The position numbers were made by a program, and so were the translations under genes. From positions 496,001 to 560,000 of the forward strand of contig NZ_FWFR01000002.1 in NCBI RefSeq assembly GCF_900172325.1: a stretch of 64,000 nucleotides of DNA, given 5' to 3'. Source of the stretch: Oceanibacterium hippocampi. GTDB taxonomy: Bacteria > Pseudomonadota > Alphaproteobacteria > Sneathiellales > Sneathiellaceae. The notes under the pieces are model-generated. The model was not told the DNA's origin. It was given only the letters and a program-made list of their open reading frames with translations, and ran no database searches. Positions 1 to 64,000 of this stretch are shown here, one piece after another (the first letter of the stretch is position 1; the number at the start of each line of letters is the position of its first letter).

Positions 1-1519
1 CGCCGATCCGACGCATCGCCGGAAGCTGCACCGCCATGCCGAGGATCGACTGCAGGGCCTGGTCGAAGGGTCCGCTGATCCCCTCGCCCGCACCCGAACC
101 GCCGCCGCCGCCGCCGTTGCCGCCGAGGCCCGCGATCTGGTTGATGCGGATCGACTTGATCTTCTCGACCGGCTTCATCATCTGCGTGGCGATCTCGGGC
201 AGCCGGTCGAGCCGGTGCATGTCGAGCTTCATGCGGATGACCGGCTCGCTGAGCCCGTTCTCGGCCTGGATCAGCGCCGACTTCCCTTCCGATTCGGCCA
301 ACATGCGGGCGCGCTCGGCGCCGGCCCGAAGCTCGGTCGCATTCGCTTCCGCCTGCGCCATCGCGACCAGGTTGTCGACCTGGGTCTTGATCCGCGACTT
401 CTCGACCTCGGAGGCCTCGCGCGCCTTCATCAGGGCGATCTCGCGGGAACGTTCGGCGGCGGCCTGGTCCTTCTGGGTCTGGACATGTTCCTGGGCCAGC
501 ACGACCTCGGCCCGCGCCTTCTCCGATTCCGCCGCCGCGCGGGTCTCGTCCGCCTTCTTGGCGGCGAGCCGGATCGCGCTGTCGATCTCGGCGAACTCGA
601 CCGCGTGCAGGGCCTCGATCTCCTGTTCGCGCAGGCTGCGGTCGCGGGCGATCTCGGCCTGTTTCAGGGCCGCCTCGCGCGCGATTTTCGCCGCCTCGAT
701 CCTGCGGTCGGCGTCGCTCCGGCTCTGCGCGATCCCGGCATCGCTCTCGGCCTCGCGCTCCTGCAGCGCCTGGCGCTGGGCGATCTCCGACTCGCGATGC
801 TGCTGTTCCAGCGAGATGCGGCGCTGCGCCTGCTCGAGCTGGGTCTCGCGAACGACGATATCGGCCTCGGCCTCGATCCGCGCGCGCGCCTTGCGGTTGT
901 CGGAGACGATCTCGGCAAGCTTCCGCATGCCGACCGCGTTGAAGACGTTGTTCTCGTCGAGCGCCGCGAACGGCGTCTGGTCGAGATGGACCAGCGACGC
1001 GGCATCGAGCTTCAGCCCGCTCTCGCCGAGATTCTCGGCAAGGAGGGCCGCGACCGCGTTGACGAAGGCGGCCCTTCCCTGGTGCAGCGCCTCCATGGTG
1101 CGCTCGGCGGCGACCGCCTGCATGGCGTTGATCAGCTTGCCCTCGATCAGGCGCTGCAACTCGCCGCCACGCAGGGAACGCGCGCCGAAGGCCTGGGCGG
1201 CGGTGGCGATGCCCTCGGCCGTCGGGATCACGCGGACATGGAATTCCATCTCGACGTCAAGCCGCAGGCGATCCTCGGTGATCAGCGACTGGCGCCCGGC
1301 CCGGGCGATGTCGAGGCGCTGCGTGTTCATCGCGATCACATCCACCTTGTGGAGGATCGGGAGCGCCAGGCAACCGCCGTCGATGACCACCAGGCGCCCG
1401 CCGGCGCCGGTCCGGATCAGCGCCGTGTCACGTCCGCTCTTGACGTAGAAGCGATTGAGAAAAAGCACCGCCAGGACGATGGCGACGATCAGGCCGAGAA
1501 CGAGCAAAAGCCAGAGCAC
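1..1519 (-). CDS. Flotillin-like SPFH/band-7 membrane protein (partial, C-terminus beyond window)
   Basis: The minus-strand frame is open from 1519 to the window edge (about 506 codons), so the end is missing. Residues 2-20 form one hydrophobic anchor, and an SPFH/band-7-like domain follows to about residue 190 (it includes NTQRLDIARAGRQSL and DVEMEFHVRVIPTAEG). After it comes a long Ala/Glu/Arg/Gln-rich coiled coil, typical of flotillins, and a Gly-rich linker near the visible end. Flotillins are membrane-associated scaffolds that oligomerise; the role of this one is not shown by the sequence. I prefer the GTG at 1519 because GGGGGGAGGA sits just upstream; an in-frame ATG at 1540 is the alternative. 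No NfeD partner is seen upstream; it could lie beyond the left edge. Confidence 0.85.
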   Translation of the reverse strand, partial: MLWLLLVLGLIVAIVLAVLFLNRFYVKSGRDTALIRTGAGGRLVVIDGGCLALPILHKVDVIAMNTQRLDIARAGRQSLITEDRLRLDVEMEFHVRVIPTAEGIATAAQAFGARSLRGGELQRLIEGKLINAMQAVAAERTMEALHQGRAAFVNAVAALLAENLGESGLKLDAASLVHLDQTPFAALDENNVFNAVGMRKLAEIVSDNRKARARIEAEADIVVRETQLEQAQRRISLEQQHRESEIAQRQALQEREAESDAGIAQSRSDADRRIEAAKIAREAALKQAEIARDRSLREQEIEALHAVEFAEIDSAIRLAAKKADETRAAAESEKARAEVVLAQEHVQTQKDQAAAERSREIALMKAREASEVEKSRIKTQVDNLVAMAQAEANATELRAGAERARMLAESEGKSALIQAENGLSEPVIRMKLDMHRLDRLPEIATQMMKPVEKIKSIRINQIAGLGGNGGGGGGSGAGEGISGPFDQALQSILGMAVQLPAMRRIG

Positions 1520-1594
1520 GGTGTCCTCCCCCCTCCGCATCCGGGGCCATGCACGGCCGGACGCAATCGGATCAACGCCGAGATCTACGCATCA

Positions 1595-1632
1595 TTTATT
1601 TTCTATTTCAAGTGTTTTATTTTCCGTTTCAA
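1595..1632. repeat. Two 17-bp direct repeats with a 21-bp period upstream of the flotillin gene
   Basis: The 17-mers at 1595-1611 and 1616-1632 match at 15 of 17 positions; on the minus strand both read TTGAAA-NN-GAAAATAAA. The 21-bp period is two helical turns. They lie in an AT-rich island within GC-rich DNA, 76-113 bp upstream of the flotillin start. Binding of a regulator or a duplicated promoter element is inference. Confidence 0.5.
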
Positions 1633-1702
1633 CATTTCTGCGAACCCGGCCGAAAGCCACGGAAAGGCTGGCGAGACTCCCGGTCGACGGCCTGGTCGCG
1701 GC

Positions 1703-2860
1703 TCAGAAAATCCGTTCGGGGGTCGCGAAAAGATGACCGTCGGCGCGGGCAAGATAGATCGGCAGCGCCTTCTTCTGGTTGTCCCAGTAGCGTCCCTGGC
1801 GGGCGCTGACGTATTCGAGCGGCTGGTTCGGCGCGAGCGCCATGCCGGGACCGGCCTGGGCGACCGCGGCGGCCAGGAAATTGACCCCTTCGTAAAGCGA
1901 CTGTCCGAGCGCGTTGAGGACCGGCGCATACTCGCCGTGGCAGGCGAAATAGCGTTCCTTGAAGGCGATGTTGCGGTCGGTCCGCAGCCCCCCGAAATAG
2001 CTCGAGACGGCGAACAGCCGCTTGGTGTTCTCCGCCCCCATGGCGAGCAGGCCGCTCTCCTCGATCGCCGCCGACAGGCGGATTGCCCGCCGGTCGAGCC
2101 CGGCGGCCCCGAACAGCCTGTTGAACTCGACCGCGTCCTGGCCGATCAGCGAGATCAGCACCGCATCGGCGCCGCACGTCGCGACATGTTCGACCAGCCG
2201 CTCGATTTCCGGGAAGCCGAACGGCACGTAGCATTCGAACACCACCTCGCCGTCATTCTCGTCGATATAGTCGCGGGCGAAGGCGTTCGAGGCGCGCGGC
2301 CAGACATAGTCGTTGCCGATCAGCGCCCAGCGCCGAACCTTGCGGGTGGCGCTGAGGTGCCGGATCGCCGGCCGGAGTTGGTCCTCGGGCGTCTCGCCGA
2401 TCGCGAACACGCCCGGGGTCCGTTCGTTGCCCTCGTACAGCGGGGTATAGACATAGGGTACGCGGGCGCCGACGATCTTGTTCAGGCGCTGGCGAACCGA
2501 GCTCAGATGCATGCCGACGATCGCCGAGATGGCATTGTCCTCGATCAGGTCGTTGGCGCCGTGCTCGACCGCGAGGCCGGTCTCGTCGCTCGCATCCACG
2601 AGAACGAATTCCACCTCGCGCGCGGCGATCCCGCCCCGCGCGTTGATCTCGTGCGCGGCAAGCTGGGCGGAAGCGACGCAGGACGCCCCCCAGAGCCCTG
2701 CCGCGCCGCTCATCGGTACGAACAGCCCGATGCGGTAACGATCTTCCTGCCCGATCCAGTCGTCGCCACGACTGCGAGGCCGCGCCTGGCGCAGCCTGCT
2801 CTCCTGCCAGCCGGGGCGACTGTCCGCAATGTGCGGATCGTCGCCTTCCGTGAAGCCCAT
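1703..2860 (-). CDS. UrtA/AmiC-family ligand-binding protein without signal peptide
   Basis: This 385-residue periplasmic-binding-protein fold (branched-chain amino acid/urea/amide type) resembles the UrtA encoded at 55266 in the same window: NDYVWPR versus TDYVYPR, and PLYEGNE versus PVQYEGEE. UrtA has an obvious signal peptide. This protein starts with a charged stretch and enters the binding fold at YRIGLFVPMSGAAG, so it is probably cytosolic. AmiC, the cytosolic amide sensor that controls an amidase operon, is the family precedent. I chose the ATG at 2860 because it follows AAGGG; an open frame continues upstream to 2920 but through AT-rich DNA that looks like a promoter. It is divergent from a MarR gene. 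No transporter genes adjoin it, so a sensing role is more likely than transport, but this is inferred. Confidence 0.75.
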   Translation of the reverse strand: MGFTEGDDPHIADSRPGWQESRLRQARPRSRGDDWIGQEDRYRIGLFVPMSGAAGLWGASCVASAQLAAHEINARGGIAAREVEFVLVDASDETGLAVEHGANDLIEDNAISAIVGMHLSSVRQRLNKIVGARVPYVYTPLYEGNERTPGVFAIGETPEDQLRPAIRHLSATRKVRRWALIGNDYVWPRASNAFARDYIDENDGEVVFECYVPFGFPEIERLVEHVATCGADAVLISLIGQDAVEFNRLFGAAGLDRRAIRLSAAIEESGLLAMGAENTKRLFAVSSYFGGLRTDRNIAFKERYFACHGEYAPVLNALGQSLYEGVNFLAAAVAQAGPGMALAPNQPLEYVSARQGRYWDNQKKALPIYLARADGHLFATPERIF

Positions 2861-2955
2861 CCCGTGTTGACCCTTGTTCTTTTCCAAATTAAACAATATC
2901 AAGCTTTGAGAGATGTGCAAATTCTTCTGAACGCGTTACGGGACTAGCTTCGACA
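2861..2955. promoter_or_regulatory. Divergent intergenic region with a TCAA-N3-TTGA inverted repeat
   Basis: This 95-bp AT-rich gap separates the AmiC-like gene (minus) and the MarR gene (plus), so it must hold both promoters. An inverted repeat TCAA-GCT-TTGA lies at 2899-2909. MarR proteins often bind palindromes between themselves and a divergent target; assigning this repeat to the MarR is a guess. Confidence 0.35.
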
Positions 2956-3381
2956 ATGGCCAACGACACGATCGCCGATTACCTGGTCTACCAGGTCGCG
3001 CGGGCGCACCGGCGCCTGCACGGCGAACTTGACGACCTGCTGCAGGAAGAAGGCGTGCAGGTCGAACACTGGCGGGTTCTGGACATCCTGAGCGACGGCC
3101 GCGGCCGCTCGATGGGCGAACTCGCCTCGCTGGTCCTGATGAACCATCCGGCGCTGACCAAGATGCTGGACAAGATGGTCTCGAACGCGCTGGTCCATCG
3201 CCTGCCGGACATCAACGACGCGCGCCGGGTGCTGGTCTTCATCACCGAGAGCGGCCGGGCGCTCCACGACCGCATCAAGGAAGCGGTCGACGCCCATGAC
3301 GAGGCACTCAACCGCAAACTCGGCAAGCGCGACGTGGCGCGGCTGAAACAGATTCTCGATACGCTCGATCACGCCAACTGA
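2956..3381 (+). CDS. MarR-family transcriptional regulator
   Basis: The protein is 141 residues, the usual MarR size. An N-terminal dimerisation helix is followed by a winged helix-turn-helix: VEHWRVLDILSDGRGRSMGELA, then LVLMNHPALTKMLDKMVSNA as the recognition region, and a wing around NDARRVLVFITESG. It is divergent from the AmiC-like gene and convergent with the transketolase-like gene, with a perfect palindrome between the last two. MarR proteins typically respond to small aromatic or phenolic ligands, but no ligand can be read here. The AmiC-like gene or the ThDP enzyme gene are possible targets. Confidence 0.85.
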   Translation: MANDTIADYLVYQVARAHRRLHGELDDLLQEEGVQVEHWRVLDILSDGRGRSMGELASLVLMNHPALTKMLDKMVSNALVHRLPDINDARRVLVFITESGRALHDRIKEAVDAHDEALNRKLGKRDVARLKQILDTLDHAN

Positions 3382-3389
3382 GGCGTGAC

Positions 3390-3411
3390 GGCCGGCGGCA
3401 TGCCGCCGGCC
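3390..3411. terminator. Perfect 22-bp GC palindrome between convergent genes
   Basis: A perfect self-complementary GC-rich sequence lies 9 bp after the MarR stop and 11 bp before the stop of the convergent transketolase-like gene. It can form a hairpin in either transcript. There is no T-tract, so termination is probable rather than certain. Confidence 0.5.
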
Positions 3412-3421
3412 GGTCGCAGGT

Positions 3422-5812
3422 TCAGCCGACGACGGCGAAGCGCCGGGCCGGATTGCGCCCCGGGGTCAGTTCGGCGACCGCGCTGACAATCGCTGCCGCA
3501 TCGATCCCGTGGTGACGATAGAGATCGGCGATCGTGCCGGTCTGGCCGAAATGCTCGACCCCGAGCGGCACGGTGCGATGGCCCTGGACCGAGCCCAGCC
3601 AGGCGAGCGTCGCCGGATGGCCGTCGATCACGGTCACCAGCAGGCAATGTCGCGGCAACCGCGCCAGCAGCCGCTCGATATGGCTCATCGCGCCGGCGTT
3701 GCCGCGCTTGCGCGCCCGCAAGGCGGCCGTCCAGCCGGCATTGAGCCGGTCGGCCGAGGTCACCGCGAGCACGCCGATATCGCGCCGGTCCTCGCCGATC
3801 AGGCCGGCCGCCTCGAGCGCCTCCGGCGCGACCGTGCCCTGGTAGGCGATCACGACCTCGCAATTGGGACCGGGTTCGCGCAGCCAGTAGGCGCCGTCGA
3901 TGACGCCGCCGGCGAAGTCCGCCCCGGCCCGGCCCTGCGGCTGGTCGAGTGTGCGGGTCGAGAGCCTGAGGTAAACCGAGCCGCCGGTCTCGTCGCGAAG
4001 CCAGGTGCGCTCGTCCGGATCGCCCTCGCCGTTCCGCTGCATGTAGTCGAAGGCCCAGGCCATGATGATCGCGAGCTCGTCGACATAGGCCGGCTCGAAG
4101 GCGGCGATGCCGTCCTGGGCGAGACCGATCAGCGGGCTGCTGATCGACTGGTGCGCGCCACCTTCCGGCGCCAGCGTGACGCCCGACGGCGTTGCCACCA
4201 GCAGGAACCGGGCATCCTGGTAGCAGGCGTAGTTCAGGGCATCAAGGCCGCGGGCGATGAACGGGTCGTAGAGCGTGCCGATCGGCAGCAGCCGCTCGCC
4301 AAACAGCGAATGTGACAGCCCGGCCGCGCCGAGCAGCAGAAACAGGTTCATCTCCGCAATGCCGAGCTCGATATGCTGGCCGTTCGTCGAGAACCGCCAT
4401 TTCTGCGCCGAGGGCACGCGCTCGTCGCGGAAGGTATCGGCGATCTCGTCGCGGGCGAACAGGCCGCGCCGGTTGACCCAGGGGCCGAGATTGGTCGAGA
4501 CCGTGACGTCCGGCGACGTGGTGACGATACGCGCCGCCAGCGCCGCATCGCCCTTGGCCAGCACGTCGAGGATCTTGCCGAACCCGGCCTGGGTCGAGAT
4601 CGCCCGGTCGGCCGGCGCCGGCAGATCGGGGACCGGCAGGGTCGATGCCTCGAAGCGACGGGTGCCGCGGGCGAAGAAGGCGCTCTCCCGGACCGCGCGG
4701 TCAAGCGTTTCGGCCGAGATGCCGAGCCCCTCGGCGGGCTCCCACTCGTGCCCGGCGCGGATCTTCATGGCGGCCTGGAACTCGGCCATCTGGTCGGGCG
4801 TCATCAGGCCGGAATGGTTGTCCTTGTGGCCGGCGAGCGGTGTCGCCCAGCCCTTGATCGTGTAGGCGACGAAGGCGACGGGACGATCATGATCGATGCC
4901 CTCGAAAACCTCTATCAGGCTTTCCAGGCAATGGCCGCCGAGATTGCACATCAGCGCCTGCAACGCGTCGTCGGAACGCCGCTCGACCAACGCCAGCGCC
5001 TTGGCGTTGCCACCGAGATCGGCATTGAGCCGCTTCCGCCAGGCCGCGCCGCCCTGATAGGTGAGCGCCGAATAGAGCGCGTTCGGGCATGTGTCGATCC
5101 AGTCGCGAAGCGCCTCCCCGCCCGGCTCGGCGAACGCGGCGCGCTGAAGGGCGCCGTATTTCAGGATCACCACGTCCCAGCCGAAGGCCCCGAAGATCGC
5201 CTCGATCCGGTCCGACAGGCCCTCGCGGACGACGCCGTCGAGACTCTGGCGATTGTAGTCGATCACCCACCAGGTGTTGCGGAGATCGTGCTTCCAGCCT
5301 TCCTGCAGGGCCTCGTAGACATTGCCCTCGTCGAGTTCGGCATCGCCGACCAGCGCGATCATCCGCCCCTTCGGCCGACCGCCGCGCCATCCCTTGGCGT
5401 CGAGATAGTCCTGGATCATCGCCGCGAAGGCGGTGATCCCGACGCCGAGACCGACCGAGCCGGTCGAGAAATCGACATCGTCGATATCCTTGGTCCGGCT
5501 GGGATAGGACTGCGCGCCGCCATAACCGCGGAAGGCCTCGAGCTTCGCCCGCGTCTGGTTGCCGGCGAGATACTGGATCGCGTGAAAAACCGGCGAGGCA
5601 TGGGGCTTGACCGCGACCCGGTCCTCCGGCCGCAGGACATGGAAATAGAGCGCCGTCATGATCGAGACCATCGAGGCCGAGGACGCCTGGTGACCGCCGA
5701 CCTTCAGGCCGTCCGATTTCTCCCGCAGATGGTTGGCGTTGTGGATCGTCCAGCAGGAAAGCCAGAGCAGCTTGCGCTCGATTTCATGCAGCATGTCCAG
5801 TTCTTTACGCAT
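3422..5812 (-). CDS. Transketolase / single-chain pyruvate dehydrogenase E1-type ThDP enzyme
   Basis: This 796-residue thiamine-diphosphate enzyme has the homodimeric E1/transketolase layout. The N-terminal pyrophosphate domain includes LKVGGHQASSASMVSIMTAL, DVDFSTGSVGLGVGITAF and the ThDP motif GDAELDEGN with a downstream DYNRQSLDG; a pyrimidine domain (DEIADTFRDER, NGQHIELGIAEMNLFLLLGA) and a C-terminal transketolase domain follow. It is close to AceE in architecture but shorter (AceE is near 890 residues), and no E2 or E3 gene adjoins, so the acceptor is unknown. I chose the ATG at 5812 because the frame reaching 5917 crosses the nosR control region; an ATG at 5794 is also possible. It is divergent from nosR. 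Confidence 0.75.
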   Translation of the reverse strand: MRKELDMLHEIERKLLWLSCWTIHNANHLREKSDGLKVGGHQASSASMVSIMTALYFHVLRPEDRVAVKPHASPVFHAIQYLAGNQTRAKLEAFRGYGGAQSYPSRTKDIDDVDFSTGSVGLGVGITAFAAMIQDYLDAKGWRGGRPKGRMIALVGDAELDEGNVYEALQEGWKHDLRNTWWVIDYNRQSLDGVVREGLSDRIEAIFGAFGWDVVILKYGALQRAAFAEPGGEALRDWIDTCPNALYSALTYQGGAAWRKRLNADLGGNAKALALVERRSDDALQALMCNLGGHCLESLIEVFEGIDHDRPVAFVAYTIKGWATPLAGHKDNHSGLMTPDQMAEFQAAMKIRAGHEWEPAEGLGISAETLDRAVRESAFFARGTRRFEASTLPVPDLPAPADRAISTQAGFGKILDVLAKGDAALAARIVTTSPDVTVSTNLGPWVNRRGLFARDEIADTFRDERVPSAQKWRFSTNGQHIELGIAEMNLFLLLGAAGLSHSLFGERLLPIGTLYDPFIARGLDALNYACYQDARFLLVATPSGVTLAPEGGAHQSISSPLIGLAQDGIAAFEPAYVDELAIIMAWAFDYMQRNGEGDPDERTWLRDETGGSVYLRLSTRTLDQPQGRAGADFAGGVIDGAYWLREPGPNCEVVIAYQGTVAPEALEAAGLIGEDRRDIGVLAVTSADRLNAGWTAALRARKRGNAGAMSHIERLLARLPRHCLLVTVIDGHPATLAWLGSVQGHRTVPLGVEHFGQTGTIADLYRHHGIDAAAIVSAVAELTPGRNPARRFAVVG

Positions 5813-5878
5813 CGACACCGACGATCTCCTCCCCAACTCCGGCCTGTTGCCGCAACGGCAACCCATCCTCCCGGCGAA

Positions 5879-5892
5879 TTGACCAAAGTCAA
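5879..5892. promoter_or_regulatory. FNR/NNR-type box upstream of nosR
   Basis: TTGACCAAAGTCAA is a perfect inverted repeat of TTGAC with a 4-bp spacer, matching the binding site of FNR/DNR/NNR regulators. Its centre lies about 60 bp before the nosR start, so a class II activator position near -41.5 would put transcription start around 5927. The divergent transketolase-like gene begins about 73 bp away on the other side and could share the site. Confidence 0.8.
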
Positions 5893-5945
5893 TGCCGGAA
5901 CCGCCGATCGGGCGCAATTGTCACCTCGAACCACGAGGACGGACA

Positions 5946-8219
5946 ATGACGCTTTCCGGGATACTTTCCGGCATTCGGGCCGGAACCCTCTATCGCCAGG
6001 CGACCCTGCTGGCGCTGATTCTCGGGCTGTGCGTTGCCGGGTCGACGGCGATCCATGCCCAGTCGACGCCGCTTCTGCCGAAATACATCGCCGACCTGTT
6101 GCCGGCCGATCTCGCGGCCGGCGGCGAAAGCTTCGGGCCGATGCGACAGGACCTCCCGGTCATGCCGATCCTGCGCGGCCGGGAGATCATCGCCTGGGCC
6201 TTCCTGACCTCCGACTTCGTCGGTACGACCGGCTATTCCGGCAAGCCGATCCATGTCGTGGCGGCGGTCTCGCCGGACGCCAGGCTGACCGGGGCTCGCC
6301 TCGTCAAGCATGCCGAGCCGATCGTCCTGATCGGCATCCCCAACCGGAAGATCCAGGCGCTGACGGAAAGCTATACCGGCCTCGACCTCGCGGCGGAGGT
6401 GGCGGCCGGCGGCGACGCGCACGATCTCGACATCATCTCCGGCGCGACGGTCACGATCATGGTGATCGACGATTCGATCGTGCGCTCGGGCATCAAGGTC
6501 GCCCGCGCGCTCGGGCTCGGCGGGCTCGCCGCCGGCACCGAACAGCCGGTCGTCCGGCGCGAACTGGACCCGGCGCAGGACAGGGTCGTCGACTGGCAGA
6601 CGCTGGCCGGCGACGGCTCGATCCGCCGTCTCGCCCTCGATGTCGGCCAGGTCAACGAGGCCTTCGCCGCCTCGGGCGACGAACTGGCGGCGGCGCGGCC
6701 GGAGCCGGGCAATCCGTCCGACCTCTACATCGACCTGCAGGCGGCGCTGGTCAGTGTGCCGACGATCGGCCACAGCCTGCTCGGCGACGCCGAATACGAC
6801 AACCTGCGGACGTGGCTCGGCGAAGGGGATCAGGCGATCCTGCTGGCCGGCCGCGGCCGCTATTCCTTCAAGGGCTCCGGCTATGTGCGCGGCGGCATCT
6901 TCGACCGTGTGCAGCTGATCCAGGGCGACGTCGCGGTGCGCTTCCGCGACCGCCAGCACCGCCGCCTCGGCGCCCTCGCCGCCGGCGGCGCGCCGAGCTT
7001 CACCGAGCTCGACCTGTTCCGCATTCCCGCCGAATCAGGCTTCGATCCGGCCCAGCCGTGGCGACTGCAGCTGCTCGTCAACCGGGCCGTCGGCCCGGTG
7101 AAGAAGAGCTTTCTCACCTTCGATCTCGATTATCGCCTGCCTGAGCCTTACCTGCTGCCGGCCGCCGCGCCCGCCAGCGCGACCGGCAATACGGCAGTCG
7201 TCGCGCCGCTCGTCGACGCGGACAGCGAAGCGGCCGCGAAAGCGGCCCTGTGGCAACGGATCTGGCGCGACCGGAAGATCGAGATCGGCGCCCTCCTCCT
7301 CATGCTGGCGACGCTCACCGGCGCCTTCTTCTTCCAGCTCTGGTTCACCCGCTCCGAACGCTTCGTGTTCTGGTTCCGGATCGGCTTCCTGTCGGTCACG
7401 CTGGTCTTCCTCGGCTGGTATGCGAATGCGCAGCTCTCGGTCGTGAACCTGCTGGCGCTCGTCGGCACGCTGCGCACCGGCTTCACCTGGGACGCCTTCC
7501 TGCTCGACCCGCTGGTCTTCATCCTGTGGGGCGCGGTCGCCGCCGCGCTGCTGTTCTGGGGACGCGGCGCCTACTGCGGCTGGCTCTGCCCGTTCGGCGC
7601 CCTACAGGAACTGACCAACCGGCTGGCGAAGTTCCTGCGGATCCCGCAATGGCACCTCCCCTGGGGCCTGCACGAGCGGCTCTGGCCGGTAAAATACATC
7701 GTCTTCATGGCCCTGTTCGGCGTTTCGCTGATGTCGATCCCGGCGGCCGAGGCGCTCGCCGAGGTCGAACCGTTCAAGACCGCGATCATCCTGAAGTTCC
7801 AGCGCGACTGGCCGTTCGTCCTGTTCGCCGTCGGCCTGCTCGGGATCGGCCTTTTCGTCGAGCGCTTCTACTGCCGTTATCTCTGCCCGCTCGGCGCGGC
7901 GCTCGCGATCCCGGCCCGGATCCGCATGTTCGACTGGCTCAAGCGCTATCACGAATGTGGGAATCCCTGCCAGATCTGTGCCCATGAATGCATGGTCCAG
8001 GCGATCCATCCGACCGGCGAGATCAACCCCAACGAATGCCTGAACTGCATGCATTGCCAGGTGCTCTACCAGCACAAGGGCAAATGCCCTGTGGTCATCA
8101 AGAAATTCAAACGCCTCGATGCGCTCCGGGACAGCACCCGGGCGTCCGCCACGGCGCGCCATCCGGCGCCGCTGCCAGCCGCGGCACAACCCTCCACGAA
8201 GGAGAACGGGAATGTCTGA
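5946..8219 (+). CDS. nosR: NosR, membrane flavoprotein/iron-sulfur regulator of N2O reduction
   Basis: NosR is thought to feed electrons to N2O reductase and is needed for nosZ expression. The 757-residue protein has an N-terminal signal/anchor ([20 protein letters not shown]), a periplasmic FMN-binding domain with DIISGATVT (Thr168 as the likely flavinylation site), a membrane domain starting near residue 440, two CxxxCP motifs (CGWLCPFG and CRYLCPLG), and a C-terminal ferredoxin-like cluster region ([12 protein letters not shown], then CLNCMHC). The ATG at 5946 follows GAGGA; an open frame from 5892 overlaps the FNR box and is rejected. The stop overlaps the nosZ start by 8 bp, so translation is probably coupled. 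Confidence 0.96.
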
Positions 8220-10113
8220 GAACAGGAACGATCTGGCACTCACCCGCCGGGCATTGCTCGGCGCTTCGGCCGGCGGCGCGGTACTCACGGCAACGGCCGG
8301 CGGCGTGCTGTCGCTGACCTCTCCGACACCGGCCAGGGCCGCCGCCAAAGGCGTCGAACTCGCGCCCGGCGAACTCGACGAATATTACGGCTTCTGGTCC
8401 TCGGGCCAGTGCGGCGAGCTTCGCATCATCGGCATGCCGTCGATGCGCGAACTGATGCGCGTGCCGGTCTTCAACCGCTGCTCCGCGACCGGCTGGGGTC
8501 AGACCAACGAAAGCCTCAAGATCCTGACTCAGGACCTGCTGCCGGAAACACGGGAGTTCCTCGCCAGCCGCGGCGGAACCTACATGAACGGCGACCTGCA
8601 TCATCCGCACATGTCGTTCACCGACGGCACCTATGACGGTCGCTACCTGTTCATGAACGACAAGGCGAACACGCGGGTCGCGCGGATCCGTTGCGACGTC
8701 ATGAAATGCGACAAGATCATCGAGATCCCGAACGCCTCAGACATTCACGGCCTGCGGCCGCAGAAATTCCCGCGGACCGGCTATGTCTTCGCCAACGGGG
8801 AGCATCGCGTTCCGCTGCCGAACGACGGCATGATCCTCGACGAACCGGAGAAATACGTCTCGATCTTCACCGCCATCGACGGCGACACGATGAAGGTCAG
8901 CTGGCAGGTCATCGTCAGCGGCAATCTCGACAATTGCGACGCCGACTACCAGGGGAAATACGCCTTCTCGACCTGCTACAATTCCGAGGAAGGGGTAACC
9001 CTGGCCGAGATGACGGAGTCGGAGACCGACCATGTCGTGATCTTCAACATCAAGCGCATCGAGGCGGCGGTCGCGGCCGGCGATTACAAGACCTACAACG
9101 GCGTCCCGGTGCTCGACGGCCGGAAAGGCTCGGAACTGACCCGCTACGTGTCGGTCCCGAACAGCCCGCACGGCTGCAATACCGCGCCCGACGGCAAGTA
9201 TGTCGTGATCAATGGCAAGCTCTCGCCGACGGTCTCGGTGATCGACGTCAACAAGGTCGAGGCGATATTCGAGGGCGCCGATCCGCTGTCCTGCATCGTC
9301 GCCCAGCCGGAACTCGGCCTCGGCCCGCTCCACACCGCCTTCGACGGCAAGGGAAACGCCTTCACGACGCTGTTCCTCGACAGCCAGATGTGCCAGTGGA
9401 ACATCGAGAAGGCGGTGCGCCAGCATGCCGGCGAGAATGTCGACCCGATCATCTCCAAGGTCGATGTCCAGTATCAGCCCGGTCACAACCACACCTCGAT
9501 GGGCGAAACCAAGGACGCGGACGGCAAATGGCTGGTCTCGCTCAACAAGTTCTCCAAGGACCGGTTCATCAATGTCGGGCCTCTGAAGCCCGAGAACGAG
9601 CAGCTGATCGATATCACCCAGGATCCGCCGGTCGTCGTTCATGACAGCCCGACCTTCGCCGAGCCGCATGACTGCATCATCGTCCACCGCTCGATCGTCT
9701 CGCCGCTCAGCATCTGGAACCGCGACGACCCGATGTGGGAGGACGCCCGCAAGCAGGCCGCCGCGGACGGCGTGGACCTGGAGGACGGCGCCGACGAACC
9801 GATCCGCGACGGCAACAAGGTGCGCGTCTACATGTATTCGTCGGCCCCGACCTTCTCGCTCGAGAAGTTCACCGTCAGGCAGGGCGACGAGGTCACCATC
9901 TACATCACCAACATCGACGATGTGGACGACCTGACGCACGGCTTCACGCTCGGCAATTACGGGATCGCCTTCGAGGTCGGCCCGCAGGCGACCGCCTCGG
10001 TCACCTTCACCGCCGACCGGCCGGGTGTGCACTGGTTCTATTGCCAGTGGTTCTGCCACGCGCTCCACATGGAGATGCGCGGCCGGATGCTGGTCGAGCC
10101 GCGCGCGGCCTGA
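8212..10113 (+). CDS. nosZ: NosZ, nitrous oxide reductase (clade I, Tat-exported)
   Basis: This periplasmic multicopper enzyme reduces N2O to N2. The 633-residue protein starts with a Tat signal ([13 protein letters not shown]), which is typical of clade I enzymes. The seven-bladed propeller carries CuZ histidines, including the GDLHHPHMS motif (His130, His131). The C-terminal cupredoxin domain has the CuA site: His576 (LTHGF), then C611-x3-C615-x3-H619-x2-M622 in [12 protein letters not shown]. All key CuA ligands are present, so the enzyme should be functional. The ATG at 8212 has GGAG upstream and is the only start that places the twin arginines correctly. nosD follows after three bases. 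Confidence 0.97.
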
Positions 10114-10116
10114 TCC

Positions 10117-11385
10117 ATGCGCGCGCTCATTGCCCTCGGGTTCCTGATCTGCCTGACCGCCGGCCCGGCCGGCGCGACGGCACGGGACGTGCCGGCCGAT
10201 GCCGACCGGCCGGGGGCGCTGGCGCGGGCAATCGCGACGGCCGGGGCGGGGGATCTTCTCCGCCTCGCGCCCGGCCTGCATCGGGGCCCGATCCTGATCC
10301 TGGCCCCCCTCACCCTCGACGGCGGCGGCCGGGCCCGGATCGAGGGCGACGGCACCGGTTCGGTGATCACCGTCAACGCCCCCGACGTGACCGTCCGGGG
10401 ACTGGAGATCGCCGGCTCGGGTTCCTCCAACGAGACCCTCGACGCGGCCGTCAGGCTGACGAAGAAGGCGACCCGCGCTTCGGTCACCGATAACAGCCTG
10501 TTCGGCAACCTGGTCGGCGTCGATGTCCATGGCGCCCGCGACGCGTTCGTCGCCGGCAACCGCATCGAGGGCCGCCGGGACCACCGGATGAACGATCGCG
10601 GCAACGGCATCTATGTCTGGAACGCACCCGGCGCCCGGATCATCGGCAATGACGTGCGCTGGGGGCGCGACGGGATCTTCGTCAACACCTCCTCCCGCAA
10701 CAGTTTCACCGGCAATCGCTTCCGCGATCTCCGCTTCGCGATCCACTACATGTATGCCAACGATTCCGAGGTCTCGGACAACCTCTCGGAAGGCAACCAC
10801 CTCGGCTTCGCGCTGATGTTCTCGAAGGGCCTCACGATCGTCGGCAACCAGTCGATCGGCGACCGCGATCACGGCCTGCTGCTCAACTATGCGAACGATG
10901 CCCGGATCGAGGGCAACCTGATCCGGGGCGGCGCCGAGAAATGCGTCTTCCTCTACAACGCGCACCGCAACAGCCTGTCCGGAAACCGCTTCGAGGGCTG
11001 CGCCATCGGCATTCATTTCACCGCCGGGTCCGAGCGCAACACGATCTCGGGCAACGCCTTCATCGGCAACCGGCACCAGGTGAAATACGTGGGCTCGCGC
11101 CGGGTCGACTGGAGCGCCGCCGGCCGCGGCAACTACTGGTCCGATCACGCCGCCTACGACCTCGACGGCGACGGAATCGCCGACACCGCCTACCGGCCGA
11201 ACGACCTGATGGATCACATTCTCTGGTCGCAGCCGGCGGCGAAACTGCTGCTCGGCGCGCCGGCGGTGCAGCTCATCCGCTGGAGCCAGGCCGCGTTCCC
11301 CGCCCTCCTGCCCGGCGGCGTCACCGACAGCCGACCGCTGATGCGGCCGGTCACGATCCCGACGCGACTCTGGAGCCGGCAATGA
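10117..11385 (+). CDS. nosD: NosD, periplasmic beta-helix copper-site maturation protein
   Basis: NosD works with the NosFY ABC transporter in assembling the CuZ centre of NosZ. The 422-residue protein has a Sec signal peptide (residues 1-22, ending GPAGATA). The rest is a right-handed beta-helix made of many short repeats of the form GNR/GNxxxx, such as SVTDNSLFGNLVGVDVHGA, and ends in a conserved SDHAAYDLDGDGIADTAYRP block. The last codon overlaps the nosF start in ATGA. Confidence 0.95.
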   Translation: MRALIALGFLICLTAGPAGATARDVPADADRPGALARAIATAGAGDLLRLAPGLHRGPILILAPLTLDGGGRARIEGDGTGSVITVNAPDVTVRGLEIAGSGSSNETLDAAVRLTKKATRASVTDNSLFGNLVGVDVHGARDAFVAGNRIEGRRDHRMNDRGNGIYVWNAPGARIIGNDVRWGRDGIFVNTSSRNSFTGNRFRDLRFAIHYMYANDSEVSDNLSEGNHLGFALMFSKGLTIVGNQSIGDRDHGLLLNYANDARIEGNLIRGGAEKCVFLYNAHRNSLSGNRFEGCAIGIHFTAGSERNTISGNAFIGNRHQVKYVGSRRVDWSAAGRGNYWSDHAAYDLDGDGIADTAYRPNDLMDHILWSQPAAKLLLGAPAVQLIRWSQAAFPALLPGGVTDSRPLMRPVTIPTRLWSRQ

Positions 11386-12278
11386 CCGACACGCTGGAAC
11401 TCTCCGGTACCGACAAGTCCTTCGGCACCCTGAAAGCCGTCGACGACCTGTCGCTCACCGTCGCCGCCGGCGAACGGGTGGCGCTTCTCGGCCACAACGG
11501 GGCCGGCAAGTCCACCCTCATGAAGATCATCCTTGGGCTGATGCCGGCCGATCGCGGCACGATCTCGGTGTTCGGCGCCCGACCGGGCAGCGCCGAGGCC
11601 CGGCGTTTCGTCGCCTACCTGCCCGAGAATGTCGCCTTCCATCCGGCACTGACCGGCCGCGAGCAGCTTCGCCTGTTCTGCCGCCTGCGCCGTGCCGCGC
11701 CGGACGCCGCCGGGCAATTGCTTGCGCGGGTCCGCCTCGACGAGGCGGCGGATCGCCGGATCGGCACCTATTCCAAGGGAATGCGCCAGCGCCTCGGACT
11801 TGCCCAGGCACTGATCGGCAGGCCGCGGCTGTTCGTCCTCGACGAGCCGACCAGCGGCCTCGACCCGGTCTCGCGCCGGGAGTTCTATGCCATCCTGGAA
11901 GAACTCGCCGGCGACGGCGCCGCGATCCTGCTGTCGAGCCATGCGCTCACCGAGGTCGAGGCGAAAACCGACCGGATCGCGATCATGCGACGGGGCCGCC
12001 TGGTCGCGAATGCGCCCCTTGCCGCCCTGCGTAGCCGCTCGGCGCTGCCGGTGCGCCTGCATGTCGTCGCCCGGGCCGGCGACGCCGACAGGGTCGCGGC
12101 CTCGCTCGCCGGCAGCCGGATCAACGGGGTCGGCGTCGATATCCTGTGCGCCCCTGAAGACAAGCTCGACCGGATCGGCGCGATTGCCGCCCTCGGCCCG
12201 CTCATCGAGGATATCGAGGTCGCCCCGCCGAGCCTCGAGGACATCTACGCGTTTTTCAGCCGGGAGGAACGGCCATGA
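11382..12278 (+). CDS. nosF: NosF, ABC transporter ATPase for NosZ maturation
   Basis: The ATPase pairs with the NosY membrane protein and NosD to mature the CuZ site. The 298-residue protein has Walker A GHNGAGKST, signature YSKGMRQRLGLAQAL, and Walker B LFVLDEPTSGLDP. The start codon overlaps the nosD stop (ATGA at 11382), which fixes the start although the frame is open much further upstream. Its stop overlaps the nosY start by four bases. Confidence 0.95.
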   Translation: MTDTLELSGTDKSFGTLKAVDDLSLTVAAGERVALLGHNGAGKSTLMKIILGLMPADRGTISVFGARPGSAEARRFVAYLPENVAFHPALTGREQLRLFCRLRRAAPDAAGQLLARVRLDEAADRRIGTYSKGMRQRLGLAQALIGRPRLFVLDEPTSGLDPVSRREFYAILEELAGDGAAILLSSHALTEVEAKTDRIAIMRRGRLVANAPLAALRSRSALPVRLHVVARAGDADRVAASLAGSRINGVGVDILCAPEDKLDRIGAIAALGPLIEDIEVAPPSLEDIYAFFSREERP

Positions 12279-13096
12279 CCAGCATCCTCGCGCTGGCGGC
12301 GAGCGAGTTCCGGATCGCGCTCCGCAACCGCTGGGTCGCGATCGCGATCGTCATGATGACATTGTTCGCGGTCGTGCTGACGGTCGCCGGAACGGCCGCG
12401 ACCGGCACGCTCGGCGTCGACCGCCTGACCGTGACGGTGGCGAGCCTGATCAGCCTCGGGGTCTACCTGCTTCCCCTGCTCGCACTCCTGCTCTCGTTCG
12501 ACGCGGTTGCCGGCGAATGCGAACGCGGGACGCTGGCGCTGATGCTGACCTATCCGGTCGGCCGGGCGGAAATCCTCGCCGGCAAGTTCATCGCCCATCT
12601 CGGCATCCTGGCGCTTGCCGCGACGATCGGCTTCGGCACCGCCGCTGCCATAGCGCTGATCGCGGACCCCGAAGCGAGCGTAGGCCTGCCGGCGCTGTTC
12701 CGCCTGTTCTGGACCGCGCCCGTCCTCGGTGCCGCGTTCCTCGGTATCGGCTACGCGCTCTCGGCCGTCGCCCGACGACCCGGCGCGGCGGCCGGGCTCG
12801 CGATCGCCGTCTGGCTGGTCGTCGTCGTGCTCTACGATATCGCCCTGCTCGCGGCGATCGTCACCGACGGCGGCGGGACGTTCACGGTCGACTTCTTTCC
12901 CTGGCTTCTCGCCGCCAACCCGGCCGATGCCTTCCGGCTGTTCAACCTCGCCGCGTCCGAGGCGACCGCCCTTGCCTCCGGCGTCGACGGCGCCGCCGCC
13001 AGTATGCCCCCCGCCGCCACGCTGGTCGCGATCCTCGCCTGGCCGCTGCTGGCGCTCGCCTTTGCCCATCTCGTCTTCCGCCGGGTGACGCCATGA
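12275..13096 (+). CDS. nosY: NosY, ABC-2 type permease for NosZ maturation
   Basis: The 273-residue membrane protein has about six hydrophobic segments and the ABC-2 features VAGECERGTLALMLTYPVGRAEILAGK and ALIADPEAS-type loops. It is the membrane partner of NosF. Both ends overlap neighbouring genes by four bases, in keeping with a tightly coupled nosDFYL transcript. Confidence 0.94.
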   Translation: MTSILALAASEFRIALRNRWVAIAIVMMTLFAVVLTVAGTAATGTLGVDRLTVTVASLISLGVYLLPLLALLLSFDAVAGECERGTLALMLTYPVGRAEILAGKFIAHLGILALAATIGFGTAAAIALIADPEASVGLPALFRLFWTAPVLGAAFLGIGYALSAVARRPGAAAGLAIAVWLVVVVLYDIALLAAIVTDGGGTFTVDFFPWLLAANPADAFRLFNLAASEATALASGVDGAAASMPPAATLVAILAWPLLALAFAHLVFRRVTP

Positions 13097-13620
13097 TCCG
13101 GCTGGCTGTCCTCCTGGCCCTGATCCTGCTCGCCGCGGGCTGCCGGGACGAGACCGCGGCAACCCGCCCGCCCGCGGTGACGCTCGACGCCGACGCGCTC
13201 GGCCATTTCTGCCAGATGAACCTGGTCGAACATCCGGGGCCGAAGGCGCAGATCCACCTCGCCGGGATCGCCCATCCGATCTTCTTCTCGCAGGTCCGCG
13301 ACGCCATCGCCTATCTCCGCATGCCGGAGCAGAGTGCCGGGATCCGCGCGATCTACGTGAACGACATGGCGGCTGCCCCGAGCTGGAACGAGCCCGGCCG
13401 GGACAACTGGATCGCCGCCGAAGGCGCGTTCTTCGTCATCGGCAGCAACCGCGTCGGCGGCATGGGCGCCCCCGAGATCGTCCCCTTCGGCAGCCGCGCG
13501 GGGGCCGACGCCTTCGCCGCCCGTTTCGGCGGCCATGTCGCGGGACTGACGGATATTCCCGACGAGGCGGTCCTCGCGCCCGTCGAAATCGGCGCCGCGC
13601 CGGCGCCTGCCGAGGGTTGA
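13093..13620 (+). CDS. nosL: NosL, copper-binding lipoprotein chaperone
   Basis: NosL is an outer-face lipoprotein that binds Cu(I) and delivers copper to NosZ. The 175-residue protein has a lipobox LAAGC with Cys17 as the lipidated residue. The conserved FCQMNLVEHPGPKAQI block holds the Cys and Met copper ligands, and the following domain (IFFSQVRDAIAYL, YVNDM) is typical of the family. The ATG at 13093 overlaps the nosY stop. A much longer open frame starts upstream but only this part codes. Confidence 0.94.
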   Translation: MIRLAVLLALILLAAGCRDETAATRPPAVTLDADALGHFCQMNLVEHPGPKAQIHLAGIAHPIFFSQVRDAIAYLRMPEQSAGIRAIYVNDMAAAPSWNEPGRDNWIAAEGAFFVIGSNRVGGMGAPEIVPFGSRAGADAFAARFGGHVAGLTDIPDEAVLAPVEIGAAPAPAEG

Positions 13621-13623
13621 TCG

Positions 13624-14568
13624 ATGCTGCACCTGAACCGACGCCGTTTCCTGACCGTCTCCGCCGCCTTGCTTGCCTCGGGGAACGTTCCCGCGGCAAG
13701 CGCCGCCGCGACGGCCTCCCGCCGCTGGCAGGGCATAGCGCTCGGCGCCCATGCCTCGCTCACTTTCCAACATCCCGACCCGGCCGAGGCCGGTCGCCTG
13801 ATCGCCGGTTGCCGTAACGAGATCGATCGTCTCGAGGCGATCTTCAGCCTGTACCGTCGAGAAAGCCTGCTCAGCCGGCTGAACGCCGCCGGCAGGCTCG
13901 ACGATCCGCCGGCCGACCTGCTCCGGCTGCTGTCGACCGCCGAAACGATCAACAGGCGAACCGGCGGCCGCTTCGACCCGACCGTTCAGCCACTCTGGGC
14001 GCTGCATGCCCATTGTCTCAGCGAACGGCCGCCCCGCCTGCCCGGCGATGCCGAGCTAGCCGCCGCCCGGGATACCTGCGGCTGGCGGCATCTCCGCTAC
14101 GACGCCGACGAGATCGCCTTCGACCGCCCGGGTATGGCGCTGACGCTCAACGGTATCGCGCAAGGCTATATCGCCGACCGGGTTTCTGACTGGCTCCGCG
14201 CGCAGGGCCTCGGCAACGTGCTGGTCGAGACCGGCGAGGTCCGCGCCCTCGGCAGTCGCCCCGACGGCACGCCCTGGCGTGTCGGCTTGCGCGCCGCCGA
14301 CGGGTCGGAACGGACCGATGGCAAGGTTGATCTTCGCGACGGTGCGCTGGCGGTCTCGGCCCCGCTCGGCACCCGTCTCGACGGGGCCGGACGGGTCGGC
14401 CATATCATCGATCCGTCGAGCGGGCATCCGGGCGGGACCTGGAGCCGGGTCGTCGTCCGCGCGCCGAGTGCGGCCGAGGCCGACGGTTACTCGACCGCCT
14501 TCTGCCTGATGGAGCGGGACGCGATCGAGGCCGCCCGACCGCCGCACATCGACGTGATGCTGACCTGA
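13624..14568 (+). CDS. nosX: NosX, ApbE-type FAD:protein FMN transferase
   Basis: ApbE proteins attach FMN covalently to Thr in periplasmic flavoproteins; NosX is the version that flavinylates NosR. The 314-residue protein begins with a Tat-like signal (NRRRFLTVSAALLASG). It carries ApbE motifs: GGRFDPTVQPLWALH, MALTLNGIAQGYIADRV, VETGEVRALGSR and GHIIDPSSGHPG. The usual ApbE metal-site region near the C-terminus (ADGYSTAFCLM) is present. It starts three bases after the nosL stop and closes the maturation operon. Confidence 0.93.
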   Translation: MLHLNRRRFLTVSAALLASGNVPAASAAATASRRWQGIALGAHASLTFQHPDPAEAGRLIAGCRNEIDRLEAIFSLYRRESLLSRLNAAGRLDDPPADLLRLLSTAETINRRTGGRFDPTVQPLWALHAHCLSERPPRLPGDAELAAARDTCGWRHLRYDADEIAFDRPGMALTLNGIAQGYIADRVSDWLRAQGLGNVLVETGEVRALGSRPDGTPWRVGLRAADGSERTDGKVDLRDGALAVSAPLGTRLDGAGRVGHIIDPSSGHPGGTWSRVVVRAPSAAEADGYSTAFCLMERDAIEAARPPHIDVMLT

Positions 14569-14663
14569 TCGGGATCTCTCCTCCGGCCGTCGAACGGAGC
14601 CCCTAGGCTGTCCCGCCGGCAGGCGCTACGCTGTCCTGCGACGGAAGCGACGCCGGTGAGCCA

Positions 14664-15368
14664 ATGACGCAGTCGGACAAGGAGATCGCCCGCGAGGCAG
14701 TGCTATTCGCGAGCCTGCCGGACGATCTGGCGGAACTCGTTCTCGGCCGGGCGACGATACACACGATCGACAGCGGCGGCATGCTGTTCCTGCACGGCGA
14801 CCCGGCGACGTATGTCTATGTCGTGCTTGACGGCTGGATCAAGCTGTTCCGCTCGACCAGTGCCGGCAACGAGGCGGTGGTCGGCGTCTTCACGAAGGGC
14901 CAGAGCTTCGGCGAGGCAGCAGCCTTTCGCGGCGATGTCTACCCGGTCGGCGCCGAGGCCGTCACCGACTGTCGCCTGTTGCGGGTAAGCGCGGCATACC
15001 TGCTCGAAACAATGGTTGCGCGCCCGGAGCTCTGCGTTGCGATCCTCGGCGCGACCTTTCGCCATCTCCACGCGCTGGTTGCCCAGATCGAACAGCTGAA
15101 GGCGCAGACCGGCCCGCAGCGGGTTGCCGAGTTCCTCGTCGAGCTCTGCCCGGTCAGCGAGGGCGCCTGCACGGTCACGCTGCCCTATGACAAGGCGTTG
15201 ATCGCCGGGCGGCTCGGCATGTCGCCGGAAAGCCTGTCGCGCGCCTTTGCCCGGCTCCGGCAGCATGGCGTGATCGTCAACCAGTATCACGCCGCGATCG
15301 GCGATATCGAGACGCTGCGCGACTACGCGGAAACCGATCGCTCGGAAGCCTGGAGCCGCGCCCAATGA
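14664..15368 (+). CDS. Crp/Fnr-family regulator, DNR/NNR-like
   Basis: The 234-residue protein has a cyclic-nucleotide-binding-like sensor domain (GGMLFLHGDPATYVYVVLDG, GQSFGEAAAF), a long dimer helix, and a C-terminal helix-turn-helix (YDKALIAGRLGMSPESLSRAFARLRQHGV). There is no N-terminal cysteine cluster as in FNR; the first Cys is near residue 100. That fits the DNR/NNR group, which senses NO through heme. Its position right after nosX and the FNR/NNR box before nosR suggest it activates this locus. Ligand and target are inferred. Confidence 0.85.
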   Translation: MTQSDKEIAREAVLFASLPDDLAELVLGRATIHTIDSGGMLFLHGDPATYVYVVLDGWIKLFRSTSAGNEAVVGVFTKGQSFGEAAAFRGDVYPVGAEAVTDCRLLRVSAAYLLETMVARPELCVAILGATFRHLHALVAQIEQLKAQTGPQRVAEFLVELCPVSEGACTVTLPYDKALIAGRLGMSPESLSRAFARLRQHGVIVNQYHAAIGDIETLRDYAETDRSEAWSRAQ

Positions 15369-15408
15369 CCTGCCAGCGGGCGATGGCCGGTTGGAGAGAT
15401 CGGGTCTG

Positions 15409-16317
15409 ATGGCCTTCACCCTCCGGCAACTGCAGTATTTCATCGCCGCCGCCGAACAGGGCACGGTCTCTGGCGCCGCCCAGAACCTGTCGATCTCGCA
15501 ATCCTCGGTCACCGAGGCGATCCGCGATCTCGAGAACGATCTCGGCGTCCGGCTGTTCGAGCGTCATTCGCGGGGCCTCTCGATCACCAACAAGGGCCAC
15601 CAGTTCCTGCGCCACGCGACCAAGATCCTGGCCAATGTCTCGGACGCCCGCCGCAGCTTCGCCGACGAGCGGAGTGCTGCCGGCGGGCGGCTGCAACTCG
15701 GCGTCACCTCGCTGGTCGCGGGCTACGTCCTGTCCGACCTGCTCGCCCGCTATCGCCGCGCCAACCCGGACGTCACCGTCACCGCGATCGAGGACAACGG
15801 CGACTACCTGGAGCATCTGCTGGTCGGCGGCGAGCTTGATGTCGCGGTCATGGTGGTCTCCAGCCTGCGCGACCGCATGGCGCTGCAGATCGACATCTTC
15901 GAGGTCTCGCCGTTCCGGCTCTGGCTGCCGCTTGGCCATCCGCTCGCCACCAAGGACGCGATCGCCGCCCCGGACCTCGCCAGCGAGCCGCTGATCATGC
16001 TCGCCCTCGACGAGATCGAGGAAAGCACGGCGACCCTGCTGACCGCCGTCGGCGCCCGCCCGAACGTCGCCTTCCGGACCCGGTCGGTCGAGGCGGTGCG
16101 CAGCCTGGTCGCAACCGGGGCCGGCATTGCGCTGCTCCCCGACCTGGTCTACAGGCCATGGTCGCTGGAAGGCGATCGCATCGAATCGCGCGACGTGTCG
16201 GGCCGCCTGCCGACGGTCCAGGTCGGCATCGCCTGGCGGCGCGGCTCGCCACTGCCGCCCGCCGCGCGGGACTTCATCGCCGCCGCCCAGACGCACCGCA
16301 CGGTGCGGCAACGCTGA
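15409..16317 (+). CDS. LysR-family transcriptional regulator
   Basis: The 302-residue protein has the standard N-terminal winged helix (LRQLQYFIAAAEQGTVSGAA, SISQSSVTEAIRDLENDLGV) and a C-terminal two-lobed substrate-binding domain starting near residue 90 (GRLQLGVTSLVAGYVLSDLL). The ATG at 15409 has GGAGAG ten bases upstream. It reads in the same direction as the polyamine transporter operon 148 bp downstream, with a candidate T-N11-A box in the gap, so it is the likely regulator of that operon. The co-inducer is not known. Confidence 0.88.
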   Translation: MAFTLRQLQYFIAAAEQGTVSGAAQNLSISQSSVTEAIRDLENDLGVRLFERHSRGLSITNKGHQFLRHATKILANVSDARRSFADERSAAGGRLQLGVTSLVAGYVLSDLLARYRRANPDVTVTAIEDNGDYLEHLLVGGELDVAVMVVSSLRDRMALQIDIFEVSPFRLWLPLGHPLATKDAIAAPDLASEPLIMLALDEIEESTATLLTAVGARPNVAFRTRSVEAVRSLVATGAGIALLPDLVYRPWSLEGDRIESRDVSGRLPTVQVGIAWRRGSPLPPAARDFIAAAQTHRTVRQR

Positions 16318-16337
16318 TTGGCCGAAGGGCCATCGAT

Positions 16338-16352
16338 ATCGGAAAAACCGAT
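16338..16352. promoter_or_regulatory. Candidate LysR box (T-N11-A palindrome)
   Basis: ATCGG-AAAAA-CCGAT is a perfect inverted repeat with a 5-bp spacer and contains T-N11-A, the core of LysR operators. It lies 21 bp after the LysR stop and about 114 bp before the ydcS start, followed by an AT-rich stretch (16355-16375) that may hold the promoter. Confidence 0.45.
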
Positions 16353-16465
16353 AGCCTCATTCTGAATAATAAAATTGCGAAACCGACCCGGAGGGAGAAC
16401 CATCGATCCGGAGAGGAAGCCATTGCCGCGTCCCGCGCCCACGAGCTTCCCGGGAGGGTCGATCC

Positions 16466-17635
16466 ATGAAATCTATCCTGAAGGCGGGCGTCGCGCTCGC
16501 CGCCATCGCCGGTTTCGGTGCCGGCACGAGTATCGATGCCGCCGCGGCGGAAATGATGAGCAAGCTCGGTTCGGGCGAAGGCCAGGTCGATATCGTCGCC
16601 TGGCCGGGCTATATCGAGCGCGGCGAGACCGACAAGGCGTTCGACTGGGTGACCGCCTTCGAGCAGAAGACCGGCTGCAAGGTCAACGTCAAGAGCGCCA
16701 ATACCTCCGACGAGATGGTCGCGCTGATGAACGAGGGCGGTTTCGACCTCGTCACCGCGTCTGGCGACGCCTCGCTCCGGCTGATCGCCGGCAAGCGCGT
16801 CCAGCCGGTCAACACGGCGCTGATCCCGAGCTGGTCGACGGTCGACGAGCGGCTTCAGAATGCCCCGTGGCACACCGTCGACGGAACCCATTACGGCACC
16901 CCTTACCAGTGGGGTCCGAACGTGCTGATGTATTCGACCGAGGCCTTCAAGGAGGCGCCCAAGAGCTGGAAGGTCGTGTTCGAGGAAATGACCCTCGACG
17001 ACGGCAAGTCGAATGCCGGCCGGGTCCAGGCCTATGACGGTCCGATCCACGTCGCCGACGCCGCCAACTTCCTGATGCACCACAAGCCGGAACTCGGCAT
17101 CAAAAGCCCCTATGAGCTCAACGAGGATCAGTACAAGGCAGCCCTCGACCTGCTGCGCGAACAGCGCAAGCTGGTCTCGCGTTACTGGCACGACGCCTTC
17201 ATCCAGATCGACGACTTCAAGAACGAGGGCGTGGTCGCCTCGGGCTCCTGGCCATTCCAGGTCAACCTGCTCAAGGGCGAAGGCCAGAAGATCGATTCGA
17301 CCATCCCTGTCGAGGGAGCGACCGGCTGGGCCGACACCACCATGATGCATGCCGACGCGGCCCACCCGAACTGCGCCTACATGTGGATGGAGCATTCGCT
17401 GTCGCCCAAGGTGCAGGGCGACCTCGCCGCCTGGTTCGGCTCGGTGCCGGCGGTCCCGGCCGCCTGCAAGGGCAACGAGCTGCTCGGCGACGAGGGGTGC
17501 AAGACCAACGGCTTCGAGGACTTCGCCCGGATCAAGTTCTGGCAGACGCCGGTCTCCAAGTGCGAAAGCCAGGGTCAGTGCGTGCCCTACTACCGCTGGG
17601 TTTCCGACTATATCGGCGTGATCGGCGGCCGCTGA
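16466..17635 (+). CDS. ydcS: YdcS-like polyamine ABC transporter substrate-binding protein
   Basis: The 389-residue PotD/YdcS-type periplasmic binding protein has a Sec signal peptide ending near SIDAAAA (about residue 27). Family blocks include VDIVAWPGYIERGETD, FDLVTASGDASLRLI and GTPYQWGPNVLMYS. It captures putrescine or a related polyamine in the periplasm. Gene order with the following ATPase, two permeases and an aminobutyraldehyde dehydrogenase matches ydcSTUV-patD of enterobacteria, which supports the substrate. A strong hairpin follows the stop. Confidence 0.88.
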   Translation: MKSILKAGVALAAIAGFGAGTSIDAAAAEMMSKLGSGEGQVDIVAWPGYIERGETDKAFDWVTAFEQKTGCKVNVKSANTSDEMVALMNEGGFDLVTASGDASLRLIAGKRVQPVNTALIPSWSTVDERLQNAPWHTVDGTHYGTPYQWGPNVLMYSTEAFKEAPKSWKVVFEEMTLDDGKSNAGRVQAYDGPIHVADAANFLMHHKPELGIKSPYELNEDQYKAALDLLREQRKLVSRYWHDAFIQIDDFKNEGVVASGSWPFQVNLLKGEGQKIDSTIPVEGATGWADTTMMHADAAHPNCAYMWMEHSLSPKVQGDLAAWFGSVPAVPAACKGNELLGDEGCKTNGFEDFARIKFWQTPVSKCESQGQCVPYYRWVSDYIGVIGGR

Positions 17636-17662
17636 TCCCGACGGTTCCGACATGACACCTGT

Positions 17663-17692
17663 GCCGCCTGCCCGTTCAACCGGGCGGGCGGC
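17663..17692 (+). terminator. Intra-operon hairpin after ydcS
   Basis: The 12-bp stem GCCGCCTGCCCG / CGGGCGGGCGGC with one G-U wobble and loop TTCAAC lies between the binding-protein gene and the ATPase gene. No T-tract follows. It probably stabilises the upstream ydcS message or attenuates read-through. Confidence 0.6.
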
Positions 17693-17707
17693 CGGATCGG
17701 ACACGCC

Positions 17708-18718
17708 ATGACCGCCGCCGTCCTGTTCCAGAATGTCTCCCGCCATTTCGGCCGCATCCGCGCCGTCGACGGCGTCGACCTTGAGGTCGCGGCAGGTGAA
17801 TTCTTCGCCATGCTGGGCCCGTCCGGTTCCGGCAAGACGACCTGCCTGCGGCTGATCGCCGGCTTCGAGCAGCCGGACACCGGGCATATCGAGATCTTCG
17901 GCGAAACCGCCGAGGGCATTCCGCCCTATCGCCGGAACGTCAACACCGTGTTCCAGGATTACGCGCTGTTTCCCCACCTCAGCGTGCTGGACAATGTCGC
18001 CTACGGGCTCCGCATGCGCGGCATCGACAAGGCGGCGCGGCGGCGCGAGGCGGCCGAGGCGCTCGCCCTCGTCAAGCTGCCCGACTATGGCGGGCGGCGC
18101 CCGGCCCAGCTTTCCGGCGGCCAGCGCCAGCGCGTGGCGCTCGCCCGGGCGATCGTCAACAAGCCCAGGGTGCTGCTGCTCGACGAACCGCTTGGCGCTC
18201 TCGACCTCAAGCTCCGCGAGCAGATGCAGGAAGAACTGAAGGCCCTGCAGCAGGCCCTCGGCATCACCTTCGTCTTCGTCACCCACGACCAGGGCGAGGC
18301 GCTGTCGATGGCCGACCGGGTCGCCGTCTTCAACGAGGGCCGGATCGTCCAGGTCGGCGCGCCGGCGGAGATCTACCGGCGACCGCGGACCCGCTTCGTT
18401 GCCGACTTCGTCGGCTCCTCCAACGTGCTGCCGCCGGAATTCACGGAACGCCACGGCGGCGGCCGGCGCTGGTCGAGCCTGCGGCCCGAGGCGATCGTCA
18501 TCGCAACGGCGGCGCCGGAAGGAAGCGGCCCCGGCTCACTCGCGGCGACCGTGCTCGCGACCTACTATCACGGCGCGACCACCCGCATCGTCGCCGAGGC
18601 CGAGATGACCCGGCTCAACGTCCTGGTCCCGGCCAGCGCCGGCCTGCTTCGGCCCGGCGACCGGGTCTGGCTCACCTGGCAGCCGGACGACCTGCATGCG
18701 ATGGAGGACCACGCGTGA
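17708..18718 (+). CDS. ydcT: YdcT-like polyamine ABC transporter ATPase
   Basis: The 336-residue ATPase powers the polyamine importer. It has Walker A GPSGSGKTT, the Q-loop in TVFQDYALFPHLSV, signature LSGGQRQRVALARAI, Walker B VLLLDEPLGALD and the H-loop THDQGEA. A C-terminal TOBE domain follows (from about residue 260), as in PotA. Its stop overlaps the GTG start of the next permease. Confidence 0.93.
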   Translation: MTAAVLFQNVSRHFGRIRAVDGVDLEVAAGEFFAMLGPSGSGKTTCLRLIAGFEQPDTGHIEIFGETAEGIPPYRRNVNTVFQDYALFPHLSVLDNVAYGLRMRGIDKAARRREAAEALALVKLPDYGGRRPAQLSGGQRQRVALARAIVNKPRVLLLDEPLGALDLKLREQMQEELKALQQALGITFVFVTHDQGEALSMADRVAVFNEGRIVQVGAPAEIYRRPRTRFVADFVGSSNVLPPEFTERHGGGRRWSSLRPEAIVIATAAPEGSGPGSLAATVLATYYHGATTRIVAEAEMTRLNVLVPASAGLLRPGDRVWLTWQPDDLHAMEDHA

Positions 18719-19662
18719 GCGCCGCGGCGGAGGCGATCCGGCCGCCGCGCGACGGCACGCTCGGACGTCTCTCCGATTTCCTCTGGCGCCGGCCCGGGCT
18801 GTTCCTGCTGCTCATGCTGACGCCACCGCTGCTCTGGCTCGGCATCATCTATGTCGGCTCGCTGTTCGCGCTGCTGCTGCAGAGTTTCTTCTCGATCGAT
18901 GAATTCTCCGGCCTGATCCGTCACGAATTCACCCTGAAGACCTATGCCGAACTGCTGCGCCCGTCGAATTTCGACATCATCGTCCGCACCGTCTCGATGG
19001 CCGCCGTGGTGACGCTGGCGGCGGGCGTGATCGCCCTGCCGATTGCCTATTACGCGGCGCGTTACGCGCGGGGTCGCTGGAAGGCCGCCTTCTACCTGGC
19101 GGTGATGCTGCCGCTCTGGTCGAGCTACCTGGTGAAGGTCTACGCCTGGAAGTTGATCCTCGCCAAGGAGGGCATCCTCAACTGGCTGTTCGCCAAGCTG
19201 CATCTGACCTGGGCGCTGGAGGCGCTGCTGGCGATCCCGGTGATCGGCGGCAACTCGCTCTCGGTCAGCTATATCGGCACCTTCCTGGTCTTCGTCTATG
19301 TCTGGCTGCCGTTCATGATCCTGCCGATGCAGGCGGCGCTGGAGCGGGTGCCGGGCAACCTGATCGAGGCCTCGGCCGATCTCGGCGCCGGCACCGGCCA
19401 GACCTTCCGCCATGTCGTCTTTCCGCTGGCCCTGCCCGGCATCATCGCCGGCTCGATCTTCACCTTCTCGCTGACGCTCGGCGACTACATCATTCCGCAG
19501 ATCGTCGGCTCGTCCCGGCTGTTCATCGGCCAGGCGGTCTATGCCCACCAGGGCACCGCCGGCAACATTCCGCTCGCCGCCGCCTTCACCGTGGTGCCGA
19601 TCGTCATCATGGGATTCTACCTGTGGGTCGCCAAGCGGCAGGGAGCCTTCGATGCGCTCTGA
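18715..19662 (+). CDS. ydcU: YdcU-like polyamine ABC transporter permease
   Basis: This 315-residue integral membrane protein has about six transmembrane segments and the EAA-type loop [27 protein letters not shown] that docks on the ATPase. A GTG at 18715 overlaps the ATPase stop. It forms the channel together with the next gene product. A PotB-like function is equally descriptive; the YdcU name rests on operon order. Confidence 0.9.
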
Positions 19663-20476
19663 CCGCACGGGACGTTCGGGGCGCTCGCCGCTGATGCTGA
19701 AGCTCGCCGCCGGCGCCGGCCTCCTGTTCCTGCACCTGCCAATCCTGATCATCTTCGTCTATGCCTTCACGACCGAGGAAAAGAGCTACCAGTGGCCGCC
19801 GCCGGACCTGACGGTGAAATGGTTCGCGATCGCCTGGGAACGGCCGGACGTGCGCGACGCGCTCTGGCTCTCGGTGCGCACGGCGGCGACGGCGACGGCG
19901 GTGGCGCTCGTTCTCGGCACGCTCTGCGCCGCCGCGGTCTCGCGGACCCGCTTCTTCGGGCGCGAGGCGATCTCGCTGCTCGTCATCCTGCCGATCGCCC
20001 TGCCCGGCATCATCACCGGCATCGCGCTCCGCTCCGCCTTCAGCCTGGCCGAGATACCCTTCTCGTTCTGGACCATCGTGCTCGGCCACGCGACCTTCTG
20101 CGTCGTCATCGTCTACAACAACGCGGTCGCCCGCTTCCGCCGCACCAGCGGCTCGCTGATCGAGGCCTCGATGGATCTCGGCGCGAACGGTTTCCAGACC
20201 TTCGCCCACGTGATCCTGCCGAATATCGGCACGGCGCTGCTTGCCGGCGGCATGCTCGCCTTCGCGCTGTCCTTCGACGAGGTCATCGTCACCACCTTCA
20301 CCGCCGGCCAGCAGGCGACCCTTCCGATCTGGATGCTCGAGGAACTGGTCCGTCCGCGCCAGCGCCCGGTCACCAACGTCGTCGCGATGCTGGTCGTCGC
20401 CGTCACATTCCTTCCCATCCTTGCCGCCTACTACCTCACCCGCGACGGTGACCAGGTCCAGGGACAGGGAAAATAG
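19652..20476 (+). CDS. ydcV: YdcV-like polyamine ABC transporter permease
   Basis: The second permease, 274 residues, is PotC-like, with about six hydrophobic segments and the loop [25 protein letters not shown]. The ATG at 19652 overlaps the end of the first permease by 11 bp, and an upstream open frame is ignored because it lacks membrane character. It completes the importer with YdcS, YdcT and YdcU. Confidence 0.9.
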
Positions 20477-20497
20477 TTCAACCGAGGGAGACCACCC

Positions 20498-21922
20498 ATG
20501 GATACCGAGATGCTCATAGGCTCCCGCTTCGAGGCCGGCACGGAGACGGCGGAGCGTGTTCTCAATCCGAAGAACGAGGCGACCATCCTCGATCTTCCGG
20601 AAGCCTCGCCGGCCCAGATCGAGGCCGCGGTCGGCGCCGCCACGGCCGCCTTCACCACCTGGTCGCGCACGACCCCGGCCGAGCGTTCCGGCTATCTTCT
20701 GAAGATCGCCGAGCGGATCGAGGCCGAGGCCGACGGTTTCGCGGCGCTTGAGGCGCTCAATTGCGGCAAGCCGATCAACGCGGTCCGGGAAGACGAGATC
20801 CCGGCGATCGTCGACTGCTATCGCTTCTTCGCCGGCGCCGTGCGCTGCATGCCGGGAAACGCGGCGGGCGAGTACCTGAGCGGCTTCACCTCGATGGTTC
20901 GGCGCGACCCGATCGGCGTCGTCGCCTCGATCGCGCCCTGGAACTACCCGCTGATGATGATGGCCTGGAAGCTCGCACCCGCGATCGCCGGCGGCAACAC
21001 CGTGGTCTTCAAGCCGTCCGAGCAGACCCCGCTGACGGCGCTCAAGCTCGCCCGGATCCTTGCCGACGTGCTGCCCGAGGGCGTCGTCAACGTCGTGCTC
21101 GGCCGGGGCGAGAGCGTCGGCAACGCGCTGATCAATCATCCGAAGGTCGACATGATCTCGATCACCGGCGACGTCGCGACCGGCAAGAAGGTCCTGCAGG
21201 CCGCCGCCAAGACGGTGAAGCGCACCCATCTGGAGCTCGGCGGCAAGGCCCCGGTCATCGTCTTCGACGACGCCGACATCGCCGAGGTGGTCGACGGTCT
21301 CCGGGCCTTCGGCTATTACAACGCCGGCCAGGACTGCACCGCCGCCTGCCGGATCTATGCCGGGGCCGGGGTCTACGAGAAGCTGGTCGCCGACCTCTCG
21401 TCGGCGGTCTCGACCATCCGCTTCGGCGAGGCGGACGACACGCAGAACGAGATCGGCCCGCTGATCTCCGGCCGCCAGCGCGACCGGGTCGCGAGCTTCG
21501 TCGAACGGGCCTCGGAGCTCAAGCATATCGAGATTACCACCGGCGGCGGCGCCCCGGACGGCAAGGGCTTCTTCTACCGGCCGACGGTGGTCGCCGGCGC
21601 CCTGCAGAACGACGAGATCGTTCGCCGCGAGGTTTTCGGCCCGGTGGTCTCGGTCACCCGCTTCTCCGATGTCGACGAGGCGGTCGCCTGGGCGAACGAT
21701 TCAGACTACGGCCTCGCCTCCTCGGTCTGGACGAAGGACGTCTCGCGCGCCATGGCGACCGCTGCCCGGCTCAAGTACGGCTGCACCTGGATCAACACCC
21801 ATTTCATGCTGACCAACGAGATGCCCCATGGCGGGCTGAAGCAGTCCGGCTACGGCAAGGACATGTCACTCTACGCGCTGGAGGATTACACCGCCGTCCG
21901 CCACGTGATGGTGAAGCACTAG
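20498..21922 (+). CDS. patD: PatD-like gamma-aminobutyraldehyde dehydrogenase
   Basis: The enzyme oxidises 4-aminobutanal, from putrescine, to GABA using NAD+ in the cytosol. The 474-residue ALDH has the general-base Glu246 in HLELGGK and the catalytic Cys280 in GQDCTAA, with the NAD-binding segment around [12 protein letters not shown]. Position directly after the ydcSTUV-like transporter (22-bp gap, RBS GAGGGAG) supports aminobutyraldehyde as substrate, although ALDH specificity is hard to read from sequence and betaine aldehyde is an alternative. No aminotransferase or oxidase that would make the aldehyde lies nearby. Confidence 0.82.
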
Positions 21923-21937
21923 AGCGAACCAGCGATC

Positions 21938-21963
21938 CGGCGGGCGGCACCGGCCGTCCGCCG
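21938..21963. terminator. Hairpin between convergent patD and transglutaminase genes
   Basis: GGCGGGCGG pairs with CCGTCCGCC (one wobble) plus one closing C-G pair around a six-base loop, midway between two convergent stops. It can act in both directions; there is no T-tract. Confidence 0.5.
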
Positions 21964-21981
21964 CTCGCGCGCTCAACGATG

Positions 21982-22857
21982 CTACGCCTGCGGGGCGACG
22001 TCGACCGAGACCGAGATGGCATGCGAGCCGCCGCCGACCATGAAGCCGTTGATCGGGCTGACATCGCCGTAATCCCGGCCCCAGGCCAGCACGATATGCT
22101 CGTCGCCGGGAATGCAGTTGTTGGTCGGGTCGAAATCGACCCAGCCGTTGACCGGACACCAGACGGAAATCCAGGCGTGGGATTCGTCGGCCCCGACCAG
22201 CTTTTCCTGGCCGGCCGCCGGATGGGTGAGCAGGTAGCCGCTGACATAGCGGGCGGCAAGGCCGAGACTGCGCAGGCAGGCGACCTGAAGATGGGCGAAA
22301 TCCTGGCAGACGCCGGTTCGCGACGACAGCACCTGCGCCACCGGCGTCGAGACATCGGTGACCCCGCCGCGATATTCAAAGCCGTTGTAGATCCGGTTCG
22401 TCATCTCCATCGCTGCGGCGAGAAGCGGCCGTCCGGGCGTGAAGCTCGCCACGGCGAAATCATGCACCGCATCGTCGATCCCGACATAGGGCGAGGCAAA
22501 GGCGAAGCGGCAGGCCTCGAGCGCCTCGGCATCGGTCGGGCCGAGCAGCAGCCCGGCCACTTCTTCCCACGGCCGGCTCGCCTCCAGGTCGATCGGCCCG
22601 GGACCGGTGACGTCGACACGGGCACGGGAATGGACGAGCAGCTTCGCGTGCGGTTCCTGCACCGTCAGGTGGGTGATCGGGTTGCCGTAGAAGTCCCGCC
22701 CGTCCTTGCGCACGGTCGGCGCCGGATCGACGACGATGGCAGCGGAGAGGCATTTCTGGCGTGGCGCGGTGCGCGGCGACAGATGCAGCACATGGTGCGA
22801 TATCGAGACCGCCTGGGCATACTCGAAGCGCGTCCGGTGATTGACGTCGTAGATCAT
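21982..22857 (-). CDS. Transglutaminase-like cysteine peptidase-fold protein
   Basis: The 291-residue protein has an N-terminal bacterial transglutaminase-like beta domain (YDVNHRTRFEYAQAVSISHH) and a transglutaminase-fold catalytic domain with the triad in GVCQDFAHL, SHAWISVW and WVDFDPTN. It has no signal peptide, so it is probably cytosolic. The ATG overlaps the stop of the upstream ATP-grasp/alpha-E gene, which shows tight coupling. Such proteins are predicted to cleave or form peptide or isopeptide bonds. The substrate is unknown. Confidence 0.85.
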   Translation of the reverse strand: MIYDVNHRTRFEYAQAVSISHHVLHLSPRTAPRQKCLSAAIVVDPAPTVRKDGRDFYGNPITHLTVQEPHAKLLVHSRARVDVTGPGPIDLEASRPWEEVAGLLLGPTDAEALEACRFAFASPYVGIDDAVHDFAVASFTPGRPLLAAAMEMTNRIYNGFEYRGGVTDVSTPVAQVLSSRTGVCQDFAHLQVACLRSLGLAARYVSGYLLTHPAAGQEKLVGADESHAWISVWCPVNGWVDFDPTNNCIPGDEHIVLAWGRDYGDVSPINGFMVGGGSHAISVSVDVAPQA

Positions 22858-25439
22858 GACGGCATCTCGACCCATTGCGGCCCGGAGACATGCTGCGGCA
22901 TCGAGTGGCTGAAATAGGTTCGTGCGATCAGGTCTGCCAGTTCCTTCACGCCCTCTTCGAGCTTGTGGGTCAGGCGCTCCAGCTTTTCCCGCTTGTCGCG
23001 GCGGCTCTGCCCGGCGAGCGCTTCCATGTCGGCCAGGCGGAGCGTCGCGTGGAGTTCGGTCGCGATCCGCTGGATCGGGCTGATGATCGCCTCCGAACTG
23101 TCGCTCGGCAGTTCCGACATGTGGGTTTCGAAGGCATTCAGCTGAAACAGAACCGAGCGCGGATTGGTCTCGTCCGCCATCAGCAGATCGAGCGCCGCGA
23201 CCAGCCGGGGCACGGCCTTGTAACGCGTCCTGTAGGTCATCGTGCTGTCGGCCAGTTCGAGCAGCAGGCCGAGCGAACCGGTCGCCTCGGGATCGCCGCG
23301 CCCGGCAAGATTGCGGATCAGCCGGACCATGTGGCGGATCCTTTCGAGTCGACGCCCGAGGTCGAGGAAACGCCACGAATAGGCGCGCGTCATGTTCTCC
23401 ATGATCATGCCGTTCAGCGCCGCCTGGTTGCGGATCATGCGGTCGAGAAGCTGCAACGCCTCGTCGACGTTGAGGCTGTCGCCGGGACCGCTCACCTCGA
23501 CCGTCTCTACCAGTTCCATGAGGATCTGCCAGGTATCCTCCGACAAACGCTCGCGCACCAGGTTAGCGGTGCGCCGGACATTCCCGAGGATCGACACCAG
23601 CCCGTCCGGCGTGTCGCGCCCGAAGAGCACCCGGCCCAAGGCCGCCTCGACCGCGCCCATGCCGCCGGCGACCGCCTGGCGGGCACGCCGCTGGCTCAGA
23701 TGTTCCTGCGCGACGAGCAGCTTGACCAGGCGATCGAGGGCCACCGGATGGGCCGCGAGGTCGGATTCGCCGTGCAGTCGGGTCAGCAGGCTCCGCAGCA
23801 GGCGGACCGTGCCCTCGCAGCGCTCGGCATAGCGGCCGAGCCAGAACAGGTTGTCGGCGGTGCGGCTTGGCAGATCGCGGCTGCCACGGCGCAGGCGAAG
23901 GGCATTGTGCGGCGCCGTCAGCAGGCTGAAAGTATCGACCGGCTCGTCGCTGAGCACCCAGCTGTCCTTGCTGATGTTGCTCTGTTCGAGCAGCGGTGCC
24001 TGGCTGATCGAGGCTTCCGAGACCCGGGTGAGCCCGCCGGGCATCACCTTGTAGCCATCCGCCGTGGCCGCGACATAGACCCGCAGCGTCATGTGCGCCG
24101 GTCGCAGACCCTGGCCGTCGAGCCAGACCGGCGTAGTCGACAGCGCGACCGGCTCCTGGCCGATGAACTTGTGCCCTTCCCGGCCGATCCGGCCGCGCAG
24201 CGCCTCGCGCTCCGCCGCGCTCAGCTCGGCGCCGATGAAGCGGTCCTGGCCGGGTCCGAGAATGGTCTTCGGCATCGTCACGTTGCGGACGATCAGGCGG
24301 TCGAGGTTGTCGAGCACGTAGGCGCGCTCCTGCGGCTGGCCGCACCACCAGCTCGCCACCCCCGGCATCTTCAGTTCCTCGTCCAACAGATGGCGGCAAA
24401 GCCCCGGCAGGAAACTCAGAAAGGCATCGCTTTCGACAAGGCCGCTGCCAAGCGCGTTGGCCACGACGACCTGCCCCGTGCGCGCCGCCTGGACCAGTCC
24501 CGGCACGCCGAGAAGCGAATCGGTGCGCAGTTCCAGCGGGTCGCAGTATTCCGATTCGACGCGCCGCATGACGAGGTCGACCGGCTTCAGCCCGTCGATG
24601 GTCTTCAGGAATAGGCGGTCGTCGCGAACCGTGAGATCCGAGCCCTCGACCACGCTGTAACCGAGATAGCGGGCGAGATAGGCATGTTCGAAATAGGTCG
24701 TCCGTCCCGGTCCCGGCGAGAGCAGCACGGCGAGCGGATCGTCATGGCGCGACAGGCTGAGGAAATGCTCGCTGAAACGGGCGAAGAAACTGGCGAGGCG
24801 CTGGACGTTGCTGGCTGCGAACAGGCCCGGCAGGCTGTTCGAGGCGACAAGCCGGTTCTCCAGCGCGTAGCCGGCCCCCGACGGGGCCTGGGTCCGGTCG
24901 CTCAGCACCCACCAGCGGCCATCCGGGGCACGGGCGATATCGAAGGCGAGCAGGTGCAGATGGACATTCTGCGGCACCGCGATGCCATGGCAGGGATTCA
25001 GGAACTGCGGATTGCCGAAGACCAGCGAGGGGGGCAGCTTGCCCGCCTTCAGCAGCGTCTGCGGCCCGTAGAGATCGCCCAGGATACGGTTGAGCAGGTC
25101 GGCGCGCTGGATCAGGCCCGCCTCGATCGCCTTCCACTCAGACGGCTCGATCAGCAGAGGGAAGAGATCGAGCTGCCAGGGACGGTCGCGATGTTCCGGG
25201 TCGCCCTGCGCCACGTAGGTGACGCTGTTCTCGCGCAAGAGGCGCGCGGCCATGCCCCGGGCCCGATCCCGCTCGGCCTCGGGCAGCGCCGCGAAGCCGT
25301 CGAGGAATTCCCGCCAGTGCGGCCGAACCGAGCCATCCGGGGCGATGACCTCGTCGAACTCGCCGCCGGACGGCGCATAGTCCGGCAACGGATCGATGGC
25401 GCCGTCGACGGCGGAATAACGCGCTCTTGTTGACGACAT
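22854..25439 (-). CDS. Circularly permuted ATP-grasp / alpha-E domain fusion protein
   Basis: The 861-residue protein fuses two domains often found as separate genes. Residues 1 to about 490 are the circularly permuted ATP-grasp domain (LFGPQ-type region ILGDLYGPQTLLKAG, LAFDIARAPDGRWWVLSDRT, LSPGPGRTTYFEHAYLARYLG). Residues from about 530 to the end are the helical alpha-E domain (RTADNLFWLGRYAERCEGTVRLL, ENMTRAYSWRFLDLGRRLER). ATP-grasp enzymes join a carboxylate to an amine; here the product is predicted to be a peptide or peptide-modified molecule. The gene sits between two transglutaminase-fold genes in one direction, the usual setting of this family. No substrate is established. Confidence 0.88.
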   Translation of the reverse strand: MSSTRARYSAVDGAIDPLPDYAPSGGEFDEVIAPDGSVRPHWREFLDGFAALPEAERDRARGMAARLLRENSVTYVAQGDPEHRDRPWQLDLFPLLIEPSEWKAIEAGLIQRADLLNRILGDLYGPQTLLKAGKLPPSLVFGNPQFLNPCHGIAVPQNVHLHLLAFDIARAPDGRWWVLSDRTQAPSGAGYALENRLVASNSLPGLFAASNVQRLASFFARFSEHFLSLSRHDDPLAVLLSPGPGRTTYFEHAYLARYLGYSVVEGSDLTVRDDRLFLKTIDGLKPVDLVMRRVESEYCDPLELRTDSLLGVPGLVQAARTGQVVVANALGSGLVESDAFLSFLPGLCRHLLDEELKMPGVASWWCGQPQERAYVLDNLDRLIVRNVTMPKTILGPGQDRFIGAELSAAEREALRGRIGREGHKFIGQEPVALSTTPVWLDGQGLRPAHMTLRVYVAATADGYKVMPGGLTRVSEASISQAPLLEQSNISKDSWVLSDEPVDTFSLLTAPHNALRLRRGSRDLPSRTADNLFWLGRYAERCEGTVRLLRSLLTRLHGESDLAAHPVALDRLVKLLVAQEHLSQRRARQAVAGGMGAVEAALGRVLFGRDTPDGLVSILGNVRRTANLVRERLSEDTWQILMELVETVEVSGPGDSLNVDEALQLLDRMIRNQAALNGMIMENMTRAYSWRFLDLGRRLERIRHMVRLIRNLAGRGDPEATGSLGLLLELADSTMTYRTRYKAVPRLVAALDLLMADETNPRSVLFQLNAFETHMSELPSDSSEAIISPIQRIATELHATLRLADMEALAGQSRRDKREKLERLTHKLEEGVKELADLIARTYFSHSMPQHVSGPQWVEMPS

Positions 25440-25527
25440 CTTTCAGGGTCCTGTACGCGGCACGGCGGCTAATATCACATGCCTTCCGGCAATCGTACAG
25501 GCGGACGGATGGACAAATCGTTGCCGC

Positions 25528-28500
25528 TCACGACCAGCGCAGGTCCAGGGTATGGGGAAATTCCGGCCGGCCGAGATCGCGCGGCGCCGGGGAGGCGCCG
25601 GTGGTATGGCCGAAGGCGAAGAAGCGAGCCAGCCGCCGGCTCTCCGCCTCATAGGCATTGACCGGGAACTGCTCGTAGTTGCGGCCGCCCGGATGGGCGA
25701 CGTGATAGACACAGCCGGCGACCGCCCTGCCGGACCAGCGATCGTAGAGATCGATGGTCAGCGGCGCGTCGACCTCGATCGTCGGATGCAAGCTCGACGA
25801 CGGCTTCCAGGCGCGATAGCGGATACCGCCGACATACTCGCCCTGCACGCCGGTCGCCGTCAGCGGCACCCGGCAGCCGTTGCAGGCAACCTCGTAACGC
25901 TCGCCGGCGAGGCCGGTGACCTTGACCTGCAGCCGCTCGACCGAGGCGTCGACGAAGCGGACGGTGCCGCCCGGCGCGCCTTCCTCGCCCATCACGTGCC
26001 AGGGTTCGAGCGCCTGGCGGATCTCCAGCCCGATCGTGTCGTGGCGGATCTCGCCGTACACCGGAAAGCGGAACTCCAGGTGCGGCGCGAACCACTCGAT
26101 GCGCATCGGGTAGCCGGCCCGGTTGAGGTCGTCGATCACGTCCTGGAAGTCGGCGCGGACAAAGTGCGGCAGCATGAAGCGGTCGTGCAGGGCCGTCCCC
26201 CAGCGCACCGGCTTGCCCCTGTAGGGTGTCTTCCAGAACCGCGCGACAAGGGCACGGAGCAGGAGCTGCTGGGCGAGGCTCATCCGCGCGTGGGGCGGCA
26301 TCTCGAAGGCGCGGAACTCGACCAGCCCGAGCCGCCCGGTCGGGCCGTCCGGCGAATAGAGCTTGTCGATGCAGATTTCCGAACGATGGGTATTGCCGCT
26401 GACGTCGATCAGGAGGTTGCGGAAGATCCGGTCGACCAGCCACAGCGGGACCTGTCCCGCGCCGGGTTCGGGAACCTGGGTGAAGGCGAGCTCGAGTTCG
26501 TAGAGCGAATCGTGGCGCGCCTCGTCGACCCGCGGCGCCTGGCTGGTCGGCCCGATGAACAGGCCGGAAAAGAGGTAGGAAAGCGCCGGATGATGCTGCC
26601 AGTAGCAGACCAGGCTGGCCAGCAGGTCCGGGCGGCGCAGGAACGGGCTGTCGGCGGGCGTCGGGCCGCCGAGCACGACATGGTTGCCGCCGCCGGTGCC
26701 GGTATGGCGGCCGTCGAGCATGAACTTCTCGGTACCGAGCCGGCTGTGATGGGCATCCTCGTAAATCGCCTCGGTGATCGCCTTCATCTCGGACCAGTCG
26801 CCGGCCGGGTGGACATTCACCTCGATTACACCCGGATCCGGGGTCACCCGGATCACGTTGACGCGCGGATCGTCCGGCGGCAGGTAGCCCTCGAGGTGGA
26901 TCGGCACGTCGAGTTCGGCAGCCGTATCCTCGAGCGCGGTGACGAGTTCCAGGTAGTCCTCCAGCGTCTCGACCGGCGGCATGAAGACGCAGATGCGGCC
27001 CTCGCGCGGCTCGACGCTGAGGGCCGAGCGGACGATCTTCTTTCCCTCCCTGTCCGGCAACTCCTGCCCGACCAGGGTCTGCGGCGCCTGTGGCGCCGCG
27101 CTCTGGCCGCCCCGGCTGCGCAGGAACGGTTGACGACGCCGGTCGGGTTCAGGCAGGGGCGCCCGCTCCTCGAACGGATCGGCCGGCTGGATATAGGGAT
27201 ACTCGCCGGGCTCGACATGCGGCAGCGTGTCGATCGGCAGGCGAAAACCGACCGGCGAATCACCCGGGATCAGGAACAGGTGTTTCGCCCGCGTCGTCCA
27301 CGGCTCGCTCATCCAGCGCCCCCCGCCGTCGCGGGCATTCCAGCGCTGCAGCGGCAGGACATAGCCGGTCGGCGTGCCAAGGCCGCGCTCGAAGACCTTG
27401 GCGAGCCGCTGGCGGGCCTGCGGGTCGTCGAGCTTGTTGGTTGCCGGGTCGAGGTTCTCCGGCAGCTTCCGCTCCTGCTCGATGAAATGCCAGGGATCCT
27501 CGTAAGCCGCCAGCACCGCGCCCTCGTCGACTTCCATGCGGGCCGCGATCCCGCGGGCGAAGGCTTCCGCCTCCTTCGGGCCGATCGCCGCCTTCGGCGC
27601 CTCGTCGGCGATCAGCGCCTCCTCGTTCCAGAGCGGCTGGCTGTCACGTCGCCAGTAGAGCGAGAAGGCCCAGCGCGGCAGTTGTTCGCCCGGATACCAC
27701 TTGCCCTGGCCGAAATGGAGCAGGCCGTGCGGCGCGAAGCGCTTGCGCAGGCGCTTGATCAGGTCGACGGCGCGGGCCCGCTTCGTCGGGCCGACGGCGG
27801 CGATGTTCCATTCGGGGGCGTCGGGAAAGTCGATCGACACGAAGGTCGGTTCGCCGCCCATGGTCAGCCGCACGTCGCCGTCGGCGAGTTCCCTGTCGAG
27901 ACGCCGGCCGAAGGCATCGATATCGGCCCAGGTCTCTTCCGAATAGGGCTTGGTGACACGCGGGCTCTCGAGGATGCGGCGGACCGACATCTCGTGGCCG
28001 AACTCGGTCTCGGCATATTCGAGGTTTCCCGAGATCGGCGCGGCCGTCGCCGGGTGCGGCGTGCAGGCAAGCGGGATATGGCCCTCGCCGGCGAACAGCC
28101 CCGAGGTCGGGTCGAGCCCGACCCAGCCGGCGCCGGGAAGGTAGACCTCGACCCAGGCATGCAGGTCGGTGAAATCGCGATCGGCGCCGGACGGCCCGTC
28201 GAGCGATTTGACGTCCGCCACGAGCTGGATCAGGTAGCCCGAGACGAAACGGGCGGCGAGGCCGAAATGGCGCAGGATCTGGACCAGAAGCCAGCTCGAA
28301 TCACGGCACGAACCGCGCCCGCTCTCGAGCGTTTCCTCGGCCGACTGGACCCCGGGCTCGAGGCGGATCACATAGCCGATGTCGGACTGCAGCTTGCGAT
28401 TGACGGCGACCAGGAAGTCGACCGTCGGCTGGTCCTCGGGCTCCGCGAAGGCCTGCAGCCAGGCCTTCAGGCGCGGTCCCTGCGCCGGCACTTCCAGGTA

Positions 28501-28848
28501 GGGGTCGAGATCGCTCTGCAGCAGCGGCTCGTAGGCGAACGGGTAACGTTCGGCCTCCGGCTCGAGAAAGAAGTCGAACGGATTGTGGATCACCATGTCC
28601 GCGACGAGGTCGACCTCGACATGGAATTCCATGATCTTCTCGGGATAGACCACGCGCGCCAGGAAATTGCCAAACGGATCCTGCTGCCAGTTCAGGAAAT
28701 AGCCCTTCGGCTCGATCTTGAGCGCATAGCTCACGATCGGCGTCCGGCAATGTGGCGCCGGACGCAGCCGCACGACCTGGGGTCCCATGCCGGTCAGCCG
28801 GTCGTAGCGATAGCTGGTTCGATGGTTGAGCGCGACGTGAAGGGCCAT
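25528..28848 (-). CDS. Large transglutaminase-like protein with DUF2126-type C-terminal region
   Basis: The 1106-residue protein begins with a transglutaminase domain (ALNHRTSYRYDRLTGMGPQ; catalytic GRGSCRDSSWLL, FTDLHAWVEVY and WVGLDPTSG within residues 1-300). About 800 residues follow of the large domain found only in this family, with WYPGEQLPRWAFSLYWRRD, GGNHVVLGGPTPADSPFLR and RSEICIDKLYSPDGPTGRLG. A C-terminal part has HLEFRFPVYGEIRHD. It has no signal peptide. The ATG at 28848 is preferred because upstream codons are not family-like. It lies 88 bp before the ATP-grasp/alpha-E gene, so the three genes probably form one operon. Confidence 0.87.
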   Translation of the reverse strand: MALHVALNHRTSYRYDRLTGMGPQVVRLRPAPHCRTPIVSYALKIEPKGYFLNWQQDPFGNFLARVVYPEKIMEFHVEVDLVADMVIHNPFDFFLEPEAERYPFAYEPLLQSDLDPYLEVPAQGPRLKAWLQAFAEPEDQPTVDFLVAVNRKLQSDIGYVIRLEPGVQSAEETLESGRGSCRDSSWLLVQILRHFGLAARFVSGYLIQLVADVKSLDGPSGADRDFTDLHAWVEVYLPGAGWVGLDPTSGLFAGEGHIPLACTPHPATAAPISGNLEYAETEFGHEMSVRRILESPRVTKPYSEETWADIDAFGRRLDRELADGDVRLTMGGEPTFVSIDFPDAPEWNIAAVGPTKRARAVDLIKRLRKRFAPHGLLHFGQGKWYPGEQLPRWAFSLYWRRDSQPLWNEEALIADEAPKAAIGPKEAEAFARGIAARMEVDEGAVLAAYEDPWHFIEQERKLPENLDPATNKLDDPQARQRLAKVFERGLGTPTGYVLPLQRWNARDGGGRWMSEPWTTRAKHLFLIPGDSPVGFRLPIDTLPHVEPGEYPYIQPADPFEERAPLPEPDRRRQPFLRSRGGQSAAPQAPQTLVGQELPDREGKKIVRSALSVEPREGRICVFMPPVETLEDYLELVTALEDTAAELDVPIHLEGYLPPDDPRVNVIRVTPDPGVIEVNVHPAGDWSEMKAITEAIYEDAHHSRLGTEKFMLDGRHTGTGGGNHVVLGGPTPADSPFLRRPDLLASLVCYWQHHPALSYLFSGLFIGPTSQAPRVDEARHDSLYELELAFTQVPEPGAGQVPLWLVDRIFRNLLIDVSGNTHRSEICIDKLYSPDGPTGRLGLVEFRAFEMPPHARMSLAQQLLLRALVARFWKTPYRGKPVRWGTALHDRFMLPHFVRADFQDVIDDLNRAGYPMRIEWFAPHLEFRFPVYGEIRHDTIGLEIRQALEPWHVMGEEGAPGGTVRFVDASVERLQVKVTGLAGERYEVACNGCRVPLTATGVQGEYVGGIRYRAWKPSSSLHPTIEVDAPLTIDLYDRWSGRAVAGCVYHVAHPGGRNYEQFPVNAYEAESRRLARFFAFGHTTGASPAPRDLGRPEFPHTLDLRWS

Positions 28849-28994
28849 GACGCAAACCGCCTTCCGTGGCCGGTTGAGCGAATCTGTCGACCGGACAATG
28901 AGCGCCCAGCAGCGAGGCGATGTCAACTCGACCGAAGAATCACGCCACCTACGGCCCCCGCGAAGCGCAAATTTCGTGACCCGGAGGCAATAAG

Positions 28995-29060
28995 ATGGCA
29001 ATCATAGCGAGCATCGTCGACGGGCGCGGCAGACGCCCCGTTGTCGTGACAAATAAATAG
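28995..29060 (+). CDS. Candidate 21-residue small ORF upstream of dctP
   Basis: An ATG at 28995 preceded by CGGAGG opens a 22-codon frame (MAIIASIVDGRGRRPVVVTN plus K) ending with TAG at 29060, 51 bp before the TRAP binding-protein start. It could be a leader peptide or noise. No family is recognised; the ribosome-binding site is the only support. Confidence 0.2.
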   Translation: MAIIASIVDGRGRRPVVVTNK

Positions 29061-29111
29061 CCGGTCGCCGCAGGCGGCCCGAAAAAGTCTGAACCATAGG
29101 GAGTTCCGTAC

Positions 29112-30116
29112 ATGCGATTCACCGCTCTGACGACGGCCGCGGCCTGTATTCTGGCCCTGAGCGCCGGGACCGCCTTTGCAGCCTGCGATGCAGGCGAAAC
29201 GGTCATCAAGTTCGCCCACGTCACCAACACCGACAAGCACCCGAAGGGTATTGCCGCGTCCCTGTTCGAGAAACGCGTGAACGAGGAGATGAACGGCAAG
29301 GTCTGCGTCGAGGTCTTCCCGAATTCCAGCCTCTACGACGACGACAAGGTTCTCGAGGCGATGCTGGCCGGCGACGTCCAGATGGCGGCCCCGTCGCTGT
29401 CCAAGTTCGAGAGCTTCACCAAGAAGTTCCGGATCTTCGACCTGCCCTTCATCTTCGACGACATCGCCGCGGTCGACCGATACCAGAACTCCGATGACGG
29501 CCAGAAGCTGAAGCGCTCGATGGAGCGGAAGGGCCTGCTCGGCCTCGCCTTCTGGCACAACGGCATGAAACAGCTTTCGGCCAAGAAGCCGCTGCTGGTG
29601 CCCGAGGACGCCAAGGGGCTCAAGTTCCGCATCCAGACGTCCGACGTGCTGCAGGCCCAGTTCGAGGCGCTCGGCGCGAACCCGCAGAAGATGGCCTTCA
29701 AGGAAGTCTACGGCGCCCTCCAGACCGGCGTCATCGACGGCCAGGAGAACACCTGGTCGAACATCTACGGCCAGAAGTTCTTCGAGGTCCAGGACGGCGC
29801 CACCGAGACCAACCATGGCATCATCGACTATCTGGTGGTGACCTCGACCGACTTCTGGAACGGCCTGCCGGATGACGTCCGCGGCCAGCTCGAGACGATC
29901 CTCGCCGAGGTGACGAGCGAGCGGAACGCCGAATCGACGGCGGTCAACGAGGAGAACAAGCAGCTCATCATCAAGGCCGGCAGCAAGGTCCGGACCCTGA
30001 CGCCCGAGCAGCGCAAGGCCTGGGTCGCGGCGATGAAGCCGGTCTGGTCCAAGTTCGCCGATGGCATCGGCCAGGACGTGATCGACGCCGCGGTCTCCTA
30101 CAACGCGACGAACTGA
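29112..30116 (+). CDS. dctP: DctP-family TRAP transporter solute-binding protein
   Basis: The 334-residue periplasmic binding protein of a TRAP transporter has a signal peptide (residues 1-23, ending AGTAFA) and DctP blocks: KFAHVTNTDKHPKGIAASLF, DVQMAAPSLSKFESF, LKFRIQTSDVLQAQFEALGA and GVIDGQENTWSNIYG. The Arg in FRIQ is the usual carboxylate-binding residue, so the ligand is probably a C4-dicarboxylate or another organic acid. A 12-bp hairpin separates it from the permease genes. Confidence 0.94.
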   Translation: MRFTALTTAAACILALSAGTAFAACDAGETVIKFAHVTNTDKHPKGIAASLFEKRVNEEMNGKVCVEVFPNSSLYDDDKVLEAMLAGDVQMAAPSLSKFESFTKKFRIFDLPFIFDDIAAVDRYQNSDDGQKLKRSMERKGLLGLAFWHNGMKQLSAKKPLLVPEDAKGLKFRIQTSDVLQAQFEALGANPQKMAFKEVYGALQTGVIDGQENTWSNIYGQKFFEVQDGATETNHGIIDYLVVTSTDFWNGLPDDVRGQLETILAEVTSERNAESTAVNEENKQLIIKAGSKVRTLTPEQRKAWVAAMKPVWSKFADGIGQDVIDAAVSYNATN

Positions 30117-30126
30117 CGCCCCGTTG

Positions 30127-30156
30127 GACGCGGGCCGGGATTGACCGGCCCGCGTC
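30127..30156 (+). terminator. Intra-operon hairpin after dctP
   Basis: GACGCGGGCCGG / CCGGCCCGCGTC is a perfect 12-bp stem with loop GATTGA, starting 11 bp after the dctP stop. It ends in TCTTCG without a real T-tract. It probably protects the dctP message or lowers read-through into dctQM. Confidence 0.65.
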
Positions 30157-30234
30157 TTCGACGCCAGCTCGGGCGTGAGCGCCCGCCACCGCTCCCGCCC
30201 TCATCCCGACCAGTTCCGGGGGGAGGACCGCCAG

Positions 30235-30858
30235 ATGGACAGCACTCCGAGGACGGCGACAGGGCGATGGATCAACGGGATCGAGGAGGGCCTGATCGCG
30301 CTTCTCCTCGGGCTCATGACGATCATCACGTTCGCCAACGTGATCGCCCGCTACGTTTTCAATTCCAACATTCTCTGGGCCCTCGAGACGACCCTGTTCC
30401 TGTTCGCCTGGCTGGGCCTTATCGGCGCCTCCTACTGCGTCAAGACGACCGCCCATCTCGGCGTCGACGCGCTCCTCAACATCGTCTCGCCAAGGCTGCG
30501 CAGGCTGCTCGGTTTCGCCGCGGTGGCGAGCTGCCTCGTCTTCTCCTTCCTGCTGCTCTACGGCGCCTGGCAATACTGGCTGCCCTTCGCGACCAAGAAC
30601 ATCTGGTACGAGGTCAACGACATCCCCATGCCGGGCTTCCTGCGTTTCCTGGAGGACCTGGTGAACGAGGGCGAGACCTACGAGAAGCTGCCACGCTTCA
30701 TCCCGTATTTCGCCATGCCGCTCGGCATCACGCTGCTGACCTTCCGCTTCCTGCAGGCGGCCTGGCAGATCGCGACCGGCAAGCGGGAACGGCTGATCGC
30801 GAGCCACGAGGCCGAAGAGCTGGTCCACGACGCCGCCACCAATCGCCGGGAGGCCTGA
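30235..30858 (+). CDS. dctQ: DctQ-family TRAP transporter small permease
   Basis: This 207-residue membrane protein has four hydrophobic segments and the family region FANVIARYVFNSNILWALE, followed by CVKTTAHLGVDAL. The ATG at 30235 has GGGGAGG upstream. It forms the transport unit with DctM. A cytosolic-looking Lys/Arg/Glu-rich tail ends the protein. Confidence 0.9.
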   Translation: MDSTPRTATGRWINGIEEGLIALLLGLMTIITFANVIARYVFNSNILWALETTLFLFAWLGLIGASYCVKTTAHLGVDALLNIVSPRLRRLLGFAAVASCLVFSFLLLYGAWQYWLPFATKNIWYEVNDIPMPGFLRFLEDLVNEGETYEKLPRFIPYFAMPLGITLLTFRFLQAAWQIATGKRERLIASHEAEELVHDAATNRREA

Positions 30859-30861
30859 GCG

Positions 30862-32238
30862 ATGCAGATCGTCATCCTGTTCAGCCTCGTCATCGGTTTC
30901 CTGGTCATCGGCGTGCCGATCGCGGTCAGCCTCGGCCTGGCCTCGATCATCTTCCTGCTCGTCTTCTCCGACAGCTCGCTCGGTTCGGTCGCGCAGACCC
31001 TGTTCGACGCCTTCGCCGGTCATTACACGCTGCTCGCCATCCCCTTCTTCATCCTCGCCTCGACCTTCATGTCGACCGGCGGCGTCGCCCGGCGGATCAT
31101 CCGTTTCGCGATTGCCTGTGTCGGCCATTTCCAGGGCGGCCTGGCAATCGCCGGCGTCTTCGCCTGCATGCTGTTCGCGGCACTGTCCGGCTCGTCGCCG
31201 GCGACCGTCGTCGCGATCGGCAGCATCGTCATCGCCGGCATGCGGCAGGTCGGCTACACCCGCGACTTCGCCGCCGGCGTGATCTGCAATGCCGGCACGC
31301 TGGGCATACTGATCCCGCCTTCGATCGTGATGGTGGTCTATGCCTCGGCGGTCGACGTCTCGGTCGGGCGGATGTTCCTGGCCGGGGTGATCCCCGGACT
31401 GGTCGCCGGCCTGATGCTGATGATCGGCATCTACGTGACCGCGAAGATCCGCAACCTGCCCGCCCAGGACTGGGTCGGCTGGCGGGAGATCGTGGCGGCG
31501 GCATCGGACGCGATCTGGGGCCTGCTGCTCATCGTCATCATTCTCGGCGGGATCTACGGCGGCATCTTCACGCCGACAGAGGCGGCCGCCGTCGCCGCCG
31601 TCTACGCCTTCCTGATCGCCAATTTCGTCTATCGCGACATGGGTCCACTGAAGGGCGAAGGCGAGGTCCGCCACTCGTTCTTCCGGAACCCGACGGCCCT
31701 GCTGACGGTCTGGTTCCACCCGGACACCAAGCATGCGCTGTTCGAGGCCGGCAAGCTCACCGTCATGCTGATGTTCATCATCGCCAACGCGCTGATCCTG
31801 AAGCATGTGCTGACCGACGAGCAGATCCCCCAGGCGATCGCCGGGGCCATGCTCGACGCCGGCTTCGGGCCGATCATGTTCCTGGTGATCGTGAACATCA
31901 TCCTGCTGATCGGCGGTCAGTTCATGGAGCCGTCCGGACTGATCGTCATCGTCGCGCCGCTGGTCTTCCCGATCGCCATACAGCTTGGCATCGATCCGAT
32001 CCACCTCGGCATCATCATGGTGGTCAACATGGAGATCGGCATGATCACGCCGCCGGTCGGGCTCAACCTGTTCGTCACCGCGGGCGTCGCCGGCATGTCG
32101 ATGATGGGGGTCGTGCGCGCGGCGCTGCCGTGGCTCGGCATCCTGTTCATCTTCCTGATCATGGTGACCTACATCCCGTGGCTCTCGACGTTCCTGCCGA
32201 CCGCGCTGATGGGACCGGAGATCATCACCAGCCAATGA
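30862..32238 (+). CDS. dctM: DctM-family TRAP transporter large permease
   Basis: The 458-residue protein has about twelve transmembrane segments and DctM motifs: LFAALSGSSPATVVAIGSI, GILIPPSIVMVVYA, GGIYGGIFTPTEAAAVAAVYA and MEIGMITPPVGLNLFV. It begins three bases after the dctQ stop and ends nine bases before the stop of the convergent C45 hydrolase gene. Substrate is imported with Na+ or H+. Confidence 0.94.
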   Translation: MQIVILFSLVIGFLVIGVPIAVSLGLASIIFLLVFSDSSLGSVAQTLFDAFAGHYTLLAIPFFILASTFMSTGGVARRIIRFAIACVGHFQGGLAIAGVFACMLFAALSGSSPATVVAIGSIVIAGMRQVGYTRDFAAGVICNAGTLGILIPPSIVMVVYASAVDVSVGRMFLAGVIPGLVAGLMLMIGIYVTAKIRNLPAQDWVGWREIVAAASDAIWGLLLIVIILGGIYGGIFTPTEAAAVAAVYAFLIANFVYRDMGPLKGEGEVRHSFFRNPTALLTVWFHPDTKHALFEAGKLTVMLMFIIANALILKHVLTDEQIPQAIAGAMLDAGFGPIMFLVIVNIILLIGGQFMEPSGLIVIVAPLVFPIAIQLGIDPIHLGIIMVVNMEIGMITPPVGLNLFVTAGVAGMSMMGVVRAALPWLGILFIFLIMVTYIPWLSTFLPTALMGPEIITSQ

Positions 32239-32247
32239 CGGTCGGCG

Positions 32248-33234
32248 TCAGGCCCGCTCGGCAACCAGCGGATAGCTGACCGTCCGGGTGCCGGGAACGA
32301 AGTCGGCGAGCTTGAGATCCCAGCGCTGGCCGGGCCAGCACAGCGCCATCGTCCGCCTCTTCGCCCAGTAGGCGGCGGTATAGAGGGTGCCGAAGCCGCG
32401 ATCGAAGGCGAGCGAGTAGAGCGGCGGCTTCTGGAACGCGGCGATGAAACTCGCCTGCGATTCCGGGTGGTGGGTCAACCGCTGCAGCAGGAAGCGTTCG
32501 CGCTCGACGGTCGCCGTGGCGCGCGCATGATGGACCAGTTCGACCCGTTCCTGGTGATTGGTCGCGACCGCCGCGCGGGTCACCAGGGGCGCCCGGTCCG
32601 GCGCCAGATAGACCGTCGCCCAGCGCCGCTCGGCATCGAGCACGGTGACATTGTAGGCCATGTGCGTCGGGATCCGGGTCAGCGTCTCGGCCGCCTCGGC
32701 CGCCGTCGTGCAGGTCTGCAGGACGTAGCGCAGGATGATCGGCACGCCGAAGCCGTCGCCGACCGCGCTGCGCCCGCCGAAGGTGAGCGAGATCGCCAAC
32801 CCGGCGTCGTTCACGCCGTCGACCAGGCCGACCAGGCAGTCGCTGGTGCCCATCACCGCACGCCCCATCCATTCGTCGCGCAGCACCACCCCGTCGAAGG
32901 CGAAGGGGCTGTAGTCGTAGTTGCGGACCAGCAGCGGCGTGGCGCCGGTCCAGACCGCCTGCGAACAGCCGCTGAGATAGCGCGGCGGCCGATAGAGACT
33001 GAGGAAACGCGCCGCCAGGTCGCCGCCACCGGCGAGCCCGCAAAGCCGCTCCCACACGGGGACGAATTCCGGCATGTGGGTGGCGAGCGCGCGACGGCAG
33101 GCGAGATAGGTCGGACGCGCCTCCTCGCCCTCGCTCAGATACCAGCGGCGATAGGCCGGCCAGCTGCGCTCGAAGAGCTGACGCCAGACCGCCCCCGTCG
33201 CGTCGTCGGAAAGCGCGGAAAAGGTCAGGTTCAT
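32248..33234 (-). CDS. C45-family autoproteolytic acyltransferase/hydrolase (Ntn fold)
   Basis: The 328-residue protein is related to isopenicillin-N acyltransferase and other C45 Ntn hydrolases, which act on amide bonds. Cys90 in YLSGCSQAVW is the probable nucleophile, freed by self-cleavage; a propeptide of about 90 residues is normal for the family. Other blocks are LLVRNYDYSP, GLVDGVNDAGLAISLTFGG, MAYNVTVLDAERRWATVY and AVATNHQE. It has no signal peptide, so it is probably cytosolic. It is the last gene of a four-gene minus-strand run with an ATP-grasp ligase, a PLP decarboxylase and a nitrilase-type amidase. The substrate is unknown; an acylated amine or amino acid is a reasonable guess. 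Confidence 0.82.
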   Translation of the reverse strand: MNLTFSALSDDATGAVWRQLFERSWPAYRRWYLSEGEEARPTYLACRRALATHMPEFVPVWERLCGLAGGGDLAARFLSLYRPPRYLSGCSQAVWTGATPLLVRNYDYSPFAFDGVVLRDEWMGRAVMGTSDCLVGLVDGVNDAGLAISLTFGGRSAVGDGFGVPIILRYVLQTCTTAAEAAETLTRIPTHMAYNVTVLDAERRWATVYLAPDRAPLVTRAAVATNHQERVELVHHARATATVERERFLLQRLTHHPESQASFIAAFQKPPLYSLAFDRGFGTLYTAAYWAKRRTMALCWPGQRWDLKLADFVPGTRTVSYPLVAERA

Positions 33235-33304
33235 GGCCGTCCTGCGATCAAAGCCTCATGGGCGCCGGGCCCGATCGGCATCCGGCGCCCGCCTGCCACC
33301 CGTC

Positions 33305-34768
33305 CTAGAGGATCTTGAACGCGTGGCCGTCTTCCAGTTCGCCCGGCGCGGCCGCCGTCAGCGGGCGCCCCTTGAACTGCGCGCGGATCGAGCTGATCCA
33401 CTGTTTCGACCGCTGGGTCAACCGGAAACGGTTGTCCATCGCCCGCCCCCGGGTCACCAGGATGCCGAGATCCGCGCCTTCGTAGCGGTAGTCGCCCGGC
33501 CTCAGGATGCGCAGGAAGAAGGCCTCCTGTTCGCTGTCGACGGCACGGCGGTGATAGTCGAAGCGGTCATACTCGATACCGCCGTCGTCCCTGAGCCGCC
33601 AGATCCCCGATTCCGGAGCCTCGGTGAGGATGTCGATCGAATCCTCGGTATGCTTGATGACCATCTGGCACCAGGAATCGATGTTGCCCGCGTTGGCCCA
33701 GCGCTCGTTCAGTTCGTCGATCGCGATGTCGAAGGAAACGCCCGAGAATTCCAGCAGATGGAACAGGAACAGCGGCGCGTCCGCATGGGCGAAGGCGGCA
33801 TGATTGGTCATCGAGCTGGCGCCGGTGATGCGCGGGTTGAGCTCGCCCAGGTAGATTTCCTTGGAATCCTGGTCGATCAGGAAATCCAGTTCGAAATAGC
33901 CGCGATAGCCTTCCTTGCGAAGCTGCTCGCCGAAGCGGAAGGTATATTCGCGCGCCTTCTCCCGGACCGTCTTGGCGAAGGCGTTGGCGAAGATCTCGTT
34001 GCCGCACCAGCCGCCGCGATAGGGCGTCAGTTCCTTGAAGCCGACCAGTTCGGTCATCAGCGGGCCGACGATGGTGCCGGCCTTGGTCGTGCAGGCCTCG
34101 ATCGCCGAGCCGCGGCACTTGATCCGCTTCATCACCTTGATCTCGCCCTGGCCGATGATCTCGTGGGCATGGCGGCGGAAATCGGCGGCCGACTTGATGA
34201 AGAAGGTCGTGTGTCCGGAGTCGCCGAAGGCCGACTGCAGCACCAGGTCGCTGCCGAGTTTCGCCTTCTTCGCGACCTCCTGCAGCTGCTCGTAGCTCTC
34301 GATCTCGGCGAGCGCGTTGGGCACGCTCGGCACCCCCGCCTTGTTGCCGATCCGGACCGTCTCGATCTTGTTGTCGACCCGGTTGCGGAGCTTGGCCTTC
34401 GGGAACCAGACATCGCAGCCGAGTTCCTTGGCGAGCTTCTCGGTCTCCTCGTCGAACATGAGGAAGACCAGCTTGGGCTTGCCGCCGCGACGCTTGATCG
34501 CGTCGATCACTTCCTTGTGCTGTAGCAGGTAGTTGTTGATCTCCTCGATCGACTGGAACTCCGCATGCGGCTGCTCGGTCGGACAGAGGACGTTCGGGTG
34601 GCGGCCGTCATAACAATCCAGATAGTTGATATACTTGAAATTCCGGACCCACTCGTCGATTCCGAGCAGGTTGAAATTGGTCGCACTGATGAAGAAGATC
34701 GGCTTCTCGTTGCGATGGAAATAACGCCGGATCTCGGAGATGTTTTTCAGCTTGCGCGATGCAGCCAT
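33305..34768 (-). CDS. Stand-alone ATP-grasp ligase (biotin carboxylase-like)
   Basis: The 487-residue protein has an N-terminal Rossmann-like region (residues 15-130), then an ATP-grasp domain (NKIETVRIGNKAGVPSVPNA, LVLQSAFGDSGHTTFFI, GYFELDFLID). The metal-binding strand is YLGELNPRITGASSMTNH with the Glu and Asn expected to hold Mg2+. No biotin carrier, carboxyltransferase or CPSase partner is present, so it is better seen as a carboxylate-amine ligase that forms an amide through an acyl phosphate. The ATG at 34768 follows AGGAGG. It is 70 bp upstream of the C45 gene. Substrates are unknown. Confidence 0.8.
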   Translation of the reverse strand: MAASRKLKNISEIRRYFHRNEKPIFFISATNFNLLGIDEWVRNFKYINYLDCYDGRHPNVLCPTEQPHAEFQSIEEINNYLLQHKEVIDAIKRRGGKPKLVFLMFDEETEKLAKELGCDVWFPKAKLRNRVDNKIETVRIGNKAGVPSVPNALAEIESYEQLQEVAKKAKLGSDLVLQSAFGDSGHTTFFIKSAADFRRHAHEIIGQGEIKVMKRIKCRGSAIEACTTKAGTIVGPLMTELVGFKELTPYRGGWCGNEIFANAFAKTVREKAREYTFRFGEQLRKEGYRGYFELDFLIDQDSKEIYLGELNPRITGASSMTNHAAFAHADAPLFLFHLLEFSGVSFDIAIDELNERWANAGNIDSWCQMVIKHTEDSIDILTEAPESGIWRLRDDGGIEYDRFDYHRRAVDSEQEAFFLRILRPGDYRYEGADLGILVTRGRAMDNRFRLTQRSKQWISSIRAQFKGRPLTAAAPGELEDGHAFKIL

Positions 34769-34808
34769 TGACGATGCCTCCTGACGTTCCTGTCTGACGT
34801 TTCTTTTT

Positions 34809-34869
34809 CGTCCGCGCCGGCTGACGCGAACGGGTCTTTTCCGTCCGCGCCGACCGGCACGAACGGGTC
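34809..34869. repeat. Two 28-bp direct repeats between the decarboxylase and ATP-grasp genes
   Basis: The 28-mers at 34809-34836 and 34842-34869 match at 24 of 28 positions, sharing CGTCCGCGCCG at the left and CGAACGGGTC at the right, with a 33-bp period. They fill most of the 108-bp gap between two minus-strand genes. A role in binding or in the RNA is unknown; it may be a simple duplication. Confidence 0.6.
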
Positions 34870-34876
34870 GAACCGT

Positions 34877-37651
34877 TCAGCCCGCGGCCTTGCGTTTGCC
34901 CGCGGCGGAGCGGCGGCTCAAAAGCTTCTTCAGGGCCTCCTCGGTGAAGACGCGGAGCCCGAGTTCAGGCCGGTAGCCGTGGATTTCCTTGACGTCCAGA
35001 GCCCGCATGAAGCGCAGGATCTCGGCGCTGATAACCTGGCCCGGAACGAGGATCGGGAAACCCGGCGGATAGGGGATGATGAAGGCGGTCGAAACGACCT
35101 CCCTGCCCGATTCCATGGCCGCGTCGAGGCTGCCGTCGTCGAGCGAGAGATGTTCGCAATTGCCGTCGTCGTAGGCGAGAAAGAAGGCCTCGCGAAGATC
35201 GCCCTCGGGCGTGTCCGAGCCGTCGCGGGCACGGAACGCCTCGTGGAAGCGCGAGAAATCGGGCAGCGGCGGCAGATCCTCGTTGAGCGAACGGACACGC
35301 CGCTCGAACACCTTGCGCTCGGTCGGGCTGGCATCCTCGATCTGGTCGTCGATCTCCCGGGCGACCTCGACCAGAACCTCGATCAGATAGGCCACCGACG
35401 AGCGGGTGGTGCCGATATTGGTCATGAAAAGCACGGTATTGCGCGAGGTCTTGTTGACCTGGATACCGAACCGGTCCATCAGCGTCTTGTTCTTGAAGGT
35501 GTCGCCGTCGAAGCCCGTCGCGCCGACGGCCAGCGTGATCCGCGAGGCATCGAGGGTGAACTCGTCCTGGGCCCAGGCGTCCCAGGCGTCGTTCCAGCCA
35601 TGCTCCGGGTCGAAATAGGACTTGATGCCGCTCTCCCTGTATTCAGACGGGATCAGATCGGCGACCGTGAGAACCTTGAAATACTTGCATAAAAGCGGGT
35701 TGGTCGAGATGCTCCGGCGCATCGCCATGGCGGCTTCGATCTGCTTCTGGACGAACTCGAAGCCTTCCAGTTCCACCTGCCGCCGACCGACATCGAGGGA
35801 GGCGATGATCTGGTAGTTCGGCGAGGTCGAGGTATGCGTCATGTAGGCCTCGTGAAAGGCCTCCTCCACCTCGCCCCGGAAGTTCTGGTCGTGGATGTGG
35901 ATCATCGACCCCTGCCGGAGCGAGGTCAGGGTCTTGTGGGTCGACTGGGTGGCATAGACCCGGACCCGCGTCCGGTCGGGATCCGGCAGCAGCCGGGTTG
36001 CCAGCAGGGTCTCGTCGTCGGCGTCCTTCAGGGTCTTGGCCTGGGCCGCGCAGCGGGCCCGGTAGTCCGGATCGCGGAAACGGTCACGCAACAGGTCGGC
36101 GCAGTACATCGCCGTGCGCTGCCGGTAGGTCGGGCCGAAGCGGGCGAAGGCGAACCACGCCTCGTCCCAGAGGAAGACGAGGTCCGGCTTGATCGCCAGG
36201 CACTCCTCCATGACCCGCTCGACGTTGTAGACGATGCCGTCGAAGGTGCAGTTGGTCAGCAGCAGCATCCGCACCCGGTCGAGCTTGCCGGCGCGCTTCA
36301 GTTCGAGCAGCCGGCGCTTGATCTCCTTCAGCGGCACCGCGCCGTACATCGAGTAGGGCTGGAGCGGATAGCTGTCGAGATAGACCACATGGGCGCCGGC
36401 CAGCACCATCCCGTAATGGTGCGACTTGTGGCAGTCGCGATCGACCAGGATGATGTCGCCCGGCCGCACCAGGGCCTGGACGACGATCTTGTTGCAGGTC
36501 GAGGTGCCGTTGGTCGCGAAAACCGTCTTCTTCGAACCGAAGGCCCGCGTCGCGAGCTCCTGCGCCTTCTTGATCGGGCCATGCGGCTCGAGCAGCGAGT
36601 CGAGCCCGCCCGAGGTTGCCGAGGTCTCGGCGTGGAAGATGTTGGCGCCGTAGAATTCGCCCATGTCCTGGATCCAGTGGGACCGGGTGATCGACTTCCC
36701 GCGGCTGATCGGAAGCGCGTGGAAGACGCCGGTCGGCTGCCGGGAATAGGCCTTCAGCGCGCTGAAGAACGGCGTCTCGTAACGCGCCGCGACGCCGCGC
36801 AGGATATTCAGATGCAGTTCGTTGAAGTCTTCTTGGTTGTAGAAGACCCGGCGGCAGCTGCCCAGGTCGCGGCCGGCAATATCCTCGACCGAGCGGTCGG
36901 TGACGAGGAACAGGTCCAGTTCGGGCCGCACCCGGCTGATCATGCGGCAGAGTGCCGGGCCGAGATCCTGCATCGGTATATCGTCGATCTGGATTTCGCC
37001 CACTTCCGAAAGATAGCGCTTCAACACCTTGAGTTCATTGCGCGATCGGAGGTCGAACCCATGGCGGACCACGACGGACTGGATGTTGTGGTTGAACATC
37101 ACCGCGATCAGAGCGTCCTCGAGGCTCGGCACGACCACCGCGCGATAGACGAACGGATCCTCGTGCCGGCGCATGTCGTCGAGGCTCCTGTGCAGCGCAT
37201 GTTCCTGCGCGGCGGTCAGGAGATCGACGATGAGGACCTCGAAATAGGGCTTCGCATGGGCGCGCGCCTCGAGGCTGTCAGGCTCGCTGTCGTCGTCCTG
37301 GCTTTCCTCGTGCAGCGGTATGGTGCGACGGCGATAGGCCCCGCTTTGCAAAGCCCGCGAGATGCGCCGGGTGCCGAAGGCGAAATCATCGTAACGTCCC
37401 CGGTGCAACAGGTCGCGCAACACGGTGAAGCCCTCGGCCCCGGGGAAGGCCCAGTAGATCTCGATCGGTTCCAGCGAATCGAGCAGCGCGACGGCCTTGG
37501 CGACGAGATCGCTTCGCCGGATATCCGAACGTTCCCGGCTGATCCTCTGCGCCGTTTCGCGGAGATCGCTCCAGCGATCCGTCCGCACCTGAACCGCGCT
37601 GTAATATTCGGCGATCGAATGTCCGCTTCGGACAATGGGGCTGTCGTTCAC
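34877..37651 (-). CDS. Orn/Lys/Arg decarboxylase (PLP, fold type I) with long N-terminal extension
   Basis: The 924-residue enzyme is of the class that removes the carboxyl group of Lys, Orn or Arg. The PLP lysine is Lys573 in ATQSTHKTLTSLRQGS; other landmarks are NGTSTCNKIVVQALV, DRDCHKSHHYG and FLWDEAWFAFARFGP. The C-terminal part after the Lys (351 residues) has normal length, but the part before it is some 190-200 residues longer than in bacterial decarboxylases near 715 residues. The extra N-terminal region (EPIEIYWAFPGAEGFTVLRD) precedes the usual receiver-like wing domain. I chose the GTG at 37651, which has GGAGG upstream. Which amino acid it uses cannot be read from sequence. Confidence 0.85.
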   Translation of the reverse strand: MNDSPIVRSGHSIAEYYSAVQVRTDRWSDLRETAQRISRERSDIRRSDLVAKAVALLDSLEPIEIYWAFPGAEGFTVLRDLLHRGRYDDFAFGTRRISRALQSGAYRRRTIPLHEESQDDDSEPDSLEARAHAKPYFEVLIVDLLTAAQEHALHRSLDDMRRHEDPFVYRAVVVPSLEDALIAVMFNHNIQSVVVRHGFDLRSRNELKVLKRYLSEVGEIQIDDIPMQDLGPALCRMISRVRPELDLFLVTDRSVEDIAGRDLGSCRRVFYNQEDFNELHLNILRGVAARYETPFFSALKAYSRQPTGVFHALPISRGKSITRSHWIQDMGEFYGANIFHAETSATSGGLDSLLEPHGPIKKAQELATRAFGSKKTVFATNGTSTCNKIVVQALVRPGDIILVDRDCHKSHHYGMVLAGAHVVYLDSYPLQPYSMYGAVPLKEIKRRLLELKRAGKLDRVRMLLLTNCTFDGIVYNVERVMEECLAIKPDLVFLWDEAWFAFARFGPTYRQRTAMYCADLLRDRFRDPDYRARCAAQAKTLKDADDETLLATRLLPDPDRTRVRVYATQSTHKTLTSLRQGSMIHIHDQNFRGEVEEAFHEAYMTHTSTSPNYQIIASLDVGRRQVELEGFEFVQKQIEAAMAMRRSISTNPLLCKYFKVLTVADLIPSEYRESGIKSYFDPEHGWNDAWDAWAQDEFTLDASRITLAVGATGFDGDTFKNKTLMDRFGIQVNKTSRNTVLFMTNIGTTRSSVAYLIEVLVEVAREIDDQIEDASPTERKVFERRVRSLNEDLPPLPDFSRFHEAFRARDGSDTPEGDLREAFFLAYDDGNCEHLSLDDGSLDAAMESGREVVSTAFIIPYPPGFPILVPGQVISAEILRFMRALDVKEIHGYRPELGLRVFTEEALKKLLSRRSAAGKRKAAG

Positions 37652-37682
37652 GACGTCTCGTTCCTCCGGATTGCGTGGGCCG

Positions 37683-38669
37683 TCAGGTAACTTCGACTTG
37701 AACTCCGGGTACGCGCAGGTCCGCCGGCACGGCGGCGACTTCAGAATTGGTATTGGCGACCGGCGCAGGTGGTGCGACCGGGGCAACCGGTTCCACGGCA
37801 AGGCCGTCGCGCGACCCGCGCGCCGGCATCGTCAGCGGCCCGAGCGTCCCGAGATAGCCGTCAACGCCGGAATCGCGCCGGTAGACGGGAAAATCCACCG
37901 CCCGGTCGCGGAAACTCTTCAGCACCTGGCCGAGGCCGTTGGCGCCGGTCTCCCGCTGCCGGCGAACCCGCTCGAGGTCGATCTCCAGCGGGATGATCTC
38001 CTCGCCCTCGCCGGCCTGGTAGAGTACCTGCCCGGACGGGTCGACAACCCGCGAGCGGCCGACGCCGCCGGCGCCTAGGCCGTTGATGTCGAAAACGAAG
38101 CACTGGAACTGCGCCGCCGTCGCCTGGGCCATGGCAAGCTCGACCTCGCGGTCCGTGGTTCCGGTCAGGACGATGCGGAGCAGCACCTCCGCCCCCATTG
38201 AGGTGAGCGTCCGGGTGGTTTCCGGGAACCACATGTCGTAGCAGTTCGAGAGCCCGAAGCGGCCCACACCGGGCACATCGAAGACGCAGAACTCGGTGCC
38301 GCCGGAAACGCCCGCCTCATAGGGCAGGAACGGGAACATCTTGCGATAACGGGCGACCACCGTCCCTTGCGGATCGATCACCGAGGCAGTGTTGTAGACC
38401 CGGCCGTCGGCCGTCCGCTCGAAGATCGATCCGGGGATGAGCCAGATCCCGTGCCGCGCGGCGGCCTCGGCGAAGCTCTGCTCGGCCGGCGGCGGGAAGC
38501 TCTGTGCATGATGATGCAGCGGCCCGAAGGGGGCGAGTTCGCTGAAAATGATCATCTGCACCCAGGGAAAGCGCGCCATGCAGACATTGATCTTGTGGAT
38601 CATCGCTTCGACGTTCGGACGCGCCGCGTCGACTTGCATCTGGATACCGGCAATCGCGAAGGGAACCAT
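37683..38669 (-). CDS. Nitrilase-superfamily carbon-nitrogen hydrolase
   Basis: The 328-residue protein has the Glu-Lys-Cys triad of the family: Glu44 (IIFSELAPFG), Lys110 (ARYRKMFPF) and Cys143 (SNCYDMWFPET). The CYDxWFPE form is like N-carbamoylputrescine or beta-ureido amidases, so an amide or carbamoyl amine is a likely substrate. A Pro/Ala/Val-rich tail of about 45 residues follows the catalytic domain. The ATG at 38669 follows GGGAG. It is the first gene of the minus-strand cluster and stops 31 bp before the decarboxylase start. Whether it hydrolyses the product of the neighbouring ligase is inference. Confidence 0.85.
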   Translation of the reverse strand: MVPFAIAGIQMQVDAARPNVEAMIHKINVCMARFPWVQMIIFSELAPFGPLHHHAQSFPPPAEQSFAEAAARHGIWLIPGSIFERTADGRVYNTASVIDPQGTVVARYRKMFPFLPYEAGVSGGTEFCVFDVPGVGRFGLSNCYDMWFPETTRTLTSMGAEVLLRIVLTGTTDREVELAMAQATAAQFQCFVFDINGLGAGGVGRSRVVDPSGQVLYQAGEGEEIIPLEIDLERVRRQRETGANGLGQVLKSFRDRAVDFPVYRRDSGVDGYLGTLGPLTMPARGSRDGLAVEPVAPVAPPAPVANTNSEVAAVPADLRVPGVQVEVT

Positions 38670-38806
38670 CTCTACTCCCGATGCCGGGCAGCAATCCACC
38701 CGGCCGCTGTTGACAGAACGTCCGACCGGCGCACCGGTGAAAACCGCCCTTCCGCCGACGTCGTCATGTCGCCGGACGAAAGGGCACGGTCTTCACGCAG
38801 CGACCG

Positions 38807-41590
38807 TCAGCCTTGACCCGCGCCGGCCCCGACCGGTCGCGTCGCGCCGGCGGCGACACGCCGACGCTGAATGAAGACGATCAGGAGCAGCACAAGGACC
38901 GCCGGGATGAACATCAGGTACTTGGAGGGCTGCGAGATCGGCTGCAGGACCTTCAGGACTTCCTGGTCCCAGTCGAGCCCGGCCGCCTGGGCATCGGAAT
39001 CGAAGGCGACATCGTCGATGAAGATCTTCCCGTCCTCCTCGCGAAGGGTTATCCCGTCGTTCTTGAGCCGCTCGGTTCCGTCGGTCCCCGGACCGAGATG
39101 AAGCTGGGCGACGAACTCGATCGGATCGCCGATATCGTTGAGCCCGGCGACCCGGATCCGGAACGGCTCGCCCTCCGGCGCCGCGGCCGCCGCCTCGACG
39201 ATCTCGCCCGGCGCCCGTTCCGCGAACGGCGGATAGATCATGTCCATCCAGAAGCCCGGCCGGAACAGGGTGAAGGCGATGAGCAGCAGCGCCGCCGATT
39301 CCCAGTAGCGGTTGCGGGCCAGGAACCAGCCCTGGGTCGCCGCCGCGAAGAGCAGCATCGCGATCGTGGCGACGATGAAGATCCCGAAGCCGCCGATCCA
39401 GCCGACATTGATCAGCAGGAGGTCGGTGTTGAAGATGAACAGGAACGGCAGCGCCGCCGTGCGCAGGCTGTAGAAGAACGCGATCCCGCCGGTCTTGATC
39501 GGATCACCGCCCGAGACCGCCGCCGCCGCGAACGAGGCGAGTCCGACCGGTGGCGTCACGTCGGCCATGATGCCGAAGTAGAAAACGAAGAGATGGACCG
39601 CGATCAGGGGAACGATCAGGCCGTTCTGCTGGCCGAGCGTGACGATGACCGGGGCCAGCAGGGCCGATACCACGATATAGTTGGCCGTCGTCGGCAGCCC
39701 CATCCCGAGGATCAGCGAGAGGATGGCGGTCAGGAACAGGATCGCCATCAGGTTCCCGCCGGAGATCACCTCGACCACCTCGGCCAGCGCCGAACCGACG
39801 CCGGTCTGGCTGACCGCGCCGACGATGATGCCGGCGGTCGCCGTGGCGATGCCGATGCCGATCATGTTGCGCGCGCCGGCGATCAGGCCCTCGATCAGTT
39901 CGACGCTGCCGCGCTTGATCTGGCCACCCAGATCGCCCTCCTTCCGGAAGAACGCGAAGAGCGGGCGCTGGGTCAGCAGGATGAAGATCATGAAGGCCGA
40001 GGCCCAGAAGGCCGACAGGCCGGGCGACAGCCGGTCGATCATCAGCGCCCACACGAGGACGACGACCGGCAGCAGGAAATGCAGCCCGGACTTCACCGTC
40101 GGGCCGGGCAGCGGCAGCTTCTGGACGGGCGCGTTCGGATCCTCGAGATGAAGTTCCGGGTAGCGCGAACTGAAAGCGACGAGCCCGACATAGACCGCGA
40201 CGAGGAGCGCGAAGACGATCCAGCTCGCCGCCTCGCCGAAGGCGGGCCGCATCCAGCCCATGCCGTAATAGACCGCGAAGGAAACGGCGCAGAGGACCAG
40301 CACGCCGAACAGGAAGCCGACGACCCGTACGACCCAGGGCTTCGGCTCGACCGGCCGCGGCAGGCCTTCCATGCCCGCCTTCATCGCCTCCAGATGGACG
40401 ATATAGACGAGCGCGATATAGGAAATCAGGGCCGGGACAAAGGCGTGCTTGACGACCTCGAAATAGGAAATGCCGACATACTCGACCATCAGGAAGGCGG
40501 CAGCGCCCATCACCGGCGGCATGATCTGGCCGTTCACCGAGGAGGCCACCTCGACCGCGCCCGCCTTCTCGGCGGAGAAGCCGACCCGTTTCATCAGCGG
40601 AATGGTGAAGGTGCCGGTGGTCACCACGTTGGCGATCGAGGAGCCGGAAATCAGCCCGGTCATCGCCGATGAGACGACGGCGGCCTTGGCCGGCCCGCCG
40701 CGCATGTGGCCCATCAGCGAGAAGGCGACCTGGATGAAGTAGTTGCCGGCCCCCGCCTTGTCGAGCAAGGCACCGAACAGCACGAACAGGAAGACGAAGC
40801 TGGTCGAGACGCCGAGCGCGATGCCGAACACGCCCTCGGTCGTCACCCAGTGATGGTTGATGACCTCGTTCAGCGAGTTGCCCTTGTGGGCGATGATCGA
40901 CGGCATGTAGGGGCCGAGGAAGGTGTAGACCAGGAACACCGAGGCGACGATCATCAGCGCCGGGCCGAGCGAACGCCGCGTTGCCTCGAGCAGCAGGATT
41001 ATGCCGATCATGCCGACGACCAGATCCTGGAAGATCGGCGCGCCGGGACGACCCGAAAGATCCCGGTAGAAGATGAACAGGTAAAGCGCACAGAAGGCGC
41101 CGACCAGTGCGAGACCCCATTCCCAGGCGGGAATCCGGTTCTTCGGCGAGCCGAGGACGATCGACACCGCGACGGCGCCGACGATCAGTGCCGGGATCCA
41201 GACCGGCATCGTCCCTTCCCCGCCGATCCAGAACAGGATGCCGAGCAGGACCGGCACGCCGATGCCGAGGATCAGCTGGAACACCGAGCGCGCCGCCGGG
41301 TAGGCGAGGAAGGCGAGCGTCACCGCGAAGGCGAGATGGATCGACCGTGCCTGGGTGTCGTTGAAGACGCCGAAGTCGAAGATGAAGGGCAGCGGCGAGG
41401 CGAACCAGAGCTGGAACAGCGACCAGGCGAGTGCCAGGCCCAGTATCGCCTTCGCGGCGAAACCGTCCGGCGAGCGCCCGCCGGTATCGGAGGATGCGAC
41501 CAGTTCGTCGATCTCTGCCTGGCTCAGACCGCCGTGTCCGGCGCCTTCCTGTTCGACCCGAGATGCCTGCTGTTGGTCTTTTCTTGTCAT
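38807..41590 (-). CDS. TAXI-type TRAP transporter fused permease (DctQM fusion)
   Basis: The 927-residue membrane protein joins a DctQ-like N-terminal part (residues about 50-250) to a DctM-like part. DctM motifs include SSAMTGLISGSSIANVVTTG, GQIMPPVMGAAAFLMVEYVG and LGMGLPTTANYIVVSALLA. Several C-terminal membrane helices and a soluble segment (EGEPFRIRVAGLNDIGDPI) follow, as in many fused TAXI permeases. It works with the binding protein encoded just upstream. The stop lies 137 bp from the start of the nitrilase-type gene, so the transporter is read before that cluster in the same direction. Confidence 0.92.
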   Translation of the reverse strand: MTRKDQQQASRVEQEGAGHGGLSQAEIDELVASSDTGGRSPDGFAAKAILGLALAWSLFQLWFASPLPFIFDFGVFNDTQARSIHLAFAVTLAFLAYPAARSVFQLILGIGVPVLLGILFWIGGEGTMPVWIPALIVGAVAVSIVLGSPKNRIPAWEWGLALVGAFCALYLFIFYRDLSGRPGAPIFQDLVVGMIGIILLLEATRRSLGPALMIVASVFLVYTFLGPYMPSIIAHKGNSLNEVINHHWVTTEGVFGIALGVSTSFVFLFVLFGALLDKAGAGNYFIQVAFSLMGHMRGGPAKAAVVSSAMTGLISGSSIANVVTTGTFTIPLMKRVGFSAEKAGAVEVASSVNGQIMPPVMGAAAFLMVEYVGISYFEVVKHAFVPALISYIALVYIVHLEAMKAGMEGLPRPVEPKPWVVRVVGFLFGVLVLCAVSFAVYYGMGWMRPAFGEAASWIVFALLVAVYVGLVAFSSRYPELHLEDPNAPVQKLPLPGPTVKSGLHFLLPVVVLVWALMIDRLSPGLSAFWASAFMIFILLTQRPLFAFFRKEGDLGGQIKRGSVELIEGLIAGARNMIGIGIATATAGIIVGAVSQTGVGSALAEVVEVISGGNLMAILFLTAILSLILGMGLPTTANYIVVSALLAPVIVTLGQQNGLIVPLIAVHLFVFYFGIMADVTPPVGLASFAAAAVSGGDPIKTGGIAFFYSLRTAALPFLFIFNTDLLLINVGWIGGFGIFIVATIAMLLFAAATQGWFLARNRYWESAALLLIAFTLFRPGFWMDMIYPPFAERAPGEIVEAAAAAPEGEPFRIRVAGLNDIGDPIEFVAQLHLGPGTDGTERLKNDGITLREEDGKIFIDDVAFDSDAQAAGLDWDQEVLKVLQPISQPSKYLMFIPAVLVLLLIVFIQRRRVAAGATRPVGAGAGQG

Positions 41591-41698
41591 TGACGCGCCT
41601 CCCCGATGCCGGCGGCGTCATCCCGGCCGGCTCGCGCCGGACCTGAGAATGTCACCGGGCGTCCGCCGGTCTTGTTCGATGTACCGGATCCGCGATCG

Positions 41699-41730
41699 CG
41701 GGCCGGCCGGGTCTTCCGACGGCCGGCCCG
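41699..41730 (-). terminator. Intra-operon hairpin after the TAXI binding-protein gene
   Basis: CGGGCCGGCC / GGCCGGCCCG is a perfect 10-bp stem with a 12-base loop. It lies between the binding-protein stop (41754) and the permease start (41590) on the minus-strand transcript. There is no T-tract. The position matches the hairpins after ydcS, dctP and urtA. Confidence 0.6.
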
Positions 41731-41753
41731 GATCGGTCATGCATGGTCCGGAC

Positions 41754-42716
41754 TTACATCCAGCCCTTTTCCTTGTAGTAACGGGCCGCACCAGGGTGCA
41801 GCGGCGCCGACAGGTTGTTGGTGATCATCTTCGCCGGATCGAGATTGGCGAAAGCCGGATGCAGGCCCTTGAAGCGATCGAAATTGTCGAACACGGCCTT
41901 GACGATCTGGTAGATCGTCTCGTCGTCGGTCTTGGTCGAGGACACGAAGGTCGCGCCGACGCCGAAGGTCTGGACGTCCGCGTCGGTGCCCTTGTACATG
42001 CCGCCCGGAATGGTCGCGGAGGCGTAATAGGCATTGTCGCCGATCAGCTTGTCGACGGCGGCGCCGGTCACCGGGATCACCTTGGCGTCGCAGGACGTGG
42101 TCGCTTCCTGGATCGAGCCGTTCGGATGGCCGACGGTGAAGATGATCGCGTCGACCTTGTTGTCGCACAGCGCCTGGGACTGCTCGGCCGACTTCAGCTC
42201 GGAAGCGAGCGCGAAATCATCCATCGTCCAGCCCATGGCCCCCATCAGCACTTCCATGGTGCCGCGCTGCCCGGAGCCGGGATTGCCGACATTGACGCGC
42301 TTGCCCTTCAGATCGTCGAACGTGTTGATGCCGGCGTCGGCGCGGGCGACGACCGTGAACGGCTCCGGATGAACCGAAAAGACCGCGCGCAGGTCCGGAT
42401 TGGCGCCCTGCTCCTCGAATTTCGAGGTGCCGTGGTAGGCGTGATACTGCCAGTCGGACTGGGCCACGCCCATGTCCATGTCACCGGCGCGAATGGCGTT
42501 GAGATTGGCCACCGAGCCGCCGGTCGACGGGGCCGTGCACTTGATGTTGTGCTTGGACTGTCCGCGATTCACCAGCTTGCAGATGGACTGACCCACGACG
42601 TAGTAGACCCCCGTCTGCCCACCCGTGCCGACGGTGACGAATTTCTCCTCCGCCATCGCACCGGTCGCCCCGGCGAAGAATACCGCGGCGAGCGCCGCAC
42701 CAGTAATGAATCGCAT
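41754..42716 (-). CDS. TAXI-family TRAP transporter solute-binding protein
   Basis: The 320-residue periplasmic protein has a signal peptide (residues 1-22, ending TGAMA). The TAXI family start FVTVGTGGQTGVYYVVGQSIC and the blocks NLNAIRAGDMDMGVAQSDWQ and GKRVNVGNPGSGQRGTMEVLMGAMG identify it. TAXI proteins bind glutamate or other small organic ligands; the ligand here is not evident. The neighbouring decarboxylase cluster makes an amino acid or amino-acid derivative possible, which is inference. Confidence 0.93.
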   Translation of the reverse strand: MRFITGAALAAVFFAGATGAMAEEKFVTVGTGGQTGVYYVVGQSICKLVNRGQSKHNIKCTAPSTGGSVANLNAIRAGDMDMGVAQSDWQYHAYHGTSKFEEQGANPDLRAVFSVHPEPFTVVARADAGINTFDDLKGKRVNVGNPGSGQRGTMEVLMGAMGWTMDDFALASELKSAEQSQALCDNKVDAIIFTVGHPNGSIQEATTSCDAKVIPVTGAAVDKLIGDNAYYASATIPGGMYKGTDADVQTFGVGATFVSSTKTDDETIYQIVKAVFDNFDRFKGLHPAFANLDPAKMITNNLSAPLHPGAARYYKEKGWM

Positions 42717-43034
42717 TTTGCAAGTCTCCCTTCATAGTCGTGTCTCCGACGCCTTCCGCCGATCGACGGAAGATCGTCGCATTTCGCGGGCCGGAACCCG
42801 GAACGGGACGCGGCTGCACTTGCCGTTTCCCGGTTCCCATGCGACATCGCGGCAATTGCCTTACCTGTCCGCATGGCTGTATTGCCAATCAGCATAGCAC
42901 TATCAAAGGTAATGTTGCGAGCGCCCCGATGGCGGTCATTGGGAGTCGCGATAGTTGCGCCGCGGCAATGGTTCTCCCGGCGGCTTTCGCGTAACGTATC
43001 CAGCCTGTCGCGTCCCGAGCGGAGATTGAGAGAG
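42717..43034. other. 318-bp divergent intergenic region
   Basis: No gene is seen here. The region separates the TAXI operon (minus) and maeB (plus), so it carries both promoters. The AT-richer part is 42880-42920. Nothing else stands out. Confidence 0.7.
42879..42906 (-). promoter_or_regulatory. Possible sigma-70-like promoter for the TAXI operon
   Basis: On the minus strand TTGATA (42906-42901) and CAATAC (42884-42879) are separated by 16 bp in the AT-richest part of the gap. The -10 match is weak. Predicted start would leave a leader of about 155 bases. Confidence 0.3.
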
Positions 43035-45338
43035 ATGCCGAGCAATATTTCTGACGACCTGCGTGCGGGCGCGCTTTTCTATCACGCCGAGCCCCGGCCC
43101 GGGAAAATCGAGGTCGTCCCGACCAAGCCGCTCGGCAATCAGCGCGATCTGGCGCTCGCCTATTCCCCGGGGGTCGCGGCCGCCTGCGACGCCATCGTGG
43201 ACGACCCCGCCCAGGCCGCCCGCATGACCGCGCGCGGCAACCTGGTCGCGGTGATATCGAACGGCACCGCCGTCCTCGGGCTCGGCAATATCGGGCCGCT
43301 GGCCGCCAAGCCGGTGATGGAGGGCAAGGCGGTCCTGTTCAAGAAATTCGCCGCCATCGACGTCTTCGATATCGAGGTCGACTGTCAGGACGTCGACCTG
43401 TTCTGCAACGTCGTCGCGACCCTCGAACCGACCTTCGGCGGGATCAACCTGGAGGACATCAAGGCGCCGGAATGCTTCGAGATCGAGGACCGGCTGAAGA
43501 AGCGCATGAAGATCCCGGTCTTCCATGACGACCAGCACGGCACCGCGATCATCGTCGCCGCGGCCGTCCTGAACGGGATGGACGTCGCCGGCAAGAAGCT
43601 CTCCGAGGCGAAGATCGTCGCCTCCGGCGCCGGCGCGGCGGCGCTCGCCTGCCTCAACCTGCTGATCTCGCTCGGCGCGAAGCGGGAGAATATCTACGTC
43701 ACCGATATCGAGGGCGTCGTCTACGAGGGCCGCGAGATACTCATGGACCGCTGGAAGGCCGCCTTCGCGCAGGCCACCGACGCCCGCGTGCTGGCCGACG
43801 TCATCCCGGACGCCGATGTCTTTCTCGGGCTTTCCGCCGGCGGTGTCCTGAAACCGGAAATGCTGCAGACGATGGCGCCCAACCCGCTCGTCCTGGCGCT
43901 CGCCAACCCGGTCCCGGAAATCATGCCGGACCTTGCCCGCGTGACCCGCCCCGACGTGATGATCTGCACCGGCCGATCGGATTTTCCCAACCAGGTCAAC
44001 AACGTGCTCTGCTTCCCCTACATGTTCCGGGGCGCCCTCGATGTCGGCGCGACGGCGATCAACGAGGCGATGAAGCACGCCGCCGTCCGCGCCATCGCGG
44101 CACTTGCCCACGCGGCGCCGTCCGATATCGCGGCCAAGGCCTACGGCGGCGACGCCAAGCTGTTCGGCCGGGAATCCCTGATTCCCTCTCCGTTCGAGCC
44201 GCGCCTGATCCTGGAAATTGCCCCGGCGGTCGCCCGCGCGGCCATGGAAAGCGGCGTCGCGACCCGGCCGATCGAGGATTTCGACGCCTACCGGGACCGC
44301 CTGAACCGCTTCGTCTATCGCTCCGGCCTGATCATGAAGCCGATCTTCGCCCAGGCAAAGACCGCGCCGCAGCGGGTCGTCTATGCCGAGGGCGAGGACG
44401 AGCGCGTGCTGCGCGCCGCGCAGGTCGCCCTCGAGGAAGGCATCGCGCGGCCGATCCTCATCGGCCGTCCCGAGGTCGTCCAGGCCCGCATCGACCGCTT
44501 CGGCCTGTCGATCCGTCCGGGCAACGATTTCGAGGTCGTCAATCCGGAAAGCGATCCGCGCTATCGCGACTATGTCGACACCTACCTGGAAAGCTCCTGG
44601 CGCAACGGCGTGACCGCCGACAGGGCGCGTACCATCGTCCGCACGCGGCCGACCGTGATCGCCGCGCTGGCCCTTCAGCGGGGCGACGCGGACGCCATGA
44701 TCTGCGGCCTCGAAGGGCGCTTCGACCGCCACCTCGACCACATCCGCACGGTGCTCGGCCTCGCCTCCGGGGTGCGGGACTTCTCGACGCTCAGCCTGAT
44801 CATCCTCGACCGTGGCGCGCTCTTCATCGCCGATACCTATGTCAGCTTCGACCCGAGCGTCGAGGAACTGGCCGAGACGGCGATCCTCGCGGCCGGCCAG
44901 GTCAAGCGCTTCGGGATCGTGCCGAAGATCGCGCTGCTCTCCCATTCCGCCTTCGGCAGCGCCAACACGCCGACGGCGATCAAGATGCGGGAAGCCGCCG
45001 CGCGCATCCGCGCCGCCGCGCCGGACCTGGAGGTCGAGGGCGAGATGCACGGCGATGCGGCCTTCGACGAGGCCTATCGCGCCCGCTCCTTCCCGCTCTC
45101 GCAGCTGACCGGCGAGGCCAACATCCTGATCATGCCGAACCTCGACGCCGCCAATATCTCGTACCAGCTGCTGAAATCGCTCGGCGGCGCGCTACCGGTC
45201 GGGCCGATCCTCATCGGCGCCGCCAAGCCGGCCCATATCCTGACCCCGTCGGTGACCGCGCGCGGCGTCGTCAACATGACGGCGCTGGCCGTCGTCGAGG
45301 CGCAGCAGGGCACCTCACCGGTCGTCGCCGAGGCCTGA
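43035..45338 (+). CDS. maeB: MaeB, NADP-dependent malic enzyme with phosphotransacetylase-like domain
   Basis: The enzyme converts malate to pyruvate and CO2 with NADP+. The 767-residue protein has a malic domain (residues 1 to about 430: [55 protein letters not shown]) and a C-terminal phosphotransacetylase-like domain (from about 440: [41 protein letters not shown]). The C-terminal domain is usually regulatory in MaeB. The ATG at 43035 is chosen because the protein family begins there; upstream frame is non-coding. The acyl-CoA dehydrogenase gene follows after 23 bp. Confidence 0.95.
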
Positions 45339-45361
45339 GCCATCGACACCCCGCGAACGCC

Positions 45362-46510
45362 ATGACCCAGCCGAGCCTCTATTTCAACGAGACCCACGAC
45401 ATGCTGCGCCAGCAGCTCCGCCGCTTCGTCCAACGCGAGGTGCTGCCGCACGGCGAGACATGGGAGAAGGACGGCATGGTGCCCCGCGCCGTCCTGCGGC
45501 GGATGGGCGAACTCGGCTTTCTCGGGATCCGCCATCCGGAGTCCCATGGCGGGTCCGGCCTCGACACACTCGCCTCGGTCGTGCTGGCGGAGGAACTCGG
45601 ACGCTCCTCCTTCGGCGGCTTCGCGATCACCGTGCTCGTCCATACCGATATGGCCTCGCCCCACCTCGCCAATGCGGGCATTGCCGAACAGCTCGCCCGC
45701 TACATGCCCGACATCGTCGCCGGGAAGGCGATCACCGCGGTCGCGATCACCGAGCCCGACGCCGGTTCGGATGTCGCCGGCATGCGCACGCGGGCCCGCC
45801 CGGATGGCGACGACTGGGTGATCGACGGGACCAAGATGTTCATCACCAACGGCGTCCACGCGGACCTCTATTTCGTCGCCGCCCGCACGGATCCGGACGC
45901 CCGCGGATCGCGCGGCATCACAATCTTCATCGTCGAGAAGGGCATGGCGGGTTTCCGCGTCGGCCGCGCGCTCGACAAGATGGGCTGGCGCAGTTCGGAC
46001 ACCGCCGAGCTCGTCTTCGAGGGCTGCCGGGTGCCGAAGGCGAACATTCTCGGCGCGGAGAATCGCGGCTTCTATGCGGTCATGCAGAATTTCCAGAACG
46101 AGCGCACCGTGCTCGGCGCCCAGGCCCTCGGCGAGGCCGACAAGGCGCTCGAGATGACGCTCGCCTACGTGCGCGAGCGCCGTGCCTTCGGCGCCCCGCT
46201 ATGGGACAAGCAGGCAATCCGCCAGCGCCTGGCGCTTCGCCAGGCCGAGGTCGCGGCGGCCCGGCAACTCGTCTATCACGCCGCCTGGCTCGATGCCCGG
46301 GGCCAGGACTGCGTCAAGGAGGTCTCGATGGTCAAGGCGCTCTGCGGCGAACTGGTCAACCGGGTGATGTACGACTGCCAGCAGTTCCATGGCGGCTTCG
46401 GCTACATGCGCGAGGCCGCAATCGAACGCATGGTCCGCGATGCCCGGGTGCAGGCGATCGGCGGCGGCGCCACCGAGGTGATGCTCGAGGAAATCGCCAA
46501 GCGGATCTGA
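45362..46510 (+). CDS. Acyl-CoA dehydrogenase family protein
   Basis: The 382-residue flavoprotein has the three usual ACAD domains: N-terminal helices, the middle sheet domain (VAITEPDAGSDVAGMRTRA, DGTKMFITNGVHADLYFVAA), and the C-terminal helical domain (YVRERRAFGAPLWDKQAIR, FHGGFGYMREAAIERMVRDARV). The position that carries the catalytic Glu in medium-chain enzymes (IYEGT) reads IGGGA, as in enzymes that take the base from another helix. The substrate cannot be set. It probably shares a transcript with maeB. Confidence 0.9.
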   Translation: MTQPSLYFNETHDMLRQQLRRFVQREVLPHGETWEKDGMVPRAVLRRMGELGFLGIRHPESHGGSGLDTLASVVLAEELGRSSFGGFAITVLVHTDMASPHLANAGIAEQLARYMPDIVAGKAITAVAITEPDAGSDVAGMRTRARPDGDDWVIDGTKMFITNGVHADLYFVAARTDPDARGSRGITIFIVEKGMAGFRVGRALDKMGWRSSDTAELVFEGCRVPKANILGAENRGFYAVMQNFQNERTVLGAQALGEADKALEMTLAYVRERRAFGAPLWDKQAIRQRLALRQAEVAAARQLVYHAAWLDARGQDCVKEVSMVKALCGELVNRVMYDCQQFHGGFGYMREAAIERMVRDARVQAIGGGATEVMLEEIAKRI

Positions 46511-46540
46511 TTGCGGCGTAGCGCCCTGCCGGGCACGAAA

Positions 46541-46572
46541 AAGGCCGGTGTCAGAGGGGAGACACCGGCCTT
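46541..46572 (-). terminator. Rho-independent terminator for the DoxX gene
   Basis: AAGGCCGGTGTC / GACACCGGCCTT is a perfect 12-bp stem with an 8-base loop. Read on the minus strand it is followed by a T run (TTTTTC), so it ends the doxX transcript; it may also stop the convergent acyl-CoA dehydrogenase message. Confidence 0.85.
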
Positions 46573-46623
46573 CCGTCGCGACAGACTACGCGTCCTGCGC
46601 TACTCACTACATCGTTCTACGCG

Positions 46624-47100
46624 TCAGACCTCGCGGCCGATCACCCGGTCCAGCGAAAAACGTCCGCCGCCCTGGAACAGCACGGCCAGCGCCATCAGGC
46701 CCCAGAACAGCGGCATCTCGAAGCCGGCACTGTTCCACGCATAGCCGTTCGGCAGGTGGATCGTGAAGGCGACCGCCATGAAGACGACCACCGCCGCCGC
46801 CACCGGGCGGGTCAGGAGGCCCAGGATCAGCGCGATCCCGCCGAAGAATTCCAGCAGGCCGACGAGTGCGGCGAAGACGATTCCGGGCTCGAAACCGATC
46901 GAGGCGAAATACTGCCCGGTCCCTTCGAGACCGTAACCGCCGAACCAGCCGAACAGCTTCTGGGCGCCGTGCGGGATCAGCAGCGCGCCGGTGACAACGC
47001 GGACGAGGAGTGGCGCGAGCGGCGCCAGGCCCTGCCAGAGCGGCGCCAGGACCGGCACGATCGGGCGGGGGGCGGACAGGTCGGCAGTACGACTATTCAT
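46624..47100 (-). CDS. DoxX-family membrane protein
   Basis: The 158-residue protein has about four membrane segments and the DoxX hallmark LLVRVVTGALLIPHGAQKLFGWFGG in two parts, with LLEFFGGIALILGLLTRP in the second half. The ATG at 47100 follows AGGAG; a TTG at 47106 is less likely. DoxX proteins are small membrane proteins linked to redox or stress functions, with no firm biochemical role. It lies downstream of a pirin gene in the same direction, and the two are probably co-transcribed. Confidence 0.9.
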   Translation of the reverse strand: MNSRTADLSAPRPIVPVLAPLWQGLAPLAPLLVRVVTGALLIPHGAQKLFGWFGGYGLEGTGQYFASIGFEPGIVFAALVGLLEFFGGIALILGLLTRPVAAAVVVFMAVAFTIHLPNGYAWNSAGFEMPLFWGLMALAVLFQGGGRFSLDRVIGREV

Positions 47101-47159
47101 GATCAATCTCCTTCTGTTCGGTTGCGCGGGCAGCCCGCGAATGCATGTCGGGACGGCGC

Positions 47160-47855
47160 TCAGGCCGCCATGTCGAAAAGCAGGGCCTCGGCATTGTCGT
47201 TCGCCACGAATTCGAGGCTGTCGAGATCGTCGATCGCCGCACCGTCGCCAGCGGCCAGCCGGGTCCCGTTGACCAGCATCTGCCCCGCCGTCGACTGCAC
47301 CCAGGCGATCCGGCCGGGTCGCAACGAATGACGCAGCGCCTTTCCCGGTTCGGGACGAACCACGTAGAGATCCGCGTCGCGATGGATGGTGACCGATCCG
47401 TCCCGCCCGTCCCGGCTGCCAATCAGCCGGATTCCGGGCGTGTCGAGATCGACCGCCTTCTCCTCGTAGCCCGGTGCGAGACCCTTCCGTTCCGGCTCGA
47501 TCCAGATCTGCAGGAAGTGAACCGCCTCGGTTTCGGAGGCATTGAACTCGCTATGGCGAATCCCGGTGCCCGCGCTCATGCGCTGGATCTGGCCGCGCCG
47601 GATGACCGAGCCGCTGCCCAGCGTGTCGCGATGGGCAAGCGCGCCGTTGAGGACAAAGGAGATGATCTCCATGTCGCGGTGGCCATGCTCGCCGAACCCG
47701 GCGCCGGGGACGACCTTGTCCTCGTTGATCACGCGAAGCGGGCCATGCCCCATGTGCTGCGGATCGAAATAGCGACCGAACGAGAAGCTGTGCTTCGAGT
47801 GCAGCCAGTCCAGACGCTCGACTCCGCGTTCCGCCGCGCTTCTTTTTGCGATCAT
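47160..47855 (-). CDS. Pirin-family cupin protein
   Basis: The 231-residue bicupin has the pirin metal-binding region GEHGHRDMEIISFVLNG and the block SAGTGIRHSEFNASETEAVHFLQIWI. Members include redox-responsive proteins and quercetin dioxygenases such as YhhW. The ATG at 47855 follows AAGGAG. It is divergent from the glycosyltransferase cluster and 59 bp ahead of the DoxX gene; pirin and DoxX are often neighbours. Confidence 0.92.
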   Translation of the reverse strand: MIAKRSAAERGVERLDWLHSKHSFSFGRYFDPQHMGHGPLRVINEDKVVPGAGFGEHGHRDMEIISFVLNGALAHRDTLGSGSVIRRGQIQRMSAGTGIRHSEFNASETEAVHFLQIWIEPERKGLAPGYEEKAVDLDTPGIRLIGSRDGRDGSVTIHRDADLYVVRPEPGKALRHSLRPGRIAWVQSTAGQMLVNGTRLAAGDGAAIDDLDSLEFVANDNAEALLFDMAA

Positions 47856-48020
47856 TGTCCGTCTCCTTGCCTGCCGGCGATTGACCCGCCGGTCGTTCCA
47901 TGGGCAATAGGTGGGGAAAAGCCTAATGCGGACAATCACGCAAGATAGCACCACACTGTCTCCTCTCGATGTACAATCGGACAAGCGAGGGAATATCGCG
48001 ACCGCCGGAATGATGCGGGC

Positions 48021-48050
48021 TTTACACTTTCGTATAGGACAGCGCATACC
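48021..48050 (+). promoter_or_regulatory. Possible promoter for the glycosyltransferase cluster
   Basis: TTTACA (48021-48026) and CATACC (48045-48050) are separated by 18 bp, 37 bp before the first gene of the cluster. The -10 is a poor match, so this is tentative. Confidence 0.3.
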
Positions 48051-48086
48051 CTTTAACGAGCGTCCGTCCGAGGAGGCGAGGTCGAA

Positions 48087-49232
48087 TTGAGGGTTCTGAT
48101 CCTTTGCTACGAGTTCCCGCCGCTTGGTGGAGGGGGCGCGAAAGTCGTCGCGGGCCTGTCGCGACAGCTCGTGCTGGATGGCCACGAAGTCGACATTCTC
48201 ACGTCGGGCTGGAAGGATCTCCCGCCGAAGGAAACCATCGCGGGCGCCATCGTCCACAGGGTCAGGACGATCCGCGGCCGGGCCGACCGCACGTCGCCCC
48301 TGGAGCTTGCCGCCTACGCGATCTCGGTCATCCCCACGCTGCGGCGCCTCCTGCGGGAACGTTCCTATGACGTCTGCAATTGTCACTTCATCTTTCCCGA
48401 TGGCGTGCTCATACCCCTGATGAAGCGTTGGTCGGACATCCCGATCGTCCTGACCGCGCACGGATCGGATGTGCCGGGCTACAACCCGGAACGCTTCCGC
48501 CTCCTGCACGCGGTGCTGGCGCCGCTGTGGAACTGGGTCGTCGACCGCGCCGACCTGATCGTCTGCCCCTCGCCGACGCTTCGACGACTCATCGTTTCGC
48601 GACGCCCGAAGGCAAGGACCGTGATCATACCCAACGGATTCGATCCGGCCCGGTTCAAGCCGTCGTCCGAACGTGTCCCGCGCATTCTTGCCGTTTCACG
48701 GCTCTTCAGGCGCAAGGGCATCCAGGACCTGATCGAAGCCTTCGCCGGACTCGACACGCCCTACGAACTCGATATCGTCGGTGACGGGCCCAATCGCCAG
48801 GCGCTGGAGAAGCAGGCCCGCGCGTCGAAGGCGCCGATCCGGTTCCGCGGGTGGCTCGACAACGACAGTCCCGACCTGAAGGCTCTCTTCGAGACCTCCT
48901 CGGTGTTCGCATTGCCGTCGACGGCGGAGAATTTCCCGGTCTCCCTGCTCGAAGCGATGGCGAGCGGGACGGCGATCGTGACGACAAAGGGCACAGGTTG
49001 TGCCGATGTGACCGGCGACACCGCCCTTCTCGTCGAACCGGGCGATGTCGACGGGCTGCGCGCGGCGCTTGTCCGCCTGACGACCGACAAGGCCTTGCGC
49101 GCCAGGCTCGGCGAGGCGGGCCGGCTTCGCCTGCAACAGAATTTCACCTGGTCCCATGTGGCGGTGCAGTATGTCGATGCCTTTCGCCGGGCGTCGCCCG
49201 ATCGTCCGCCGTCCGCCGCCTTGTCGCGATGA
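48087..49232 (+). CDS. GT4-family glycosyltransferase
   Basis: The 381-residue GT-B enzyme transfers a sugar from a nucleotide donor. N-terminal signature: LCYEFPPLGGGGAKVVAGLS. The C-terminal domain has AVSRLFRRKGIQDLIEAF, LDIVGDGPNRQALE and the donor-site segment PSTAENFPVSLLEAMASGTAIV with the conserved Glu pair. It begins with TTG at 48087 behind GAGGAGG. The stop overlaps the start of the membrane protein gene by four bases. Donor and acceptor are unknown. Confidence 0.9.
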   Translation: MRVLILCYEFPPLGGGGAKVVAGLSRQLVLDGHEVDILTSGWKDLPPKETIAGAIVHRVRTIRGRADRTSPLELAAYAISVIPTLRRLLRERSYDVCNCHFIFPDGVLIPLMKRWSDIPIVLTAHGSDVPGYNPERFRLLHAVLAPLWNWVVDRADLIVCPSPTLRRLIVSRRPKARTVIIPNGFDPARFKPSSERVPRILAVSRLFRRKGIQDLIEAFAGLDTPYELDIVGDGPNRQALEKQARASKAPIRFRGWLDNDSPDLKALFETSSVFALPSTAENFPVSLLEAMASGTAIVTTKGTGCADVTGDTALLVEPGDVDGLRAALVRLTTDKALRARLGEAGRLRLQQNFTWSHVAVQYVDAFRRASPDRPPSAALSR

Positions 49233-50215
49233 GCCGCCTGCTGGCCATCCCGGGTCTCAAGATTGCCGTGGGGCTCGGTCTCCTCGCCCTTATCCTGACT
49301 CAGATCCCGCTCGACGAACTCGGCCGGAGCCTGATCGGGCTCGATCCCCTCCCGCTCGTGGCCGGGATCGTCGTCGTATTCGCCATGCGCCTTTTCGCCG
49401 CCGCCCGCCTGCGGCTGATCCTGCGGCGATTCGATTTTCACGCGTCGGTCGCCAGCATTTTCGCCATCAATCTCCGGACCGCCTATTTCTCCTTCTTCCT
49501 GCCCGGCCATCTGGCCGGCGGGGCGGCGAAATGGTACCTCCTGAAGCGACGCGGCACGGGCGGCGCGAACGCCCTTGTCGGGATCGTCTATGACCGACTG
49601 AACGAGGTCTCTTCGCTGGTCGCAATCGGCTTCGCCGCCAGCCTGATGATCGGCGACATCCCCGGCGGCGACGCCATCCGGCTTACTTTCGCCGCGCTTT
49701 TCGCGGCCATCGTCATCGCCCAGATGGCGATCCTCAACGAACGCTTCCTCGTCCTGTCCAGGGCGCTTGCCGAAAGGATCGGGCTCGTCCGGCTGCCGCT
49801 GTTCGCCCGGATCTTCGACAAGCTCGCCGACAGTTCCCGCGCCTTTCACGATCTGCCGATCGGCTGGCGCGCGTGGATCTGGAGCTATGCGCTGCTGGGC
49901 CACACCGTCGGCATCGGCTCCTACGCCCTCTTCTCGCATGCCGTCGGCCTCGATCTTGCCATCGTCGACCTCGCCTGGGTGAGAAGCGCGGTCGCGATCG
50001 TCGGCCTGTTGCCGCTGACCTTCGCCGGCCTCGGCGTCCGCGAGGGTACGCTGATCGTCCTGCTCGGCGCCTATGGCATCGGCGCGGTCGAGGCGGTCGC
50101 CTTTTCCCTCACGCTCTTCCTCCGGCTGGTGGTGGTCAGCGCCGCGGGCGGCCTCCTGCTGGTTTGCGATCTTGCCCGGGAGCGCAACAGCGCCGTCCCG
50201 GACAGGTCCGAGTAA
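49229..50215 (+). CDS. UPF0104/LPG-synthase-type integral membrane protein
   Basis: The 328-residue protein has about eight membrane segments and family motifs AINLRTAYFSFFLPGHLAGG, GIVYDRLNEVSSLVAIGF and LLPLTFAGLGVREGTLIVLLG. Proteins of this family form the membrane part of lysyl-phosphatidylglycerol synthase or act in glycan export; here the soluble synthase domain is absent. It sits between two glycosyltransferases and may move a lipid-linked intermediate across the membrane, which is inference. Confidence 0.85.
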   Translation: MSRLLAIPGLKIAVGLGLLALILTQIPLDELGRSLIGLDPLPLVAGIVVVFAMRLFAAARLRLILRRFDFHASVASIFAINLRTAYFSFFLPGHLAGGAAKWYLLKRRGTGGANALVGIVYDRLNEVSSLVAIGFAASLMIGDIPGGDAIRLTFAALFAAIVIAQMAILNERFLVLSRALAERIGLVRLPLFARIFDKLADSSRAFHDLPIGWRAWIWSYALLGHTVGIGSYALFSHAVGLDLAIVDLAWVRSAVAIVGLLPLTFAGLGVREGTLIVLLGAYGIGAVEAVAFSLTLFLRLVVVSAAGGLLLVCDLARERNSAVPDRSE

Positions 50216-50220
50216 CCGCG

Positions 50221-51312
50221 GTGAAGGTCTGCCTGATCTGCGTCGAGTTCTTCGCCTGGGGCAAATACGGCGGCTTCGGCCGCTCGGCCCGTTTCATCGG
50301 CAGGAAGCTGGTCGAGAGAGGTATCGAGGTGACCGCCGTCGTGCCGCAGCGGCCGGGACAGGGGCCCGTCGAAGAGGTCGACGGTGTCCGCGTGCTCGCC
50401 TATCCGCCGAATGCCCCCTGGCGCGCCGCCGCCCTCTTCCGCGACTGCGATGCCGACATCTATCACTCGCAGGAAGCCTCGCTCGCCTCCTATCTTGCCC
50501 AGCATGCGATGCCGGACCGGCGGCACGTCATCACCTTTCGCGATCCCAAGTTTCTCGCCGACTGGCTGATCGAACTCCGCCACCCGTCCCGAAGCCGACT
50601 GAAGACCCTTGCCGCCTGGATGTTCGAGCGCAACCCGCTTGTCGGCCGGGCGATCCGGCACGCCGATCGCCTGTTTGCCTGCGCGCCGCACGGGATCGAC
50701 GCGCTCAACCGCCGGTTCGCCAGCGTCGGGCCGATCGAGTTTCTCGGTTCGCCGATCCGCATCCCGCAACGGCTGCCCACGAAGGCGGAACAGCCGACCG
50801 TGCTGTTCGTCGCCCGCTGGGACCGGCGGAAACGGCCACAGCTGTTCTTCGAACTCGCGAAAGTCTTCCCGGAGGTGCAGTTCATTGCCGCCGGCGCCAG
50901 CCAGGATGCCGGATGGGACGCCGCGTTGCGGGCCCGGTACGGCAACCTGCCCAATCTCGAACTCACCGGATTCATCGACCAGTTCGAAACCGGGCGTCTC
51001 GAAGCGCTCTTTGCGAAGGCGTGGATCTTCGTCAACACCGCCGCGCGGGAAGGCTTGCCGACATCCTTCCTGGAAGCGATGGCGCACGGCTGCGCGCTGT
51101 TGAGTTTCGTCGATCCGTCCGGGGTCGCGAGCAAATTCGGCTATCATGCCGGCGAAGACGATTTCGCGGCCGGCGTGAAGACCCTGCTGACCGGCGATGC
51201 CTGGCGCGCGCGCGGCGAGGCCGGCCGGGACTACGTGTCGGAGAGGTTCGAGGAAGATCGCGTCATCGATCGCCATCTGGCGATCTATCGCGAACTCCTC
51301 GGCGGCCCCTGA
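50221..51312 (+). CDS. Second GT-B glycosyltransferase
   Basis: The 363-residue protein begins at a GTG (50221) with VCLICVEFFAWGKYGGFGRS, the N-terminal GT4 loop. The C-terminal domain contains VLFVARWDRRKRPQLFFELA, LTGFIDQFETGRLEALFAKA and the donor-site segment NTAAREGLPTSFLEAMAHG. Only five bases separate it from the membrane protein gene. The two glycosyltransferases differ clearly in sequence, so they probably add different sugars. Confidence 0.87.
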   Translation: MKVCLICVEFFAWGKYGGFGRSARFIGRKLVERGIEVTAVVPQRPGQGPVEEVDGVRVLAYPPNAPWRAAALFRDCDADIYHSQEASLASYLAQHAMPDRRHVITFRDPKFLADWLIELRHPSRSRLKTLAAWMFERNPLVGRAIRHADRLFACAPHGIDALNRRFASVGPIEFLGSPIRIPQRLPTKAEQPTVLFVARWDRRKRPQLFFELAKVFPEVQFIAAGASQDAGWDAALRARYGNLPNLELTGFIDQFETGRLEALFAKAWIFVNTAAREGLPTSFLEAMAHGCALLSFVDPSGVASKFGYHAGEDDFAAGVKTLLTGDAWRARGEAGRDYVSERFEEDRVIDRHLAIYRELLGGP

Positions 51313-51324
51313 AGCGGGAAAGTG

Positions 51325-52893
51325 ATGGCTGAAAGTTCCGCGCAGAAGGTTCTGGTGATCGTCTCGGGCGAAGCCTCTTCCGAGCTTGCCATGAAATGGG
51401 CCCGCTCCGGCGACCTCCCCAATCTTGACCGGCTGATGCGCGCCGGTGTCGCCGGTACGATCGAGGCGCCGGAACCGTTCGTTACCGCGCAGCTCTGGGG
51501 CACCCTGATCAGCGGGCGCACGCCGGGCCATCACGGGCTGTTCGATTTCATGCAGCGCGACACCGACGGCCGGTTTCGGGAAATCGACGGCACGGCGCTG
51601 AAAACGGCGCCGGTCTGGCGACTGGCCGAGGCGGCCGGCCGCACCGCCGGAACGATCAACCTGCCCTTCACCTATCCGCCGGAACGGCTTTCCGGCTTCA
51701 TGATCGCCGGGCAGGACGCGCCGGGCGCGCACCGCTCGATCGCCGAACCGCCGACGCTCTATGACGAAATCGTCCGGACATCGGGCCCCTACCCGCTCAA
51801 GAGCATCTTTCCGGGCGGCCGCGAGAAGGCCGACTATCTCTGGCTCGTCGAGCGGGACTGCGATCGCTGGGTCGACGTCATGGGCCATGTCGTCGACAGC
51901 CGCCCTTGCGACCTGACGATGTGCTATGTCGGTGCGACGGCGATGGCCCAGCATTACTTCTGGGGCGACATGACGGACGAGCGCCCGGACAACCCCTACC
52001 GTGACGTGGTCAAGAGCGCCTTTCTCGGCCTCGACCGCCTTGTCGGGCGACTCGTCGAGGCGTCGGGGCCCGATACGACGGTGTTTGTCGTCTCCGAATG
52101 CGGCGCCGGGCCGCTCGCATCCGGCGTCGATGTGAATGCCTTCCTGGCACAGGCCGGGTTCCTCGCCTTCACGCCCGCGGCGGCGAAAAGCGACGGCGGC
52201 AGGCGGGAACTGTTCGCGAGGCTTCGCTTCCTCGCGCAGAGCCGCCTGCCGGTGGGCGTCAGGACGGCCCTGCTGCGCACGTTGCGCCCCCTGAAAGGCT
52301 GGCTGATGAACCGTTTTGACGGCGCCGATATCGACTGGCAACGGACCCGCGCCTTTTCCCGTGGCGAGGAGGGCCAGATCTTCATCAATCTCAGGGGACG
52401 CGACCCGGAGGGGATCGTCGCGCCCGGCGCGGAATACGAGCGCCTGAGGGCGGAGATCGGCGCGGCGCTGCTCGCCCTTCGCGATCCCGAGACGGGAGAG
52501 CCGGCCGTCTCCTCCGTTCACAGGCGGGAGGACGTGCTGCATGGCCCTGAACTCGATCGGGCGCCCGATCTGCTGGTCCATTGGCGCGGGGGTGAATACA
52601 TGCCGAACGAGAGTGTCAGGCGGTCAGACCAGGTCTTCGGGACCCGCTGGCGGGAAGGCATGGCCTGGCCAACCAGCGGCAGCCATCGACCGGCCGCGAC
52701 GTTCTTTGCCGCAGGCCCGATGATCGCGCCCGGCGCGACGCTCGACGGCGGGCGGCTGATCGACCTGGCGCCGACCTGGCTGCACTGTCTCGGCATAACG
52801 CCGCCGCCAGAGCTGGAAGGCCGCGTGCTGCACGAGATCCTGCATCCGCGACCTGCCCCTGCGGTCGCGACCGACGATCGGAGAATTCCATGA
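51325..52893 (+). CDS. Alkaline-phosphatase-superfamily phosphodiesterase-like protein, active site degraded
   Basis: The 522-residue protein follows the type I phosphodiesterase/nucleotide pyrophosphatase fold from end to end (GDLPNLDRLMRAGVAGT, SGRTPGHHGLFDFMQRDTD, INLPFTYPPERLSGFMIAG). Key positions differ from the family. The first metal Asp region (GLDGA in relatives) reads VSGEAS (Gly15). The nucleophile region WTS reads W58-G59-T60. TDxxQH reads TAMAQH (Ala206, His210 kept). SDHGFG reads SECGAG (Glu258, Cys259). The late His454 (GSHR) is kept. It is therefore probably inactive or altered in chemistry. The ATG at 51325 is preferred to an overlapping GTG at 51322. It lies within the glycosyltransferase cluster. 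Confidence 0.8.
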   Translation: MAESSAQKVLVIVSGEASSELAMKWARSGDLPNLDRLMRAGVAGTIEAPEPFVTAQLWGTLISGRTPGHHGLFDFMQRDTDGRFREIDGTALKTAPVWRLAEAAGRTAGTINLPFTYPPERLSGFMIAGQDAPGAHRSIAEPPTLYDEIVRTSGPYPLKSIFPGGREKADYLWLVERDCDRWVDVMGHVVDSRPCDLTMCYVGATAMAQHYFWGDMTDERPDNPYRDVVKSAFLGLDRLVGRLVEASGPDTTVFVVSECGAGPLASGVDVNAFLAQAGFLAFTPAAAKSDGGRRELFARLRFLAQSRLPVGVRTALLRTLRPLKGWLMNRFDGADIDWQRTRAFSRGEEGQIFINLRGRDPEGIVAPGAEYERLRAEIGAALLALRDPETGEPAVSSVHRREDVLHGPELDRAPDLLVHWRGGEYMPNESVRRSDQVFGTRWREGMAWPTSGSHRPAATFFAAGPMIAPGATLDGGRLIDLAPTWLHCLGITPPPELEGRVLHEILHPRPAPAVATDDRRIP

Positions 52894-53960
52894 AACAGCG
52901 GCCTTTCGGGAACACCGGGATTTCGGTCTCCGAACTCGCGCTCGGCACCTCGCCGCTCGGCGGCGGCATCTTCTACCGCGACGACCGCGAAGCGCTTGCG
53001 GTGCTGCAGGCCGCGCACGACGCCGGCATAAACTATTTCGACACCGGGGAGAGCTACGGCAACGGCCTGCACGAGGAACTGCTCGGCCAGGCATTCGGCA
53101 CATGCCGGGATCGCGTTGTCATCGCCAGCAAGGGCGGCATCCGGATGACCGCGCTCGGCAAGTTTCTGCTGAAGATCCGGCCGCTGATGGCCCCGGCCAA
53201 GGGCCTCCTGCAGCGCCATCGTCGCGCAATCGGGATATTCCGCGACAGGCACAAGCGATACACATTCCGGCCCGAGGATGTCCGGACCTCGCTGGAGGGT
53301 ACGTTGCGGCGCCTGAAAAGCGACTATGTGGACGTCTACCAGTACTACAACGCGAGCGAGAGCCTGTTCGCCCGAGACGATGCCTTCGACGTCATGGAAC
53401 GCTTCAAGGCGGAGGGCAAAATCCGCTTCGGCGGTGCAACCGTGGTCAAGATCGACACCGCCTTCGCGGGCTTGCGGCACCAGGCCATGGACTGCATCCA
53501 GGTTCCGGTGAACTTCCTCGAACAGGTTGCCGTGCAGCGCTTCCTGCCGCTCGCCATGGAAAGCGGCGTCGCGGTGATCGGCCGTTCGCCACTCGCATCC
53601 GGCTTCCTGACCGATACGACCGGTCATATCAAGGCAACCGAATCCTCGCACATCAGCGCGCAGCAGATCGCTGCCCGGCGCGCCCAGGCGGAGGAGGCCC
53701 GAGCACTTGTCGGCAACGGCCGAAGCGTCGCGGAATTCGCGCTCCGGTACGCGCTGCAGGTGGCAGGGGTCTCGACGGTGCTCTTTTCGGTCGTCAACCG
53801 GGAGCAGCTCGCGGCGGATCTGAAGGCGCTCGACGGCGCCCCGCTCAGCCAGGACGAGATCCGCGCGGCCGAGCGGATCGCGCCGCTGCCGCCGGCGGCC
53901 GATGCGACTCCGGCGGAGGCCGCGCCCGGACCGGCCGGCAACACCGGGCGGCAAACGTGA
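52890..53960 (+). CDS. Aldo/keto reductase, first of a tandem pair
   Basis: The 356-residue NAD(P)-linked oxidoreductase has the TIM-barrel start GNTGISVSELALGTSPLGGG. Asp51 and Tyr56 (FDTGESYGNG) and Lys81 (VVIASKGG) of the catalytic tetrad are present, but the His position reads Tyr153 (DVYQYYNASES). The C-terminal cofactor region is RSVAEFALRYALQVAGVSTV. The ATG overlaps the end of the phosphodiesterase-like gene by four bases, and its stop overlaps the next reductase, so all belong to one operon. A sugar or lipid aldehyde is a possible substrate. Confidence 0.88.
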   Translation: MKQRPFGNTGISVSELALGTSPLGGGIFYRDDREALAVLQAAHDAGINYFDTGESYGNGLHEELLGQAFGTCRDRVVIASKGGIRMTALGKFLLKIRPLMAPAKGLLQRHRRAIGIFRDRHKRYTFRPEDVRTSLEGTLRRLKSDYVDVYQYYNASESLFARDDAFDVMERFKAEGKIRFGGATVVKIDTAFAGLRHQAMDCIQVPVNFLEQVAVQRFLPLAMESGVAVIGRSPLASGFLTDTTGHIKATESSHISAQQIAARRAQAEEARALVGNGRSVAEFALRYALQVAGVSTVLFSVVNREQLAADLKALDGAPLSQDEIRAAERIAPLPPAADATPAEAAPGPAGNTGRQT

Positions 53961-55000
53961 TCTATCGCCCGCTCGGCAGCACCGGCATCGAGGTCTCGGC
54001 GCTGGCCCTCGGCGGCTCGACCTTCGGCGGCGGGCTCCACTTCCGTGACGAAACGGCGATGCGGCGGATCGTCGATATCGCGTTCGACGCCGGCGTGACC
54101 TTCTTCGACACCTCGCCCGGCTATGGCCACGGCAACAGCGAGCGGGTGTTCGGCCGGAGCCTGGCCGCCCGTCGCGACAAGGTCGTCATCGCGACCAAGG
54201 GCGGCATGACGCTGAGCCGCCTGGGGGCCCTGGCGATGAAGCTTCGACCGGCACTGGTGCCGGCCCGGGCTCTCCTCAAGCGCGTGCGCCGGGAACTCAA
54301 CCTGATGCGCGATAGCCAGCAGAGCTATTCCTATCGGCCCGACGACATCCGGCGGCACCTCGAGGGCAGCCTGCGGCGGCTCGGCACGGATCATGTCGAT
54401 CTCTATCAGTTCTACAATGTCACCGAGAGCGCGATGGCGCGCGACGACCTGTTCGATGTCATGTCCCGCCTCAAGGAGGAAGGGAAGATCCGTGCCGCCG
54501 GCCTGACCGTGGTGTTCCCGGACGGGCTCGGCCGGGCGGCCGACCTGCCCGGGCTTGATGCCGTCCAGTTCGCGATCAGCCTGCTGGATCGGGACGGGTC
54601 AGCCACTTTCCTTCCGGTCGCGATCGAGCGGAGGATCGGGGTCATCGGCCGGTCGCCGCTCGCCCAGGGCTTCCTGACCTCGGCCGATGGCGAGGTAATG
54701 GGGCACGAAACCTCGCACAGCACGCGGGACCGCCTGCGCGAACGTGCCGACTGCGGCAAGAGCCTGCGGGTACTCGCCCGCGCCGATCGCAGCATGGCGC
54801 AAACCGCGCTTCGTTACGCGCTCGACCTCGACGGCATCTCGACCTGTCTGTTCGCGGTCAGGAGCGAGGCGGAACTGCGCGAGAACCTGGGCGTCCTTGC
54901 CAGCCCGCCCCTGAGTGCGACAGACCTCGCCGAGGTCGAACGTCTGGCACCGATGGCGAAATGCTCGCTCCGCCCGCCCGGGCAAGCGATCGCAACGTAG
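53957..55000 (+). CDS. Aldo/keto reductase, second of a tandem pair
   Basis: The 347-residue paralogue of the preceding gene starts with GTG at 53957 inside the ATP-less overlap GTGA. Asp and Tyr lie in FFDTSPGYGHGNSE, Lys in VVIATKGG, and the usual His is again Tyr153 (DLYQFYNVTES). Shared segments such as RPDDIRRHLEGSLRRLGTD and ARDDLFDVMSRLKEEGKIR show tandem duplication followed by divergence. It closes the cluster; urtA begins 265 bp later. Confidence 0.87.
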   Translation: MIYRPLGSTGIEVSALALGGSTFGGGLHFRDETAMRRIVDIAFDAGVTFFDTSPGYGHGNSERVFGRSLAARRDKVVIATKGGMTLSRLGALAMKLRPALVPARALLKRVRRELNLMRDSQQSYSYRPDDIRRHLEGSLRRLGTDHVDLYQFYNVTESAMARDDLFDVMSRLKEEGKIRAAGLTVVFPDGLGRAADLPGLDAVQFAISLLDRDGSATFLPVAIERRIGVIGRSPLAQGFLTSADGEVMGHETSHSTRDRLRERADCGKSLRVLARADRSMAQTALRYALDLDGISTCLFAVRSEAELRENLGVLASPPLSATDLAEVERLAPMAKCSLRPPGQAIAT

Positions 55001-55092
55001 GCGCGCCCAGCTTCGGGCGAGCGTCGCCTTCTCCGCCGTACCGACGCTGGCCGCGCGGCCGGCGGGAGCCATATCGCCATTCGCTTAATTCC

Positions 55093-55117
55093 TGGGCAGC
55101 CCTTCCCTCCCTGCCCA
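55093..55117. repeat. Inverted repeat between the reductase pair and urtA
   Basis: TGGGCAG and CTGCCCA form a 7-bp stem with an 11-base pyrimidine-rich loop, 93 bp after the reductase stop. It may end the upstream transcript, though no T-tract follows. Confidence 0.35.
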
Positions 55118-55203
55118 AATTCGCGCCACCGACTGGCTTCTGCCCCGGGCCACGGGTGCCGTCCGCCCAAGCATTTCGCCATTTTCTGCGATCGTTGGCG
55201 AAG

Positions 55204-55219
55204 TGGCACATTCCTTGAA
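55204..55219 (+). promoter_or_regulatory. Sigma-54-like promoter element upstream of urtA
   Basis: TGGCACATTCCTTGAA matches the -24/-12 pattern TGGCAC-N5-TTGCA except for the final C of the GC pair, which is A. It would start transcription near 55230, about 36 bases before urtA. Nitrogen-controlled urea operons often use sigma-54 with NtrC, which fits; no NtrC site was firmly identified. Confidence 0.4.
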
Positions 55220-55265
55220 TTCCCATTGTGCAGTGCAAAACAGAATGGGCAAGGAGGCATAATTC

Positions 55266-56558
55266 ATGGGCAAAGTTCGCAGATTGAGCCGGACACTGGC
55301 GATTGCCGGCGTTGCGGCGGGAACCTGGTTCGGGGCCACCGCCGCCCAGGCCGCCGACACGATCAAGGTCGGCATCCTGCATTCGCTGTCGGGAACCATG
55401 GCGATCAGCGAGACCACCCTGAAGGACGCGATGCTGATGCTGATCGAGCAGCAGAACGCCAAGGGCGGGCTGCTCGGGAAGAAGCTCGAGGCGGTCGTGG
55501 TCGACCCGGCGTCCAACTGGCCGCTGTTCGCCGAGAAGGCGCGCGAGCTGATCACCGGCGACAAGGTCGACGTGGTATTCGGCTGCTGGACGTCGGTTTC
55601 GCGGAAATCGGTCCTGCCGGTCTTCGAGGAGCTGAACAGCTTGCTCTTCTATCCGGTCCAGTACGAAGGCGAGGAAAGCTCGCGCAACGTCTTCTATACC
55701 GGCGCCGCGCCGAACCAGCAGGCGATCCCGGCGGTCGAGTATCTGATGAGCGAGGACGGCGGCGGTGCCACGCGCTTCGCCCTGCTCGGCACCGACTATG
55801 TCTATCCGCGCACGACCAACAAGATCCTGCGCGCCTTCCTGAACGCCAAGGGCATTGCCGACGAGGACATCCTCGAGGAATACACCCCGTTCGGCCATTC
55901 CGACTGGCAGACCATCGTCAGCAACCTGAAGGAATTCTCCTCGCAGGGTAAGAAGACGGCGGTCGTCTCGACCATCAATGGCGACGCCAACGTTCCGTTC
56001 TACAAGGAACTCGCCAACCAGGGGATCAAGGCCGAGGACCTTCCGGTCGTCGCCTTCTCGGTCGGCGAAGAGGAACTGGCCGGTCTCGACACCACGCCGC
56101 TGGTCGGCCATCTCGCCGCCTGGAACTACTTCATGTCGGTCGATACGCCGGAAAACGACGCCTTCATCGAGGCCTGGCACGGCTACATCAAGGACGAGAA
56201 GCGGGTCACCAACGATCCGATGGAGGCCCACTACATCGGCTTCAACATGTGGGTTCAGGCCGTCAAGCAGGCCGGCACGACCAACGTCGACGCGGTTCGC
56301 CAGGCAATGTACGGCCAGCAGGTCAAGAATCTGACCGGCGGCGTCGCGGAGATGCACGTCAACCACCACCTGTCCAAGCCCGTGCTGATCGGCGAGATCC
56401 AGGACGACGGCCAGTTCGAGACGGTGTGGGAGACCAGCGGCACGGTGATCGGCGATGCCTGGTCCGACTTCATCCCGGAAAGCGCCAAGCTGACCGCCGA
56501 CTGGACCTATCCCTGGGTCTGCGGCAACTGCGAGAAGCCAAAATATCTCGGTAACTGA
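55266..56558 (+). CDS. urtA: UrtA, urea ABC transporter substrate-binding protein
   Basis: The 430-residue periplasmic protein binds urea. Signal peptide residues 1-32 end in TAAQAA, and the mature part has TIKVGILHSLSGTMAISETT, FGCWTSVSRKSVLPVFEELN and LLFYPVQYEGEESS. The ATG at 55266 follows AAGGAGG. It heads urtABCDE-ureDABC, so imported urea goes straight to urease. A T-tailed hairpin follows its stop. Confidence 0.96.
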   Translation: MGKVRRLSRTLAIAGVAAGTWFGATAAQAADTIKVGILHSLSGTMAISETTLKDAMLMLIEQQNAKGGLLGKKLEAVVVDPASNWPLFAEKARELITGDKVDVVFGCWTSVSRKSVLPVFEELNSLLFYPVQYEGEESSRNVFYTGAAPNQQAIPAVEYLMSEDGGGATRFALLGTDYVYPRTTNKILRAFLNAKGIADEDILEEYTPFGHSDWQTIVSNLKEFSSQGKKTAVVSTINGDANVPFYKELANQGIKAEDLPVVAFSVGEEELAGLDTTPLVGHLAAWNYFMSVDTPENDAFIEAWHGYIKDEKRVTNDPMEAHYIGFNMWVQAVKQAGTTNVDAVRQAMYGQQVKNLTGGVAEMHVNHHLSKPVLIGEIQDDGQFETVWETSGTVIGDAWSDFIPESAKLTADWTYPWVCGNCEKPKYLGN

Positions 56559-56569
56559 GGCGCGACGAG

Positions 56570-56610
56570 AAGCGCGGGTGCCGGCGTCCCCTCTCCGGCA
56601 CCCCGCTTTT
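56570..56610 (+). terminator. Rho-independent terminator/attenuator after urtA
   Basis: AAGCG-C-GGGTGCCGG pairs with CCGGCACCC-CGCTT (one bulged C) around a 10-base loop and runs into TTTT. This is the best-formed of the four hairpins that follow binding-protein genes and should lower urtBCDE expression relative to urtA. Confidence 0.8.
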
Positions 56611-56668
56611 CCTTCCGGCGGCACGGTTCGCCGCTACCACGTCAACACCGGACGGGAGCGCTGACTTC

Positions 56669-58318
56669 GTGATCCAGATCTGCCAACGCGCGATCCGCCT
56701 GCTACTGCTGCTCGCGGCCATCCTGGCGGCCGGGCCGTTCTCGGCGAACGGCGCCCGCGCCGGGGCCTTCGAGGACGCGCTTCCGGTTCTGACCGGGAAA
56801 GGCTTTGCCGCGGTCGGCGAAGCCGTCGATGCACTGGCCGCCAGCGGAGACCCCCGGGCAATCCCGGTCCTCGAGGCGCTATCCGACGGCGACCTCTATT
56901 ACCGCGAGTCCGACAAGGCCGTCTTTCTTGCCAGGAAAGGCGGCGAAGGCTACCTGCTCACCGACCCCGGGACCGGTGAAGCGGCCGGCACCGGCGCGCG
57001 CGGCGATTTCCAGAAAATCAAGACGAACAACCGGCTTCGGGTCAAGATCCGCACGGCGCTGGGCGCGCTCGGCCTGTTCAGCCCCGATCCGCAGGTCCGT
57101 ATCGCCGCCGCCCGATCGCTGTTCATGGATCCCGATCCGGCCTTGCTGCCGCTGGTCGATGACGCGCTCTCGAAGGACGACGACCCCGGGGCACGCGAGG
57201 CGCTCGACCTCGCCCGGGCGGCGATCCTGATCAAGGCCGGCGAGGCTTCGACACCCGCCGACAAGGTCGCGGCCATCCGGATACTGTCGCAGTCGACCAG
57301 CCAGGGCGCACGGGCGCTGCTCGGCGGCATCCTGCTCGACGACGGGGAAGGCAGCGAAGAAGTTCGCCAGGCGGCCGGAAAGGCGCTGCAACAGATCGAG
57401 ACCCGGCTTTCCCGGCTGGCCTTCGTCGAGAATGTCTTCCAGGGGATCAGCCTCGGCTCGGTCCTCCTGCTCGCCGCCATCGGGCTCGCCATCACCTTCG
57501 GGGTCATGGGCGTCATCAACATGGCGCATGGCGAGATGGTGATGCTCGGCGCCTATGCCACCTACCTGGTGCAGGAAACCTTCCGGCTTCATGCGCCGGA
57601 GGCACTCGGCTGGTCGCTGCCGATCGCCCTCCCCTTCGCTTTCCTGGTCGCCGGCGCGGTCGGCATCGCCATGGAGCGCGGCGTGATCCGCTTCCTCTAC
57701 GGCCGCCCGCTGGAGACCCTGCTGGCGACCTGGGGCATCAGCCTGGTCCTGCAGCAGCTCGTCCGCACGATATTCGGCCCGACCAATCGCGAGGTCAGTT
57801 CGCCGGACTGGATGAGCGGCACGATCGAGGTCACCAGCGGCCTTCTCTTCACCACGAACCGGCTTTGGATCATCGCTTTCGCACTCATCGTGCTGTTCGC
57901 GCTGATGGCAGTGCTCCGCTACACCGCGTTCGGCCTGCAGATGCGCGCGGTGACCCAGAACCGCCGGATGGCGAACGCGATGGGCATCCGCTCCGGCTGG
58001 GTCGATGCCTTCACCTTCGGCCTCGGCAGCGGGATCGCCGGCATCGCCGGCGTGGCGCTCAGCCAGATCGACAATGTCAGCCCCAATCTCGGCCAGAGCT
58101 ACATCATCGACAGTTTTCTCGTCGTCGTCTTCGGCGGCGTCGGCAATCTCTGGGGTACCCTGGTCGGCGCCATGAGCCTCGGCATCGTCAACAAGCTGCT
58201 GGAACCCTATTCGGGCGCCGTGCTCGGCAAGATCCTCGTCCTCATCGCCGTCATCATGTTCATCCAGAAGCGGCCGAAGGGCCTGTTCGCCCTGAAGGGC
58301 CGGGCCGTGGAGAATTGA
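56669..58318 (+). CDS. urtB: UrtB, urea ABC transporter permease
   Basis: The 549-residue protein has a signal-like N-terminus and a soluble region of about 230 residues with HEAT-like helices (IPVLEALSDGDLYYRESD, RIAAARSLFMDPDPALLPLV), which is normal for UrtB. A LivH-type permease domain follows (FGVMGVINMAHGEMVMLGAYAT in two parts, QMRAVTQNRRMANAMGI, VFGGVGNLWGTLVGAM). It starts with GTG at 56669. urtC begins one base after its stop. Confidence 0.95.
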   Translation: MIQICQRAIRLLLLLAAILAAGPFSANGARAGAFEDALPVLTGKGFAAVGEAVDALAASGDPRAIPVLEALSDGDLYYRESDKAVFLARKGGEGYLLTDPGTGEAAGTGARGDFQKIKTNNRLRVKIRTALGALGLFSPDPQVRIAAARSLFMDPDPALLPLVDDALSKDDDPGAREALDLARAAILIKAGEASTPADKVAAIRILSQSTSQGARALLGGILLDDGEGSEEVRQAAGKALQQIETRLSRLAFVENVFQGISLGSVLLLAAIGLAITFGVMGVINMAHGEMVMLGAYATYLVQETFRLHAPEALGWSLPIALPFAFLVAGAVGIAMERGVIRFLYGRPLETLLATWGISLVLQQLVRTIFGPTNREVSSPDWMSGTIEVTSGLLFTTNRLWIIAFALIVLFALMAVLRYTAFGLQMRAVTQNRRMANAMGIRSGWVDAFTFGLGSGIAGIAGVALSQIDNVSPNLGQSYIIDSFLVVVFGGVGNLWGTLVGAMSLGIVNKLLEPYSGAVLGKILVLIAVIMFIQKRPKGLFALKGRAVEN

Positions 58319-58319
58319 G

Positions 58320-59501
58320 ATGAGCAACGCCGCCTTTCCCCATGCCGGCCACCGGCCGTTCCTGCTCCGCCTCGGGCCAACCGGCACGGTCTTCGTGATC
58401 CTCGTGCCCGTGGTGGCGATCCTGATGGTCGCCGGCAATCTCCTGCTGCCGCCGTCGAGCAGCTTTCATGTCCCCGCCCACGTGATGTCGCTGGTCGGCA
58501 AGTATCTCTGCTTCGCCCTGCTCGCCATGAGCGTCGACCTGATCTGGGGCTTCTGCGGCATCCTCAGCCTCGGCCACGGCGCCTTCTTCGCGCTCGGCGG
58601 CTACGCGATGGGGATGCACCTGATGCGGCAGATCGGCGACCGCGGGGTCTACAGCAACCCGCTGCTGCCCGACTTCATGGTCTTCCTCGACTGGAAGGAA
58701 CTGCCCTGGTACTGGCACGGCTTCGACAATCTTGCGTTCACGCTGCTGATGGTTCTGCTGGTGCCCGGCCTGCTCGCCTTCGTTTTCGGCTGGTTCACCT
58801 TCCGCAGCCGGGTGACCGGTGTCTATTTCTCGATCATCAGCCAGGCCATGACCTTCGCCCTCATGCTCGCCTTCTTCCGCAACGACATGGGCTTCGGCGG
58901 CAACAACGGCATGACCGACTTCAAGGACCTGCTCGGCTTCGACCTGCGCAGCGACGGCATGCGGAGCGCGCTGCTCTTCTCCTCGGCGATCGCGCTGGTC
59001 GCCGGCTACCTGCTCTGCCGGCGCATGGTCGACAGCAAGTTCGGCCGGGTGATCCTGGCGATCCGCGACGCCGAGAGCCGGACCCGTTTCCTCGGCTACC
59101 GGGTCGAGCATTACAAGCTCCTCGTCTTCATCGTCTCGGCGATGATGGCGGGCGCCGCCGGCGCCCTCTACACCCCCCAGGTCGGGATCATCAACCCGAG
59201 CGAATTCACCCCCGCGAATTCCATCGAGATCGTCATCTGGGTCGCGGTCGGCGGTCGCGGCACGCTGGTCGGCGCCGCCCTCGGCGCGGTGATGGTCAAT
59301 TTCGGCAAGTCCTGGTTCACCGGCGCCCTCCCCGAGCTCTGGCTGTTCCTGCTGGGCGGCCTGTTCGTCGCGGTCACGCTGTTCTTTCCGAAGGGCGTGC
59401 TCGGAATCTTCGGCCGCCGGCTGACCGGCTGGCCGCTCTCGCTCGGCATGCCTGGCCGGACAAGGCCGCGGAAGCCGGTGGAGGACGCAACAGGTGACTG
59501 A
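58320..59501 (+). CDS. urtC: UrtC, urea ABC transporter permease
   Basis: The 393-residue LivM-type permease has about nine membrane segments and the blocks DLIWGFCGILSLGHGAFFAL, MGFGGNNGMTDFKDLLGF and IWVAVGGRGTLVGAALGAV. It pairs with UrtB to form the urea channel. The stop overlaps the GTG start of urtD by 8 bp. Confidence 0.95.
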   Translation: MSNAAFPHAGHRPFLLRLGPTGTVFVILVPVVAILMVAGNLLLPPSSSFHVPAHVMSLVGKYLCFALLAMSVDLIWGFCGILSLGHGAFFALGGYAMGMHLMRQIGDRGVYSNPLLPDFMVFLDWKELPWYWHGFDNLAFTLLMVLLVPGLLAFVFGWFTFRSRVTGVYFSIISQAMTFALMLAFFRNDMGFGGNNGMTDFKDLLGFDLRSDGMRSALLFSSAIALVAGYLLCRRMVDSKFGRVILAIRDAESRTRFLGYRVEHYKLLVFIVSAMMAGAAGALYTPQVGIINPSEFTPANSIEIVIWVAVGGRGTLVGAALGAVMVNFGKSWFTGALPELWLFLLGGLFVAVTLFFPKGVLGIFGRRLTGWPLSLGMPGRTRPRKPVEDATGD

Positions 59502-60273
59502 CATCGCAACGCCATCCGCGCGCGCCGGGGCGGTTCAGGACGCGATCCTCTACCTCGACGGAATCACGGTCAGCTTCGACGGCTTCAGGGCCCTCAACAG
59601 CCTGAGCCTCTATCTCGAACCGGGCGAGCTTCGTGCCGTGATCGGGCCGAACGGCGCCGGCAAGTCGACGATGATGGACGTGATCACCGGCAAGACCCGG
59701 CCCGATCTCGGCATCGCCAGGTTCCACGGCGGTCATGACCTGACCGCGCTCGACGAGGCGGCGATCGCCAATCTCGGGATCGGCCGCAAGTTCCAGAAGC
59801 CGACCGTGTTCGAGAACCAGACCGTCTATGAAAATCTCGAACTGGCGCTCAAGGCGCCCCGGGGCGTGCTGGCCGCGCTCCGCTTCCGCGCGAGCGAACG
59901 GCAACGGGCCCGCATCGAGGAAGTGCTCGGCATCATCAACCTCGGCCGTCAGCAGAACGAGGCGGCCGGCGGCCTGTCGCACGGCCAGAAGCAGTGGCTG
60001 GAGATCGGCATGCTGCTGATGCAGGACCCGGAACTGCTGCTGGTCGACGAGCCGGCCGCGGGCATGACCGATGCCGAGACAATGCGCACCGCCGAGTTGC
60101 TGAGCGAGATCGCCCGGCGCCATACCGTCGTCGTCGTCGAGCATGACATGGAATTCGTCCGCGCGCTCGGCTGCCGGGTCACCGTGCTCCACGAGGGCGC
60201 GGTGCTGGCCGAGGGTTCGCTCGCGGCGGTACAGAACAACCAGGACGTCATCGACGTCTATCTCGGGCGCTGA
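59494..60273 (+). CDS. urtD: UrtD, urea ABC transporter ATPase
   Basis: The 259-residue LivG-type ATPase has Walker A GPNGAGKST, the segment NLGIGRKFQKPTVFENQTV, signature LSHGQKQWLEIGMLL and Walker B LLLVDEPAAGMTD. It starts with GTG at 59494 within the end of urtC and is two bases ahead of urtE. Confidence 0.95.
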   Translation: MTDIATPSARAGAVQDAILYLDGITVSFDGFRALNSLSLYLEPGELRAVIGPNGAGKSTMMDVITGKTRPDLGIARFHGGHDLTALDEAAIANLGIGRKFQKPTVFENQTVYENLELALKAPRGVLAALRFRASERQRARIEEVLGIINLGRQQNEAAGGLSHGQKQWLEIGMLLMQDPELLLVDEPAAGMTDAETMRTAELLSEIARRHTVVVVEHDMEFVRALGCRVTVLHEGAVLAEGSLAAVQNNQDVIDVYLGR

Positions 60274-60275
60274 CC

Positions 60276-60971
60276 ATGCTCTCTGTAGATCATATCGACC
60301 TCTTCTATGGCGCCAGCCAGGCGCTGCGCGGTGTCTCGCTGTCCGCCGAGAAGGGCCTCGTCACCTGCGTCATGGGCCGGAACGGCGTTGGCAAGACCAG
60401 CCTGCTCCGCGCCATCGTTGGCCAGCAGCCGGTCGCCAGCGGCCGGATCGACTGGGAAGGCCACGATATCACGGCCCTGCCCTCCGCCGAACGGGCCCGG
60501 CGCGGCATCGCCGTTGTCCCGCAGGGCCGGGAGATCTTTCCGCTGCTCACGGTCGACGAGAACCTGCGCACCGGCTTCGCCGCGCTGCCTTCCCGCGAAC
60601 GCCATGTGCCCGACTATGTCTTCGCGCTCTTCCCGGTTCTGAAGGACATGCTCGGCCGGCGCGGGGGCGACCTGTCCGGCGGCCAGCAGCAGCAACTCGC
60701 CATCGGGCGCGCGCTCGTCATGCGGCCGCGCCTGCTCGTCCTCGACGAACCGACCGAGGGCATCCAGCCGTCGGTCATCAAGCAGATCGGCCAGGTAATC
60801 GCGGACTTGCGCGCCCGCGGCGATATGGCCATCGTTCTTGTCGAGCAGTATTTCGAGTTCGCCCGCGATCTCGCCGACCGTTTCACCGTCATGGACCGGG
60901 GCGAGGTGGTGATGGCGGGGAGCGCCGCCGACATGGTGGAACAGGATGTACGCCGTCACCTCACCGTCTGA
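60276..60971 (+). CDS. urtE: UrtE, urea ABC transporter ATPase
   Basis: The 231-residue LivF-type ATPase has Walker A GRNGVGKTS, signature LSGGQQQQLAIGRAL and Walker B LLVLDEPTEGIQP. The last 26 bases overlap the annotated ureD start, so transport and urease genes are probably translated from one message. Confidence 0.95.
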   Translation: MLSVDHIDLFYGASQALRGVSLSAEKGLVTCVMGRNGVGKTSLLRAIVGQQPVASGRIDWEGHDITALPSAERARRGIAVVPQGREIFPLLTVDENLRTGFAALPSRERHVPDYVFALFPVLKDMLGRRGGDLSGGQQQQLAIGRALVMRPRLLVLDEPTEGIQPSVIKQIGQVIADLRARGDMAIVLVEQYFEFARDLADRFTVMDRGEVVMAGSAADMVEQDVRRHLTV

Positions 60972-61827
60972 AGACGCGCATGCCGGGCAGTTCCGCGACC
61001 CGCCGGCAAGCGATCGCGATCTCGCCCGCGCCGATGGCGCCGTGCGGCTCGGTTTCGTATCGGACGGCGGCAGGACGCGGCTCGACACGCTTGCCCAGCA
61101 CAGCCCGTGCCGGGTCATCCTGCCGCGCGAAGGCCAGGCCGAGCCCGTCGCGGTGCTGATCAACACCGCCGGCGGGGTCTGCGGCGGCGACCGGCTGGCC
61201 ACCGATGTCGCGCTCGGCGACGGCGCGGCGGCGACCGTGGCCGGCCAGGCCGCCGAAAGGATCTACCGGTCGATCGACGAGCCGGCACGGATCGAGACGA
61301 CGATCACCCTCGGCGATGATGCCCGCCTGCATTGGGCGCCGCAGGAAACGATCCTCTTCGACGGCGCGCATTTCCGGCGCCGGACGCGGGTCGATCTTGC
61401 CACCGGAGCCCGACTTCTCGCCGCCGAGACGCTGGTCTTCGGTCGTGGCGCGATGGGCGAGACGGTGACCCGGATCAGCCTCCGAGACGAATGGCGCGTG
61501 CGGATCGCCGGACGGCTGCGCTGGCTCGATCCCTTTCGCCTTGACGATGCGGCTCCCCTGACCCGGCGCGCGGGCCTCGCTGGCGCCGGCGCCTTCACGA
61601 CATTGATCGCCCACGGTCCCGACCTCGAACCGCTGCGCGAGCGGGTCCGGACGCTCCTCGACGGCGCGGCGGTCCGCGCCGCGGCGACGATCGTCAACGG
61701 CCTGCTCGTCGCCCGTCTGCTCGGCGAGCCGGCGGCGGTACGTCGTCTGCTGGTCGGGCTGCTCGCGATGCTGCGGCAAGAACTGCTCGGATTCGTGCCC
61801 GCGCTGCCGCGGGTCTGGTCCTGCTGA
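60946..61827 (+). CDS. ureD: UreD, urease accessory protein
   Basis: UreD binds apo-urease with UreF and UreG during nickel insertion. The 293-residue protein has the family blocks GAVRLGFVSDGGRTRLDTLA, LINTAGGVCGGDRLATDVAL and WAPQETILFDGAHFRRRTRV. The ATG at 60946 overlaps urtE; a start nearer 61000 is possible because the first 20 residues are not conserved. ureF, ureG and ureE are not in view and may lie beyond the right edge. Confidence 0.93.
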   Translation: MYAVTSPSEDAHAGQFRDPPASDRDLARADGAVRLGFVSDGGRTRLDTLAQHSPCRVILPREGQAEPVAVLINTAGGVCGGDRLATDVALGDGAAATVAGQAAERIYRSIDEPARIETTITLGDDARLHWAPQETILFDGAHFRRRTRVDLATGARLLAAETLVFGRGAMGETVTRISLRDEWRVRIAGRLRWLDPFRLDDAAPLTRRAGLAGAGAFTTLIAHGPDLEPLRERVRTLLDGAAVRAAATIVNGLLVARLLGEPAAVRRLLVGLLAMLRQELLGFVPALPRVWSC

Positions 61828-61842
61828 GGGAGGAACTAAACG

Positions 61843-62145
61843 GTGCATCTGACCCCGAGGGAAAAGGACAAGCTGCTGATCGCGATGGCGGCCGAGGTCG
61901 CGCGCAAGCGGCTGGCCCGCGGCGTCCGGCTGAACTACCCGGAGGCGATCGCGCTGATCAGCGACTATGTCGTCGAGGGCGCCCGGGATGGCCGCAGCGT
62001 CGCCGACCTGATGGAAGCCGGCGCCGCCGTGATCCGCCGCGACCAGGTGATGGAGGGGATCCCCGAGATGATCGAGGAAGTACAGGTCGAGGCGACCTTT
62101 CCCGACGGCACCAAGCTCGTCACTGTCCACCACCCGATCCGCTGA
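61843..62145 (+). CDS. ureA: UreA, urease gamma subunit
   Basis: The 100-residue protein is the full length of a free-standing gamma subunit: [40 protein letters not shown] and [20 protein letters not shown]. It begins with GTG at 61843 after GAGGGAGGA. Three separate structural genes (ureA, ureB, ureC) follow the common bacterial layout. Confidence 0.97.
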
Positions 62146-62155
62146 GGGGGCACGC

Positions 62156-62476
62156 ATGATACCGGGCGAAATCCTGCCGGCCGACGGCGAAATCGAACTG
62201 AATGCCGGGCTCGAGACGACGACGGTAACGGTCGCCAACAGGGGCGACCGGCCGGTCCAGGTCGGCAGTCACTATCACTTCTACGAGGTAAACGGGGCGC
62301 TCGACTTCCCGCGCATGGAGGCGCTCGGCAAGCGCCTCGACATCCCGGCCGGAACCGCCGTCCGCTTCGAGCCCGGCCAGTCGCGCGAGGTGACGCTGGT
62401 GCCCTACGGCGGCAGGCGCCGGGTCTACGGCTTCAACCAGGCGGTCATGGGACCGCTCGACGGCGGGGAGCGCTGA
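62156..62476 (+). CDS. ureB: UreB, urease beta subunit
   Basis: The 106-residue protein matches the beta subunit: [36 protein letters not shown] and [18 protein letters not shown]. It lies between ureA and ureC with short gaps. Confidence 0.97.
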
Positions 62477-62479
62477 ACG

Positions 62480-64000
62480 ATGGCCTATCGCATGTCACGC
62501 GCCGCCTATGCCGGGATGTTCGGCCCGACCGTCGGCGACAAGGTTCGCCTCGCCGATACCGAGCTCTTCATCGAGGTCGAGGAGGACCACACGAATTACG
62601 GCGACGAGGTCAAGTTCGGCGGCGGCAAGGTCATTCGCGACGGCATGGGCCAGAGCCAGGCCTCGCGCGCCGAGGGCGCTGTCGACCTGGTGATCACCAA
62701 TGCCCTCATCCTCGACCACTGGGGGATCGTAAAGGCCGACATCGGCGTGAAGGACGGCCGCATCGTCGCCATCGGCAAGGCCGGCAACCCGGATGTGCAG
62801 TCCGCCGGCAATCGCGGCATCGACATCGTCATCGGCCCGGCGACCGAGGCGATCGCTGGCGAAGGCAAGATCGTCACTGCCGGCGGCCTCGACGTGCATA
62901 TCCATTTCATCTGCCCGCAGCAGATCGACGAGGCCCTGCATTCCGGCATCACGACCATGATGGGCGGCGGCACCGGCCCGGCGACCGGCACCAATGCCAC
63001 GACCTGCACACCAGGTCCGTGGAACATCCGCCGGATGATCGAGGCAGCCGACGCCTTCCCGATGAATCTCGGCTTCTTCGGCAAGGGCAACGCAAGCCGC
63101 CCGGCCGGCCTGATCGAGCAGGTCCAGGCAGGCGCCTGCGGGCTCAAGCTGCACGAGGACTGGGGCACCACGCCGGCGGCCATCGACTGCTGCCTCGGGG
63201 TCGCCGACGAGATGGACGTCCAGGTCCTCATCCATACCGACACCCTGAACGAGTCGGGCTTCGTCGAGAACACCGTCGCCGCCTTCAAGGGCCGCACCAT
63301 CCACGCCTTCCATACCGAGGGCGCCGGCGGCGGGCATGCCCCGGACATCATCAAGGTCTGCGGCGAGGCGAACGTCATCCCGTCCTCGACCAACCCGACA
63401 CGGCCCTTCACCGTCAACACGGTCGACGAGCATCTCGACATGCTGATGGTCTGCCATCACCTCGACCAGAAGATCCCCGAGGATGTCGCCTTCGCCGAAA
63501 GCCGGATCCGCAAGGAGACGATCGCCGCCGAAGACATCCTGCACGACATGGGCGCCTTCTCGATCATCGCCTCCGACAGCCAGGCGATGGGCCGGGTCGG
63601 CGAAGTGGTGATCCGCACCTGGCAGACAGCCGACAAGATGAAGCGCCAGCGCGGCCGGCTGCCCGAGGAAACCGGGGACAACGACAATCTCCGGGCCCGG
63701 CGCTATGTCGCGAAATACACCATCAACCCGGCGATCGCGCACGGCATCTCCAGCCATGTCGGTTCGGTCGAGCCGGGAAAGCTCGCCGACCTGGTGATCT
63801 GGTCGCCGGCCTTCTTCGGCGTCAAGCCGGACCTGGTGCTGAAATCCGGCATGATCGCCGCCGCCGTCATGGGCGATCCGAACGCCTCGATCCCGACCCC
63901 GCAGCCGACTCACATGCGGCCGATGTTCGCCGCCTTCGGCAAGGCGCTGACGAAAAGCTCGGTCACCTTCGTCAGCGAGGCGGGCCTGAGTGCCGGGCTC
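62480..64000 (+). CDS. ureC: UreC, urease alpha subunit (partial, cut by the window end)
   Basis: The frame is open for 507 codons to the right edge, of about 570 expected. The nickel site and active site are present: [11 protein letters not shown], carbamylated Lys223 (GLKLHEDWG), the flap Cys325-His326 (MVCHHLD) and [14 protein letters not shown]. Urease hydrolyses urea to ammonia and carbamate. The ATG at 62480 is three bases after the ureB stop. Confidence 0.97.

Follow-up and report, generated by a model that had tools for sequence, protein, structure and literature searches.

A conserved pair of ATP-grasp ligase and C45 Ntn-hydrolase genes in a four-gene cluster of Oceanibacterium hippocampi, tentatively placed in arginine-to-GABA catabolism

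In the Puu pathway of E. coli, a ligase forms an amide that a hydrolase then cleaves, and the pathway ends with GABA and GabT/PuuE. Ebony and Tan are another ligase–hydrolase pair working on one amide; Tan is an insect member of the C45 family, and the fold of the Ebony ligase differs from ATP-grasp. Two further routes bear on the locus described here. To our knowledge, the arginine racemase/D-arginine dehydrogenase/AruI route, completed by guanidinobutyrase, needs no ATP-grasp or C45 enzyme, and the known ectoine-degradation pathway (DoeABXCD/EutB) needs none of the four genes considered below. These genes lie in a 64,000-nucleotide stretch of the O. hippocampi genome (contig NZ_FWFR01000002.1, positions 496,001 to 560,000), hereafter the window. 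With the Puu pathway they share the idea of making and breaking an amide, and PuuR-like and PuuE-like genes stand beside a minority of the related clusters. On the other hand, the ligase here is of the ATP-grasp rather than the glutamine-synthetase type, the hydrolase is a C45 Ntn enzyme, an amino-acid decarboxylase belongs to the set, and most clusters lack an amine oxidase. The Puu pathway as such was rejected, PuuA and PuuD being missing from the clusters: upon blastp of the E. coli proteins against called genes, PuuA was found at 1 of 119 loci (a 30% match) and PuuD at 0 of 119. We think that the genes probably belong to an undescribed catabolic pathway, because they travel together across many bacteria, often near genes of arginine and GABA breakdown. 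Our leading reading, held tentatively and with rather less than even confidence, is that the four genes and the importer next to them here form a mobile catabolic module leading from L-arginine, or a closely related guanidino or diamino amino acid, via an amide to GABA.

All four open reading frames are intact and run in one direction on the minus strand (window positions 32248–38669). They encode a nitrilase-superfamily amidase (NIT, 37683..38669, 328 aa), an OKR-type fold-I PLP decarboxylase (DEC, 34877..37651, 924 aa), a stand-alone ATP-grasp ligase (ATPg, 33305..34768, 487 aa) and an isopenicillin-N-acyltransferase-like Ntn amidohydrolase/acyltransferase (C45, 32248..33234, 328 aa). The gaps of 31 bp (NIT–DEC), 108 bp (DEC–ATPg) and 70 bp (ATPg–C45), like the common direction, agree exactly with those given in a first-pass annotation of this DNA. 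The start of DEC is a GTG preceded by GGAGG, the mechanical open reading frame beginning earlier, at 37801. A scan for promoters found none, with 1.2 expected by chance, and terminator-like sites numbered 11, with 6.1 expected, and were given no weight in the reading. No Rfam family scored above its gathering score at 13 loci, giving no riboswitch clue; the sole Rfam match, to 5' ureB sRNA, lies elsewhere in the window. PADLOC gave no families for any of the four proteins at E 1e-3, and a role in anti-phage defence was set aside.

Upstream of NIT, on the same strand, are a TRAP transporter fused permease with DUF3394 (38807..41590; TIGR02123 652 vs 321, PF11874 216) and a TAXI-family TRAP solute-binding protein (41754..42716; TIGR02122 366 vs 84), separated by gaps of 137 bp (TRAP–NIT) and 163 bp (TAXI–TRAP). 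Both are present in 19 of the 114 distinct ATPg loci, and in 18 of these 19 the TRAP gene shares its strand with NIT and is no more than about 0.6 kb away from it, so positioned that the permease is likely the importer for the pathway. Because the usual cargo of TAXI-TRAP importers is organic acids, arginine is not favoured as the substrate. Both this importer and the GABA/guanidino context suggest catabolism, and both lay outside the limits drawn by the first-pass annotation.

In Pfam the ligase barely passes (CPSase_L_D2, 21.2 vs 19.8), whereas NF005096, a model named 'biotin carboxylase', is matched in full (776 vs a cut-off of 684). Its predicted model (pLDDT 88) adopts a biotin-carboxylase/PurK/PylC fold, these three being tied at Z 22–24. 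The Glu of the Q-V-E-H motif is catalytic in biotin carboxylases. In ATPg, the sequence N-P-R-I-T-G-A-S aligns with N-P-R-I-Q-V-E-H of the one pyruvate carboxylase compared; G316 and S318 are invariant and A317 is kept in at least 90% of 29 aligned rows. With Q-V-E-H missing, we reject a biotin carboxylase identity despite the NF005096 score above cut-off. The E-x-N metal-binding motif, on the other hand, is present, with E309, N311 and R313 invariant in 29/29 rows, and by fold and motif we class ATPg as an ATP-grasp carboxylate-amine ligase of predicted activity.

Its partner, C45, matches PF03417 (AAT) with 105 bits and NF040521 with 187 vs 85. The AlphaFold2 model (pLDDT 92) matches 2x1c over 300 residues (Z 29.4, rmsd 3.1) and has the whole precursor fold of isopenicillin N acyltransferase, but only 14% identity to it in the structural alignment. 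The predicted nucleophile, Cys90, directly follows Gly89 and is invariant in 31/31 aligned rows, as is R104-N105-Y106-D107. The AAT fold and the conserved Cys place the protein among the C45 Ntn-hydrolases, with self-cleavage before the Cys as a prediction.

DEC carries the OKR_DC_1 domain (PF01276, 248 bits), the PLP lysine, Lys573, within S570-T571-H572-K573, and the D-x-A-W aspartate within D496-E-A-W499; each motif is kept in at least 97% of 81 sequences. DEAW is also found in the arginine decarboxylases 6q6i and 2vyc, while the lysine decarboxylase 6y3x has DSAW. The protein falls below the cut-offs of the named Arg/Lys/Orn decarboxylase models, the best being NF011928 (207 vs 968), with the arginine decarboxylase model NF011603 at 170 bits vs 1167. 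NIT has a CN_hydrolase domain (PF00795, 126 bits) and the nitrilase-superfamily triad Glu44-Lys110-Cys143, kept in at least 97% of 74 sequences. It is below cut-off in all ten NCBIfam models matched, by a wide margin in the top-scoring named ones, formamidase and aliphatic amidase. N-carbamoylputrescine amidase (AguB) was rejected for it, the TIGR03381 equivalog scoring 63 vs 410 bits. With these domain matches and catalytic residues kept, the family assignments proposed for NIT, DEC and C45 stand. The closest solved relative of DEC, matching over nearly its full length (E 3e-253), is a 'probable amino acid decarboxylase' (PDB 9n0n, 9n0o; also 9n0p), identified in PMC12910592 as Rv2531c of Mycobacterium tuberculosis. 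In the passages of that article consulted, the activity of Rv2531c is still unsettled after the structure was solved (PMC12910592).

The conserved synteny of the four families that the first-pass annotation had proposed as a check is found beyond chance. The order NIT-DEC-ATPg-C45 is kept in 77 of 114 distinct ATPg loci, and NIT-ATPg-C45-DEC in 3 more; some of the other 34 loci are interrupted by contig ends. ATPg and C45 are a near-inseparable pair, both held by 111/114 loci and adjacent in one direction in 108/114. Clusters with NIT and without DEC occur (L114, L130, L131, L162), as do those with DEC and without NIT (L059, L138, L139), and on two rhizobial plasmids (L112, L116) NIT was not found and an AS-family amidase lies in the cluster. 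The earlier proposal that the genes make and break an amide therefore fits the ATPg–C45 pair, but its four genes are not one fixed four-step path, since some clusters lack NIT and others lack DEC. These losses would also suit four proteins that work in separate pathways and are mere neighbours. We consider this highly unlikely, given an order kept in so many loci of alpha-, beta- and gammaproteobacterial records, with ATPg identity to the window copy ranging over 41–80% across all loci.

Gene presence was recounted by tblastn because the crude gene caller missed some genes; neighbour counts (119 loci) rest on called genes. The homologue survey leans to close homologues, as only the best 80 of 321 relatives were kept, and the plasmid sample covers 11 of 32 records. 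Some genomes in the window's phylum but outside its class were counted as gammaproteobacteria, because L165, in the class sample, is a near-copy of L022 (Granulosicoccus), the assignment otherwise being inferential. Some contigs are probably mis-binned, for example L004, labelled Oceanobacillus. The distribution is patchy: ATPg was found in 11/398 sampled genomes of the window's phylum (~3%) and was absent from 24/24 other genomes of its family, Sneathiellaceae.

The locus L022 and its near-copy L165 hold DEC, NIT, guanidinobutyrase-like, GabT-like and SSADH-like genes together, an arrangement that recalls the old arginine-oxygenase route. In a PLP version of that route, DEC would be an O2-using enzyme converting arginine to 4-guanidinobutyramide, NIT would yield 4-guanidinobutyrate, guanidinobutyrase, GabT and SSADH would finish, and ATPg and C45 would do something else. 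The unsettled activity of Rv2531c and the formamidase and aliphatic amidase affinities of NIT lend themselves to this scheme. It gives no role to ATPg and C45, and NIT persists without DEC, and DEC without NIT, in the clusters named above; we think it has little chance of being right.

The preferred route to GABA draws on the neighbours of ATPg. In 28 genomes chosen only for ATPg, 7 of 17 close GabT copies lie within 12 kb of ATPg, nearness being judged by hand from coordinates. Because the GabT, ureohydrolase and SSADH queries were all drawn from one of the 28 genomes, counts are also given without the query's own copy, and because the genomes are related, the P values are rough. On this basis, 6/16 GabT copies are near ATPg where 0.1 are expected (P about 4e-10). 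SSADH (5/44; 4/43 without the query copy, P 1.4e-4) and, more weakly than GabT, ureohydrolases (5/74; 4/73, P 1e-3) are near as well; two of the four non-query SSADH copies belong to one ectoine-operon family. A control acyl-CoA dehydrogenase gave 2/101, or 1/100 without the window copy. Six aminotransferases from the neighbourhoods were tested against the GabT equivalog TIGR00700, and five pass it. Comparison with solved structures puts three ureohydrolase neighbours into different classes: guanidinobutyrase-like (L022, 465 bits), guanidinopropionase-like (L172, 442) and agmatinase-like (L040, 341). Family labels disagree here, since the Shinella enzyme passes the agmatinase model (212 vs 174). 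PuuR-like regulators (at least 35% identity to E. coli PuuR) occur in 11 distinct loci, and in L078 and L080 such a gene forms a single block with GabT and the importer. The link to a basic amino acid or polyamine made in the first-pass annotation holds in part: some of the neighbours, namely these ureohydrolases, GabT, the PuuR-like regulator and the 2-ketoarginine decarboxylase discussed below, are compatible with a basic or guanidino amino acid.

Several observations count against the arginine-to-GABA reading. Within the stretch read, GabT is visible in 19/114 distinct loci and a ureohydrolase in only 8/114. In the window's own genome, GabT was not found at E 1e-120, and a search at E 1e-20 gave a single ureohydrolase, a 42% match that lies on a different contig. 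The single PuuR-like protein tested scores under the PuuR cut-off (140 vs 211). An amine oxidase is not regularly present (PuuB-like in 4/119 loci, at 24–29% identity), which tells against the reading because a gamma-glutamyl (Puu-like) route would need one.

In four of the five well-flanked clusters lacking DEC (L114, L128, L130, L162), genes for a 5-guanidino-2-oxopentanoate (2-ketoarginine) decarboxylase, a D-amino-acid dehydrogenase and a racemase stand in its place, the decarboxylase scoring 737 in L114 and 770 in L162, vs 500. As L162 lies apart from the other three in the ATPg tree, two ATPg lineages carry this set. The fifth, L131, shows no 2-ketoarginine decarboxylase in the stretch read, which again disfavours our reading; for the TPP enzyme of L131/L183 that identity was rejected (PRK08199 850 vs 539; ketoarginine model 242 vs 500). 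The genes of the racemase/AruI route adjoin ATPg–C45 in the Shinella group and L162, with GABA as a shared outcome, and were not seen around the window cluster. In the four clusters with the 2-ketoarginine decarboxylase, the enzymes listed could by themselves convert arginine into GABA with no part played by ATPg, C45 or NIT, which leaves the module's own step unaccounted for.

Beside ATPg–C45, Shinella and L162 have enzymes that seem capable of degrading free arginine, as would be expected if the module acted upstream of arginine. What the importer takes up would then be arginine, or another basic amino acid, in the form of an amide conjugate or a peptide-like compound. NIT and C45 would cleave this compound, ATPg would deal with the acid set free or exchange its acyl group, and the amino acid would be degraded by DEC or through the 2-ketoarginine route. 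Dipeptide-type ABC transporters, TAXI-TRAP or an amino-acid permease adjoin some clusters, although the types differ and none is common to all, and the AS-family amidase of L112 and L116 is found where NIT was not. An ATP-consuming ligase would be odd in a purely hydrolytic supply route, and we judge this alternative unlikely.

L133 and L135 come from two genomes of a single family; in both, an ectoine-degradation operon encloses the four genes, with DoeX-like and DoeC-like genes on either side, and there too, against our reading, the module's step is unaccounted for. These are the only two of 119 loci with DoeA/DoeB beside the cluster at 45% identity or more. Many hosts among the best 80 of 321 relatives are marine, judged by their names, and both observations would suit a module that makes and recycles a stored or osmoprotective dipeptide-like amide rather than breaking down a nutrient, the ectoine link reflecting shared osmotic control. 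GabT, the ureohydrolases and the importers point instead to catabolism, and the window genome keeps its ectoine genes in a separate operon outside the window (doeA at C6:563073, about 28 kb beyond NIT); we regard such a role as distinctly unlikely.

In the catabolic module that we favour, DEC would strip the alpha-carboxyl group from the amino acid, ATPg would form an amide on a pathway intermediate at the expense of ATP, C45 would be the matching amidohydrolase that releases this amide, and NIT would serve as a second, optional amidase. Some clusters would use a racemase, D-amino-acid dehydrogenase, 2-ketoarginine decarboxylase and aldehyde dehydrogenase in place of DEC. Separate GabT, succinate-semialdehyde dehydrogenase and guanidino-acid ureohydrolase enzymes would complete the route, GABA passing to succinate. 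The substrate, the partners joined by ATPg, the cleavage of that particular amide by C45 and the order of steps are what we infer. A more specific form, which we think rather unlikely, is a new arginine/polyamine catabolism in which the ATP-grasp ligase and C45 stand in for PuuA and PuuD. Here the ligase would tag a guanidino or diamino intermediate with an acyl group that serves as a temporary handle. With cyclisation blocked, the carboxyl and amino groups would be removed by the OKR-type enzyme and its neighbours, and C45, together with NIT, would detach the handle to leave GABA. If so, the Rv2531c branch of decarboxylases would for the first time have a functional context.

Records of alpha-, beta- and gammaproteobacteria contain the operon, and about 3% of the phylum genomes sampled carry ATPg, yet we found no description of it in the open-access literature, in keeping with the earlier remark that no characterised pathway has this set. 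If the catabolic reading holds, it would add a route from arginine-like compounds to GABA, explain a family named 'biotin carboxylase' that is without the carboxylase motif, and provide a handle on an orphan branch of decarboxylases that includes Rv2531c.

The first-pass annotation had described four genes running in one direction with gaps of 31, 108 and 70 bp, and this layout proves exact: the nitrilase-type amidase (NIT, 37683–38669), the OKR-type PLP decarboxylase (DEC, 34877–37651), the stand-alone ATP-grasp protein (ATPg, 33305–34768) and the C45 Ntn-hydrolase (C45, 32248–33234) are all intact reading frames on the minus strand. NIT starts at 38669, while the most likely start of DEC is a GTG at 37651 preceded by GGAGG, the mechanical ORF start being 37801. 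Upstream of NIT, in the same direction, lie a fused TRAP permease (38807–41590, minus strand) and then a TAXI receptor (41754–42716, minus strand); downstream, a second TRAP transporter, DctPQM (29112–32238, plus strand), converges on C45 with a separation of 9 bp. Elsewhere in the window, two long minus-strand ORFs at 22854–29001 presumably resemble a circularly permuted ATP-grasp/alpha-E protein and a transglutaminase/DUF2126 protein, and 55266–64000 holds apparent urea ABC transporter genes and then urease genes, named by eye from their translations. Antisense to an apparent urease gene, an Rfam 5' ureB sRNA match (RF02514, 118.6 vs 40 bits, minus strand, 62635–62931) may be mere coding conservation.

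The association of the four families, for which a synteny check had been proposed, holds well beyond this genome. The best 80 of 321 ATPg relatives in a one-genome-per-species collection, together with 11 plasmid records and 27 whole-genome-match stretches, gave 118 loci, 114 of them distinct at 97% nucleotide identity, and 77 of the 114 have the order NIT-DEC-ATPg-C45. The remaining orders are NIT-ATPg-C45-DEC (3), DEC-ATPg-C45 (19, some ending at contig ends) and other patterns (15); NIT was not detected within the 14–25 kb read in L059, L112, L113, L116, L138 and L139. ATPg and C45 occur together in 111/114 distinct loci, and in 108 of them C45 comes after ATPg on its strand, no more than 400 bp away; the C45-less loci are L175 and L178, where ATPg reaches the contig end, and L129, where transposases come next. 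The core is therefore the ligase plus the Ntn-hydrolase, and DEC and NIT are its frequent partners. In the deep-branching genomes of L138 and L139 a large protein, with urea-transporter and M23 peptidase domains in L138 (the one tested), lies ~0.5 to 0.7 kb ahead of DEC-ATPg-C45. Two clusters carried on Rhizobium leguminosarum plasmids have nif genes close by, nifHDKEN for L112 and nifA for L129, and the L112 cluster, where NIT was not found, includes an AS-family amidase.

The fold of ATPg is shared equally among biotin carboxylase, PurK and PylC (Z 22–24, tied), and because the carboxylase motif Q-V-E-H is absent, its database label of "biotin carboxylase" is open to doubt. The model of C45 reproduces the entire precursor fold of isopenicillin-N-acyltransferase (Z 29.4 over 300 residues), and Cys90 is invariant in 31/31 aligned rows; a diverged extra C45 gene (~42–45% identity) lies close to the main cluster in L022 (13078–14307) and L057 (13305–14369). 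NIT is a nitrilase-superfamily amidase (Glu44-Lys110-Cys143) that falls under the cut-off of every one of the ten NCBIfam models matched. DEC conserves the PLP lysine and aspartate and is similar over nearly its full length to 9n0o/9n0n, identified in PMC12910592 as Rv2531c, an enzyme whose activity that paper reportedly leaves unclarified. Its D-E-A-W motif is that of both arginine decarboxylases compared (6q6i, 2vyc), the lysine decarboxylase compared (6y3x) having D-S-A-W, and this weakly favors arginine as the substrate. A less likely alternative makes DEC a PLP oxidase that would supply NIT with guanidinobutyramide.

Neighboring genes were listed hypothesis-free, with tests afterwards. 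Of the distinct loci, 19 have a GabT-like transaminase nearby, 11 a PuuR-like regulator and 7 both; among six of the transaminases that were tested, five score above the cut-off of the GabT equivalog TIGR00700 and the other is PRK07483. Across all 28 genomes with an ATPg match in three genome samples, 7 of 17 close GabT copies lie no more than 12 kb from ATPg, against 0.1 expected, or 6/16 without the query copy (P 4e-10, five families). The corresponding figures are 5/74 for ureohydrolases (4/73 without the query copy, P 1e-3) and 5/44 for SSADH (4/43, P 1.4e-4, two of the four being DoeC-like genes from a single ectoine-operon family), and 2/101 for an acyl-CoA dehydrogenase control, one of the two inside the window. 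Three neighboring ureohydrolases are nearest, among solved structures, to guanidinobutyrase, guanidinopropionase and agmatinase; the Shinella enzyme shares 69% identity with the guanidinobutyrase-like protein in L022, yet passes the agmatinase model. Counting against an arginine-to-GABA reading, no GabT turns up in the window genome at E 1e-120, its single ureohydrolase is distant and on another contig, and a ureohydrolase is visible in only 8/114 loci.

Five fully flanked clusters (L114, L128, L130, L131 and L162) are missing DEC. The Shinella group (L114, L128, L130) and L162 have a 2-ketoarginine decarboxylase nearby (scores of 737 for L114 and 770 for L162, cut-off 500), as well as a D-amino-acid dehydrogenase, an aldehyde dehydrogenase, a ureohydrolase and a racemase resembling ornithine racemase (L114 score 393 vs 480). 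On the ATPg tree L162 does not group with the Shinella loci, and its gene order is different too; L131 has no 2-ketoarginine decarboxylase, D-amino-acid dehydrogenase or racemase. We read the sets in L114, L128, L130 and L162 as an alternative decarboxylation of the same amino acid, arginine. The main gap is that the 2-ketoarginine set could apparently degrade arginine unaided, which seems to leave ATPg, C45 and NIT without an evident step; a less favored rival reading gives the cluster a supply role upstream.

L133 and L135, loci of two genomes from one family (Halomonas-like, at a guess), carry the four genes within an ectoine-degradation operon, with DoeX-like genes on one side and DoeC-like genes on the other; here too a transaminase and an SSADH-type enzyme come next. 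An osmolyte or storage amide is a further, less likely rival to catabolism. Just past the window (562–571 kb of the contig), the Oceanibacterium genome has ectoine-degradation genes unlinked to the four-gene cluster (DoeA 65%, DoeB 59%, EutB 52%, EnuR-like 38%), with uptake genes named by eye.

At E 1e-60, ATPg occurs in 11/398 genomes of the phylum and 11/385 of the window's class, the window genome included in both, and in 10/369 of the class of genome G407, the three samples overlapping. Among 25 genomes of its order, all of one family, the window genome alone passes the NF005096 cut-off. A quick tree of 111 ATPg proteins requires at least seven changes of the gamma label on starred branches, the class labels being our own assignment, partly via kinship. 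This patchy occurrence and these label changes are compatible with horizontal transfer, subject to possible mis-binning of MAG contigs. A by-eye decayed cluster in L179 (9517–10170), with a short frame joining a TAXI-like start to a C-terminal ATPg remainder, then C45, suggests an internal deletion and a dispensable module.

Searches of an open-access library turned up no description of the cluster. Our preferred reading, tentative and at somewhat under even chances, is a mobile module that would catabolize arginine or a related guanidino or diamino acid: ATPg would make an amide, C45 would break it, and the route would end in GABA. In the E. coli polyamine pathway, PuuA and PuuD provide gamma-glutamyl protection, and by analogy the ATPg/C45 amide may likewise be a temporary handle.
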